Shown here: positions 1 to 64,000 of the stretch, piece after piece
Numbering within the stretch: position 1 is the stretch's first letter
Layout of the letters: the number at the start of each line of letters is the position of its first letter
From: Geosiphon pyriformis
Lineage: Eukaryota; Glomeromycota; Glomeromycetes; Archaeosporales; Geosiphonaceae
Length of the DNA stretch: 64,000 nucleotides
Assembly (NCBI GenBank): GCA_016748015.1
Contig: JAAOMT010000523.1
Coordinates: 343,354 to 407,353, forward strand
Direction of reading: 5' to 3'
The notes under the pieces: model-generated
Database searches by the model: none
What the model was told of the DNA's origin: nothing
The model's input: the letters and a program-made list of their open reading frames with translations, nothing else
Made by a program: the position numbers and the translations under genes

Positions 1-1291
1 CAAAATTGCGAGCGAGAGTGATAGTGTCTTGTAAACTGGTCGGATGGTGGGGTCTTACAGATTTTAGAATACTACTCCACAATCCTTTAATGAATTAATT
101 AAGAACTTGCGCTGTGGTGTAGTAGTCCCTTTCAATAGCTAATATTTGACGCAGAATTTGATTGAATTGTCCGAAATAAGTAGTTACTGCTTTGTGATCT
201 TTTTGTTTAATTATGCTGAATTGATTCTGCAATCGGATTAATGTATTGGGGTCACAGAAGTATTGCAAAAATGTGAGTTTAAATTCGGTAAAAGAGGTAG
301 ACTTCTCTGTCAGGCTTTGGTACCATGAATTGGTAGTTCCAGTCAGAAAGAACAGCAGTGCCTAAATTGTGTGGTCATTGTTTCAATCATTAGTGGTAAT
401 TGCTTTTTCGGTGTCTACGATTCAAGAATATACATTATCTTCTTCATTAAAGAATTTTTCCAATTTAGTGATATCCCAGTAAGTCATGATTTGGTTAATG
501 GGTGAGATATTACTGGTTATGTTTAAAGGGATTGGTGTCCATATATTTGAGTGTTCTCTGGGTGCTAATGCTGGTTGCTTTCCTTTGTTGCTTGAACTAA
601 TAGGTTGTAAGATAGCTGTTTCTTCCATCAAGGGAGATGCTAATTCTACTAAGTTTTGTGCTGGTGGCTGTTCCCAAGTTGATGGGTTTCTTTTTGTTTG
701 ACCAGCTGCTGGGGTAAGATTTCCAAACAGCAATCCGTATTCTCCTAGTGATTTGGTCCAACTGTGTTGATTCCAAGGGTGTGGATTTCCAGGAGTTCAT
801 GGTGTTTCCAACTGGGTTTTTAGGAATGGGTTGAATACAATTCTACTTTGGGGTGTCTGATGGTATAATGGAGTTGTTGGGGAGAGAACTCTTGGTTTCT
901 TGTTGACTGTAGACTTGGCTTGGGCAGTTACAGGATTGTTGGATTCATTTTCATATTCCTCAGGGTCAGATTCCACTGGTTGTTGTACTTGAGAGAATCA
1001 TTGTGCCACATAATATTTAATGTCTGTATCAATTATGTGCAGAGTTTCAGTGATTGCTCGGGTAGTCATGGCTGTTGAGTACCCTAGTAAGCTTTGATGG
1101 ATTTGTTCTCCAAGTTTTTCTGTATCAGTTGCGTGGCCTAACAAGCAGTTAATTTTTGTGTTAATATAGTTACAAAAATCACTTTCTGCGTAAGTGGTTT
1201 TTGCTGGTATTCCTAGGTCTTTTCGAAAGTATTGAAATAGTGCTTTTCCGTACAAGAAGTGGTCCTTTCCTATTGTTCCAATCGTCACCAC
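1..1291 (-). pseudogene. Ty3/gypsy-type gag, eroded, 3' part off the window
   Basis: Reading from an ATG at 1291 down to base 1, one minus-strand frame gives a capsid-like Gag. The C-terminal half carries the retrotransposon-gag signature seen in short stretches: ALLFFLTGTTNSWYQSL (about 300-370), then a FTEFKLTFLQYF stretch and a TYFGQFNQILRQI stretch nearer base 150. The frame has several internal stops; where the expected residue is clear they are TGG to TGA (for example after YS and after TTND near 375-424) or CAG/CAA to TAG/TAA. The ATG lies about 50 bp from the primer-binding region, a normal leader. Gag would assemble the retrotransposon particle; protease, RT and integrase would lie left of the window. 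The copy is dead as it stands. The family call rests on gag only, so Ty3/gypsy rather than copia is likely but not proved. Confidence 0.75.
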
Positions 1292-1334
1292 TTTTATGTA
1301 TTTTTGGGGGTGCTCTGTCTCTGTGGATTTATAA

Positions 1335-1353
1335 CCTCACAGGGAGCACCAAA
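1335..1353 (-). other. Retrotransposon primer-binding region
   Basis: Directly downstream of the LTR end on the minus strand is TTTGGTGCTCCCTGTGAGG. A TGG start is expected for pairing with a tRNA 3' CCA. The tRNA was not identified. The LTR-end/PBS junction has a perfect 16-bp inverted copy at 1387-1402. Confidence 0.5.
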
Positions 1354-2435
1354 TGTTACAGGTAAACTTGGTGGGTATGAGAAATAGTAACATTTGGTGC
1401 TCTTAATTATTGATGATGCATTTTTCGTGTAATTCTGTTGGCTTAGTCTTGATTATCAGTCTCTGAAGGTCTATTCCTAGATGTGAATTTACCTGTCGAG
1501 TTCTTTGGTTATAAGGCACAGAGTTTGTCTTTTGTTAATTGCAACATTTTTTGTAAATGTGAGCTCTCTTCTCTGAGCTAACAAGTGCAGTCATTAGGGT
1601 CTGGCATTGTTTTTTCGCCTTTCTGGTAAGCTAACAAGATAAAATTAATATCTAAAACTTAGGGAGAGCTTTCCTTTTTTACCAGGCTATCATGAAGTCT
1701 ATTCCCAGACAGTTGATTTTACTATGTTGCTGCTCCACAAAAATAAAACAGAAAAAGAAAGAAAAAGAAAAAGGAAAGAAAAGAAAAGAGAGAAAAAATA
1801 AATTAGTATCATCAATCACCATGATCAAGAGCAATTGGTCTAAATCATTAATAGATTCGAGGCAGTTATGCTAAGAGCATCTGTCCTAGAATGGAGATAT
1901 GAGACAAAAGTTAATTCATGTAAATTCCATGAAGTTCGAGAACATAAATTTGTGATTCTGATTTCTTTAATAATTGGTTTATTTCAGGAGATGAAATAGA
2001 GAAGATAATAAAGGATGAAAGGGTATGGATATTTTAGTTCTTGTCTAGAGATTTATATCTATCTGTCTGTTTTTTCTTACTTCTACAACTACTTGCTTTT
2101 ATACATTCTTTTGGTTTTACAAGATTGCTTTCAATTGTCTTGCTATCACTAGCTATTGCTTTGTTGTTTCTGTTATTGCTTCATTTTTCTATGTTATCAC
2201 TAGTTATCCTATGTTATAACACGTTATCTGACGTTATTACATGTTATTCTGTGTTATTCTGCATTATAATATGTTATTCTACATTATTGTGTGCTATTTT
2301 GTGTTATCTTGCATTATAACATGTTATCTTACATTATAATGCATTATCCAACATTATTGCACGTTATTCTGTGTTATGTCACATTTTGGTCACGTTTTTT
2401 CATAACTTTGGATCAGTTTTTCTACTTAGGTAACA
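1354..2435 (-). repeat. Long terminal repeat (5' LTR of the minus-strand retrotransposon)
   Basis: Read on the minus strand, the segment starts TGTTAC (at 2435) and ends GTAACA (at 1354), a 6-bp terminal inverted repeat with TG...CA ends. It is followed immediately by TTTGGTGCTCCCTGTGAGG, a plausible primer-binding site, and then by the gag ATG at 1291. Length is 1,082 bp. Inside are a lysine-coding A-rich stretch near 1740-1800 and a 15-bp minisatellite (2190-2385). Short ORFs in this span are not credible genes. The partner LTR would be left of the window, so the boundaries rest on termini and PBS position only. Confidence 0.68.
2190..2385. repeat. Degenerate 15-bp minisatellite inside the LTR
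   Basis: About 13 units of 15 bp, each built from two TTAT blocks (for example ATGTTATTCTGTG, then TTATTCTGCATTA). Unit length is constant while bases between the TTAT blocks vary. Confidence 0.7.
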
Positions 2436-2619
2436 GCACCAAATATTATTGGAGGTTTTTGGTCTCTTTTTTTCAATGTTGTTAATGTTGATTTGCTGTG
2501 AATTCATGTTTCCAGAAAGTAGTTGGACCTCCAGTAACTGAATTTATCCTCAAATTATAGAAGATAATTTGAACTTGCTGGGCTTATAAGTGGAATGGCC
2601 AATTCCATGCCAGTTGTTT

Positions 2620-2730
2620 TGTGTAGTTACGTTGTAGTAAATGTCAACTCTTTCCCAAGAATTGTTCATCTAGAAACTCACTAAAAATGTGTAGTTACTT
2701 TGCTGTGAAAGTCAACTCTTTTACAGAAAT
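2620..2730. repeat. Two-copy imperfect direct repeat, period 68 bp
   Basis: TGTGTAGTTAC followed by GT...AAATGTCAACTCTTT at 2620-2654 recurs from 2688 with TGTGTAGTTAC and GAAAGTCAACTCTTTT. No gene is visible in 2436-3093 apart from this repeat. Confidence 0.6.
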
Positions 2731-3093
2731 CTTGTCTGTAGGCTACCTTAATGATTATAATGAGAAAATAAAAGAAATGTAAAAGAAATATAAAAAAAAT
2801 TGAATTCTGTCAAGGGAAATGTTTTTTATCCAGGCCTGGAGTTACTAACAGTTTACTGAAATTGGTAGCTAATCAATTTTAAAACATTAGTTGGGTTTTG
2901 GGGATTTTCCAAGTGCAATAATTAAAAAATTTGGTTTTTCAAATTATTTGATATTTATTTTTTTTTGTGTGTGTAGGAATAGTTCTAAGTAATAAATCTA
3001 AAGTAAGATACATTTTTTTGAAGAAAGAAGCTCTTCTTTTATACAACTTGTCATAACACTATTCCATGAATTTGAACTTTGCTCTTTTCTACA

Positions 3094-3214
3094 ATTTCGC
3101 TGAACTAAAGATACATTTCGGCAAACTACAAGTTATTTCTGCAAACTATTAAATATTTTGGTGAACTATCAATTATTTCGGCAAATTTCTACAAATTTTG
3201 GTGAACTTTTGAAT
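3094..3214. repeat. 20-bp minisatellite, six units
   Basis: One 21-bp unit (3094-3114) followed by five 20-bp units starting at 3115, 3135, 3155, 3175 and 3195. Consensus is about ATTTCGGCAAACTATCAATT; units alternate between CGGCAAA and TGGTGAA variants. It has no coding meaning. Confidence 0.8.
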
Positions 3215-3419
3215 GTTACATATTTCGGGATATTGCATGATTGATTATTGCAATTAGGTTACATTTGTGTTATGTACAATTTGGGTTATTAATTAAATGA
3301 TAATTTTGAACATTTTGCTAATATAATAAGTGATAATTTGAAACAATAATATATGCTAATTAATGATAGAAATTATAAAAATAATTTCATGCTAAATAAT
3401 ATCTCTAATTTTGTCTGGT

Positions 3420-4407
3420 AACAGTGACTATAACTACAGGAAATCATGAGATTTGAGCATCTAAAGATTGATTTAGGGCACTTTTGTTTACATTGCCTGT
3501 AAAAATAACAGTTTATAATATAGGCATTCTATTAGATGGGATTGGTAAAAAAACATGTGTTATCAATCACTCACTTGATATTAGCAACTGGGTTTACTAT
3601 GCTGTGATTGGTTTTGAATCAGATCAGAAACTGGAATCTGTTTTTTATACAAAGCCAATTTTGGGTGGTGTAAGACTTTTATGAACTAGAATAAATTTGG
3701 TTTAGTGCAAAAAATGCAGATGTTTTGGGCATTCAGCTTTTAAGTGTAATATATTAGATGCATCAATCTTGTTTTCCTTAAAATCTTATAAAAGAATTGT
3801 CTTAAAAGAAAACTGTTTTTAGTTTGCCAAGTTATATGCAAAGAAAAGTGTTCTGATTTTTTGTTCTGTTGTCTTTGATAACAAATCTTAAGTACAGATA
3901 GTCTTACTTACTTTTTTTTCTGGTAGTTTTTATTTTAGTTTTGGTTTTGGTTCTGGTTTTCTTTTTTCTGGTATCTCAAATAATAAAGAGAGCACACTAA
4001 TTGTTCAAGATAGTTCTTTAATTAATAATTGTCTGGTGTTTTTGGAACATTTTTTAGAGCTTTTAGCTGATCAAATATTGAGTATTGTAAGAAAACTGAA
4101 CATAGTTGATTTAGTGTTTCTGGAATCTGTTTTTTGATCTTTTTCTTTTACTGTAATTGTATTTTTGAGTTTGAATTTGGGTTCAAATATGGTTTTAGAT
4201 GTTTTGTATATGTTTTTTATGACTCTTTTCTTAGTTGTGATAAAAACAACTTCAGCTTTAGGTTTGAGTAGTTTGAAAATTCTGACCACTAAAATGAACA
4301 GTTTGAAATCGAAATTGGTGGCTCTTGAGGTCTTTATTAGTTTTGTTTTGGTAAAGTTAGATTATTTGTGTACTGGTTCAGGTTTTCTAATATATTTTTT
4401 GTTCTAA
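3420..4407 (+). pseudogene. LINE ORF1 remnant (copy E)
   Basis: Contains FTLPVKITVYNIGILLDG then GKKTCVINHS (3483-3570), matching the second RRM-like segment of the intact-looking copies, and a complete CCHC knuckle C-x2-C-x4-H-x4-C at 3706-3747 (CKKCRCFGHSAFKC). A serine-rich linker and the C-terminal coiled region (about 4040-4400) follow. ORF1 proteins of LINEs bind the element RNA. At the ORF1/ORF2 junction the ATGA overlap of other copies has become ATAA. Several in-frame stops are present. Confidence 0.8.
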
Positions 4408-7400
4408 TAAATAATTTAGTATAGAAAATTGCTACATGTAATGTTTGTAATATTAATGTTCTAGTTAAACAAAAAGACATGGTGCACTGATATATAAGTT
4501 CTGATAACATGATTTCGATTATTACAGAAATAAAGTTAAAGTCTAATATTAGGCTGTAAATTATAAATAAGTTTGATGAAGTTCAGATTTTTACTTCTGG
4601 CTTGAATGAAAGTTTTTGTGGTGCAGATGTTGCAGTAATTATAAATAATTCTCTAATTCAGCATGTTTCTAAAGTAGATAAGATTCCTAGTTAATTGATT
4701 TCAGTGTATTTTTTTTTTCAAAAACAAGTTTTCTGTTACAATTTTGGGTCTATATACTGGTGTTTTTTCTGGCTTTAAGTTTGGACAAGCTTTGAAAGTT
4801 AATTTGTTTATTGCCAAAGTGATGAACTTCAATAGTTTTGTGGTTTTGAATGAGAATTTTAATAAATATGGGTCAAAAAAAAGTGCTAGTTACAAAAAGT
4901 GTTTGGATATAGGTCTAGTAAATTTACTTTATAAACATTTCTCAATAATAACTCTTACTTGGAGCAATTTTAGAGGTGTTAGTAAGATTATTGATTATAT
5001 TTTTGTTAGCAAGTGTTTGTTTTCAGCAATTGTATATTATGAGATTAACTGTGTATTTGAGTTTTTTGATACTGATTATATAGCAATCATGATTTCAGTT
5101 AGATTAAGTGGTCTTTTAGATGTTTAGTTAAATAATATTTACAAGCATGCTAATAAAAATTGGTGGAAGTTTAGAATTAATTGTGCTAATAGTGTTAAGT
5201 GGAATGGCTTTTATGACTTTTTTTCAGCCAAACTTTTTTTAGTGATAGACAGATTTGTTAATGTGAAAGTAAAAAGAAATCTAAATATAATATAGGAGCT
5301 TTTAATAAATGTGGTGGTAAAAATAGCTAATAAAATTTTTCTAAACATTGATATAATAAGTTCAAGAATTTATATAACAAACAATCATCAAAATTTTTTA
5401 AGTTAGAATTATTAGTTGTCAAAGTTGTAAAGTTGTTTGAATCTGGTAATAGTTCTGGGACTGATGCTCTCTTTTATATCTGGTTAGCTATTAATAAGAA
5501 TAGAGCTTTAAAAGTACAGATTATGCTTTATAACAATGCTAAATTATCAGATGTTTTAAGCTGTTTGTTTAGTATCAAAAAGTGTTATCACAAATCCAAA
5601 GCTGTTGAGACAGCTGCTATAAGGCATGTTATTGAAAAAAGGATAAAAAATTTTAGTTTAGATAAAAGTTATATGATCAAAAGTATATTAGAGAAACTTT
5701 TTTGCAAAGTAGTGCTGAATTATTTAATTATTAATAACAGTCTGATTTTGTGTTTTGGTAATGTTAAGTTTTATATTAATGTTATTATAGAAGATTGAAT
5801 TAAAAGACAGATGGTTTCTGCTTCTTTGTTCAGAAATTGGACTAATTAATATGTTCTTTTAAATTATGTGAATAATAATGTATTCTCAAACATTATGGGT
5901 GTTATTTGTTTGAAAAATTTGGTTTAGGTTGTTAAAAATTTGCCAGATAAAAAGACTGCAGATTTAAGTGACATTCTAAATAAGTTGTGGAAATATTGTA
6001 GTGATAATATTTTTAAGTGTCTTCTGAAGTTTTTAAAGTTTTGTTTGATTTTAGGTATGGTTCTGGTTTTGTGAAAAAGAGCATGGGTTTTGATGATACC
6101 TAAATCTTATAATTGAAATAGAATTTTAACAAATATTCAGCCTATTGTTCTGGTAAAAACTGTTAAAAAAATTCTTTCAAAGATTTTTTCAGACCAAATT
6201 TTCTTTGCTTGCAGTAAGTTTAATGTTTTTTGTGGAGATAATTTCTCAGTATTAAAAAGTACTTCTATACAGTTACCTATTTTTGTTGTTGGTTCAGTAG
6301 TTAAAAATACTTTAAAAAATAATAGGAAAGTTTAATTGGTTTTGCAAGATATGTGCAAAGTGTATGACTTTGTTAAATAATATTATTTGAAGATTAATTT
6401 GTGTCATATTAAAATGTGTAAAAAGTTTATTGGGTTTTTTGGCAGCATCTATAAGGATAAAATGAACAAAGTTATAACAAATTTTGGTCTTACAGATAAA
6501 TATTGGGTGTATAATAGACTTGATTAAAGTAAAGTGTTCTCTTTTTTTTAAAAAAAATCTTTTATAATCCTTTTTTATGTAAAATTAAAAGGCAGGATTA
6601 TTTGTGTGAACACTGAATTAATACTAAGTTTGTAACTAAAACTGGAAGAATAGAATTCATAAGAAAAACAACTTTGTTTTTTGTAGCTGGTGTATTTATA
6701 GATGATACTATTTGAATTGAGAATAGTCAAGTTTTTACTCAGTATATATTAAAGATTGTTAGTGAATTTTTTTTAATTAATAATATTTTCATTAATAATG
6801 ACAAAACAATGGCTATTTCTATTAATCAGAAGATTAAGAGTACATTCTTAATAGTTAACAAATCACTTATTTTAATTACCAAAAGTGGTGTTCTATACAG
6901 ATATTTGAAAATATTTTTGTCTACTGATGAGATGTCTAGGCCTAGTCTGGCTAAAGTGCAGTCTGATATTAGATTTTTTTCAAATATGGTTTTGAGGAAA
7001 ACTATCACAAATAAGCAGTTTTTATATCTGGTTTTAGCAGTTTTACAATCTATTATTAGTTATTATTTACAGTTCAGTTTTGTTTTTTTTGGAATCTGTT
7101 GTTAATGAGATATGTTAATCAGAAAAAGTTTTAAGTTAAAGGCTGAGTTGCTCTGTGACTTTCCAAGTGAAACACTGCATCATTTTTTGTTATATAATTT
7201 AAAAACATTTGAACATATTTAGACAAAAGAGAAGATGTTTTTAGCTATTGTTTTTGCAAATACTTCTGAAATTCTCAATTAGCTTTTTAAACACAAATTT
7301 TTGGATCTTCAGGTTTTGGGCTGGGCTTTCTTGAACTCATTGCAACATCTGATAAAGTTGTGTATTAGTTCTTTTAACAATTTTTTAATAGGAGTGGTGC

Positions 7401-9076
7401 ACATTTTTTTAGATAATGGCTTTTTATTGAACAATAATTTGTCTTGTATATTTTTTAGTTCTGGCAAGTTTTCAATATCAGATAATTTGGGAGCTTTATT
7501 GTATTATAAAAAAGTTGGATTCTTGAAAAAATTTGATATGACTTTTTGTAACAGACTTCTGGATAAACAGAGTAAGATTTTGGATTAAAAAACATTCCAC
7601 CATTAAAAAAGATTGAATTTCAAGAAGCCTATGCCTTCTTGGTTTGTTCTGGTCTCAGATTTTTTAAGCAATATTAAACATGCTCTGGTCTTTTTTGGTA
7701 CAATTTTTGGGTCAGATAGCAGTAATATTGTTCTGTTAAGTTAGTTTTCAGTTTTGAAAATTATCTCTATAAGGTGTGAGTGAATATAATTACTGTGTAT
7801 ATTGATAGTTTGTTAAAAAGTTTGGGTTCTTCTGCTGTCATTAGTGAAGCTGCTGCATATTTCTCTGAAATTGACATGAAGATTGGTATAAGAGTCAATG
7901 GTTTGCTGTTATTAACAATGACTGAGTTACAAACAGTTGCTCTGGCTTTGAAATGTGTGTTCTTTTTTTGTACTGTAATTGTGTATTTAAACAGTTAAGC
8001 TGCCATAGATGTATGTATCTTGGAATTGGAGATGTTGAATTCTGATTTTCAAAACTAATGCTGGATGAAAAAGATATACATAGTGAATTTGATTAGTGGC
8101 AAAAATCTTTTAGTGGTTTGGTTAAAGATTAAAAATTATTTTAATGTTTTAGATAATGTTAAAACAGATGCTTTGGCTAGTAAAACTGCTAGTACATTTC
8201 TGGTTCTTTTTAGTAATGTGTATAAATGATTCATTAAGACTAATAGTTTATTAATAGCTAGTAATATTTATCATTTTGTTTAGGATATTTATAGGTCAGT
8301 GTGTTATGCTTGTTGAGAGAATAGGTTTGGTTCCAAGATGCTAAATAGCTCTCTGGTTTGAAAATTGATTGAATTCAGACTGTTACAGTTTAACATCTGA
8401 ATTTATATATGCTGTCTGGTTTTACAAGTCAGACTACAGCTGGTTTGCATATGTATTTTATAAAAATAGTTTATAGAAAGTTGCTAATTGTTATTAGAAA
8501 AAGACTTTATAATAAAAAGTATCCAAGCATTCTGTATCTACAGTATAAAGAGATTAAGTTTTCTAATCATGTGTTCACATGTGCTAAAGAGTTTGATGCC
8601 CATAAAAAAATTTTGCTTAAGCAGATTGTAATTTGGAGATTTCTGATAAGGTTTTGTGTATCTATTTTTATTGTAGTAAAATCTTTTTATTTATGTTTAT
8701 CAGATATTGATCTGTATGCTTTTCTGTACAAAAGCTTTGTTCTTAAGAATTGGTATAATGAAACTGTACAAGCATTTAAAGATCATAAAAAGACCACTTG
8801 GATTTTGATTGGTTTTATACATGACTTGTATGAATAGTATTGTATCAATCTATAGAAGTTTAGATCTAAATACAGAGTGAATATAGAAAAATGTAGTTTA
8901 ATTAATAATTGTGAAATAATTCCTGATGTTTCTTGTAAATTGGCACCAATTTTGTTAGATAAAATAGTTAGATTGATTGATGTTAATAAGTCTTTTGGTA
9001 TTAGCTTTGGTTTTTGCAAGCCTTATTTGTTTTTTTCCAGTCTAAATAGTGAGATTATAGTTTATATAGGGACATA
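4407..9076 (+). pseudogene. LINE ORF2 remnant: endonuclease, RT, RNase H, zinc motif (copy E)
   Basis: Domain order is kept. Endonuclease remnants at 4430-5130 include NENFNK in place of GGDFNE and FDTDYIAI near 5065-5090. RT palm pieces run from about 5930 to 7130, with the catalytic box FIDDTI (6695-6710) still intact. RNase H lies at 7780-8210 (YIDSLLK, AAYF, ELQTVALAL). The C-terminal zinc region and tail end at 9076. Numerous stops and frame changes make this a fossil. It is closest in wording to copies A and C. Confidence 0.88.
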
Positions 9077-9214
9077 ATATTTCCTTAATTGGTCTGAATG
9101 ACCAGTCACATATAATAAAAGTATAAATTGCATCTAGTTAAAGTCTCTAATTTTGATTTTGTATATTAGATAACAATTAGACTATACTCATTAAATGTTA
9201 AAAAAAAAATATTA

Positions 9215-9800
9215 TTTAAATCTGTAATAATATTAATAATTATAAAATTATTATTATCAATTAATTTTAATTTAACATTAAAAATTTGTAAATTCAAGAT
9301 TTATTGATTTAATGTTATTAAATTTTTACAAATTAAAAATTTAAATATAGTTTTTTTAATTGTTTTTCATAAATTTAATTATTAAAATATACATAATTTA
9401 AGTTGTTTTCTATAATTAATAAATATTTGGTAAAAACAGATCTATTTGTTATAAATATTTTTACAAATAGTTTGTTAAAAAATTTAAATTTGTATAAAAT
9501 AGCCAATAATACTTTGGTATTTTTTGAAAATTCAAATATAAATACAAATATTTATGTTTTTAGTCTAATTTTATTAATTTTAATTGAATTATAAGTTATT
9601 TTTTTGATATTTAAATGTATATTAGCATTTAATATGATAAAAATTTATTTTAATAAATAAGCTATTTTTAATATTTATGTTTTTGAGTTTATTTTAAAGT
9701 TGTTTAATCTTTGTAATAATTATTAAATAAAAAAAAACAAATTATTAATTTTATTTGTAAAAAAATATTTTAGTTATTTAATCTAAGATTAAAATTCATT
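9215..9800 (+). mobile_element. Fossil LINE fragment (RNase H region) in A/T-rich DNA
   Basis: Translation from about 9450 gives NIFTNSLLKNLN, then VFFENSNINTNIYVFSLI, then IEL, which aligns position by position with VYTDRSLSSLG, VFFENIDLGLGVKVSGLV and MELQ in copy D. Around 9710-9790, NNY*IKKNKLLILFVKK matches NCCWIERCHIANVICDK. Almost all G and C are lost. Starts right behind the A-tail of copy E. From 9800 to 10100 I see nothing identifiable. Confidence 0.72.
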
Positions 9801-10111
9801 AATATTACAACATAAAAGACATTCAAAAACCAAATATTATAAGTCTGCTATTGAAAAAAATGAAAATCACACCTAAAATACACTTGTAATAGATATGATC
9901 TTTTAGAACACAATAATACAAAATGTTAAAATTAGATAAGATTTAATCAATTATTTGTTTATTTTTTACTTTACAATAACTAAACATTGTATTTATTTCT
10001 AATAAAATTAATAATTCAACTTTAATTTATCCAATAAAAACAAATAATACATATTATTATTACATATTATTTTTTTAAAATTTAATAAAATTTCTGATCT
10101 TAATTAAAGTT

Positions 10112-12961
10112 CTTTGAAGTGACAATTTTTTGGTGCTGAAGGGTACATCCACACAATCTCCAGTGTTTGCTGTCAGTTCGGTGATTGAGGATGCCATGGA
10201 GAAGAATAGGGAGTTATGGTTGGTCTTGCAGGATATGCGGAAAGCTTACAATTCAGTTGGGTGGCATTATTTAAGGGCTAGTTTGCGGCATGTCAAAATG
10301 TGTGAAAGGTTCATAAGATTTTTTGGTGGTATTCATGAGGATAGAGTTAATAAGGTAATGACTGACTTTGGTTTGTCTGGTGGTTATAAAGTGCATGATG
10401 GGCTGGATCAGGATGAAGTTTTTTCGCCACTTCTGTGAAGAATTTTTTATGATCCACTTTTGTGTAAGGTTAAGAGGCATGAACAATTGTGTGGATACTG
10501 AATTGATACTAAATTTGTTTCAAAGTCTGGCAGAATTGAGAGCAGTGGTGGTTTGACATCATATTTTTCGGCTAGTGCATTTATTGATGATACAATCTGG
10601 GTTGGGAATTGTCAGGCTTCTACTCAATATGCTCTGAACATTGCCAGTGAATTTTTTGTAATCAATAATATTTCTATCAACAGTGAGAAGACAGTAGCTA
10701 TTCCCATCAATCAGGGTGTTAAAGTTGCTTTACTGAGCATTTACAGTCAGCCAATTTCTATTGCCAAAAAAGGGAAGGCACATCAGTATCTAGGTATTTT
10801 TCTGTCAACCGAGGGGCTCTCCAAGCCAAGTGTTGCTAAGGCTCATGTGGATATGTGTTTTTTCATCAATGTTGTGCTTAGGAAAGCTATTACAGACAAA
10901 CAGTTCTCCTATCTGGTGTCGGCTGTTTTGCAGCCTATTGTTAGCTATCATATTCAGTTCAGTTTTGTCTCTGCTAATATTTGTTGTAAGTGGGATGTCT
11001 TGGTTAGAAAGGGTCTTAGGTCTAAGGCTTGTCTCCTTTGTGATTTTCCTGATACTGCTTTGCATCATCCCTCATTGTATGGTCTGAAGCTTTTTGAGCA
11101 GGTGCAGTCAGAGGGGAAGGTTGCTGCTCTGATAATGTTCTCTAATGCCTTTGGTATTTTTAGGCATTTGTTTAGACATAGATTTTTGGATCTGCAGGTT
11201 CTTGGTTGGGCTTTTTTGGATCCTTTGCAGTTTTTGGTCAGGTTGTGTGTTAGTCCAGTGAACAATTTCTTGGCTGAGATGGTGAAAATTTTTTTGGGCA
11301 ATGAGCTTTCTTTGGTGAACAACCTCCCCACTGCATTTCATAGTCCTGGTCATTTTCCGTTGTCCTCTATTCTTGAGAAGTTTCTGTATTTTGACTCGGT
11401 CAAATCTCTTAGACACTTTGATGTCACTTTTGGTGATCGGCTTTTTGATAAGAAAGGTGTTTTGTTGGATTGAAAAACTTTTCGTCATTGGAAGAGATTG
11501 GATCCGTGTGGCCCTGTGCCTTATTGGTTCTTGGTTTCTTCTGAGTTTTTGAAGAGTCAGAGTTGTTCATTTTCTGGTTCTATTGGCTCTGCAGAAAAGC
11601 TTGGTTTGGACATTTTGGAGTTTGGGGAATTTTCTGTGGTAAAAGATGGATTGTATGACATTTGGTCAGGCTTTTTTGAAGTTTTTACAGATGGGTCTTT
11701 GAGGAATGCAGGCTCTGCTGAGGTCATCTGTGGTGCTGCTGCATACTTCCCAGTCTTGGATAAGAGCATTAGTATTGCTGTTAGTGGCCTTTTGTCATCT
11801 ATTATAGCCGAATTGCAGACTGTCGCTTTGGCTTTAGAGTGTGTTTCTTCTTCAAGTACTGTGATGTTATGTCTTGACAACCAGGGTGCTATTGACGCAT
11901 ATGTGTCTGAGATGTCTTTGGTTGCCCTTGATTTCCGTAATTAATGCTGGCTGGAAAGGCGTCATATTTTCAATTTGGTTAGAGATAAGAATCTTAGTGT
12001 GAGTTGGATTAAGGTAAAAGACCACTCTGGGATTCCTGGTAATATGGAAGCTGACTTGGCTGCTGCAGCTGTCTCTGGATCTCCCTTTTCCCTTTGTGCC
12101 AATGTGTGTGAACATTTTTTGGTTGTTGAGGGTGTTGCTGTTTCTGGTAATGCCCGTCATTTTGTCAGGAATATTTTTCAGTTTGTTTGTTGTGTTCATT
12201 GGGAAGCTGGGCCTGATTGTGACATGGTTTCGGATGCGATGATTGGTTGCATAAACTGGGTTGTCACAGCAAAAGTATGGCATCCTGATTCTTATATGCT
12301 CACTGGGTTTACTAGCCAGATATCCTTAATGCTTTGCACTTATATTATGAAGGCTGTGCACAGAAGATTGCCAGTAGTGGTAAGAAAAAGGTTGTATAAT
12401 AAGCACTACCCTAATGTATTATGTTTGTTTTGCGGTAGGGTGGAGTTCTCTGACCATGCTTTTACTTGTGTTCATGAGTCTGGCATTCGTGGCAAGATTT
12501 TGGCTAAGGCTTCTGTCTGTTAGTCAGCTTTGGCTAGCAGTTCTCCTGCTTCTGCCATGTTCCGAGTTTTGTCTCAATGTTCCATTGATGTTGGGTTGTA
12601 CACTTTGGTTTGCAAAGGGTTTGTGCTGAAGGAATGATATAAGGAAGCTTGCAGTATTTTTGAGGATAGGAAGGTGGCAGCTACTCAGATCATTGATTAT
12701 GTCAGGTTTGTGGTTGAGCTATATCATGCTAAAGTGTGGTTAGCTAGGGCCAGCCACTGGGTGGTAATAGAGAAGGCTGGTCTGGTTTGTGACAGTGGTG
12801 TTGTTTCTGGGCTCTTTCGTGGTGTGTCTTCAGTTTTGTCTGATGGTGTTGTAAGATTGTTTGGTGTGGCCAATTTTTTTGCTGTTAGCTTTGGTTGTCA
12901 GAAGCCTTATTGTTTTTTTTCTGGTCTGGGTGGCAGTGTGCGGGTTATTATAAGTGTATAG
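10112..12961 (+). pseudogene. LINE ORF2, truncated: RT, RNase H and zinc motif (copy A)
   Basis: A single frame with no frameshift is interrupted by six stops (near 10436, 10499, 11471, 11942, 12521, 12635). Three replace Trp (TGG to TGA) and one replaces Arg (CGA to TGA). RT: LQDMRKAYNSVGW near 10230, catalytic box FIDDTIWVG at 10580-10606, so the active-site Asp pair is kept. RNase H: FTDGSL near 11690, AELQTVALALECV near 11810, DNQGAI near 11880. C-terminal zinc motif: CLFCGRVEFSDHAFTC near 12421-12470. The endonuclease and ORF1 were never copied in. Confidence 0.9.
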
Positions 12962-13098
12962 TGTTGCCTTGTCTGGTCTGAATGGCTAGCCACATGTAGA
13001 AAGTGCATGAATTGCATTTAGTTTGAGCCTCTTAGTTTGGTTCTATGTACTAAATAGTGATTGGGCTACACTCATTAAACATATTAATAAAAAAAAAA
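10112..13098 (+). mobile_element. LINE copy A, 5'-truncated, with 11-bp target-site duplication
   Basis: Flanked by TAATTAAAGTT at 10101-10111 and 13099-13109, which fixes the ends. The element begins inside the RT domain (just before DNFLVLKG) and ends with the family 3' UTR and an A-rich tail (about 13087-13098). Truncation from the 5' end is the usual outcome of target-primed reverse transcription. It is a C-like subfamily copy and is much less A/T-shifted than copy E. Confidence 0.92.
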
Positions 13099-13109
13099 TA
13101 ATTAAAGTT

Positions 13110-16074
13110 ATTTTCAAAGTTGTTTTATGTAACAGATTATTATAATTAAATTTATCTAAATTATTAATTATTTTATTAAATTATTAAATATTTTGAAAGT
13201 TATATAGTTTAAAGTATTATATAATTTAATTATTGCAGTTTGTTATTTTTGTGTATTATACAAATTAGATTAATTAAATAATAATATTTAATAATTTGTT
13301 AAAATAATAATATATATTAATTAATAATAAGAATTATAAAAATAATTTCATGCTAATTAATAATTCAAATAATATTCCAATAGTAATAAATGAATTTTAG
13401 ATTAATTTAAAAAAAACATAAACATATAATATAATTTAAGAAAATATTTATATTGTAATATAAACAAAAATTTTTATTATAATATTAATATTATTATATA
13501 ATTAAAATTAAAAAATTCACAAAAAACTAATTATAGTTAAATTAAAAGTATTAATAATTAATATATTAAAAAAAAATTTCGGTAATAATATATTTATTAA
13601 ATATTTAATAAAAAAAATATGTAAATAATTATTTTAATTTTATAAAATTACTTATAAATTGATTTAAAAAATATTTTTTAATAAATAATAACTTAATAAC
13701 TTAATAATTATTTATAATTTAATTAGAATTGGTTTTTTTATATAAAAATTAAAAATTATTACTTGATTTTTTTATTGTTATAAAATATAGTCTAATTATT
13801 AATTATTAAATAAAATTTAAAAATTTTAAATTAATTATAATTTATTTATTTTTTACATATAATTAGTTATTTAAACCAAATAAAATTATATTATATTAAA
13901 AACTATATTATTTAAAACTATTAATTTTTAGTAAAATATTATTAGCATATATAATATATAATCTAAAAATTTAAAAATCTCATATTTAATATATATAATA
14001 TTAATATAATTAATATTAATTATTTTTTTATATTTAATAATTGATAGCTTACTATAAATAATTTTATAATATAAGTTTTAAAATTAACAATCTTAATATT
14101 AATAAAGTCAAAATTAAAATATTAATTAAGATATTAAATAAAAATAGTTCTGTTTTAATCAATTTTATTAACCAAATTTATACTTAAGTAACTAGTAACA
14201 AATTTAATTTTCTATTAAATATAATTAAAATATTACATATTTTATATATAAAATACTAAAAATAATCATATTATTACAGTTATAAAAAAACAATATAAAA
14301 CTAAATCAAACCAAAAAAACAAGTTTTATTAATCAAATAATCAATTATTTTATTATTACATATATTAAAATATTTTTTAATCTTGATTTAATTTACTAAA
14401 AGTTATTTATTCTAAATAGTAATATCAATTTTTTATTTATTTAATATTTAACTTAAAAGTCTAACAGATATTAATTACAGCTATACTATTTGTAAACATA
14501 TTATATGATCACAATAAAAATGTATTTTAGAGCCAAAATAATTACTATAAATACAGTTAAAATAAATAATAATATATTATAAATTTCAATATTTATATTA
14601 TAATATATATAATTAAAATATGCAATTATATTACCAGTTATAAACTAAAATCTAAAGTTGTAAACTAATTTATTAATATAAGTATTAAAAATATTTACAT
14701 TACAAAAATTTAATTAATCATAAATATTTAATATAATAATAAATAAAAAATCCAAAAAAATATAAAATATAAAATTTAAATTCAAGATTATTTTATTAAT
14801 AATAATTAATATATTAAACAAAAAGTTAATACGAAGTTTATATTATATAGATATTAACTTTTTGAACTTTAATTATTATTTTTTTAATTAATTATTATAT
14901 TATCTTTTTTTATTAATTAATTTACAAAAGCAATATATAGTCTTTTAAAATACTTAACTAATTTATAAAAAAAGAGTTTTTTTAAAACTGTTAAAAAAAA
15001 ATTTGTATTATTAACAAAAAAATATATATTAATATTATTTATAGTAATATTAAATTTTTTAAAAAAACTTATTATATTTATTAAAAAAAATTAAAATGTA
15101 ATACTTTTTAAATAAATTAACAAATTTCTATTTTAAAATATAAAAATTTACAAATTTATAAGCAAAAAACAATTTTAACAAACCATTATTATTAACAAAT
15201 TTCAACACAAATAAAATTTTATATTTAGTCTAAATTTAAAAAAAAACTTAATGTTTTATAATAAAAGATAATAAAAAGTTTTAACAAAAAAATTATCAAA
15301 TAAATTTGTCTTTAAATAAAAAATTTTATAAATTAACTTGTTTTATTTATTTAATAATTTGTTATAAATAAAGTTAAATTAAGTATAATAATAAATAATA
15401 AAAACTAAAATTATTATAACTAAATAAATAAGCTGTTTATTAATAATTGTTTTTTATAAGACCAGATTACAAAAAATATAAATATTTAATTTAGCTTGTT
15501 TTAAATTAAAAACACTTAAACTTTTTATAAAAAACATAATACTTAAATAATAATATAATTTATTAAATTTAACTATATTAATATATTAATTACAAATAGT
15601 TAAGTTTATAGTTTTAACTTTTAGATTAATTAAAATTGTAATTATTTTTTATAATTAATTAAAATATTATATAAAAAAAAATTTTATTAGTAATATACAA
15701 AATTTTTTAAGTTATTACATAATAATTATTTATACATTTAATATTATTAACAAAAGTTTTAACTATAAAATATGAAATTATACTTGTAATTTAAATTGGT
15801 TTTTTAGTTTTATTAATAAATCAAGTATTCAATTTGTAATTATTTAGATTTAATTTTATATAACAAAAAATTATTTATATAAACAGAAAAAAATTTTACT
15901 TTAATTTAGATTATTATAAATCTTATAATTTTAAGATAAATCAAATTTATTGTAATAAAATTAACTCTTTCAAAATAAATATAACCAAAAAACTTTATAA
16001 ATTGTTTACATATCTTGATATAAAGTAAACTGTATTCTAAATACAATTAATTAATCAAATCAAATCATATATAT
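13110..16074 (-). mobile_element. Fossil LINE, RT to RNase H part, nearly pure A/T
   Basis: Open-looking A/T desert, but minus-strand translation is colinear with LINE ORF2. At 15960-16050 YIKICKQFIKFFGYIY matches VRIKMCDRFIRFFGSIH. At 15245-15540 LSVFNLKQAKLNIYIF matches LSKPSLAKAHSDVHFF, and TIINKQLIYLVIIIL matches AITDKQFSYLVSAVL. At 14470-14660 the RNase H region reads AYFNYIYYNINIE against AFFENINLGLGVG. It is the downstream continuation of the fossil at 17340-18608. No host gene is visible here; a perfect 13-bp inverted repeat lies at 14819-14864. Confidence 0.78.
14819..14864. repeat. 13-bp perfect inverted repeat with 20-nt loop
   Basis: CAAAAAGTTAATA (14819-14831) and TATTAACTTTTTG (14852-14864) are exact reverse complements, and further A/T pairing continues outward with a 3-nt bulge. 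It lies inside the fossil LINE; it may be chance in A/T-rich DNA or a small palindromic insertion. Confidence 0.5.
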
Positions 16075-17339
16075 TGTATAGTCATCTTCAAAATTAATGT
16101 CTGATTTTGGTGTAACAAAGTACCCAAACATATATTACTTTTTTGGACCAAAATTTATTTGTTTACTTCTCCATTACTTACTCAAATATTACACAAAAAA
16201 AAATCGGAATAAATATGCCTTGTACTTACTTTTTATTAACTATTAAAGATAAAGAAAAATTTTCATGTATTTTAAAAAAATGAATGCTGAGCAAATCACA
16301 AAAAAAATAAAGTGTAATCTTATAGCAATATAACATTTCATTAACAAGTATCAAAAAACTGGAAAAATCGAAAATTTACCATGATCTGAACACTTACCAG
16401 CTCTCAATAATCAAACAAAAAATGCTCTTTTACGAAAAGTTAAAAATGAATAATGTAAACCACTACAAGATATTGTTGATGATTTGAAACTTAATTGCAA
16501 TTTAATAATAGTCTGTTGAGTATTTTATAACTATGACATTCGAGATTATATTGCAGCAAAAAAGCCTTTTATTTCAGAAAAACAAGCAAAAACATGTATT
16601 CTTTAATGCAAAATAAAGATTTTTATTTTTGAAAATGAGTAAATTTTTCAGATGAAACCAGTATAAAAATTAGCAAACAATCTCAACAAGTTAAAATATG
16701 GTGTTATATAAAAGAAAGATATAATATTGAATACTTAACACTTAGCTTTAAAAGTGGTTAACAATCAATAATAGCTTAAGGATGCTTTGTTGAAAAACTT
16801 AAAAATCCATTGACATTTTGTGATGAATACAAGAAAAAAACGAAAAAAATTACAGCAAAAACATATTTTAAGATTATAAAAACCAATCTTTTACTATTTT
16901 TTACTGTTATTCATGATTTAATAGCAAGAAATTCAATATTTTAACAAAACAATGCTCTTATTCATAATGCTAAAATTACAAAAAAATGGTTCAAAAACAA
17001 AAACATTGAGATTATAGATTAGCCAGCCAGTTTTTCTAATCTAAATCTCATAGAAAATATGTGAAAAATAATGAAAAACAATATTTAAAAACATGAAAAC
17101 TTTTCAAGAACTATAGAGAAACTTAAAAGTGCTTTAAAAAAAAAGGTCAAGTTTTAATATGTCAGTTTTGAAATGAGTTATTTATTCAATACCACAAAGA
17201 ATTAAAACAATATTGGAAGCAAATAAAAGGCCAACACACTATTAATTATATATATATAAAAAGTAATATGTTTATAAGAATAAATCAAATAAACATTTAA
17301 AAAATAAATTTGAGCATTAATTTTGTAGGTAATTGTACA
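16075..17339 (+). mobile_element. Dead Tc1/mariner-like DNA transposon
   Basis: Degenerate terminal inverted repeats begin TGTATAGTCATCTTCAAAAT (16075) and, reading in from 17339 on the other strand, TGTACAATTACCTACAAAAT. Both contain a CAAAATTAATG block, and an AAACATAT(AT)TACTTTTT block lies further in. The transposase remnant on plus lies between. The element interrupts the minus-strand fossil LINE: LINE codons stop at 17340 (minus-strand upstream side) and resume at about 16074. Flanking TA is compatible with the TA target of this superfamily. Confidence 0.78.
16200..17250 (+). pseudogene. Tc1-like DDE transposase remnant
   Basis: HTH-domain remnant around 16355-16480 (KTGKIENLP, then PALNNQTKNALLRKV, QDIVDDLKLNCN). 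Catalytic core: FSDETSIKI near 16640-16675 (first Asp present), NNALIHNAKITKKWF near 16950-16995, where the family has DNAPxH, so the second Asp is now Asn, and SNLNLIENM near 17035-17065, where the family has PDLNPIENxW, so the third acidic residue is Asn and the Trp is a stop. These are G to A changes. Many stops and frameshifts are present, so the gene is non-functional. Confidence 0.78.
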
Positions 17340-18608
17340 TATTTTAAAACACTAGTTATAGTTTTTAGTTTTTTTTAAAGCATTTTTTATAATAGATTTA
17401 ACAGTAAAAATAAATATCTAAATAAATGTATTTTTTGGAACCAAAAAATTGTTTTTATATAAAATATTACAGACATAATAAACAACCAAAATTTTATTTA
17501 ACAGAATTTTTAAAAAAATTTTTCTGGTTATTTTAATTAAAACAATTAATATATATTAGTTAATATATTTTTTTATTTATAAAACTTAAAAATTATAGAA
17601 ACTTATATAATCTTTTACTTATTTGATATTATTTTTTTATTAAATAAATATTTAACAATAATAATAATAAATAGAACAAAACATATTTGTTATAATATTT
17701 TCAAAATTTATTAAAAATATTAAACAAGCTAGTTATCTTATTATTTAAAAGATTATAAATTACTTTGTATAACCTATTTTTAATAATACAATTTATAATC
17801 TCAAAAAATATTATCTACAATATATACCAAAAAAACATATTAAGCTGTTTATATTAAAAAAAAATTATTAAATACTATATAATATTTAATCTAATTTTTT
17901 ATAATAGTATTAACTTAAACATAATTGATTAGACTTTAAAACTAAATTATTATTTGAAATTAAATAGTTTAAACCTATTTTTTTAAAGAGTTTATTTGAT
18001 ATATTCTTAATTATGTATTTTTTATTTACAAAAAAATTGTTTATTTCTTAATTATAAATTAAATGTTATAGTTTGTTGTAATTTTGGTCTTAGGTATTTT
18101 ATATTACCAGTATTATTATTTAAAAATAGCCAGTTTTTAAATAATTTATTTTAAACAATACTTTTTTAAAATTATATCTCTAATAGCAAAAACAGTTAAT
18201 ATATTTAAATTAAGCCAAAATTTTAACATCATATTAGAATTGTTAAAATTACTTAAGTTAAAAATTTTATTTGTAATATTTAATATAATATATTTTAAAT
18301 TTTTATTTGTTTTTATTAATCTGTTTTTATATAGCATTAAATTTACAACTAAATAAACTTTGCTAAATAATTATATTAAAAAATTTACTAATAGATAAAA
18401 TTTCTTAATTTACAATTAAAAAAAATTAAAGAATTATTAACAAATAAATAATCAATAATTTTTTTTACTTCTTATAATTTAGACTATATTAAAGCATTTA
18501 TTAAAAAACAACTATACAAAAAGTTAAAAAATTCGAATCTAAATACTATTTTTATTAAAATTGTTATTTAAAACTATAAATAAGTTATTATTTACAGCTT
18601 TGATTATT
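17340..18608 (-). mobile_element. Fossil LINE, endonuclease to RT N-terminal part
   Basis: Minus-strand translation continues an old LINE. From 18608 downward VNNNLFIVLNNNFNK matches VNKTSFVILGGDFNE of the endonuclease. Near 18470 KKIIDYLFVNNSLI matches AKMIDYVLVSSSLV. The 18146-18337 ORF ends AIRDIILKKY, matching AIWDIVRKIM. At 17350-17460 NNFLVPKN, then IFIFTVKSIIKNALKK, matches DNFSVLKG, then SPIFAIGSVVEDALEK. Copy B was inserted at 18608 and the Tc1-like element at 17340, so one fossil is cut into three blocks. Confidence 0.78.
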
Positions 18609-18744
18609 TTTTTTTTTTTTTTTATATTTTAACGAGTGAGGTCCAAACGCGACCTAGTGCTATACATCATACAAATGATCTAAACTAGGTGCAAATCATG
18701 CACTTTCTACACGTAACCAGCCACTTGGGCCAGTCAGGACTACA

Positions 18745-21700
18745 CTATACACTTATATACACAAAAACCAAATCTCCAATACCTGAAAAAAATGGACAAA
18801 ATTTACGAAACCCAAAACCAACACCAAATGCCTTAGCCACCCCCAGCAATCTGACCACACCAGCCAAAAGCACCTTAGACAAACCAGAAACCGAAGCAGG
18901 AATGGAGCCATCACTTGGAATCAAACCATGCTTCTCCATAAACGCTCGGTGTCTGGCCCGGACCAACCAAACATCATCCCAAAATGCTAAACAAAACTCA
19001 TGCACAAAGCTCACAATCCTCTTAGCACCCTCTCTAGAATCTTTAAAGACCGAGATAGACTCACGAAACCATTCATTGAAAACAAAACCCTTACACAAAG
19101 CAACACTAACTCCAACCTCAGAAACACAAGAAGCTAAGGCCTATAAGACACATGAAGAAGAGCGAGAAAGGCCAGAAAGAGCCTCCCAAGTTGAAGCATG
19201 TGTGTCCAACAAACGAGCACGGCCAACGGCATCCTGAGGACACGAAAAGACATGATCCGAGGTCTCAACATCACCACAAAACAGATAGACCACACTGGGG
19301 TAACTCCTGTCATATAAACGCTTGCGCACAGCAACAGGAAGCCGATGATAGAGAGCCTTCATAAAGTAAGTACGACATCCCGCCATGCGCATGCTGGTAA
19401 AACTGGATGCCAAGTGAGAATCAGGATGCCATACCATAGAAGACATAGACCAATTGACATCAGCATGCAAACTATCATCCATAACACGAGAACCCACTCC
19501 AATCTCCCAACAAGCTCAGTAAAACGACCGGAAAACATCACGAACAAAGTGTCTAGAATTACCAGAAACCACCGTGCCACCAGCACATAGAAAACATTCA
19601 CTGACTAAATGAGGTAGGTGCCAAGCAAAGTGAGCAGCACCCTTGGCAAGTGCATCAGCATGCTCGTTGCCTGAGACACCTGAATGACCTTTCATCTTAA
19701 CCCAATTCACATCCAAATTCTTTTGACGAATGATGGTGGCAATGTGACGACGCTCAATCCAACAGCAGTTCCTGAAATCCGGACAAACCAGCGAAAACTC
19801 CAACCTACATGCATCTAAAGCAGTCTGGCTATCTGAGAACAAGTCAATCGAACGAGAAAAAGGAACACACTCAAGGGCCAAAGCTATGGCCTGCAGTTCC
19901 GTCAAAGTAAAAGAAACCAAACCAGACACCCCAACACCCAAACCCAAGTTAATGTTCTCAAAAAAAGCAGCAGCACCTGCTCTCATGGCAGCAGTGCCCA
20001 GACCAGAAAGAGACCCATCCGTATATACAGAAAGGCGGGCAGCATCAATGGTTGGCAAAATGTCACGAATCACACCAAAATTATGAGAAAGACGAATATC
20101 AGACACAGCTTGACCATCTACCAAAGAAGAACTTGAGGAGAGAGGAACAATACCACCAAGAAAGCAAATGGAAAAATCAAACCAGAAAGGGACTGGGCCA
20201 CGAGGGTCTAGCCTTTTCCAGCGTTTGAAGGTACCCCAACTGAAAACATCACCATTACAGTCACGAAGCTGTTCCACGAAAGCAATTCCATAACGCCTAA
20301 ATGAAGAGATGCACTTGAAAAAACAGGATTCACCAAGAACCAAAGACATAGGAGTACCACACTGACGATGAAAAGCACAATCCAGAGGGCCTCCCAAAGA
20401 CAAATCACACCCAGAAAAAATGCGAACTACACCCGCCAAAAAATTATCCGAAGGACTGATACCAACACAAACCGGAAACAGCAAAGGATGATGAGGACGC
20501 CAACTGAAAATCTGGAGGTCATGAGACCTATGAGAAAACAAGCGACCCAAGACACCAGTAGAATTCGCAAAAGCAACAACGGAAGCCGATTTACTCTTAG
20601 TCTGTATCTGTTCGAAAGTTTTTAAATTGTACAAAGAGGGGTGATGAAGTGTGTCACTGGGAAAATCATGTGGCAACCCAGACTTGGACTTTAAGACCTT
20701 GCAAACCAGAGCATCCCNNNNNNNNNNNNNNNNNNNNACCAAGAACCAAAGACATAGGAGTACCACACTGACGATGAAAAGCACAATCCAGAGGGCCTCC
20801 CAAAGACAAATCACACCCAGAAAAAATGCGAACTACACCCGCCAAAAAATTATCCGAAGGACTGATACCAACACAAACCGGAAACAGCAAAGGATGATGA
20901 GGACGCCAACTGAAAATCTGGAGGTCATGAGACCTATGAGAAAACAAGCGACCCAAGACACCAGTAGAATTCGCAAAAGCAACAACGGAAGCCGATTTAC
21001 TCTTAGTCTGTATCTGTTCGAAAGTTTTTAAATTGTACAAAGAGGGGTGATGAAGTGTGTCACTGGGAAAATCATGTGGCAACCCAGACTTGGACTTTAA
21101 GACCTTGCAAACCAGAGCATCCCATTTACTACAAACACCAACAGAAACAAAACTGAACTGAGTCCTGTAGCTGATAATAGGGAAAAGAACTGCAGACACC
21201 AAATATGCACACTGTTTGTCCGAAATTGTCTTTCTTAAAACAAGATTCGCAAAGAACCGTACATCAGCCTGGGCCTTAGCCAAGCTGGGCTTCGAAAGAC
21301 CCTCAGAAGACAAAAAAATACCCAAATAGCAATGAGATTTCCCTCTCTTGGCAATAGAAATAGGTGCACCACTGATAGTCAAATGAGGATCTAGCACCCG
21401 GCAATTGATGGGGATGGCCACCATTTTGTCATTGTTTATAGAAATATCATTAAACCTAAAAAACTTGCTAGCAACATCAAGGATGCATTGTGTAGCAGCC
21501 TGGCTGCTACCAACCCAGATAGTATCATTGACAAAAGTGCTGGCAGCAAGAAACGAAGACAGTCCAGCTCGAGGATCCACCCAGCCAGTCCTTGATATGA
21601 AATGAGAATTCAACCTGTAGCCATACACACTATCCTGTCTCTTGACCTCACACAAAAGTGAATCATAAAAAATATGCCAGAGAAGAGGCGAGAAAACTTC

Positions 21701-23839
21701 CCCTTGATTCAGCCCATTGTGGACACAATACCCATCAGTCAAGCCAAAGTTGGTTATTACTTTGTTGATGCGACCATTGTGAATACTGCCAAAAAATCTA
21801 ATAAACCTGTCACACATTTTGATCCTGACTAGACTCCTCCTAAGATGTTCCCAACCAACCGAGTCATAAGCCTTGCGCATGTCCTGTAAAACCAGCCAAA
21901 GTTCATGGTTCTTTTCCAAGGCATCCTCAACCACAGAACCGATAGCAAAAATGGGAGATTGAGTTGTCATACCCTTCAAAACCGAAAAATTGTCCCCACG
22001 AAGAACATTAAAAGTGCTGCAAGCCAGAGAGATCTTATCCAAAAGAATTTTGGAGAGAATCTTGCGGGCCGTTTCAATTAAAGCTATAGAATGGGTGTTT
22101 ATGAGAACTCCCTCCTATTCATATGGTTTAGGAATCATCGAAACCCAAGCTTCTCTCCAAGGCCCAGGGACCGACTTGCCAACCAAACAGAAATTCAAGA
22201 GCACCAAAAGCATATCCAAAACAGATTTGTCACAATGTTTCCATAATTCATTGAAGATACCAGAAAGACCAGCCGCTTTTCCATCAGGAAGATCCTTAAC
22301 AACAGCTAACAACTCATCAAAACTAATCAAACACATGACATCAGAGAAAGCACCATCAAATACGTAATCCAGAGGCCGATATTGACGGGCCCAATCCTCA
22401 GATAAGTCAGACACCACCTCACGTTTTCTGGTCCATCCCTCCATAATTTCGTCCACCTTAGACTTAACCAAATCAGGCTCTAAAATCAACTCATCTTCTA
22501 AAACCAAATGATCCAGGACCACTTTGTGAAGAGGATGCTCCAAAACACTCCTAATGGTATGACCCTTGTTCAGCTCAAAACTCTCCATTCTCTTACCAAT
22601 AGCTTGCTTGATCGAGGATTCCTCAGTGCGCTTAAATTCCGCTAACTTGAAGGAGCGGTATGATTTTTTAGCTTTGGCCAGTGCAGAGCAAATAAGATCA
22701 AAATTAGAACCTGAAAGAAATAGAGACTTAACCACTGATGCACCAGGAGAGTCGAGTCTGTGCCACACTTCCAACAAAGAAGCAAAACCATCACTAGAAG
22801 CCAAACGTGAAGCCTTAACCAACTTAGAAACCAGCAGCTTCAGCTTGTGAAACCTAGAAGAAGTCTTGGTGAACATGCCATCAAAATCTTTGAACCATTT
22901 TTTCTTAAATGTACCACCCGCCGAAAGAACCATAATCTTGCGAACAATGTTCCACATAGCATCCACATCTGAAAATTTTACAGCCATACCGAAAGCATCT
23001 AAGAACATAGAGACATTAGCAGCTGAGACATCTCTGAACTTCAACCACTTAGCTTCATTGGCACTTTTGACGTCAAACTTCCAATGATCTTTATTCGCTT
23101 GCTTGCAAAGAGAATTCAAACGCGTATCCAAGAGCCCACCCAGACCCAAATCCACTGAAACAGCTTGATGGTCTGTGTCAAAATGCTCATTGACATTCAA
23201 AACCTCACGACGCACTATCACATTGACAAGACTTAAGAAGACAAACACATAATCAATTGTTTTCTTAACGTCCCTAGAATTTTCTCAAGTGGGCATTTTT
23301 GCAGCCAAGCTGCCAACTAAAGAATTGACCAGACCCAAATCAAAGCATCTTTTGAAACTTGCACTTTTATGAGAGCCGTCTTCATTAAAATCGCCACCGA
23401 GAATGATGAAAGAAGATTTGTTGACAGTCTTTGCAATGAGAGAATTGATTTCATCAGCTTGAGAAAACCAAACCATCAAAGAAGCACCAGCATAAAGCCC
23501 CAAAATTGACACAGAAAGTTTATTCTTAAAAAGTAATTTAATGGAGAGGAGCCGACCAGGCACCTCAGAAATCTTGCACATATGACGAGCCAAAGAAACG
23601 TCCATAATAATAGCAACACCTGCACCCAAGTGACCAGAGTCTAAACCAGAAGTGAACACTCGGACACCATCGAACTTGTCTGCAATCCACGGACGAACCC
23701 TACTCTTTAATTTCATTTTAGTAATGATAGAGACTAAATTGTTCATTTCCTTATGCCACCTAATAATGTCTTCTTGCTTAGCAGGATTGTTCATGCCCCT
23801 AACATTGCACGTAGCAACTTTCCAGACTAAACTGCTCAT
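18745..23839 (-). pseudogene. LINE ORF2: APE endonuclease, RT, RNase H, zinc motif (copy B)
   Basis: ATG at 23839 overlaps the ORF1 stop (ATGA). Endonuclease: CNVRGMNN, GGDFNEDGS near 23390, FDTDHQAV near 23180. RT: PDGKAAGLSG near 22280, LQDMRKAYDSVGW near 21870, catalytic box FVNDTIWVG (Asn codon 21527-21529), so the first active-site Asp is lost. RNase H: YTDGSLSGLG near 20010, TELQAIALAL near 19900, SDSQTALDA near 19830, GNEHADALA near 19660. Zinc motif: CGDVETSDHVFSC near 19270. Internal stops: TGA near 23283 (Trp), TAG near 22113 (Trp), TGA near 19515 (probably CGA), TAG near 19138. The N gap at 20718-20737 splits the frame artificially. The enzyme would nick DNA and prime reverse transcription. 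Confidence 0.93.
20332..21123. other. Assembly artefact: 386-bp exact duplicate around a 20-N gap
   Basis: Bases 20332-20717 are repeated exactly at 20738-21123, separated by 20 N (20718-20737). Both copies encode the same RT C-terminal segment (DALVCKVL to GTPMSLVLG), and removing one copy plus the Ns restores a continuous frame. This is the usual result of two overlapping contigs being scaffolded without merging. Confidence 0.95.
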
Positions 23840-25629
23840 TGAGTAAGAGGTAGAGATACCGAAAGCGCACCTAAACTGTCCACTTTGGCCGAAAGGCCCA
23901 GAACTGTTTCTATTAGACACTTCATGCTGTCTTCCAGCTTAGACACTAATGACATATCAAAAGACACTGCTCCCACGACATTCCCACCACTAGTGAACAC
24001 ACTCGAACCCTCACTTATCACTACATCTGCCCCTTGATCCTGTGATGAAGGGGTCACCAACAGCTGACATCCAGGGCTAGGCTGGGAAACCGTTGGCCTG
24101 AGTGCATCCAACCTCTTAGCCAGCTTACCAACTTGCTCCGCAAGGCTGGCGAGACTGCGCTCAAGAGCGGCGAACCTATCGTTGACTTCCATCATAACCG
24201 GTTGGGACGGCTTCATCTCTGAAGAGGAGCCATTTGTTACCACAACATTCTGACTAGAGAGGGGGAGCGAAAAAGACCCGCGAGCAACCTTTGCCCAAGA
24301 AAGACCACCAAAAGAGACTGGATGGGCAACTGGAGCCAAGCGTTTGGCATAGATGGTTGCCAGCCTGCTTTTATCCATATCTGAGAAAACCCTACACAGT
24401 GAACTACTAGAAGACAATTTCCCACCAACTGCACAACCCAATGACGTGTGACCCAATTTCTCACACTTGGTGCATTTAGCAGAAATGAGGCAAGACCAGT
24501 GGAGATTGGTGTTCCTGAGTACTGGCGTGGTTCCCACAGTAGCATCCAATGATTCAGCAGAGTCGAAACAAACAACAGCACACCTGGCCCGAGCATACGT
24601 AACAGAATAACAATCAATGACGCACGTTTTCTCACCCACAGATCTAACAAAGTCCCAGATATCATGAGCATTGGTTCCCATCGGCAACGTATAAAGTAGC
24701 GCCCTATGTTGGTCCCTAACATCCCATGCTTTCTTGTCTGAATCAGCCCTAGTCATATGCACAGCATCTTTCCCGATTAAGATGGACTACTCAGCTGCAG
24801 CCAAATCAGCCTGATCCGATCATTTAAATTCCACCACCGCCTTCTGCCACAGCCCGATTAACTACATTTTGATCATCCTAATAACTCCAAACTCGGATAG
24901 CACAGCACGCACAGCCTCAGACAATGTTCCAACTGGAATTTCTTTCACAACCACAGCCCAATCTGATCACCCAGATGCTTTTTTGAGATTAGCGTTTACT
25001 AAGATCTTCGCATTTGCAGCTTTATCAGTAGTTTTCATTAGACTCGATTCGGAAGTGAACGTCGCCCTGATGATTCCTGAGAATTTTAAGGGGGTAGATG
25101 CCCCCCCAAAACCATTGATTCCAAAAAACAACTTCCTTACCACCACAAGTTTTTCCTGAGAAGATTTGCTGGCCACTTTATCCAAGCCAATATCCAATGC
25201 GAATGATTTTCTGACTGAAACATTGACCAAATTTCTCACAGAAGGAGGGAGCTCAAGAGAAGCATCTGAGAAAACACTATCATCACTACCATCTTTTAAG
25301 AAGTCAATTTTTCTCAATGGCTTGCCCAACGCCTTTTTGGTTTTAACCTTCGAACTTGTGAGTATCTGATCATAATCTCCACCAGCCAGAGTTCCACTTT
25401 TACCATAATCAAAGCTGGTTTCCTCTACTAGACACTCCTCTTTCATATCAACACTTTCAGACTCAGTAGTGTCCCCATTCTCCGAACCCCATGAACAAAC
25501 ACCAGGAACTTCAGCAGCAACCCTTCCGTTATCAACACCCTCTGCCAACACACTTCTCTTCCTCTTTTTCCTTGATGCAACCACTTTAAAACCACTCTCA
25601 GAACCAGAAACTTTAGCAGTCTTTTTCAT
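23836..25629 (-). pseudogene. LINE ORF1, RRM-like and CCHC RNA-binding protein (copy B)
   Basis: Starts MKKTAKVSGSES at 25629 and ends PLTQ at 23836; about 597 codons. A basic N-terminus is followed by a conserved segment with VVRKLFFGINGFG and SGIIRATFTSESSL, then two RRM-like segments (VVVKEIPVG...; ALLYTLPMGTNAHDIWDF). An intact CCHC knuckle CTKCEKLGHTSLGC lies near 24435-24480, followed by a Ser-rich linker and a C-terminal heptad-like region (LEDSMKCLIETVLGLSAKVD). Four stops lie between 24967 and 24762, at a probable CGA or Gln or Trp codon in three cases. It probably coats element RNA. The RRM-like reading is from pattern, not a profile search. Confidence 0.85.
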
Positions 25630-25774
25630 AACAGCAATAACAGAGCCAACAGTGGCCTCATAATTGAAAAACGGTTTTGATTTATCATACTGAATGGTAA
25701 AAAACTTCTTTCAAAAAAAACTTTTGACTCTTTTTTGAGAATTTTGGACGAAGGAAAGAAAGACGTTTTTTTTT

Positions 25775-26418
25775 GCTTTGATTATTAAAGTATTAATATT
25801 ATTAATCTAATTTAACTTAATACTTATTACTTTATTTTATTAAAAAAACAAATTATTAAAATTACTTATTTTTGGCCAATGTTTTTAGTTAATTCAAAAA
25901 TTCAATTTTTTTTAATAATTTGAAAAAATATCTTTTAATTAAAATTATTTATAAGTTATTAATTTTTTTTATTTTAAAAATATTTATCATTTATATTACA
26001 AATAAAAATAATTATTTAAATATTTAAAAATTCAATAAAATATCAAAAAATATTTATAAGAACCATAAAAAAATATACAATAAAGAATATAAAAATATTT
26101 TAGAAAATATTTTTGTTAGACAAACATAATAAAAAACTATTACTAATAATTTTAATAAATACAATAAATACAATTATACAAAAAATTAATATTACTTACT
26201 AAAGAAATTATTTATTTTTGCTAAAAATTAATAAAATTCATAAAACTAACTTTTAAATCTTTAGATTTATTATACTTATTAAATATTAAATAAAAAATAT
26301 GTTTTTTATATTAAAACTTTTATATATATAATTTAATTTAATAATATATTATAATATATTATTTTTGTTATTTTAAAATAGTAATTACTGTTATTAAAAA
26401 CTAATAATTATTGTTATT
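25775..26418 (-). mobile_element. Fossil LINE, endonuclease part upstream of copy B
   Basis: Minus-strand translation of 25775-25834 ends INNINTLIIKA, matching ASNINSLIARA of the LINE endonuclease, and joins in frame to VNNNLFIVLNNNFNK at 18596 once copy B and one target-site copy are removed. Support is clear only for 25775-25840; the rest to 26418 is A/T-rich without a secure match. Confidence 0.65.
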
Positions 26419-26430
26419 ATAAGCTAATAA

Positions 26431-26551
26431 ATCCGAGTGACTGGTCACATATAGAAAGCACGTAAGTTGCATTTAGTTGGAGTCACTTAATCTGATTCTA
26501 TATACTAGATAGTGATTGGGCTACACTCATAAAATATTAATAAAAAAAATA
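26431..26551 (+). mobile_element. 121-bp LINE 3'-end insertion
   Basis: Only the family 3' UTR is present: GAGTGACTGGTCACATATAG, then the GATTGGGCTACACTCAT block and a short A-tail. It is flanked by ATAAGCTAATAA (26419-26430) and ATAAGTTAATAA (26552-26563), a 12-bp target-site duplication with one mismatch. It is an extreme 5' truncation. From 26564 to 28040 I see no gene; a minus-strand ORF at 27731-28021 resembles nothing I can name. Confidence 0.85.
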
Positions 26552-28040
26552 ATAAGTTAATAATTATTATATATTTTTTTTTATTTTTAGATTATTATTT
26601 TGTTATTTATATAATTTATTATGTTTTAACTTTTATAAATCTGTTATTTTTACTTATTAGTACTATCCAAATTCAATTTATATCTCCAATAATCTATTTA
26701 TTATTTAATATAATTAATTAAATTATATAAAGTTTTGACAAAATATTAAATATTATTAAAAAAAATTATTTTTTCAAAAACAAAATATTTTTCTAAAATT
26801 CTAATTGCAAAATAACATTTGAATCAGTTATTATACCAGCCAAAAAGTTTCTTTTGAATATTTAAATGGCTTTTAATTTTAACTATCTTATATATAATTT
26901 TTTTTTTCATAATAATATTAACTATTTGATATTTTATTTATTTAATACTTATTATGAAAATTTGGATTTTGGGGTTTAATTATTAAAGTTTAAAATTTTA
27001 ATTATTTGTTATTTAATTATTAAAATTACTTTATTATTATTATTAATTAGTAATATTAAATAAAATTAACATTAATTTACAAAAAATAATTAATATTATA
27101 TATAAATTATATTTTAAATTTTTTAAAACAGTAAAAAATTTTGTAAATTAAAAGTACTAAAAATTATTTTTGGTATTATATAAATTTGATTTTTAAAATA
27201 ACTTGTTTATTTAAAAAATATGTAATTTAGACCTTACAATATATTTTTATAATAATTAAATTAATTAATTTTTTTTAATTGTTTTTACTTTTAAGAAAAC
27301 ATTTTTTGTTGTTTTCTTATTTATGATAGTAAAAATAGGTGTTGATTTTTTTTTCTTTTTTGCTTTGGTTGTGAACATGAAAAAATTCACATTAGATATA
27401 AAAAACAAATAAAAAGATTTGCTTTTATTTAAAAATAGAGTTTATGTATTCCATTTTTTAAAATAAAAATAAATAAATTTCAACATAAATTTTATGAAGT
27501 TTCAAAATATTCAACGAATATTAATTTTTTGCATCTAAAATATAAAGTTGGCTAAAGCTTTAAATTTATATTCAATAATTTAATAAATACAAAATATGTA
27601 ATAAATCATATTGTACAAAAAAAATAGCCAATAGCCAATTAGTTTTTAGTTCAAAATCAATTACAATAGATTTGCATTTTGTTGTCATTGAAAACCAGAA
27701 TTCTTTTTATATATAGTTAATGTTTAGTGTCTACAGGCTTAATTTTTTTCTAAATGTATCGAAACTAGCATTTTCAAAGATTATTGATTGGTTAAAATTA
27801 TGCAAGAATTGACAATGTAAATTTTTCAATTTTAATAAGGTATGTTTCAAAGCTTTAAAAAACATCATCTCAGTTAAAAATAATACTAGAAAATATCGGT
27901 ATATTAAAAAACGAAATGTATTTTTGGATTTCAATAGTATCGATCCTTCAATATCCATTTTGTAACATGCTGAACTGAATACAACATTTGAGTTGGAAGT
28001 TTTCAATAGAGCTACAATCAATTTAGTATGGAATTTAACC

Positions 28041-28330
28041 TTTTAATTATTAGGTTCCGGATGTTCAGTTATCTGATATTTTAGGAACATTTTCATAGAT
28101 ACTTATTCAAATTTGATTTACTCGTCTAAAAGCTCATGATTAAAAACAAGATTTAAAATAATTGGGAGAATTCGTGCGCGGTATGCATTTCTTATTTTTA
28201 AGAAACTTTCCAGACTTTTGAAGCGACAATAAAGTAGTTGATGAAATAATCCACCATCCAATCTATATTCCACATGATAGAGACAGTGAATATGGCGGAG
28301 TCAATTATTATGAATGAATTTCATGGAATA
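28041..28330 (+). pseudogene. Eroded coding fragment, unknown protein
   Basis: One plus frame from GTT CCG GAT (after a TTATTAG that could be a splice acceptor) reads PDVQLSDILGTFS, then ILIQI, FTRLKAHD, LGEFVRGMHFLFLRNFPDF, DNKVVDEIIHHPIYIPHDRD and GGVNYYE. Seven stops (TAG, TGA, TAA) break it, several at positions where Trp would be natural. The wording is protein-like and unlike the surrounding A/T noise, but I do not recognise the family; a transposase or retroelement gene is possible. Confidence 0.45.
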
Positions 28331-28762
28331 TTTAAAGAATATTTACAAAATTGTAAAAAGGAGTTTTCGGCACTATTACGGGCCTATTGCTCGGCCTTGG
28401 CAACTAGATGTTGACTGAAACGATAATGGGCTCAGAAAAAGATTTTCAGAAAAGTCTTTATATAATTTTTTATCTTACGATTCGTCATATCTGACACCTC
28501 AAACGGTTGGATGACGATTGAATCAAACTCGCGAGTAAAAAAACAGGATCGCTTTTCTGTGGATTTCATTCTGCAAACGCACAATCCTTCGTTGTATGTG
28601 CGAGACTCCTTTACCGAGTCGTTGAAATTTTAGGTGATTTAAAATTTATAATCGAAAATTAATCCACTAACTGCTAAATAATACCAAAGCTTTTTCCTAT
28701 TTTCGATGGAGAATAATTTTGAACTTTACTCTTCATGAGAGTTTAATTACTTATACTTCCTT

Positions 28763-28915
28763 TTAGGATGATTAGGCAAGAAGCTTTCGTCAAATCTTAT
28801 TCTAGATCAAGAACAAGTTGCAATCTAGCTGGTGAACGGATTACCAATTGAAATACGTTAAAAATTTTCAAATAATTTTGACACAATTCAAAAGTCTTTT
28901 ATTTTATTCAGATGA
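28763..28915 (+). pseudogene. Possible gag-like fragment
   Basis: One frame reads GKKLSSNLILDQEQVAI, stop, LVNGLPIEIR, stop, KFSNNFDTIQKSFILF. The pattern of an acidic segment followed by LxNGLPxExR and a TI..A/S..F segment is typical of retrotransposon Gag proteins. It could belong with the fragment at 28041-28330. Short and broken, so the call is tentative. Confidence 0.35.
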
Positions 28916-32255
<3,340 letters not shown>

Positions 32256-34174
32256 ATGGGTATTCTTATTAATACTCTCTTATTACCTGTGCTCTTATTA
32301 CCTATTTTTTGGTTATGGAATTTCTTTCAAAAAAAAGATTTCCAAAAAAGACCAAAGGGAACTTTGGAAATCCCAGGCCCAACTCCATTGCCTATCATCG
32401 GTAATTTGCATCAGCTTGGTGCAGCAATGCATCCTAATTTTTCAAAAATGTCGAAAAAATATGGCCCAATATTTAAAGTTCATATTGGAGCACTCACTTG
32501 GATTGTGGTTACTGACCACGAAATTGCCAAAGATCTTTTTGTTAACAGAGGAGCTAATTATTCGAACAGGCCTGTAAGATTAATCAAGATAAATGATGAA
32601 TTTAAATTTTAAATTTTATTATTCAAAATTCTATAATTTTAATATTTTATTCAGGCGTTTGGCCTTTTAACTGAAGTGATTTTGAAAAAGAACAAAAGTA
32701 TGGCGCATGCACCGGTAAGGATAAATTTACATAATAATTTAATTATTAGCTAAATTTCCCAAGTATGAAAAAATAATATCGATAAAACTTGCATAAATTT
32801 TCTAAAGAATAATAATTGGTGGAAAACCATTCGTTCAATTGAGGTTCAAGAACTAAGGCAAAACCTTATTAATACGGTCTATTCCCCAATAATTTCTGAA
32901 GAAACAAAAAAATTCCTTTTACATCAATATTCGAACTCTATGGGTGTTATAGCCGTGAATCCAGCACCGGATATTTCCACTGCATTTACAAAAATATTAG
33001 CTACAATTGTATTTGGTCGGACAGCTTTGGATTCAGATAATATAAGGATATATACTCTCCTCATGAATACAATTTTCAAGTTTGTTAATATCAAAGGAAG
33101 TCTATTAAATGTTTTTCCCTGGCTCCAATATTTTGGATTAAGAAAATTCTTAGCAGCCGAAGCAACCAATATTCGCGCTGAAATTGAAGAAATCAATCAG
33201 GAACTTATAAACCGAGTCAAGAAAAGATTACTTGTTCATGGAGAGGATAGTGAGAACTGTGTGATTGCCAACGTTATGAAATCCGTTATAGTTGATCCTA
33301 ACTTTATCGCCGATCCAGCCACACATCAATTTGAGAAAGATCAAGATGAAAAGTATATTTTTGATCGATATGATCTCACGACTGTTTGTCTCGACATGAT
33401 GGTTGCCGGCACTAAAACTACTAATACTAGTTTAATATGGCTGTATGCACTTTTAGCAAAGTTTCCAAGAGTACAAAAAAAGATTCAAGATGAATTAGAT
33501 TTAGTGGTTGGCAAAGGAAAATTTTATAAAATAGATCATAAGCAGCATTTAAATTATTTGCATGCAGTTATAAAAGAAAGTTTACGTTTCAGGTTTGTAA
33601 TTGGTTTTTTTTTCTATTTAAAATTACTATCTCTTTCTAATTTCAAATTATTTTAGGCCCCCGATGCAATTCCTCATACCTCATGGTAATAACGAAGAAG
33701 ATATATATCGTGGATACCATATCCCGGCAAAATCTACCATTCTTATTAACGTCTTTTCCATCAATATGGATCCATTGTTATATGAAAATCCTTTGAATTT
33801 CTGTCCGGAAAGATTTTTAGATGACAAGGGAAAATTGAAAAATTCAAATGAATATTGTGATCCTTGGGTAGGTTTTTTATTCCCTTAGTCGAACGTTGAT
33901 TGATATTATTTTAAAACTTTAATATTTTAAATTTTTAGATCTTTGGACGCGGTCGTCGATCCTGTCCTGGAATGGACTTAGCCTATATACTTTTGCTAGT
34001 TATACTATGTCAATGTTCACCCTTCAATTAGAAAAAGATCCCATAACTGGAAAGCCTATCGACCTTGATATCGATACAGTATGTGGAAATGATTTTGATT
34101 GTAAACCTTTAGATTATAAATTAATTTTCAAGCCCAGAGAAGAGGTTGATGTACTTTCTGCATTGAAATTGTGA
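32256..34174 (+). pseudogene. Cytochrome P450 (CYP2-like), five exons, frameshift near haem motif
   Basis: Predicted exons 32256-32573, 32655-32714, 32808-33592, 33657-33867, 33939-34174, all with GT..AG introns and matching phases; about 536 residues, normal for a microsomal P450. N-terminal membrane anchor (residues 5-22), proline hinge PGPTPLPIIGNLHQLG, I-helix VAGTKTTNT, K-helix ESLR, PERF-type FCPERFLDD and haem loop FGRGRRSCPG are all present. Two oddities: the I-helix acidic residue (usually AGTE/DTT) is Lys (codon 33414-33416), and in exon 5 the frame must shift by one base at about 33987-33991 to pass from GMDLAY to TFASYTMSMF and reach the natural C-terminus. Without the shift the protein stops about 16 residues after the haem loop. 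It may be a recent pseudogene or a base-calling error at the CTTTT run. Substrate unknown. Confidence 0.88.
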
Positions 34175-34979
34175 ATATTTGTTTTCGATGCAATATTTAG
34201 ATTTTACCTGATAGTTTGCTTAACCTAACATTCGAATCATTTTATTAAATAAATGTATACCAGTTTTGAAAACAAAATATTTCTAATGATTTCTTTGTTT
34301 TAGATATAATTATGAATATTTTTAATTAATTCATGCTATTATCAGTTAAAATTTAAGTAGCTTAAAAAAAACTTTAAAGAATTTGCTGAAATATTCAGAT
34401 TTTTGCCAAAATTGTTGCAATCTTTTCTTTGGTTTAAAAAATTCATAAAATAATTCAAAATAATTATAAACTTGTGTAAAACCAAAAATAATATTTATAT
34501 GTTGAGTTTTTTGCAAAAAACATCAATAATGCTACTAAGTTTACTAACAAACTTTTTGCCATTACTTTTTTCAAAACTTTAAAGAAACAAAAATTTCATA
34601 GATTTTTTCATAAATTATTGAAAAAATTTGTTATTTATTATTTTTGGCAATTATAACATCAATAGCATAAATTTCACAAACGTATTTACTTGGTTTTTAA
34701 ATAATAAAGACAATATTGACAAAATAGTGTATCGATTATTGTACATATTCGAACTCTTCAAATAGAAAAAAAAAACTCGCAAATCGTCCCAAACATGGTC
34801 TCCTAGTTAAACCATACATAAATAGAAATAAAATAATGACATGAAAATATCTCTTTGAGTTTATTGCGATTGGTCAGTACATTAACATTGATACTTTTTA
34901 TCGGTGCTATTATAATAAATTTTAAATTTCCCAATTTTGTTTTTTAAATCTAGGAGTATTCCTGTATAAAATTACTTAT
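34175..34979. other. A/T-rich intergenic stretch
   Basis: Downstream of the P450. Nothing recognisable on either strand; no RNA gene seen. Confidence 0.6.
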
Positions 34980-35240
34980 ATGAAACTAATTTATATTAAA
35001 TCCACTATGAAACCTAAAAATTACAGTACTATTCGAAGTATATTAAAAAAAGAACAAGGTAAAAAGATTGCTCCATATGTTTTTAAAATGAATGACACCA
35101 AAATTCTTCAGGAATATCTGGATAAAGAAAAAATTACTTATGAAATTTACAAAGAAGAACGAAAAATAAAACCCAATAAACGAGCATTAACCCCAACTTA
35201 TGATGAACCAAGAAAGAAACGAAAACTTGAAGAAAAATAA
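34980..35240 (+). CDS. Small lysine-rich hypothetical protein (86 aa)
   Basis: Starts MKLIYIKSTMKPKNYSTIR and ends PRKKRKLEEK. About a quarter of residues are Lys; the C-terminus KPNKRALTPTYDEPRKKRK resembles a bipartite nuclear localisation signal. No domain recognised. Composition (codons with G and C) is above that of the flanks, which argues for a real or recently real gene. A downstream in-frame methionine (residue 10) is an alternative start. It could also be the last exon of a larger gene. Confidence 0.4.
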   Translation: MKLIYIKSTMKPKNYSTIRSILKKEQGKKIAPYVFKMNDTKILQEYLDKEKITYEIYKEERKIKPNKRALTPTYDEPRKKRKLEEK

Positions 35241-35436
35241 ATTAATAATTAGGGTTTTAATGTGAATAAAAGTTTAAATTGCTTATTTTGATAACATTGA
35301 ACATTAATATGTTTTGTTCCCTCTTAGCATCCCAAAATATTAGAACTGTTATTCCTGATGTTATAAGGATTGCTGGAATTAATCATAAAAAAGAGAATTT
35401 AGCTGAATTGCTTTCTTTCTCTTTTTTTAATTGTTA

Positions 35437-36380
35437 CTAAGTTTGGTTCAGCTGTTGCTCAGCCTGGGCTAACTTCTCTTTTAACTGGGTTAATTCTTGA
35501 GACTTGTTTTGTTTACCTAAGACTTTGGCATATTTTTCAGGATCATTAAGTTTTTCTGCAATTCTTTCATTTTCATGGTGCCAACTGGCTGGTTGTTTCG
35601 CACAGGTCAACCTTCATTTGGCATCTATCATCTCTTCATTTTATATTTAGGAAAGAAATTAAAACCAAAGTCATAGTTTTTTCTTGATGAATTTTTTCTC
35701 CTTTTTCTAAATCAACAAATTTGTTCGCTTCCCCTAAATTACAGCCAATAAAAAAGTTATGACAATTTATCTTAGTTTAATATTTTTTTATCAATTCTTT
35801 TAACATTTCTCCAATCTCATTCCAGGTTTTTTGGTCTATATTATTGATGTTAAGAGATAATTGTGCTTTGGTAAAGATAATCGCATAACCAGGAAATTTA
35901 TCATTACATAATTTAACAATTACCTTGTTTTATTCAGCAATAATACTGTTCTTATTTGGAGAAAAAGCTTTGTTAATTTTTTTTCTCTTGTCCAGAAGTC
36001 GTTTTTTTGTAATTTCTCTAATTTCTGTGCTTTTTTTGTCTTGAACAACATATTTTGGAACTATTTTCATGTAAAAATGCTGTGGCATGTTTTGACCAGT
36101 TAGCTCTTTAATAGTAATGTTTAAATAATATTCTACTAGATTATAAATCCATTCAATTTTAGCAATGCTTTTCTATAAACATGGTAAAATATCAGCTCAT
36201 TTTTGACTGATCAAAGTGCATAAATCTTCAGTGTATTATTTGATAATAATCACAGTATAAGTTTTGGAATTAGAATTGATAGAAACAAAAACTATTTTAT
36301 GTTTTAAAACTAAACTTTTAAGTTGTTTTTTTTATTAAATAAGCATTGCTTAATACAAGTTATGTATTTTTTTCTGTCAT
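35437..36380 (-). pseudogene. Eroded gene, unknown protein with C-terminal coiled coil
   Basis: Minus-strand reading gives long protein-like blocks: IAKIEWIYNLVEYYLNITIK, ELTGQNMPQHFYMKIVP, DKFPGYAIIFTKAQLSLNIN, TWNEIGEMLKELIKKY, HNFFIGCNLGEANKFVDLEK. After a frame change near 35640 it continues CAKQPASWHHENERIAEKL, DPEKYAKVLGKQNKSQELTQ, LKEKLAQAEQQLNQT, stop at 35437. The end is a short Gln-rich coiled coil. At least six stops (TGA, TAG, TAA) break the frame. I do not recognise the family; the coiled-coil style is reminiscent of bacterial proteins, so transfer from an endobacterium is a possibility, but there is no direct proof. From 36381 to about 37080 I see nothing secure. Confidence 0.5.
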
Positions 36381-37079
36381 AATATTTTTATAAACCACTC
36401 AATTTTTTAAAAATAATTTTCAACACAAAATTAAGATTTAAATAAATAATAAAAAGTTTTTTTTATTAATACACATTTTTTTTAAGATGTTAATTGGCAT
36501 TTATTTTTCTATTATTTATTGTTTTTAACTAAATTATTAAAAATATATCTTGTTTAAATTAAAGTTTTTTATATAATTTAATAAATTTTTTTTAAGAATT
36601 ATTTTTAAATAATTACAATTACAACTTATTTTTAAAAAACAAATAGTATTTTTATATTTAATAGAATTATTATTTATATATAAATAATCTTATATATAGA
36701 TTTTATTAATTTGTAATAAATTTAAATTATGATTTTTACATGTTTTTATTTTACTTTTTTGTTTAAAATTGTTATTTTAAAGTATTTATTTCTGGTTTAA
36801 AACATAATAAATTAAGAAAAAATAGAAATAAAAATGTAATATATTTTTTGTTTGTGAAATTATGTGCTTATTAATTAATAAAATGTTTTTTAAAACTTGG
36901 TTATATAAATTTAAAATTGCCAAAAACAAAGTTTTTAGGTTTTTTAAGTTAAAAAAATTTGTATTTATATAATTGTTTCTTAATAATTTAAGAACTTTGA
37001 AAATTCAAAAAATAATAATATTGAATTAATTTTTTTAACATAGAAAAAATTTATTAGATATAATTAAAAATTTATTAAA

Positions 37080-37407
37080 TAAAAAAAATTATCAATTAAT
37101 TTAATATTTTAAAAAATTTTAAAATTATGTGTAATAATATTTATAAACAAAGTAAATAATATAGTTTTAAATTTATTTTTTGTTTTCAAGTTGTTCAATT
37201 TTTATTAATCTTAGCTATACATATTAAATTTTTGGTAATTAAAAAAATTACTTAAAAGTTAATAAATTAGTTTAATTTAATTTAGCAAATTTTATTACAG
37301 TTTTTTATTATAACTTAATTAATTATAATTGAATTAATACAACTTTTTTAAATTTGAATAAGACTAAAACAATTACTTTTTTAAAAATATTTATAAATTT
37401 TTTTTAA
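37080..37407 (-). mobile_element. Fossil LINE ORF1, downstream of copy C
   Basis: Minus-strand translation from 37407 downward reads IFKKVIVLVLFKFKKVVLIQ, then KTVIKFAKLN, LLTFK*, TILFTLFINIITHNF, aligning residue by residue with LPKLAVDSAFFKFSKIVLIK, KAVVEFAKSE, QLASKW and ALLFTLPVGTTAYDL of LINE ORF1. It is the other half of the fossil at 44222-44480; copy C lies between. Confidence 0.75.
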
Positions 37408-37545
37408 TTTTTTTTTTTTTTTATTCATTTAACGAGTGAAATCCAACCACTACCTAGTACATAGAATCAAACCAAGTGGCTCAAACTAAATGTGATTCAT
37501 GCACTTTCTACATGTGGCTAGCCACTTGGGCCAGACAAGGCAATA

Positions 37546-40500
37546 CTATACACTTAAACTAACACACAGATTACCATCCAAACTAGAAAAAAAAAGACAA
37601 GGCCTACAACAGCCAAAACTTACAGCAAAAAACTCCACAATGCCAAGCAACCTGATCATGCCATCCAAAAGCATAGAAGTCATGCAATGCAACAGTCCTA
37701 ACACCAAACCATCATCACCAACCAAACCTGCCTTCTCCATGTCCACCCTAAATTTAAACTTAGCCAACCACACCTTAGATTGATGTAACTTAACCAAATA
37801 CTTCACAAAGTCAACAACCACACCAGAAGCATACTTAACATTCTTAAAAATGCCAACAGCCTTTGCACACCAATCCTTAAGCACAAATCTTTTACACAAG
37901 ACTGAATACAAGCCAACGTCTGACCAGCAGAGATCAAGAGTCCTCAAAACAGAGGAAGAAAATGAGTTACATGCACCAGCCATAGAAATCCAACGAGCAG
38001 ATACCTCTAACAGAATATCTTCCTGTACATAAATATCTTAAGAACAAGTAAAAACATGGTCGGGCAACTCCACCTCACTACATAACAAACACTGAACACC
38101 AGGATAACGTTTATTGTACAATCTTTTGCGAACAGCCACCAGCAATCTTTTATGTAAAGTCTTCATCAAGTATGTGCGAAGACTCACCAATTTCTGGCTG
38201 GTAAATCCAGTAAGCATGTGCAAGTCAGAATGCCAAACCTGTGCAGAAATGTCCCAATCAAAATGCTGCAATAAAATAGCTGGAACCACATCATAACCTG
38301 GACCAGCCTCCCAACGAGCATGACAAACAGATCTAAAAACATCCCTAATGAAGTGACGAGCATTACCTGAAACTGCAGTACCCTTAGCCAACAGAAAACA
38401 CTCACGAACTCCAAATGGCAAAGAAATGGGAAAGCCAGCAGCCTTACCAGCCAGCACATCAGCTTGATCATTGCCAGGAACTCCAGAATGACCCTTGATC
38501 TTAACCCAACTCACAGCAAGATCTTTATCTCTAATCAAATTGGCAACATGTCTTCTCTCAATCTAACAATGATTGCAAAAGTCAGAGACAACAAAAGCCA
38601 ATTCAGACACACACGCATCAATGGCAGCTTCGCTGTCGAGATGCAAAACCACTAAACAAGAGGAAGGAATGCATTCCAGAGCAAGAGTTACAGCCTGCAA
38701 TTCCGACAGAGTCGAAGATAAAAGCCCACATACACCAACACCAACTCCTGCATCCAAAGCAGGAAAATAAGCAGCAGCCCCACTAACCATGCTGGAGGAG
38801 CCAGCTGATTTTAATGAACCATCAATATAAACATCCAAAGAGTCAGACCAAACTTCAAGCAGACCATCTCGCACAAAAGCAAACTGTTCAGAGTCTAAAA
38901 CACTACAGCCCAAAGAACCACCAGCATCATCAGCAGCATGTGATGCCAAGCTCCTATCCAGCAAAAACTTATGCGTGACATTGAACCAATGAGGCACAGG
39001 GCCTCTGGGATCAAGTTTTTTCCAATGATGAAAAGTCTTCCAATCCATTACAGTACTTTTTTTGTCAAGAAGTTTGTTATCAAAAACAACCCCAAAATGC
39101 TTCAGAGAATGAACACAACTAAGAAACAAGGACTTCCCCAAAATTATAGGCATAGAAAAAACACCAGAATCCCTAAAAGCACTAAGCAGAATGTTTGCCA
39201 AAAACAGCTCACAATCCAAAGAAATTCTGACCATACCAGCTAAAAAATTGTTCACAGAACTAACATGCAGCTTAACTGAAAACTGCAATGGATTCAAGGG
39301 TGTCTACCCAAGAACCTGCAAATCCAAGAAGCGATAGAGAAACAACCAACTAAGAATATCCAGAGCATTCGAAAAAGAGATCACAGCAGCCACCTTGCTT
39401 TCGGACTGTATCTGATTGAAAGGCTTCAAGCCATAAAGAGAAGGATGATATAAAGCTTCATTCGGAAAGTCACAAGACAAGCAAGCCTTAGACCTGAGAC
39501 TCTTCCTTACCAAAATGTCTCACTTGTGGCATATACTAAAGGAGACAAAACTAAACTGTGTTCTGTAACTAATAATTGGCTGCAAAACAGCTGAGACCAA
39601 ATAAGAAAACTGCTTGTCCGTGATGGCTTTCCTGAGTACTACATTGGTAAAAAAATGGACATCCGAGTGCGCCTTGGCCAAACTAGGTTTGGACAACCCT
39701 TCAGTCAACAAAAAGATTCTCAGGTACATGTGAGTCTTACCCTTTTTTGCTATAGAAATTGGCTGACCACTAATACTTAATGAAACAATCTTGACACCCT
39801 GATTAATTGGAATGGCCACTGTCTTCTTATTATTAATTGAAATATCATTGATAGAAAAAAATTCACTAGCAATATTAAGAGCATACTGCGTGGAAGCCTG
39901 GCAATCTCTTACCCAAAAGCACCAGCAGCAAAAAAAGAGGACATCCCACCACTAATCTCAATTCTGCCAGTCCTTACCACAAACTTAGTGTCAATCCTGT
40001 ATTCACACAAATATTCATGCCATTTGATCTTACACAATAGCGGATCATAGAAAATTCTCCAAAGAAGGGAGAAGAAAACCTCATCTTGATCCAAACCATC
40101 ATGCACATGATAGCCATCTGACAGACCAAAATCTGTCATGACCCTGTTAACCCTATCATTGTGTATGCCACTAAAGAAACTAATAAACCTACTGCACATC
40201 TTGATGCACTTCAAGCTCACTTCCAAGTAGTACCACCCAACTGAATCATACGCTTTATTCATATTCTGCAACACTAACCAAAGTTCTCAATTTTTTTCCA
40301 AAGCATCCTCAACTACCGAGCTGACAGCAAACACTGGAGACTGAGTAGACATACCCTTTAAAACAAAAAAATTATCACCACACAGAACACCAAACTTGTT
40401 ACAAACTGATGAAATTCTGTCAGAAAGAACCTTGAAGAGAATCTTCCTGGCAGTCTCAATCAGCGCAATAGGCTGAGTGTTTGTAAGAACCCCATCTCAG

Positions 40501-42221
40501 TCATAAAGTTTTGGAATTATCAAAACTCATGCTCTCCTCCACAAAGTAGGCACACCCCCAACAACCAGACATGTATTCAACAGCTCCAGAAGACAACTCA
40601 ATACCGCATTACCACCATGCTTCCACAGCTCATTAAGAATGCCAGACAAGCCAGCAGCCTTGCCATCAGGCAGACCTCCAACAACTGAGAACAGTTTACC
40701 CAAACCAATTTTATGCATTATCCCAGAAAAAGCATCATCCTATACATGATTCAGAGGTGCATACTGGCAAGCTCAGAGTTTAGACACCACTGTAGACACC
40801 ACCCACTTCCTTATCCATCCCACCATAATCTCGTTTATCTTAGACTTCACCTCCATAGGTTCCAGAACCAAACCATCATCAACAACCAAATGATCAAGAA
40901 TTACCTTGCAAAAAAGCCGATCCAATACATTCCTTATTATGCCCCTTTTATTAGAAGCAAAACTCTCTATGTGTTTCTTTACAGCTCTCCTAATAAAAGC
41001 TTCCTCAGCCAACCTTGATTCAAACATCTTCGACTTCCTGTATTCTTTATGACTTAATGACAGATACTTAAAAAGAACCATACTACTTACATCCAATCTA
41101 ACCAAATCAGAGAATGCGCAAGCTTTGGCCTCATCCAAAGTAGACCATTTCTTCACGAGACGATCAACTTCAAGCACGTCACCAGTGCAAACCACACCAA
41201 CAATCTTGACAACAAGTAACTCCAATCCAAAGAACTTTGAAGAATGCTTATTTCTAGAACATTGAAATTCACTAAACCATTGTCTGGAAAAAATCTCATC
41301 AGTAGACTCAACCATCACTTTTCCTAAAATTGCCCATATAGTATCCAAATCACCACCAGCTTTGGCATCATAGAAGAGGTCTTTGATTAACAGAAGCTTA
41401 GCTGAAACACAATTCCTAAACTCAGACCACTTGGAAGCATCTGCATCCTTGACCTTGAACTTCCAACAATTCTTATTAGCCTACTTGCACAAACTATTCA
41501 ACTGAACATCTAAAAGTCCACCCAAATCAACTGACACCATGACAGTCTTGTGGTCTGTATCAAAAAATTCTGAGACTGACCCAACCCAATGCTTAGCAAC
41601 AGCAGAAGACAGATTCTCACTAACCAAAATATAATCAATAGTTTTTTCTATCTCTCTCGAGTTGCTTCACGTAGAAGTTTTTGCCAACTGATGGCCAACA
41701 AGCGAATTGACCAGACTAAGACCCAAGTAAAACCCATAACTCGCACTTCTCCCAGATTCATTTTTGTTAAAATTCCCACCCAAGACAACAAAATTGCTGG
41801 CATTAACAGCCTTAGCAATGAATGAATTAACTTCAGATGCCTGCCTAAAATGAATGCCCAAAGATGCACCAGCGTACAAACCAAGTATAATCACCGAAAG
41901 CTTGCCTTTGAACAAAAGACACACCAAAATAACTTGACCAGAAATCTCTTCAATCTTAGAAACATGTTAAGCCAATGAACTGTTCATAATAATCGCAACC
42001 CCAGCACCAACGAAACCCTTATCCAATCCTGAAAAAAAAATTCACACTCCGTTGAACTTATCTGCAATTCATAGTCTAGTAGAAGACCTCAACTTTGTTT
42101 TCATGATGAACAAGACCAAATTGCCAGAATTGTGATGCCAACATACAACATTCTCCTGCTTGGCAAGAACATTGATTCTATGAACATTACATGTAGCAAA
42201 TTTCCAAACCAGACTGCTCAT
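37546..42221 (-). pseudogene. LINE ORF2 (copy C), RT catalytic box deleted
   Basis: Starts MSSLVWKFATCNV at 42221 (ATGA overlap with ORF1). Endonuclease GGNFNKNES near 41765 has Asn for the catalytic-region Asp; FDTDHKTV near 41560. RT: GLPDGKAAGLSG near 40660, NMNKAYDSVGWYY near 40250, GLDQDEVFFSLLW near 40080. The segment AAGAF (39930) continues directly to G-stop: compared with copy A, 16 bp covering the DDTI codons are missing at 39914/39915. RNase H: YIDGSLKSAGSS near 38810, SELQAVTLALEC near 38690, GVPGNDQADVLAG near 38470. Zinc motif CLLCSEVELPDHVFTC near 38050-38100. Stops and at least one frameshift break it into about nine pieces. Confidence 0.9.
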
Positions 42222-44056
42222 TGAGATGAAAGCAATAAAGAAGAACCCGAATCAGAACACAAAAGATCCAATCTCACCAAAACAGAACCAACTGAAGCCT
42301 CCAGAGCCAACATTTTAGACTCCAAGCCACCCACTTTGGTGGTCAGAACCTTTGAACTACTTGAACTAAAACCTGCATCCAATTCAGCATTTGAGGAAGG
42401 GGGTGAGGGTGACATCAACATGCCATCCAAAACTATATCTGAGTTCAAAACAGGAGCCACAGGTACAGAGCCAACCAAAGAAGAAGTATCAGAAGATGGC
42501 ACCATGGACACCAATTCAACAAAATTCAATTTCCTAAGAATGCCAGAAACCTGGTCAGCCAAAAGTTTAAGAGAGTGCTCCAAAGATGCCAACCGAGCAT
42601 CCAAGGGAGACCCATTAATTGGAGAGAAGGGAGCACCACCAACCAAACCCAAAGCACCTGACAAAGAGGGGCCAAAACCAAAACCAGAACCAGAGGAAGA
42701 ACCACCAGCAGAGGAAGCAAGAGAGACCATCTGAGTCCAAGATTTGCTACCAAAGGCAGCAGGGTGAGAGATAGGAACATTTTTCTTTACATATAACTTG
42801 GCTAAATAAAAGTGATCTGCACTGAAAAAATGTCTTTTTTTTTTCAAAACAATAGAAGGCACAGGAATAAAAACATCAGAAGCATCATATTTCAAGACTG
42901 AATGTCCAAATCTCCCATACTTTTCGCACCAAACTAAGTCTAACCTAGTCCAAGAAAGTTTTACACCACCAAAAATCGGTTCCATGCAAAAAGCAGCTTC
43001 CAGCTTCTCCTCAGAATCAAAACCAACCACAGCACAGCAAACCCTATTGCCTGTTTCAAATGACCGATTGATAATGCAAGTTTTCCCGTCAGCCTGCTTT
43101 AACAGATTGCCAAGATCATAAGCTGTCGTTCCTACTGGCAAAGTAAACAACAGTGCTCTGAACTGATCTCTAGAAGCCCAAGTTTTGCGATCTCCTACAG
43201 CCATAGTCACACGCACCAAATCTTTCCCAATTAGGAACAACCACTTAGAAGCCAATTGCACTGCCTGTTCTGATTTGGCAAACTCAACCACAGCCTTCTG
43301 CTATAGCCCAACCAGTTGTATGCAGATTGACTTAATTTCTTCAAATTCAGCTACTGCAGTGATGATCATGTTCTTAGGTATATCTATGGTAATTTTCTTG
43401 ATTACTATGGCCCGATCTGAGCAAATTCCTTGTCTTTTGAGATCATTGTTTACAATGATCCCCTTTTTCCTAGCCAATGATGCAGTTCTTTCCATGCTTT
43501 CTTCTGACATGAATGTAGATCTGATAATCCCTTCAAATTTTGAGGGAGTAGTGGCCCTTCCAAAACCATTGATTCCTGAAAATAATTTCCTTATGATCTG
43601 AGTTTTGGCTGTTGCCGATTTCTTTTCTATAGGCAAAAGATTAATGTCCAAAGTGAATGATTTTTTCATGGTGACTTCCACTTGAGTTTTAATGATTTTG
43701 GGATCCACTCACACCTTATCCAAAGAGAAAGACTTACAGGAGGGAAGAGAAACTTCCTCTTTTTCCTCCATGTCATAATTAATAGAGCCGAAAGGAGAGC
43801 CAACAGTCACACTATTATTGAAACGCTTGGCTTGAGGCATATTCATTCTGGAATCAGGTACTTCTTCACCTTTGGAAACTTTTCTATCAGTATCCATGCC
43901 ATTAAACTGCCTAACCACACAACCAGACCCACCACTTTTGAGAGTTGCATTACTACTTGAGAGCTTGATACCACCAGAGAGTTTCTTAATTTTATGATTT
44001 GAACCACCACCAATTGAAACTCTGGCTGACTTTTTCTTAACATTAGGGCCACTCAT
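42218..44056 (-). pseudogene. LINE ORF1 (copy C)
   Basis: MSGPNVKKKSARVS at 44056 to LLLSSQ at 42218; about 613 codons with two internal stops (near 43706 and 43299, the latter where Trp is expected). Order: basic N-terminus, KKSFTLDIN and IIRKLFSGINGFG segment, RRM-like VIKKITIDIPK, RRM-like ALLFTLPVGTTAYDLGNL with GKTCIINRS, then a knuckle now reading WCEKYGRFGHSVLKYD, in which two of the four ligands (second and last Cys) are Tyr (TGT to TAT). A long Ser/Gly/Pro linker and a C-terminal LESKMLALEASVGSVLVRLD heptad region follow. Confidence 0.87.
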
Positions 44057-44221
44057 AGTGGCAGCTGAACTGACAATGAAAGGATTTGTTTCTTGTGAAA
44101 TGGTGGAAGACAGTATATAAAAAAACAGAAAAACTTCTTTTAAAATTTTGACTCTTTTTTAGAAATTTGGGACAAAAGAGAGAAAGAAGTTTTTTTTGTC
44201 TAATATTTTTTTTTTTTTTTT

Positions 44222-44480
44222 TTTTAATAATTATTATTCAATCTAAATAAATATCTTGTTTTTAAGATTGTTGTTTACTAATATTTCTTTATTAATAGTC
44301 AATATTATAGTTTTTTTCAAACTTTTTTTAAAAGTTAATATAAATTTAATAATATTTTGAAATTTTAAAAAAGTGATAAATTTTTTAAAATCATTTATAA
44401 TTAAGAATAATTTTCTAATACTTAATACTTTTTTATATTATTTTTATTTTTAATTGTCAAAAAATTAATGTTTAAAACAA
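44222..44480 (-). mobile_element. Fossil LINE ORF1, upstream of copy C
   Basis: Minus-strand translation reads VLSIRKLFLIINDFKKFITF, LKFQNIIKFILTFKKSLKKT, then INKEILVNNNLKN, matching LMAVKKIFYRIDGFGRASTL, SKFPGIIRLSFTSEKSLVKT and INEKILVNDDLRK of copy D ORF1 with no gap. Nearly every G or C that can be A or T has been replaced. It joins in order with 37080-37407. From 44481 to 45343 the sequence is A/T-rich with no secure match. Confidence 0.82.
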
Positions 44481-45343
44481 ACAATTTTTTAATAATAATA
44501 ATATTTAATTTTTTTAATTACTATAAAATTTAATTATCCAAATTTTAAAACAATAAAACATAAAAATAAAAAAAATATGCTTTTATTTTTAGAATTATAG
44601 AAAATAATATTTTTTTATTAATTAAATTTTTTTGGTTAAATTTTTAATTTTAATAAATATTATTTAAAAATTTAATTATTTATTTTTATTAATACAGTTT
44701 TAAAACTTTATAAATAATATTACTATTTTTTTGATTAATTTTTAGAACATATTGTTAAAAATATATGTTTTTGATAAAAAATTACTGTAAAACATTAAAA
44801 AAAAATTAATAAAAGCCCAAATTTATAAAATAAAGATTTTTACATTTTTTTTTACAATACATTTTATATATATTTAATTATTGATTACAGTTAAAATCCT
44901 AATAACTTTAATTTTGCTTAAATTGAAATAATACATTGTGTTTAATATAAAAATCAAGATACTTGAACTATTTTTATTTTAAGGTAATAATTAAAACTTT
45001 AGAAAAAAATTTAGAAAAATAACATTAAATTAATAATATAAAACCAATTTTTTTTTATATTACAACTATAATATGAATATCAATCTTTTTTATAAAATAG
45101 AGAACTGTGTTAATAGTATAAAAATTTTTCAATACAATAAAAATTTTAGCATTAATCAAAGTTTGTAAGAAGTATAGAAAAAATTTTAAGTATCACTATT
45201 GATGACGTTGATAGAAAACAAAGAATTTATTTGTTTTGAGCAAACAAGCAAGATCAGCCTCGTAATTATAGATATAAACAGAGATTAGAAAAAAAAAATA
45301 GTTTCTAATCTCTTTGGAGTTATAATAATCAAATTCTAAACTT

Positions 45344-46190
45344 ATGTTAAAACCCCAAATCAGTAATACTATAGGTCTCGCCCTTTGCATATGGTTAACT
45401 TTAAGGAAACTAAAGTAAGTCGCCAAAAAATCAACCAATTTTGATTTCATCTGATTTAATCTTTATTATTAGCCCCCAATTACCTGAAATACTAGGAAAT
45501 ATAAACAATGTTTTATCAAGAGTTAATCAAAGATGGAGCCTTGAAGAAACCAAACTCCTTTTTGAGGCACATAAAGTTTTTGGTCCAAAATGGCAATTAA
45601 TTTCACAAAAGCAATTTCCCTTAAGAACAGCTCAATCTCTCGAAAGTAAATGGTATAACTTAAAAGCAATTATCAACCAGAAACGTAACGTAAATTCAAA
45701 AAAGTGGACGCCGGAAGAGGACAAAGAGCTTTATATAGCTGTCACACAATATTCGTTCAATAAAAGAGTTGATTGGAAAGCTATTTTATTAACTGGTCAT
45801 TTTCCTGGAAGAAGTAATCATGACTTATACACTCGATATCACAATGTTTTAGCGCATCCAAAACGTGGCCCATGGACTAAGCAAGAAAACGAAAAACTTC
45901 AGAGTTTAGTTCAGAGTCATGGAAAAAAATGGACAGATATAAGTCATAACCTTCAAAGGCCCGCTTGCTTGATTCAAATACATTACAATAACTTCTTGGC
46001 ACCTGGGATGAAAATGGGTCGATGGACAGACGAAGAGTTTTATCAATTAGCTAAAGCTTTTCAAGATTATGGTGAGAATTGGGAACAAATACAAAGATTA
46101 TTCCCAGGAAGACCCTTAGGTCAAATAAAACGTCATTGTCTTCGCTCACCCAAAATTCAAATAAAGGGAAAAAAATCTCAGCAAACATAA
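45344..46190 (+). CDS. Four-repeat Myb/SANT DNA-binding protein
   Basis: The main exon encodes four Myb/SANT repeats: RWSLEETKLLFEAHKVFG, KWTPEEDKELYIAVTQY, GPWTKQENEKLQSLVQSHG and GRWTDEEFYQLAKAFQDYG, each with the spaced Trp residues of the helix-turn-helix; in the 249-residue reading from an ATG at 45441 they span about 32-74, 89-136, 145-185 and 195-235. A basic tail IKGKKSQQT ends it. A better start is probably a first exon 45344-45414 (MLKPQISNTIG...) joined by a 58-nt GTAAGT..TTATTAG intron (45415-45472) to 45473, which keeps the frame. The repeat number and lack of other domains resemble SNAPC4/REB1/BAS1-type factors, so a nuclear transcription or Pol III/termination role is likely; the exact orthologue is not known. 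Confidence 0.85.
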
Positions 46191-47337
46191 AGTTTAACCC
46201 AATCATTTAGCAGTCTTTTTTTTCATATACTGTTAATAATATATGCACTTATCGTTCAAAAGTTTTTAGCCAGCTGATTTAGATCCGCAACATTTAATAA
46301 TTCATTTTTTTATCTTTATTGCCAGTGATTTATAAAATAGTTTTTTATCTATTATAATTATTATTATTTTGAAGAAAACAAACAACCTAAATATATACTC
46401 AAAACCCTATATTTAATTTAGTAAAAGAATCATAAGAAAAGTAAAAAATTTAAAATCATGTCTCAAGGGTTTCTATTCTTTACTATATTAAAAAACATTT
46501 AATATCAATGAATTAATTAGCGTTTTTCGAATTGTTCAGTAATTAATGAGTGTTTCTAAAAACTTCAATAATTCTACCCAATAATCAATAATTTTATCAA
46601 GGAATTTATTAAAGAATTAATTTTAATTTTTAATATTGTCCCAACTAAATAGACTAAAACTTTAAAAAATATTAATATTGCTGACTAAATTCTAGGTTAA
46701 ATTTAGGTAATAGAAGAGCTTATTGCTATAAAAATACTTTGAAATCGAAAACCTCATTTAAAGTAAAGTTGCCAGCATTTTGCAATGTTTTAGTGAAAAA
46801 TTTAAATTTGAAATTTGCGGGTTGATTAATGAAATATTATTATTATTATTATTATTTACATTTGAGCTTTTTGAAGAATATAATAAAAGTGTATATTTCA
46901 AAAATAAAGAAGTAAAAACCAAAAAAAGCTCATTTTTATCGAAATGTTTAAAAGTTATATTTTTTATAATTATTTAAAAGTGTCACAATTTTACTGGTTA
47001 AAATACCTGATACCCGGAATACTTAGCTCATGAAAAACAGATTAAGTGTATACCAATAATACAAACATTATCATAAATAACAAATAAACCAAGATTTATA
47101 TAATAAAAAGTATAGATTATCATTATGTTGATACTAAATTGAAAGGTCTTGCATAATAGTAACAGACACTCTCTTTCTGGACGTAAAAGCTTGTCTTAAT
47201 GTAAGTACTATTTTGTAAACTAATAATGCCATTGGTTAAATGTTCATTTTTCATAATATTTTATAGTTTAAGAGATTAAATTAAGAAATATTGCAGAGAA
47301 AAAACATTTAAATATTTAGAAAGTTTTTTGGTAAAGG

Positions 47338-47418
<81 letters not shown>

Positions 47419-48448
47419 TATTATTATAGATTTTCCTTTATATATAAATAAATTTTTTAAAAAAATGATTTATTTGTTATTTTTTGGTCAATTCTTGTAA
47501 CTAAATAAAATTTTATTATTTATTATTTTTTAGTCAATTCTTATAATTAAATAAAATTTTATTATTTGTGTGCTTTTACAAAGTGTGATAACTATCTACA
47601 TAATAGAAGTAATCAGTCATTTTTATTATTTTAAGAGTAGTTTTTTATATATATAATATTTTTTTCTTATTAATATTTTTTCTATAAAACTAACTTCAAA
47701 TTTAAGAAATATCTATAAAAATTTTTTATAAAATAATTTTAAATAAACTTATTTTAAAATATTAAAGAATATATATATATATATACATTAATTTCTATTC
47801 AATTTAAATAATTATATATAATTATTTCATTCTGTAAATTGTATATTCTTTTGAAAAGAATTTTGTTTATTATATATATAATCAATACATATTGCTATTA
47901 TTTTATATTTCTACCCACGAAACTGAGACCGACCCTTTGCTTTCTTATTTAGATACAGACACCGTTCATCCTTTTTTGAATAAATATTATTATTGATTTT
48001 TGATATCTGATTATTATTTTTTATTTTATTTTATTTTTGCAAAGATGCAAAGAAAATGGGGTAAGACAAATTTGTGGTGTTCAGCAGTTTTGAACCCTTG
48101 AAATCTTTCTGTGATGCTATGTTCACTTTGTCTGGTTTTGTTGCAGCATGCCCCATATTAAAAAATATCAGCAAACAATACATTAATGTAATGACATAAG
48201 CAAATACCTTCTTGGTAACACTAACCCATGATAATCTTACTGTTTCAGACTGTACCTCATCAGTTTCAAAGATGAAGCAATAAAAATACCTCTTTTAAAA
48301 TTTACCGAACGGTATTTCGTGTCAATATTGGCAATACGTAAGTTACGAAAATCCTCGGTTGAAAAATTCTAAGCGCCAGGCGTTTTCATTGTGCTGTTGA
48401 ACGTGTTGAAAAATCCTTCAACTTTATTAAGATTAAAATTTTTACGAA
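46191..48448. other. Intergenic stretch between Myb and bZIP genes
   Basis: A/T-rich with a TTA microsatellite (47339-47428) and a TA run near 47770. The 65-residue ORF at 46780-46977 is a low-complexity Leu/Ile/Lys stretch and not credible. The last 400 bases (48040-48448), less A/T-rich, are the likely promoter and 5' UTR of the bZIP gene; a GTAAGA at 48062 could open a leader intron. Confidence 0.55.
47339..47428. repeat. (TTA)n microsatellite with two TCA interruptions
   Basis: About 30 units; two ATC-type interruptions near 47406 and 47412. Confidence 0.95.
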
Positions 48449-49507
48449 ATGACAAACAACACAACGTACAACCAATACTCATACATCTCACAACTTAACT
48501 CTTTATCCCCGGTAAACTCAACTTCAACTGAGATGTCGCCAGACGATTTAGAAGCCGAGTATGAATTTTGGAGCAATACCGAATTTTTTGATGCGCCAAC
48601 TGATGATATTGCAATGCTAGACAACTTTCCACTGTCAAAGCGTAGCAATAGACGGAAACTACAAGCAGCAGCCACTGCTGTCTCTGTACAAAACTCAGGT
48701 TATCAAAACTTAGAGTTCATGACTCATCAGTTGGCAGCACTCCATCAAACCCAACAACCCTCGCCTTCCGTATCTACCATCCCACCGTTTATTGCTTATG
48801 GCACTACTCCCCCACCAATACCCAATTCACCTCTACAACAATCCATGATCGCTATACCATCACCACCGCATAGTGCAACAAGTTGTCATTCACCCACCGC
48901 TTCAAACTTTCCAGCATTTCACCCTGGATCAATGACAAATGTTATGCTCACAAACAACAATCTTTTGAATAGCGGCGTAGACTCCATAGAACCCATGTCA
49001 AAGCGACCGAGAATTAGCCCAATTTCAATTCCTCATCATCAACATCCACAACATAACCCACACTCACATCCAATACATCATTCTCATCCTGGCTCTTCTC
49101 CAAGCTCCTCATCACGTCAATCTTCTGTTGATTCATTAGACTTCTCGCATTCTATTCCATATAATTTTAACAATGAATATGAAGCTTCATTGGATTCTGA
49201 GTTTCATGCAAAATTCACTGCCGATGAAGATAAAAGGAGACGAAACACAGCTGCATCAGCTAGGTTCCGTGTAAAAAAAAAGATGCGTGAGCAAGCTCTT
49301 GAGCGAACTGCTAAGGACATGACTACTAAAGCTGAAGTCCTCGAAGGCAGAGTAAAGGAATTAGAATTAGAGATTAAGTGGCTGAGAGGCTTGATCGTCG
49401 AAAAAGATGCCAGGCTTTTGGATATAAAGCGTCCCGAAAAAAGAAAAGAAACTGATGGCGAATTGCCTAAAGAATTATCAAAAAATCAAACGGCTCAAGA
49501 ACAATGA
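48449..49507 (+). CDS. bZIP transcription factor, CYS3/MetR type
   Basis: 352 residues, no intron. C-terminal basic region DKRRRNTAASARFRVKKK (about 261-278) followed by a leucine-zipper segment (EVLEGRVKELELEIKWLRGL, about 292-312). The NTAASARFRxKKK core and the KWL(R/K)GLI ending are the signature of the fungal CYS3/MetR group, which controls sulfur assimilation genes. N-terminal acidic patch with aromatic residues (DDLEAEYEFWSNTEFFDA, about 31-48) looks like an activation or cofactor segment. The middle is Pro/Ser/His-rich and probably disordered. Start: ATG at 48449 is the first in the frame and follows a less A/T-rich leader. No damage seen. Functional assignment is by family resemblance. 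Confidence 0.9.
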   Translation: MTNNTTYNQYSYISQLNSLSPVNSTSTEMSPDDLEAEYEFWSNTEFFDAPTDDIAMLDNFPLSKRSNRRKLQAAATAVSVQNSGYQNLEFMTHQLAALHQTQQPSPSVSTIPPFIAYGTTPPPIPNSPLQQSMIAIPSPPHSATSCHSPTASNFPAFHPGSMTNVMLTNNNLLNSGVDSIEPMSKRPRISPISIPHHQHPQHNPHSHPIHHSHPGSSPSSSSRQSSVDSLDFSHSIPYNFNNEYEASLDSEFHAKFTADEDKRRRNTAASARFRVKKKMREQALERTAKDMTTKAEVLEGRVKELELEIKWLRGLIVEKDARLLDIKRPEKRKETDGELPKELSKNQTAQEQ

Positions 49508-50090
49508 ATCGAAAAGAATAGAAAAAATGCTCTAGTTTCATAAAATCTGATCTGTAAAAACCTAGGGTTATCTCCTTTGTATATATATGCGTCCCCGATG
49601 ATTTCTACCTCCGTCTTTTTTTCGTACTTTTCGTGTGCGAATGAACATTGAAAGACATATCGCATTTCATCGATTTACCTTTTATTCCTTCGTGATTTCG
49701 ATCACACTCGATTTTTTAACATACCGATTAATCACTCGTGTAAATACTGCCGCTTAAAAAACTTATTGCCAATTTTATGAGTTGGCCATCGTTATTTTCG
49801 AAAAGAACAACAATCTGATCTGTAAATACATCGCAATTAAGAAAAACATCTTTAATAAAAAACGCAATTCGTAAGCTGAAAGGAAAAATTATGTTAATTT
49901 AAACTAAAATATTCCGTCTGTTTTAAAACTGATAATTGTAGATTTTTTTGGTTTGGAAGCTTAAAAGTTATTGGATCAAGGATATTTATTCCCAAACCGC
50001 TTTACCTACTCAAAGTCACGTGAATCTCTAAAAATGTAGATCGTGAATTATCTATAAACAGGATTTTTGGCTTTTAAAAATTAGTGAAAA
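49508..50090. other. Intergenic stretch, 3' UTR of bZIP and promoter of the acyltransferase
   Basis: Composition is close to that of the genes rather than of the A/T deserts. Several AATAAA-like signals (for example ATCTTTAATAAAAAACG near 49850). No ORF of note. Confidence 0.5.
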
Positions 50091-51242
50091 ATGTGGTCAA
50101 AAACTCTCGTCTCCTTTCCGACCTACACTTTTCTTCTTTTTACCCCTTTAACACTCCTCATTCAGTTGGTTTCAACTTCCACAGCACGAATTTCTAGTAG
50201 AACCAAACGTTTCCTCGCATTTCCTTTATTATTGTCACTTATCTTAATTCCACCTAACTTTTATTGTGATCTTTTCCTCTTTAATTTTACTTATGCTTCC
50301 GTTGGTATAGTCGTCTTTTTTCGCTATTTCGACTTGTTTTTCTTTTCTCCCTGGTTTTACAACACAGAGGTTTATACAAGTCTTGAAGCAATAAAAAATG
50401 ACGCCTTGCTGATTGTTCGGAATCTTACAACTTCAAAGATTACCAGCACCAAATCCTCGGACCAGGTAGAAACTGCAAGACCACCTACTCAGAAAGGATT
50501 TGCACCCCACATTGTTTCCTCTTTTGTCTTGGTTCCCGTTATCCTCGCATGGCATCTGATACATGATGCTATAGGCAGATACTGCATGACATTAACAGCT
50601 GAGAAAGTATTCAGATTTTCACAAGTAGAATACTTTTTGTTTGGTCTCTTATCATGTCTGTACATACAGGCTTCTATAGAATTCTCAGCTCTTTTAATAT
50701 CCTTTTGGTGGACCCTTTTGTTCAATGGTGGGCGTTATGATACTCGTGAATGGCATTCGGCTTTTGATAATCCATGGATATCTACCTCGCTCTCTGAGCT
50801 TTGGTCTCGCAGATGGCATCAAGCTTTTCGTTCAATGTGGGTTTCATTGGTTTTTAAACCATTACGAATATTGATTCAGAGTAAATTAAAAAAGGATTTC
50901 CCGAGATTAGCTCAAGTTTTGGAACTTACAATCCCAACGTTAGGAGTGTTTGTAATTAGTGGTATCATTCATGAATATCTTGCATATGTGGCAATGTATC
51001 ATACGTGGACACCTGGTCATCAATTATTCTTTTTTACAATGCAAGCATTGGGAATGATTGTCGAACGGTTTTTTTTCCAAAATTATCTTTTGATAAAAGA
51101 ATCACATTTACTTCGAAGAATCTGGGGACTTGGATATATTTATTTCACGTTACCCTACTTTCTGAGATGTTTCGTAGAGGTGGAATCGTGGAACGTTCAT
51201 AAAGAATTTCCAAGCTTAATAAAAATTATTTTCGCTATTTAA
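50091..51242 (+). CDS. Wax-synthase-domain membrane acyltransferase
   Basis: 383 residues, single exon, about eight hydrophobic membrane segments. The signature of the fungal wax-synthase-like family is clear: FDNPWISTSLSELWSRRWHQ (N at residue 227) followed by RSMWVSLVFKP, and the membrane-embedded active-site His of MBOAT-like enzymes at GIIHEYL (His294). Such enzymes transfer fatty acyl chains from acyl-CoA to a hydroxyl acceptor in the endoplasmic reticulum. Acceptor unknown (fatty alcohol, sterol or glycerolipid). In a lipid-storing fungus a storage-lipid role would be natural, which is inference. ATG at 50091 begins MWSKTLVSFPTYTFLLF, directly entering the first membrane segment. Nothing unusual in the frame. 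Confidence 0.87.
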   Translation: MWSKTLVSFPTYTFLLFTPLTLLIQLVSTSTARISSRTKRFLAFPLLLSLILIPPNFYCDLFLFNFTYASVGIVVFFRYFDLFFFSPWFYNTEVYTSLEAIKNDALLIVRNLTTSKITSTKSSDQVETARPPTQKGFAPHIVSSFVLVPVILAWHLIHDAIGRYCMTLTAEKVFRFSQVEYFLFGLLSCLYIQASIEFSALLISFWWTLLFNGGRYDTREWHSAFDNPWISTSLSELWSRRWHQAFRSMWVSLVFKPLRILIQSKLKKDFPRLAQVLELTIPTLGVFVISGIIHEYLAYVAMYHTWTPGHQLFFFTMQALGMIVERFFFQNYLLIKESHLLRRIWGLGYIYFTLPYFLRCFVEVESWNVHKEFPSLIKIIFAI

Positions 51243-51530
51243 AAATAACATTAATCCTCAAACCGATTGAATCTCTAAAATTAATTCAATTATTGAAAAA
51301 ATCCAAGCACTGCCTATAGCGTTAAACCACGCCAAGCTTAAATAACAGTCATCTTTCGGATTTGGAAATAATTATCAATTATCAATGATGCTCCCAAGAC
51401 GTCACAACAGCGGCTATTCTTATAGATCATCTGATTATATATATGGACACCTACAAAAGATGAATATGTTGGAAATTTCTTTGTATATACCATTTTAAAT
51501 TCACATATTTCTAAACATCATCCTCAGAAC

Positions 51531-53407
51531 ATGCCAGCTCCACCACCGCCTCCACCGCCTCCGGTAAAAACTTCGTCACCCTCGGGCGGACGAAATGCGT
51601 TACTGAAAGACATTCAACAAGGAAAAAGACTGAAAAAGACTGATACCAACGATCGATCAGCCCCACTAGTTGAAGGTATAATTTTTATTCAGAGGGTGTA
51701 TTCCCAGTGAAAATGTAAAAGTTTAAATGGGACTGATAGCCTTTTGAGGCTACTACTACATTTCAAACTACCAAACTTGGTTTTATAAGATTTTATTCAT
51801 CTAAAGCTTCCTTGTTAAGATTTCTGTCTCACTTCAATTACAAAATCAATTTATCTGACTGTAACCTTTTCTTATTTTAGTTAATAAAAATGGAGTGGGT
51901 TCTTCAGGATCTGGTCGAGTTCGGTCTTTAAGTGCAGCTGGTGGTGGTGGCGGCAAAGTTAACCCACCTCCGGGACTTGGAGGGCTTTTTTCTGGTGGAG
52001 TGCCGAAGCTTAAGAGTCGTAATGATGCAGGAAATGGTAATGTCTTGACTTAATACTTTGCTAAATGTGGAAGCTGTTTCAACTCTAAATAAATGGTGGT
52101 ACAGAAATTGGATAAATTTTCTAGATTTGGAAGATGATACATGATTGAACAGGGAAATATACAATTAGCTTTAAAAGTAGTACTCTGAAAAATCAATGTC
52201 AAGAGTCAAAATGGTTGGAAGCTTCAATAATTTAACATTTAATTGAACTATACTTATAAATATTACTTAATTCAGCTTTGGGGATTCCACCGCCTCTTCC
52301 GGGTGGCCGTCCAAGGGCTACAAGTTCTGGTACTCCTGCTAATCGTTCATCGGCAGTTCCAAGTGTTCCTTCAATAAGTTCTGCTTTGCAGAATAGAAAT
52401 AACAACACCTTGCCAAGAAGCATTGGTAAACATGTTACAGCGAACTCTGCATCCCCACCAGCGTTGCCAAATCGAACAACTCATATAACACCTGGGCGAA
52501 TAGTTCCAGAAATATCAACTTCAGCAAATCCTAAACCCATATTGCCTTCTCGTAACAGTAAAATTTCAAATACACCCCCGTCTTTGCCAGATAGAAGTAA
52601 TCCCCCATCTCCACCACCCAGAGGCGCAAAGCCTCTCCTATTAAACAATAAAAAAGCACCGCCACCACCGCCACCAATTAGATCAACAGCACCAAATGTT
52701 TTTGGGAATTCAATCAACAGCAAAGCTAATACACCACCACCACCACCACCATCACGAACATCCATAGCCATACAAAGGTCCCAATCACCACCACCACCAC
52801 CACCACCACCTCCTCTACCACGAACATCCATCGCCACACAAAGGTCGCAATCACCACCACCAACACAGCATCGCCAGGTTTTACCTGTAATTGGAGATAA
52901 ACAAAGACCACTAACGGCTGTTTTACCAACTAACGGTACTAATAACAATTTTGCTCTACGAAAATCAATCAATGCCCAAAAATTCTCGGTTATTCAATGT
53001 ATGTACTTCTGGAATGAATTTAATCGTTTCGAAAGAAAGAAATTAAATCCATCAGCTAATTTTATTTTGATAATCAAAAAAGCCACTGCATTTATACAAA
53101 CAGAACCTCAAACAACAGAAGGCCGATGGACTTTTCATCCTTCTTCTGATTTTCCTATTCCTCCTCCTTTTCGTAATTCCGAAAAAATATATCCTTCTGG
53201 ATCCTCTACAGGAAGCTGTATGTTATATTTGAAAAATATGCTTCAATTTTTCAAAATTTCAATTTGTTGCTATTATATATGTATTAACAAGATTTTATTA
53301 TATTTAAATCAGCTATCCCACTGGACTTGTCATCGCTTTCTTTACGGGGCAATCCTCAACGCGCACCGCCACCACCACCATTTGGAAAGATAAATGGAAG
53401 AAGATGA
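51531..53407 (+). CDS. Verprolin/WIP-like actin regulator, four exons
   Basis: Exons 51531-51675, 51881-52036, 52276-53217 and 53313-53407, with GT..AG introns and matching phases; about 445 residues. N-terminal MPAPPPPPPPPVKT leads into a WH2 actin-binding motif, GRNALLKDIQQGKRLKKT, then a Gly-rich segment with GLGGLFSGGVPKLKSR typical of this family. The centre is a long Pro/Ser-rich stretch with poly-Pro runs (profilin or SH3 ligands). The C-terminus has GRWTFHPSSDFPIPPPF, matching the WASP-binding segment of WIP, and ends PPPPPFGKINGRR. It would bind G-actin and WASP at cortical actin patches. Exon 3 alone is open past the true splice site, giving a misleading C-terminus if not spliced at 53217. 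Confidence 0.88.
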
Positions 53408-54529
53408 AAGATTTAATAGAGGAAAACAAAATTGATACCCTAATTAATAAACTTTGTATCTTTGTTAATTGATGGTATTTAATGAGGATCATCAATAAGC
53501 ACCAACATGATATTAAAACTCACGCCAGTCATTCGCAAGATCATTTTGACAAACTTGGGGTGAAAGATTACGAAACTTGTAATTTCCGAAAATCCAAAAT
53601 GTCATAATTGCATGTGCTACATGAAAAGAACTGAATAATGTTTACAATTGCAATAAAATATTTATGAATGTTACATAGTTCAAAGAATTAACAATTTTAA
53701 TTATTTACATATGTTTTTGAACATAATTCGAGTGTACTTAATATAAAAATTTCTTGTTAACAAAAGTCTTATTTTATTAAAATTATTGTTGAAATCATTT
53801 ATTCATGATTATATTAAAACATGTAAATAATAAAATTGGTAAAATGTTATAATTTTAAATAAGACATTAAAAAATAAAATAATTTTTACTTTAAATTATA
53901 TTAGAAAATTAAAACAATTTATCTAAATAAGAAATTAAACTTACAATTAATTTTTTTTTTTTTTTGAAATATAAAAAGTAAAACACAAAATTTTAGTAAT
54001 ATATAATAATATAGTAATATATGTTTTTTATTATATTTTTGCAAAGACATCTTTTTATTGTGAACTTAATAATTGCTTTTAATAGTAATATAATAAAAAA
54101 ACAACAAAAAAGATTGTTTATAGTTATAATAGTGGTATTTTTTTCTAAAAACAAAAGATTTAAATTAATAATATTAAGTATTTTAATAATAATAAAAATA
54201 TATATTTTAAGCAGATTTTTGAATAGTATTAGTGAATTTTCAAACATAAAAACTAACTTAAATAGAAAAAAAAACAATATTTATTAATTATTAGTTTTAA
54301 TTCTAAAATAAATATTTTTAAAACAAAAAAAATCCAAAAAAATCAAAGATACTTGTTAAAAAATTCTATGTTTTAAATATTAATATCTTAATAGTTAAAA
54401 AAAAGCATTATAATAAAAGTATTAATTATTTAAAAGTTTATTTTTAATAGTAAATAAATTTAAAAAAAGCAATTATCTTAGCTTTATTCTAATTTTAAAT
54501 AATAATATTAATCTGATTACAAATTATTA
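53408..54529. other. A/T-rich stretch after the WIP gene
   Basis: 3' UTR of the WIP gene near 53408-53650, then A/T desert. The ORFs at 54021-54287 (plus) and 53993-54277 (minus) overlap each other and are low-complexity Ile/Leu/Lys/Asn; they are probably noise or the N-terminal part of fossil LINE ORF1. Confidence 0.5.
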
Positions 54530-55633
54530 AACTATAATAAAAAGCTATAATAAAATTTGTTAAATTAGATTAAATTAATTTGTTAACATTCAAATAATTA
54601 ATATTAATTAGCAAAAATTTAATAATATAATCAAAACTAATATAAATTAAATAATTTGATTTGTTAAGTAATTGTTTTAAAATACTGTTATTTATTTTGT
54701 TTATAAATATAATTATATATAATTTTGGTATTTTTTTGAAAAAACCTGGTAAAAAAACTTGTATTATTAATTGCATATTTATTATTAATTTTAAGATCTA
54801 TTATATAATAGTTTGTTTTTGAATTTAAAAAAATTTTAAGTTAAGTTTATTATACTATTTTTGTATTTAATAAAACAAAACTAAAGAGTTGAATTAAGGC
54901 TTAAATTAAAAATAAGTTTAATAATATATAAATTTTTGCTTCTGATTTAAACTTTAATTATTTAAAGTTTAAAATTACAATTATTATAAAAAATAATTTA
55001 ACTTATTATGTTTGCAAAGTTTTTAAGATAATTAGTTAATTAAGTTTTTTTTTTAAAAACAAATTTTTAATTTTTATTTTGAATTTATATGTTAATACTT
55101 TATTAAATATATATTTAAATTAGATTAATAATCTTAATTTTTTATAATTAAGTTAATAAAAAGTTTTTTTGCTGTTTTAAATAGTAATTCAATAAAAATA
55201 ATTTTAAGAAAAGTTCTAATTTTAAAAAGTATTTGGATTTTAATTTGGTTAATTTTTAATATATAACTTAATAATTAAAACAATAATATAAAACAATTTA
55301 AAAAAAGTAAAAAAATCATTAATTGTATTTTTATTTTTATTTTACTATTAAATACTAAATAAATATGTTTAAAGAATATTTTTTTATTAAAAGCAATTAT
55401 ATATCTATTTTTTTTAAAAATTTTAAAATTAATATAAGTTTTTTTTATAATATAATATATAGTTTAGCTGATAAAATTTTTAAAAAAATTTAGTCTTATA
55501 GTTTTAATAATTTTAAATTTATAAAATTAAAATTTTTAGTTTTTAAGATTATTAAGATTTTTAGTTTGAACTTTTAGATATAATTTTTTGTTTTAATTTT
55601 AATTTATTTTAAATTTTAATATTTATTTAATTG
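54530..55633 (+). mobile_element. Fossil LINE, ORF1 to ORF2 N-terminal part, upstream of copy D
   Basis: Plus-strand translation: KAIIKFVKLD near 54550-54575 (KAVVEFAKSE), LILISKNLII near 54605 (LFLIGKDLVR), LLFILFINIIIYNFG near 54695 (LLFTLPVGTTAYDLG), GKKTCIIN near 54750 (GKTCIIN), ITIIIKNNLTYYVCKVFKII near 54975-55035 (VAIIIDSFLAKHVCKILEIP), NKFLIFILNLYVNTLLNIYL near 55065-55125 (NKLSVFILGLYAGASSVIQF), FKFIKLKFLVFKIIKIF near 55510-55560 (SKFFGLELLVVKIVGVV). Order and spacing are those of a LINE. Ends at the target-site duplication of copy D (55627-55633). Confidence 0.82.
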
Positions 55634-55771
55634 GAAAATAATATTTTTTTTCTCTCGTCGATCCTCTGGCCACTGCGAAAGCGAGAGAATTTTTAAGAGA
55701 AATCACTTTACTTTATTCCTTTACCCTTCATTCATCAAGTCATTTCTTCTACTATACCTCTATTTGTCGCA

Positions 55772-57715
55772 ATGGAACCAATAGGCTCTTCTGCTGGTGG
55801 TTTTGGCTCAGTTTCGGCTGGTTTGGGGACCTGTCAGAGTGCGAAGAAGAAGCACGTAGATATGGTCTACTCTTGGAGTGCATCCTACAAGAAACCAAAG
55901 AAGCCTGCTGCTGGTAATGTGGTCAATTCATCTACTAGATTGCTAAGCCTGGAGGATATTGGTGGTGCTGGTGCCAAGCCTGTGGTGTCCTGGGGCAGTG
56001 AGGTTGGCAGTGTTACTAGTAGTGTCAGTGGTCTCTCAGATGTTGAAAATATGGTGACCACAATGGCTGAGGAAACCAGCTATGCAGAATCAGGTGAGGA
56101 CAATGGCATGGACGAAAATACACCGAGGAAGACTCGTATTCAAACATATATGCTGGGCAACCTACTGAAGTGATCTTTGTTTGACCATATGAGTGACGAT
56201 GAAAAAGCGCTGGAGCTTCCTCCCTCTAAATTCAATGGTGCCAATCAGATGCCGCATATCAGGTCACGTGCCCCGGAAAAAAGAAATTTCGAGCCAGTAA
56301 AATTTTTCGCATTAGATATTGAGGTTTCGGCAGTGCCTGAGAAGACAAATATTGATAAGTTGATGGCAGTTAAAAAAATTTTTTATCGAATTGATGGATT
56401 TGGGAGAGCTTCAACTCTCTCAAAATTTCCAGGAATAATAAGATTATCATTTACATCTGAAAAAAGCTTGGTTAAGACAAGGGAAATGGCAATTAATGAG
56501 AAGATTTTGGTAAATGATGATCTAAGAAAAGTAAACAGCCATTCAGATTGGGAAGTGATTGTTAAGGAGATTCCAGTGGATCTTCCCAAATTGGCAGTGG
56601 ATTCGGCATTTTTTAAATTCAGCAAAATTGTTTTGATCAAAATGCAGCTGACTGGTTTTTGGCAAAAGACCCTAATTGAGTTTGAGTTATTTGAAGTAGC
56701 TAGTCTGGTTGTGTCCAAATGGTCAGTCCTTATGGGAAAAGATTCGGTGCATGTGGCTTTGGCAGTCAGTGATAAACAAATGTGGGTATTAAAGGATCAG
56801 CATTAGGCTTTGCTTTATACTCTTCCAGTTGGCACCACTGCCCATGATCTTTCCAGTTTGTTGGAATCATATGGTGGAAAGACTTGTTTCATTGGCCATA
56901 ATCCTAATTCATATGTTCATGATAGATGTGTTATAATTTGTTTTGGTGATGAGGCATTTAAGTTGGCTGCTATTGGTACTGTTCCAGTTTTCAAGGGTGT
57001 GAGTTTGTATTAGGCTGGTCTTTTTTTGGCCAGTTGCACTCGTTGTAAACAATTTGGTCATGTTATGATCAACTGTTCCTTGGGTGAGAATTCTGGTGTT
57101 CGTGGAAAGAGAATGGTTTCTGATCAAGATTGGATTTGTCTGGCTAGGATATATAAGAAAAAGTCAGCTCTTATTGCTTATCCAGTCTTATTTGGTGGTA
57201 AAATATGGGTCCAAGTTGCTGGTGGCTTTCCTTCTTGTGTGGTTCTCTCTGGTTTGGTTGGTGCTGGTTTGCATTCTGGTTTGGTTTCTCCTTCAATGAT
57301 GACTGATTCTCCTACCATTTCTCATTTGAATAACCGGCTGGCAATTTTGGAGCATTCTTTGGAGCTTTTGACTGACCGCATTTTTGGCATTTTGGTTTGA
57401 CTAGAATCTATTGGTTTGGTTCCTGTGGTAATCTCATCTCTGAGCTCTCTTTCTGTTGTTTCTGAGATTATGACTTCTGATGTGAATTCTGATATGATTG
57501 TGGATACTGCTTTGGTCTCATCTAGTACTCCTCTCTCCATCGTTCATAATGCTGTTGTTGAGCTCAGCTCTAGTAGTTCCAAAGTCCTCACTGCCAAAGT
57601 GGGTGGTTTGGAAATAAAATTGATTGCTTTGAAGGCCTTGGTTGGTTCAGTTTTGGATAAGTTAAATATTTTGTGCTTTGGTTCAGGTTTGTCAGTTCCT
57701 CTGTCTTCTCAATGA
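55772..57715 (+). pseudogene. LINE ORF1 (copy D)
   Basis: MEPIGSSAGGFGSV to VPLSSQ, 648 codons in one frame, with four or so stops (near 56171, 56804, 57011, 57398); one is clearly a Trp codon (TGG to TAG). Order: basic N-terminus, FFALDIEVSAVPEK segment with VKKIFYRIDGFGRAS, RRM-like VIVKEIPVDLPK, RRM-like ALLYTLPVGTTAHDLSSL with GKTCFIG, intact knuckle CTRCKQFGHVMINC (near 57032-57075), linker and C-terminal LEIKLIALKALVGSVLDKL heptads. Its TGA stop overlaps the ORF2 ATG. Confidence 0.88.
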
Positions 57716-60700
57716 CTCACTTAATTTGGAAAATTGCTGCATGTAATGTCAGAGGTATGAACAATTGTGTGAAGCAGGCAGACATTATACATTGGCATAA
57801 GGATATGAACAATCTGGTCTCCATTGTTACTGAGACAAAGTTAAGAGGCATGGTTCATTCATGGATCACCAATAAGTTCGATGGTGTTTGTGTTTTTACT
57901 TCTGGTTTGGATTCTGGTCACATGGGATCTGGTGTTGCAATAATTATAGACTCTTTTTTAGCGAAGCATGTGTGCAAGATTTTGGAGATACCTGGTCAGC
58001 TGTTGTCAATAAGGCTGCTTTTTGGGAATAAACTTTCTGTGTTTATTCTTGGACTGTATGCTGGTGCATCTTCAGTGATTCAGTTTTCTCAGGCTAGTAA
58101 TATCAATTCTCTCATTGCCAGAGCTGTGAATAAGACTTCTTTTGTCATTCTTGGTGGCGATTTCAATGAAGATAGGTCTCATAAATGTGCCAGTTTCAGA
58201 AAGTGTTTTGATTTGGGTCTGGTCAACTCTCTAAATGGAAGCACTTTTGTGAAGTTACCAACATAGTGCAATTCTCATGGTATTGCCAAAATGATTGATT
58301 ACGTGTTAGTTTCCTCTAGTTTAGTTAATGCAATCATGGATTGTGGTGTGGTGGGTGTTGAGAATTTTTTTGATACTGATCATAGGGCTGTTTCTGTTTC
58401 TGTAGATCTGGGTGGTTTGTTAGATGTGCAGCCGCTATCACTATGCAAACAGGCCAATAAAGATCATTGAAAGTTCGATGTTAAAAATGCCAGTGAAAAG
58501 AAGTAGTTGGAGTTTAAGAATACTACAGCTGCTAATGCTTCTATGCTTTCAGATGCATTTGTTGTGGCTATGAAGTTTTTGGATAAGGATGCAATATGGG
58601 ACATTCAAGAAAAAATGGTTCAAGGGTTATAGTAGTGTTTTCAATAAGGTTTTTTCTAAGTTTCATAGACTAGAACTGCTTGTGTCTAAGCTAGTTAAGG
58701 CCTCTTGTCTGGTTTGTGGTGGGAATTTTGCTTCTTTGTTGAACACATGGGATAGGCTTGACTCAGTTGGTGCCTCGCCAGTGAAGTCTCTATTTTTTTT
58801 GGGTTCTGGTTTTGATGCTATTTGCTCTAAACTGGCTAAGACGAGGAAAGTTTACTGCTCTTCGAAGATGATGGAGTCTAAGCGCACTAAGGAATCTCAT
58901 ATTAGACAGACTATTAAGAGAAGAATGGAAAGTTTTGAAGTGGATAAGGGACACACCATCAGAAGTGTTCTGAAGCATCTTTTTCATAAGGTGGTACTGG
59001 ATCACTTGGTCGCGGATGAGGAGTTGGTTCTGGAGCCAGATTTGGTTAAATCTAAGATCAATGAGATCATGGAAGGTTGGACTAGGAAGTATGCAGTAAT
59101 GCCAGATATTTCTGATGACTGGGTGCACTAATTTCAGCCTTTGGACTATGTCTTTGATGATGCCTTCTCTGAAGTAATGTGTTTGATTGGTTTTGATGAG
59201 TTGCTTACAGTTGTCTCTAATTTGCCCGATGGTAAGACGGCTGGTCTTTCTGGTGTCTTCAATGAATTGTAGAAACACTGTGATAGAAAAGTTTTGGATA
59301 TGCTTTTGTTATTGTTGAATTTTTGTTTGGAACATGAATCTGTACCTGGATCTTGGAAGGAAGCTTGGATGTCAATGATTCCTAAACCATATGAATGGGA
59401 GGGCATTCTTATAAATACTTGTCCTATTGTATTGATTAAAACGGCCTGCAAGATTCTTTCTAAGATTCTCTCAGACAGAATTTCTTCGGTCTGCAGCAGG
59501 TTTGATGTTTTGCATGGGGACAATTTCTCTGTATTAAAGGGTATGACAATACAATCGCCCATTTTTGCTATTGGTTCTGTGGTAGAAGATGCATTGGAAA
59601 AGGGCTGGGAACTGTGGCTGGTTTTGTAGAATATGTGAAAAGCATATGATTCTGTTGGCTGGGTGCATCTCAGAAGGAGTTTGGTTAGGATTAAGATGTG
59701 TAACAAGTTTATTAAATTTTTTGATGACATTCACAATAATTGCACCAACAGGGTGATAACAGATTTTGGCTTGACTAATGGTTACTGTGTTCATGATAGT
59801 CTGGACCAAGGGGAGGTTTTTTTGCCACTTCTTTGGTGCATATTTTACAATTCACTCTTGTGTGAAGTCAAATGACAGGAAAGTATGTGTGGTTATAGGT
59901 TGAACTCTCATTTTATTTCCAGAACTGGCCAGGTGAAGCCTCAGGCCAGGCTGACATCATTCTTGGCTGCTGGTGCTTTTGTTAATGATACCATTTGGGT
60001 TGGTAGTAGCCAGGCTGCTATGCAGCACATCTTTAATGTTGCTAGTGAATTTTTTAGAATTAATGACATTTCAATTAACAATGACAAGACTGTAGTCATT
60101 CTTATCAACAGCCAGATTGCGAATCCTTCTTTGACTATCAGTGGCTCACCTATCTCTATCGCCAAGAAGGGTGAACCTCATCAGTATCTGAGTATTTTTT
60201 TGTCTTCTGAAAGTCTTTCGACATCTAGTCTGGCTAAAGCTCACTCGGATGTTTGGTTCTTTGTTAATCTTGTTCTGAGAAAGACAGTCTTGGACAAACA
60301 ATTTGCGTATTTGGCTTCTGCAATTCTTCTGTCTATCATCAGCTACAGAACTCAGTTCAGCTTCATTCCTGTTAGTGTGTGTAATAAGTGGGACTCTATG
60401 GTTCGCAGGTGCTTGAAGTCTAAGTCTAGACTGCCACTCAATTTCCCCAATAACGCAGTTTATCATCCTTCTTTGTACAATTTTAAAACTTTTGAACAGA
60501 TCCAAGCTGAGAGTAAATCAGCTGCTGTTTTGGCTTTTGCGAATTCAGTTGGTATTTTGGGTCGTTTGTTTTCTCACAGGTCTCATGATCTTCAGGCTCT
60601 CAGTTAGCGTCCCTGTCACCCTTTGCTGTTTCCAGCTCATGTTTATGTCAGCCCTTCAAACAACTTTCTGTCAGGTGTGGTTTGTATTTTTTTTGGGTGT

Positions 60701-62365
60701 GACTTGTCTTTGGGCACTTCTCTAGCCAGCACTTTTCGTCTCCGGGGTGGCACTCCTATGTCTCTTGTTCTAGGTGAGCCAAGATTTCTCAAATGTGTTC
60801 CTTCGCTCAAATGCTATGGTATCGCTTTTATGGAACAGTTTTGTGACAAACATGGTGTTGCTTTCAGTTGGAAGACCTTCAAACATTGGAAAAAACTGGA
60901 TCCCTATGGTCTGGTTCCTGTTTGGTTTGATATTTCTGTTCAGTTTTTTGGTAGCATTGTTCCTTCTTTTGTGTACTCTTTCTCTGTGAGCGATCATGCT
61001 TCTCCTAATATTTGTCTTTCTCACAATTTTGGGATTGTTTGTGACAATTTGTTAGATATTGATGCTGCTGTTCACCTCTCTGTATATACAAATAGGTCTC
61101 TAAGTAGTTTGGGTACTGTTGGTATGAAGACTGGTGCTGCTGTTTTCTTTGAGAATATTGATTTGGGGTTGGGTGTGAAGGTGTCTGGTTTGGTTTCCTC
61201 TATGCTTATGGAGTTGCAGGCCATTGCTCTGGCTCTTGAGTGTGTTTCCTCTCTTTGTTCAGTGGATTTGTTCTCAGACAGCCAGGCTGCTTTGGATGCA
61301 TGCAGATCCGAATCCCTATTGGCTCAGCCAGACTTCAGAAATTGTTGTTGGATCGAGCGTTGCCACATTGCTAATGTTATTTGTGATAAAAATTTGGATG
61401 TAAATTGGATCAAAGTAAAAGGTCATTCAAGTGTCCCTGGCAATAAACATGCTGACTTACTTGCGGGGATCACTGCCTCATCTTCTTGGTGGCTGCCACA
61501 CAGAGTTGATAAATGGTTTTTAAGAGCTGGTAACTTTGCCATTTTTGGTAATTCAAGACATTTTGTTCACAATATCTTCCAGTCAATTTATTAGGTACGT
61601 TGAGAGATTGGGTCCAGTTCCCAAGTTTTGGTGGATAGTTTGCAAGATGATGTTGATTGGGCCAGGTCTGTTTTGGTGTAGCACCCGGATTCCCACATGG
61701 CTGCTGGCTTCACTAGTTTGCGTATTGCTGGCTTTCGGACTTATTTCATAAAGGCTCTGCATCATCGACTTTCTGTCACTGTGCATAAGTGTCTATATGA
61801 TAGGCTTTACCCCAGTATAGTGTGCTTATTCTGTGGTAATGTTGAGATCTTTGATCATGTTTTTTTTTGCTCTTTTGACACCGTTGGCCATGAGCATTTA
61901 ATGAACACTTATGCGGCTGTTTGGGAGGCACGCTCTGGTTTATCTTGTTCTTTTTCATGCATTTCACAGTTACTGTCCACTTGTGCTTCAAATTGTGTAG
62001 TTGGGGTGGCACTATGTAAAGGATTTGTTTTCAATAATTGGTATCGTGAATCTGTCTCTGTTTTTAAGGATCCCAAGGTGGCAGCTTGTAACATGATGTC
62101 CTTTGTGTGTGAGTTTTGTGCTGCATTCTGGGATGAAATTTGGTTGGTTCGTGTAAGACACTGGGCAGTGATGGAGAAGGGTAGGCTAATTCCTCATGAC
62201 GGCTCTGTTCCTGCCTCTGTTTCTGGTTTTTCCATGGGTCTTTCAGCAGGTGTTGTTAGATTGTTAAGGGTTGCTAATGCAATTGGCATTTGTTTCAGGT
62301 TTCGTAGGTCTTGTTTATTTTTTTCTGGTGCTAGTGAAGAGGTTTTTGTTCACATAAGTGCATAG
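57712..62365 (+). pseudogene. LINE ORF2: endonuclease, RT, RNase H, zinc motif (copy D)
   Basis: MTHLIWKIAACNVRGMNN opens it. Endonuclease motifs VTETKLRG near 57835, GGDFNEDRS near 58155 and FDTDHRAV near 58375 are intact. A 38-bp deletion around 58598 (IWD directly joined to the TFKKKWF region) shifts the frame. RT: LPDGKTAGLSG near 59222, catalytic box FVNDTIWVG (Asn codon 59984-59986). RNase H: VYTNRSLSSLG near 61080 (Asp of TDGS now Asn), MELQAIALALEC near 61210, SDSQAALDAC near 61275, GNKHADLLAG near 61440. Zinc motif CLFCGNVEIFDHVFFC near 61820-61870. Stops at TGG (58264, 58468, 58504, 59270, 60605, 61678), CAG/CAA (59131, 59626) and Arg codons. Non-functional. Confidence 0.92.
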
Positions 62366-62500
62366 TGTTGTTCTGACTGGTCTGGGTGACTGGTCACGTG
62401 TAGAAAAGACATGATTCACATCTAGTTTAGATTATTTAATGATATATTGTACTAGGTAGTGTTTGGACTTCACTCATTAAATGAAATAAAAAAAAAAAAA

Positions 62501-64000
62501 TTAATTGTTTTTAAATATATAAAAAGTTTTATTATAAATAAAAATTATAAAAGTATTATCAAATATTTATTATTAAATTATTGTATTATAAGTAATAAAC
62601 TGATTTTGGTTTTAAATAAAATTAAATTTAAAGTAAATAATATTATAGAAAACTAAACAAAAAAAAAACCAATATTAATTTTAGTTTCTAATTTGTAATT
62701 ATATCAAAACTTTTTTTTATTTATATAAATAATAATGTTTTTTTAATATAATAATGTAATTTTGCTTTAGTAAAATTTTTAATGTAATAAAAATTAGTTA
62801 AATAAAAAAACTGTTAATTTGTTTAAAATTACTAATAAATTTTAAAAGTATTATAATAAATATAGTTTAAGATTTTTTTTAAATTTGTTAAATTTGTGTT
62901 TATATTATAAATAAAAATTTGGATTTTTGTAATATTAAAGCCATATAAATAAGAAAAAATTTTAACAAATACTTATTTAATAGCTTTAATTAAAATTATT
63001 AAAAAATATTTTTTAAAAATTTTGTTTAATTGTATTTCTGTTATTTATAATAAGTTTAATGTTTTTTATAAAAATAATTTTTCAATTTTAAAAAGTACTT
63101 TAATTTAGTTTTCAATTTTTTTTATGTAAAATTAAAAAACATAAACATTTGTGTAATTATAAAATAGATTTTAATTTTATTATTAAAACTGGTAAAATTA
63201 AAATCCAAACTAATTTGACTTTATAATTAATAATTAAAGTATTTATTAATAATACAATTTAGATTAAAAATAGTTAGATATTTGTTTAGTATATTTTAAA
63301 TATTACAAATGAGTTTTTTAATATTAAAAATATTTTAATTAACAATAATAAAACAATAGTTATTTTTTTTAATCAAAAAATTAAAATTGTTTTTTTATAT
63401 ATTAATAGTTTGTTAATTTTTATTATAAAAAATTTTTACAAATATTTAGATTTTTATTTGTTAATAAATAATTTGTTTAAATCTAGTTTGATAAAATTTT
63501 TTATAAATATAATATTAACAAATTTCTTAAATAGTATTAATTGTATTACAATCTATTATTAGTTATAAATTTTAATTTAATTTTATTTTAAAAATTATTT
63601 ATAATAAGTAAAATATTTTAATTTAACAAAATTTAAAATTTAAAACCAATTTATTTAAATAAATTAGTTTATTATTTTTTTTATATGATTTAAAATTTTT
63701 TAAACAAATATAAACAAAAATAATAATATTAATTATGGTTTTTTTAAATGTTTAAAATATTTTTGGCTGACTATTTAATTATAAAGTCATAAATTTACAA
63801 ATATTAAGTTGAATATTCAAGTATTTATTACAATATTTTATAAGTTTAAATGTTAATTTTAATGATAATTTTCTGACTAAAATTATTAAAATTTTTTAAA
63901 ATATAATTTATTATTTATAACCAATATTTTTTGTATATATAATATTTTAATATTAAATATTTTAAATAATTTAGTTTTTTTGACATATTATACTTTCTAA
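62501..64000 (+). mobile_element. Fossil LINE ORF2, continuation downstream of copy D
   Basis: Plus translation, in LINE order: YIKSFIINKNYKSIIKYLL, then KLILVLNKIKFKVNNIIEN (62510-62656), matching HIESFASNKRGIIRNVLDRL and GLVLEPMEVKSKINEIMVG; VILKPYK*EKILTNTYLIAL near 62930 (IIPKLYDWDGVLTNTQPIAL); NKFNVFYKNNFSILKSTL near 63050; FINNTI near 63240 where the RT box FVDDTI belongs; INNNKTIVIFFNQKIKI near 63340; FLYDLKFFKQI near 63690; NDNFLTKIIKIF near 63860. Runs to the window end. Confidence 0.85.

Follow-up and report, generated by a model that had tools for sequence, protein, structure and literature searches.

The nearest known counterparts of the process reported here are fungal systems in which transposable elements (TEs) lose C by C>T change. 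Neurospora-type RIP acts on both strands of repeats and leaves AT-rich relicts behind. Among Basidiomycota, for example Microbotryum, TEs show a C>T bias at CpG and TpCpG that is linked to a Masc2-like DNMT1, and the available part of one report attributes the CpG bias to deamination of methyl-cytosine (PMC4352252). For Zymoseptoria tritici, the accessible sections of PMC8016269 describe a Dim2-dependent mitotic C>T process that is methyltransferase-linked, tied to methylated TEs, and directed at CpA. TE CpG methylation has also been measured in the AM fungus Rhizophagus irregularis, where it is high at most TE loci and lower in old degenerate copies, and the available text of that study reports no mutational consequence of it (PMC8647823). 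RIP is given as absent or undetected in Gigaspora margarita in the portions of PMC8647823 and PMC7082362 that we draw on. A 2026 review, as far as its accessible text goes, reports near-undetectable 5mC in early-diverging fungi and names Glomeromycota among them (PMC13297926); this statement conflicts with the Rhizophagus measurement and counts against a methylation mechanism.

The locus studied here is an A/T desert in a window of 64,000 nucleotides (the whole stretch of DNA analysed) from a probable AM fungus. The AM1 primer has 0 matching sites in the genome at up to 2 mismatches, which counts against certain AM fungi provided the assembly includes rDNA. The locus resembles the products of Neurospora-type RIP in that C>T change struck both strands of repeats and left AT-rich relicts, but CpA is not preferred, one family of duplicated kinase genes is spared, and the RIP index is negative in GC-rich LINEs, so that RIP of this CpA type does not fit. 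With the Microbotryum-type bias it shares CpG as the strongest context, but it differs in a strong non-CpG component, a preference for C after a pyrimidine, and a descent to about 10% GC. Our reading, to which we give a probability of about one half, is that the desert represents a LINE, now dead and truncated at its 5' end, from which C and G were removed by a sustained C>T process on mobile DNA, and that the cause of this process is loss of methylated cytosines through deamination where elements are silenced, plus an unexplained non-CpG component.

Judged from its sequence, the desert is a genuine LINE relict in minus-strand orientation, as the initial annotation had proposed for 13110-18608. 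Six stretches follow one another in LINE order from 18604 to 13783, each scoring above all shuffles against at least three LINE references, and a C>T-tolerant DNA alignment of the desert reached 746-856 on the minus strand, compared with 355-431 on the plus strand and at most 510 in 60 shuffles. The peptides first quoted for this reading are present on the minus strand in LINE order (KNALKK at 17387-17370, QFIKFFGYIY at 16004-15975, and INKQLIYLV at 15444-15418). Unmasked tblastn with 15 LINE pieces as queries, the check suggested at that stage, reached 79.0 bits in the RT at 15648-15217 without composition statistics, where none of 50 dinucleotide shuffles exceeded 25.8, and 57.4 bits at 15621-15217 when these were applied (shuffles up to 26.6). 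In the piecewise DNA alignments, shuffled sequence did as well in 1 of 16 pairings, that of 13110-13955 with LINE E (26 of 100 shuffles as good), and 14464-15001 scored 33.1 against LINE B, where the best shuffle reached 32.8.

Other parts of the proposal had to be narrowed. LINE sequence occupies only about 13783-18604, which leaves some 670 bases (13110-13782) unassigned, and roughly 1.29 kb of the LINE interval is a plus-strand Tc1/mariner-like insertion (Table 1). Colinearity had been claimed from endonuclease through RT to RNase H; at the protein level, shuffles are beaten only by the RT and the linker preceding it, and support for the endonuclease end and RNase H, whose tblastn scores of 23.5 and 22.7 bits are not above shuffles, comes from DNA alignment. 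In that alignment, 14461-14632 and 13957-14396 correspond to LINE A sense 5664-5837 and 5931-6390, both of which overlap the RNase_H domain of LINE A by coordinates. Only the end of the endonuclease-position ORF is retained (18604-18264), and in LINE A this ORF gave no Pfam match at E 0.001. Nor are indels rare, as had been stated: there are 21 gap openings in 1616 aligned columns, and about 0.23 kb and 0.44 kb present in LINE C are missing. On the claim that changes are overwhelmingly G to A and C to T, conserved columns of the desert show C>T at 0.70-0.76 of C/G sites and transversions there at 0.13 and 0.05. LINE A, with which the relict is colinear, has RVT_1 (44.6 bits, cut-off 29.6) and RNase_H (46.8 bits, cut-off 25.8) matches; it also contains an assembly flaw, a run of 20 N (20718-20737) flanked on both sides by an exact 386-base duplication. 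Extensions of the relict beyond its neighbours were rejected: past LINE A, 25660-26430 shows no LINE signal above shuffles, and past LINE D, 9212-10100 is a LINE fragment on the opposite strand.

Table 1. Features of the window, with alignment scores of the relict stretches and of their shuffles
Feature	Position	Strand	Details
LINE relict	13783..18604	-	About 10-12% GC outside the nested mariner; colinear alignments above shuffles
Relict 5' truncation	near end of endonuclease-position ORF	-	
End of endonuclease-position ORF and following linker	18264..18604	-	75.6 vs LINE E; best of 100 shuffles 33.7
Linker to RT start	17333..18054	-	LINE A sense 3063-3788; 285 vs best of 20 shuffles 34
RT core	15128..16040	-	LINE A sense 3826-4755; 225 vs best of 20 shuffles 32; tblastn 57-79 bits
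Post-RT region into RNase H	14464..15001	-	47.6, 53.0, 58.1 vs LINE A, C, E; best of 100 shuffles 32.4, 33.7, 32.6
RNase H end and C-terminal region	13957..14396	-	LINE A sense 5931-6390; 71.8, 80.7 vs LINE A, E; best of 100 shuffles 35.2, 32.9
Relict 3' end	13783..13896	-	LINE C 5850-5967; 71.3, best of 100 shuffles 38.2
Tc1/mariner-like element	16041..17332 (~1.29 kb)	+	Inserted in relict RT; LINE alignment stops at 16040, resumes at 17333
LINE A	18603..25660 (approximate ends)	-	GC ~43%; abuts relict; natural copy, partly used as alignment anchor
LINE D	10104..13106	+	Tail to tail with relict
LINE E	3400..9000 (approximate ends)	+	Intermediate stage; GC 27%, CpG o/e 0.02
LINE C	37400..43400 (approximate ends)	-	GC ~40%
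LINE B	56150..62505 (approximate ends)	+	GC ~40%
Second extreme LINE relict	62510..64000	+	GC 9.5%; residual C in the same context (AC/TC 2.76)

Since purine/pyrimidine state already separates the window's other LINEs from LINE A by 7% (B), 15% (D), 17% (C), and 18% (E), the desert alone could not settle directionality. A directional process rather than neutral drift, as initially proposed, is nevertheless supported, mainly by evidence from outside the desert. Across 16 young copies of the LINE, 1086 changes are C>T or G>A, as against 87 reverse transitions and 45 transversions; these polarised counts cover this group, the remaining 14 of 30 GC-rich loci lying outside it. Both strands are affected (G>A 584, C>T 502; A>G 52, T>C 35), and on this similarity in number strand-specific RNA or cDNA editing was rejected. 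Two of the 16 copies, L008 and L029, carry 43 of the 87 reverse changes. Because likeness to LINE A was the criterion for choosing the young copies, the closeness of their loads is uninformative on burst versus clock.

The excess persists once all columns that are CG in any of the 30 copies are removed (721 C>T, 60 reverse changes, 43 transversions), with C>T at 0.047 per non-CpG C/G site compared with 0.0012 transversions per site. By 3' context, the rate in young copies is highest at CpG (0.18), followed by CpC (0.063), CpT (0.044), and CpA (0.042); a 90% majority rule left only 32 CpG cells in this group, too few to use. Outside CpG, C>T is 2.23 times as frequent after a pyrimidine as after a purine (bootstrap 2.02-2.48), and the ratio is 2.13 in the other 14 GC-rich copies. 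This preference is weaker in older copies, for which LINE A served as the reference (hazard ratio 1.2-1.5), perhaps due to the distant reference. The surviving C of the desert fit it, with ApC/TpC at 2.19 against 1.33 in the best of 500 single-base shuffles. CpG o/e is 0.34-0.59 in the 30 GC-rich loci and 0-0.25 in all 29 older loci (L042-L070, excluding the window copy L041), whose GC runs from 0.39 to 0.16; a few CpG remain in the desert (o/e 0.31 and 0.20), so that their loss is not complete.

The element nested in the relict shows that the same C>T process reached it as well. Its DDE_3 match at 16834-17109 (27.7 bits) lies under the Pfam cut-off of 28.6, which sister copies at C199 and C274 exceed with 61.8 and 59.6 bits. 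A 25-nt inverted pair, 80% complementary, lies at 16075-16099 and 17315-17339, the second arm overlapping aligned LINE. The nested copy carries 126 C>T/G>A changes but only 2 reverse changes and 6 transversions, whereas four clean sisters carry 1, 11, 9, and 6 C>T/G>A with 7, 5, 10, and 10 transversions. Across nine copies (the set takes in 8 of the 32 non-self matches of the sister-copy search), C>T load is uncoupled from the transversion count, which is small at 5-11 per copy. C>T has changed 134 of 397 C/G sites in the nested copy (0.34), at 0.51 in CG, 0.41 in YCH, and 0.20 in RCH; its surviving C show no ApC excess (AC/TC 1.03). Flanks are mostly poorer in CpG for C>T-bearing than for clean copies, with the exception of L090, which bears C>T in clean-like flanks, and LINE protein matches were found in 0 of 15 mariner flanks.

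Duplicated kinase genes of the same genome provide a control from a single gene family, an imperfect neutral one given that these are genes under selection. In 36 pairs above 85% identity, the only pairs counted, Ts:Tv is 1.00 (1.20 at third positions; L078 has no pair above 300 aligned bases), and 13 kinases keep a CpG o/e of 0.53-0.87, as against 0-0.25 in L042-L070, so CpG is depleted in TEs and not in genes. Taken with the C>T excess in LINE and mariner copies and the clean sister mariners, these values make the process look targeted and not a general drift.

How could C be lost in this way? DNMT1-type enzymes would methylate cytosines in transposon heterochromatin, and 5-methylcytosine would then deaminate over many nuclear generations where repair is poor. 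CpG would decay fastest as the site of maintained methylation, and a weaker non-CpG activity preferring C after a pyrimidine may bring the sequence to about 10% GC. Deamination of 5-methyl-C, one of the two processes named in the initial annotation, fits the fast CpG loss; CpG methylation alone does not account for the 0.047 C>T per non-CpG site, and to our knowledge a 5'-pyrimidine preference is not a property of any DNMT. The TE methylation measured at CpG in R. irregularis (PMC8647823) speaks for this mechanism. PF00145 has 10 matches at 7 places in the genome, which are DNMT candidates. Of three candidate pieces compared with solved structures, in a set without a RID reference, two are closest to DNMT1 and one is about equally close to a bacterial enzyme and DNMT1; four pieces gave no NCBIfam match above cut-off.

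The other process named initially was a RIP-like one, which fits loosely. An active defence that recognises duplicates and converts C in bursts through a dedicated enzyme, with CpG and YpC as targets instead of CpA, would explain, through such bursts, the spread of 1 to 126 C>T/G>A among mariner copies with 5-11 transversions. The effect on both strands, the roughly 40-fold excess of non-CpG C>T over transversions per site, and the CpG-type bias published for Microbotryum, on the available part of that report (PMC4352252), also speak for it. We nevertheless consider it unlikely. Kinase paralogs with as much as 95% identity over some 600 bases were spared, and no RID-type gene was identified among the three PF00145 pieces in the structure comparison described above. 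The composite RIP index is -0.76 to -0.87 in LINE A-C, -0.22 in LINE E, about zero in L044 (0.00) and L052 (0.08), and positive in the deserts (0.31-0.38). Moreover, the relict is more heavily changed than the mariner that landed in it later (0.70-0.76 versus 0.34, by different yardsticks), which suits continued action.

The pyrimidine preference could also come from an AID/APOBEC-type cytidine deaminase editing element DNA or from UV-like damage, and TCC, CCC, TCA, and TCT do lead the non-CpG contexts, but CpG is the top context overall and we regard this explanation as improbable. Changes occur on both strands, without strand runs, and in most of the 16 young copies they cluster about as tightly as expected (most tightly in L008 and L002, where 11 and 34 of 500 shuffles were as high; least in L029, 498 of 500), which speaks against a processive deaminase; tandem CC>TT is not in excess (17 versus 17.5 expected), which speaks against UV damage. 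A search of the genome with APOBEC_N, accepting E up to 1, found no match, a weak test given that the model matches only 1 of 14 control genomes and never above cut-off. Still less probable is an untargeted, genome-wide AT-biased mutation that carries LINEs and mariners to an AT-rich equilibrium. The window as a whole is rich in A and T, and further deserts occur in it, among them 29000-32000 (17% GC), of which 29000-31000 shows little LINE similarity, but the kinases, with their balanced Ts:Tv and retained CpG, and the clean mariner copies contradict general drift. Basecalling or assembly error at modified cytosines is scarcely credible even in this imperfect assembly, as errors of a systematic kind would be expected to hit the same words repeatedly but 304 of the 1086 changes are private to one copy, and the share of C/G sites changed is a third in the nested mariner and, among conserved sites of the desert, more than two thirds.

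If the genome is that of an AM fungus, its transposons are subject to strong C>T mutation in one direction. We tentatively propose, as a possibility, a TE-targeted C>T mutator outside Dikarya, in a probable AM fungus, that follows a rule of its own (CpG, then pyrimidine-C), is negative by CpA indices in young and middle-aged elements, and makes such AT deserts from dead transposons. CpA-based RIP indices miss a C>T process of this kind until its last stage, and a simple test is to set C>T against transversions across the copies of a single element. TE ages derived from all substitutions in such genomes would probably be too old, and the process would explain the origin of some AT deserts in the genome.

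The A/T-rich desert at 13110-18608, which has a GC content of about 10% over much of its length, is the relict of a LINE. The initial annotation had read its minus strand as colinear with LINE ORF2 from the endonuclease through the reverse transcriptase (RT) to RNase H, and the three peptides quoted there are indeed present in the right order, with LINE counterparts found in the window. When 15 LINE pieces from the window were used as tblastn queries with masking off, the best match reached 79.0 bits at 15648-15217 (57.4 bits at 15621-15217 with composition statistics on) against 25.8 (26.6) bits for the best of 50 dinucleotide shuffles, while queries covering RNase H and the end of the endonuclease did not rise above shuffle level in this search. 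DNA alignment under a scheme that makes C>T changes cheap scored 746, 854, and 856 on the minus strand and 431, 356, and 378 on the plus strand against the window's LINEs A, B, and C, respectively, and 60 shuffles reached at most 510. Piecewise alignment then resolved the colinearity into six pieces in LINE order (see table), each of which exceeded all shuffles (20 or 100 run) with at least three LINE references. The margin was narrow for 14400-15127 against LINE B, and the one failing pairing of 16 was that of 13110-13955 with LINE E, for which 26 of 100 shuffles scored as well.

Relict and nested element in the desert, with further LINE remnants in A/T-rich DNA of the window
Feature	Position	Strand	Remark
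Relict piece 1	18604-18264	-	piecewise alignment
Relict piece 2	18054-17333	-	piecewise alignment
Relict piece 3	16040-15128	-	piecewise alignment
Relict piece 4	15001-14464	-	piecewise alignment
Relict piece 5	14396-13957	-	piecewise alignment
Relict piece 6	13896-13783	-	piecewise alignment
Tc1/mariner-like element	16041-17332	+	~1.29 kb; interrupts relict LINE; transposase stretch 27.7 bits
Second LINE relict	62510-64000	+	just past LINE B; 9.5% GC; AC/TC 2.76; matches LINE A sense 3066-4856
Short LINE fragment	9300-9800	+	above shuffles vs LINE C
Short LINE fragment	26691-26962	-	above shuffles vs LINE C

The LINE in the desert is not uninterrupted: the six pieces span 13783-18604, a mariner-like element lies between two of them, and 13110-13782 is without LINE assignment. 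Within this last part, 13191-13370 is AT-rich and about 70% identical to 3207-3409 beside LINE E, perhaps as another repeat. Of the ORF in endonuclease position, only the end portion is kept, at the junction with LINE A (18603). The supposed rarity of indels needs qualifying: the 1616 aligned columns contain 21 gap openings, and relative to LINE C the relict has lost about 0.23 and 0.44 kb in at least two deletions.

Substitutions in the desert were scored at 1162 conserved columns common to 30 GC-rich copies (95%) and LINEs B and C. Two desert pieces showed C>T at 0.70 and 0.76 of their 111 and 78 C/G sites and transversions at 0.13 and 0.05 of the same sites; part of these transversions are family differences, because the other LINEs of the window are themselves 7-18% different from LINE A when only purine/pyrimidine state is compared. 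The spectrum is strongly skewed yet not clean, and the desert alone leaves the direction unproven. A few CpG are retained (observed/expected, o/e, 0.31 and 0.20). Surviving C is found after A rather than after T at a ratio (AC/TC) of 2.19, compared with 1.33 for the best of 500 single-base shuffles, 0.86-0.91 in LINEs A-C, 1.01-1.53 in eight older loci, and 1.03 in the nested mariner.

The direction is evident from younger copies elsewhere in the genome (124.7 Mb, 406 contigs). A search with the RT of LINE A, one real element that served as alignment anchor, gave 97 scored matches among 5968 candidates, and the best 30 were cut as loci, the first being LINE A itself. Among the other 29, 26 aligned to it without gaps, with identities of 0.886-0.940 overall and 0.992-0.999 in purine/pyrimidine state. 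Sixteen of the 30 group together by transversions (mean pairwise Ts:Tv 30), and polarization by a 75% majority yielded 584 G>A, 502 C>T, 52 A>G, and 35 T>C changes besides 45 transversions of all kinds. These 1086 C>T/G>A changes against 87 reverse ones, 43 of which fall in just two copies (L008 and L029), bear out the directional process that had been postulated. Both strands are affected (0.069 of C and 0.056 of G changed), and tandem CC>TT changes showed no excess in these copies (17 against 17.5 expected).

CpG is the top context at 0.18, an underestimate because the most decayed CpG drop below the majority rule: the 133 columns with CG in at least one of the 30 copies comprise 3942 cells, of which 1389 are CG, 1167 TG, and 1144 CA. 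Excluding all such columns left 721 C>T against 60 reverse changes and 43 transversions, corresponding to rates of 0.047 for C>T (per C/G site) and 0.0012 for transversions (per site). In this set, a C that follows a pyrimidine had changed more often than one that follows a purine, by a factor of 2.23 (bootstrap 2.02-2.48). Across 29 older LINE loci, taken as the highest-scoring non-self entries among 150 scored matches, CpG o/e is 0-0.25 while GC spans 0.39 to 0.16, so that CpG was lost fastest and other C/G after; in older copies, with changes measured against LINE A, the pyrimidine preference is weaker (hazard ratio 1.2-1.5). LINE E (3400-9000; 27% GC, CpG o/e 0.02) is partway through the same decay.

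As a gene control, 13 kinase paralogs on two contigs were drawn from 146 PF07714 matches. Their pairs above 85% identity (n = 36) have a Ts:Tv of 1.00 (1.20 at third positions), and CpG o/e is 0.53-0.87. Directional C>T change thus acts on the mobile DNA tested and spares the gene family tested. The genome also carries a chitin synthase match (821 bits), and the fungal type-I fatty acid synthase domain, in a search that finds matches in Corynebacterium, had no match in it. Loss of type-I fatty acid synthase, such a genome size, low GC, and expanded kinases are typical of arbuscular mycorrhizal (AM) fungi, and the host is probably one of these; against this counts that the AM1 primer had no match.

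The nested mariner, whose transposase stretch lies slightly below the Pfam cut-off that its sister copies exceed, was compared with eight others (of 32 non-self matches) and polarized by the majority of the nine. This copy gives the clearest case of all, with 126 C>T/G>A changes, 2 reverse ones, and 6 transversions, compared with 1-11, 3-5, and 5-10 in four clean sisters (L084, L085, L086, and L089) and 39-46, 0-3, and 8-11 in the remaining four. Since copies with similar, if small, transversion counts have unequal C>T loads, the load does not follow the age that transversions indicate. With the four clean sisters as reference for polarity, 134 of 397 C/G sites in the nested mariner have changed, at 0.51 in CG and, outside CpG, 0.41 after pyrimidines and 0.20 after purines, which is the context rule of the LINEs in an unrelated element. 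The lower proportion in the mariner (0.34) than in the relict (0.70-0.76), measured by different yardsticks, suggests that C>T change went on at this locus after the insertion. CpG tends to be scarcer in the flanks of hit copies than in those of clean ones (15 flanks, with L090 as counter-example), pointing weakly to a neighborhood effect. Two hit copies, L087 and L090, are 2 transversions apart and have 28 C>T sites in common (of 56 and 58), reflecting either hot spots or common descent after the hits.

In other AT-rich stretches, AC/TC is 1.34 at 26000-27900 (with LINE scraps), 1.24 at 44000-45000, and 1.79 at 54000-55000. The stretch 29000-32000 (17% GC, CpG o/e 0.53, AC/TC 1.22) is perhaps a desert of different origin; the LINE similarity of 29000-31000 is at or below shuffles against LINEs A and C and, with 36 compared with 30, slightly over them for LINE B. 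Some AT deserts of the window may therefore have arisen otherwise than by LINE decay. Inside LINE A, 20 N (20718-20737) separate exact 386-base direct duplicates (20332-20717 and 20738-21123), probably an assembly artefact.

The context rule is neither that of classic RIP nor that of CpG methylation alone. We consider deamination of 5-methylcytosine in silenced elements the most likely cause, with a probability of about one half, and favor it because CpG methylation of transposable elements has been shown in Rhizophagus (PMC8647823); against it counts a 2026 review describing 5mC as near-undetectable in early-diverging fungi (PMC13297926). The non-CpG component at C after pyrimidines may reflect methylation outside CpG or a separate mutator. 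C5-methyltransferase matches occur at seven places in the genome, among them genes on contigs C318, C355, C96, and C327; compared with solved structures, two of three pieces are nearest to DNMT1 and one is about equally close to a bacterial enzyme and DNMT1. Others look DNMT2-like by eye from their motif. On one contig (C318), two similar C5-methyltransferase genes lie about 32 kb apart (L031, L033, and L035; 788280-789372 and 820713-821336), both with stops in the matched frame and possibly introns, and a fragment that is DNMT2-like by motif (L039, C346:422414) lies about 15 kb past the window's right end. A genome search with APOBEC_N, a weak test, gave no match.

The main rival, an active RIP-like defense with another target rule, is about half as likely as deamination. 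Gigaspora is reported to lack RIP or to show no sign of it (PMC7082362, PMC8647823), and AT signatures enriched in repeats are reported almost solely from ascomycetes, with a CpA preference in common (PMC12543289). The composite RIP index is -0.76 to -0.87 in LINEs A-C and -0.22 in LINE E, close to zero in two older loci (0.00 and 0.08), and 0.31-0.38 in the deserts. Neurospora RIP is expected to prefer CpA and to strike duplicated genes; here CpA is not preferred and the duplicated kinases tested are spared.

Elsewhere, a CpG-type C>T bias in Basidiomycota has been tied to Masc2-like enzymes (PMC4352252), and C>T changes that arise at CpA during mitosis have been linked to Dim2 (PMC8016269); among the titles and abstract openings searched, none described the present pattern in Glomeromycotina.
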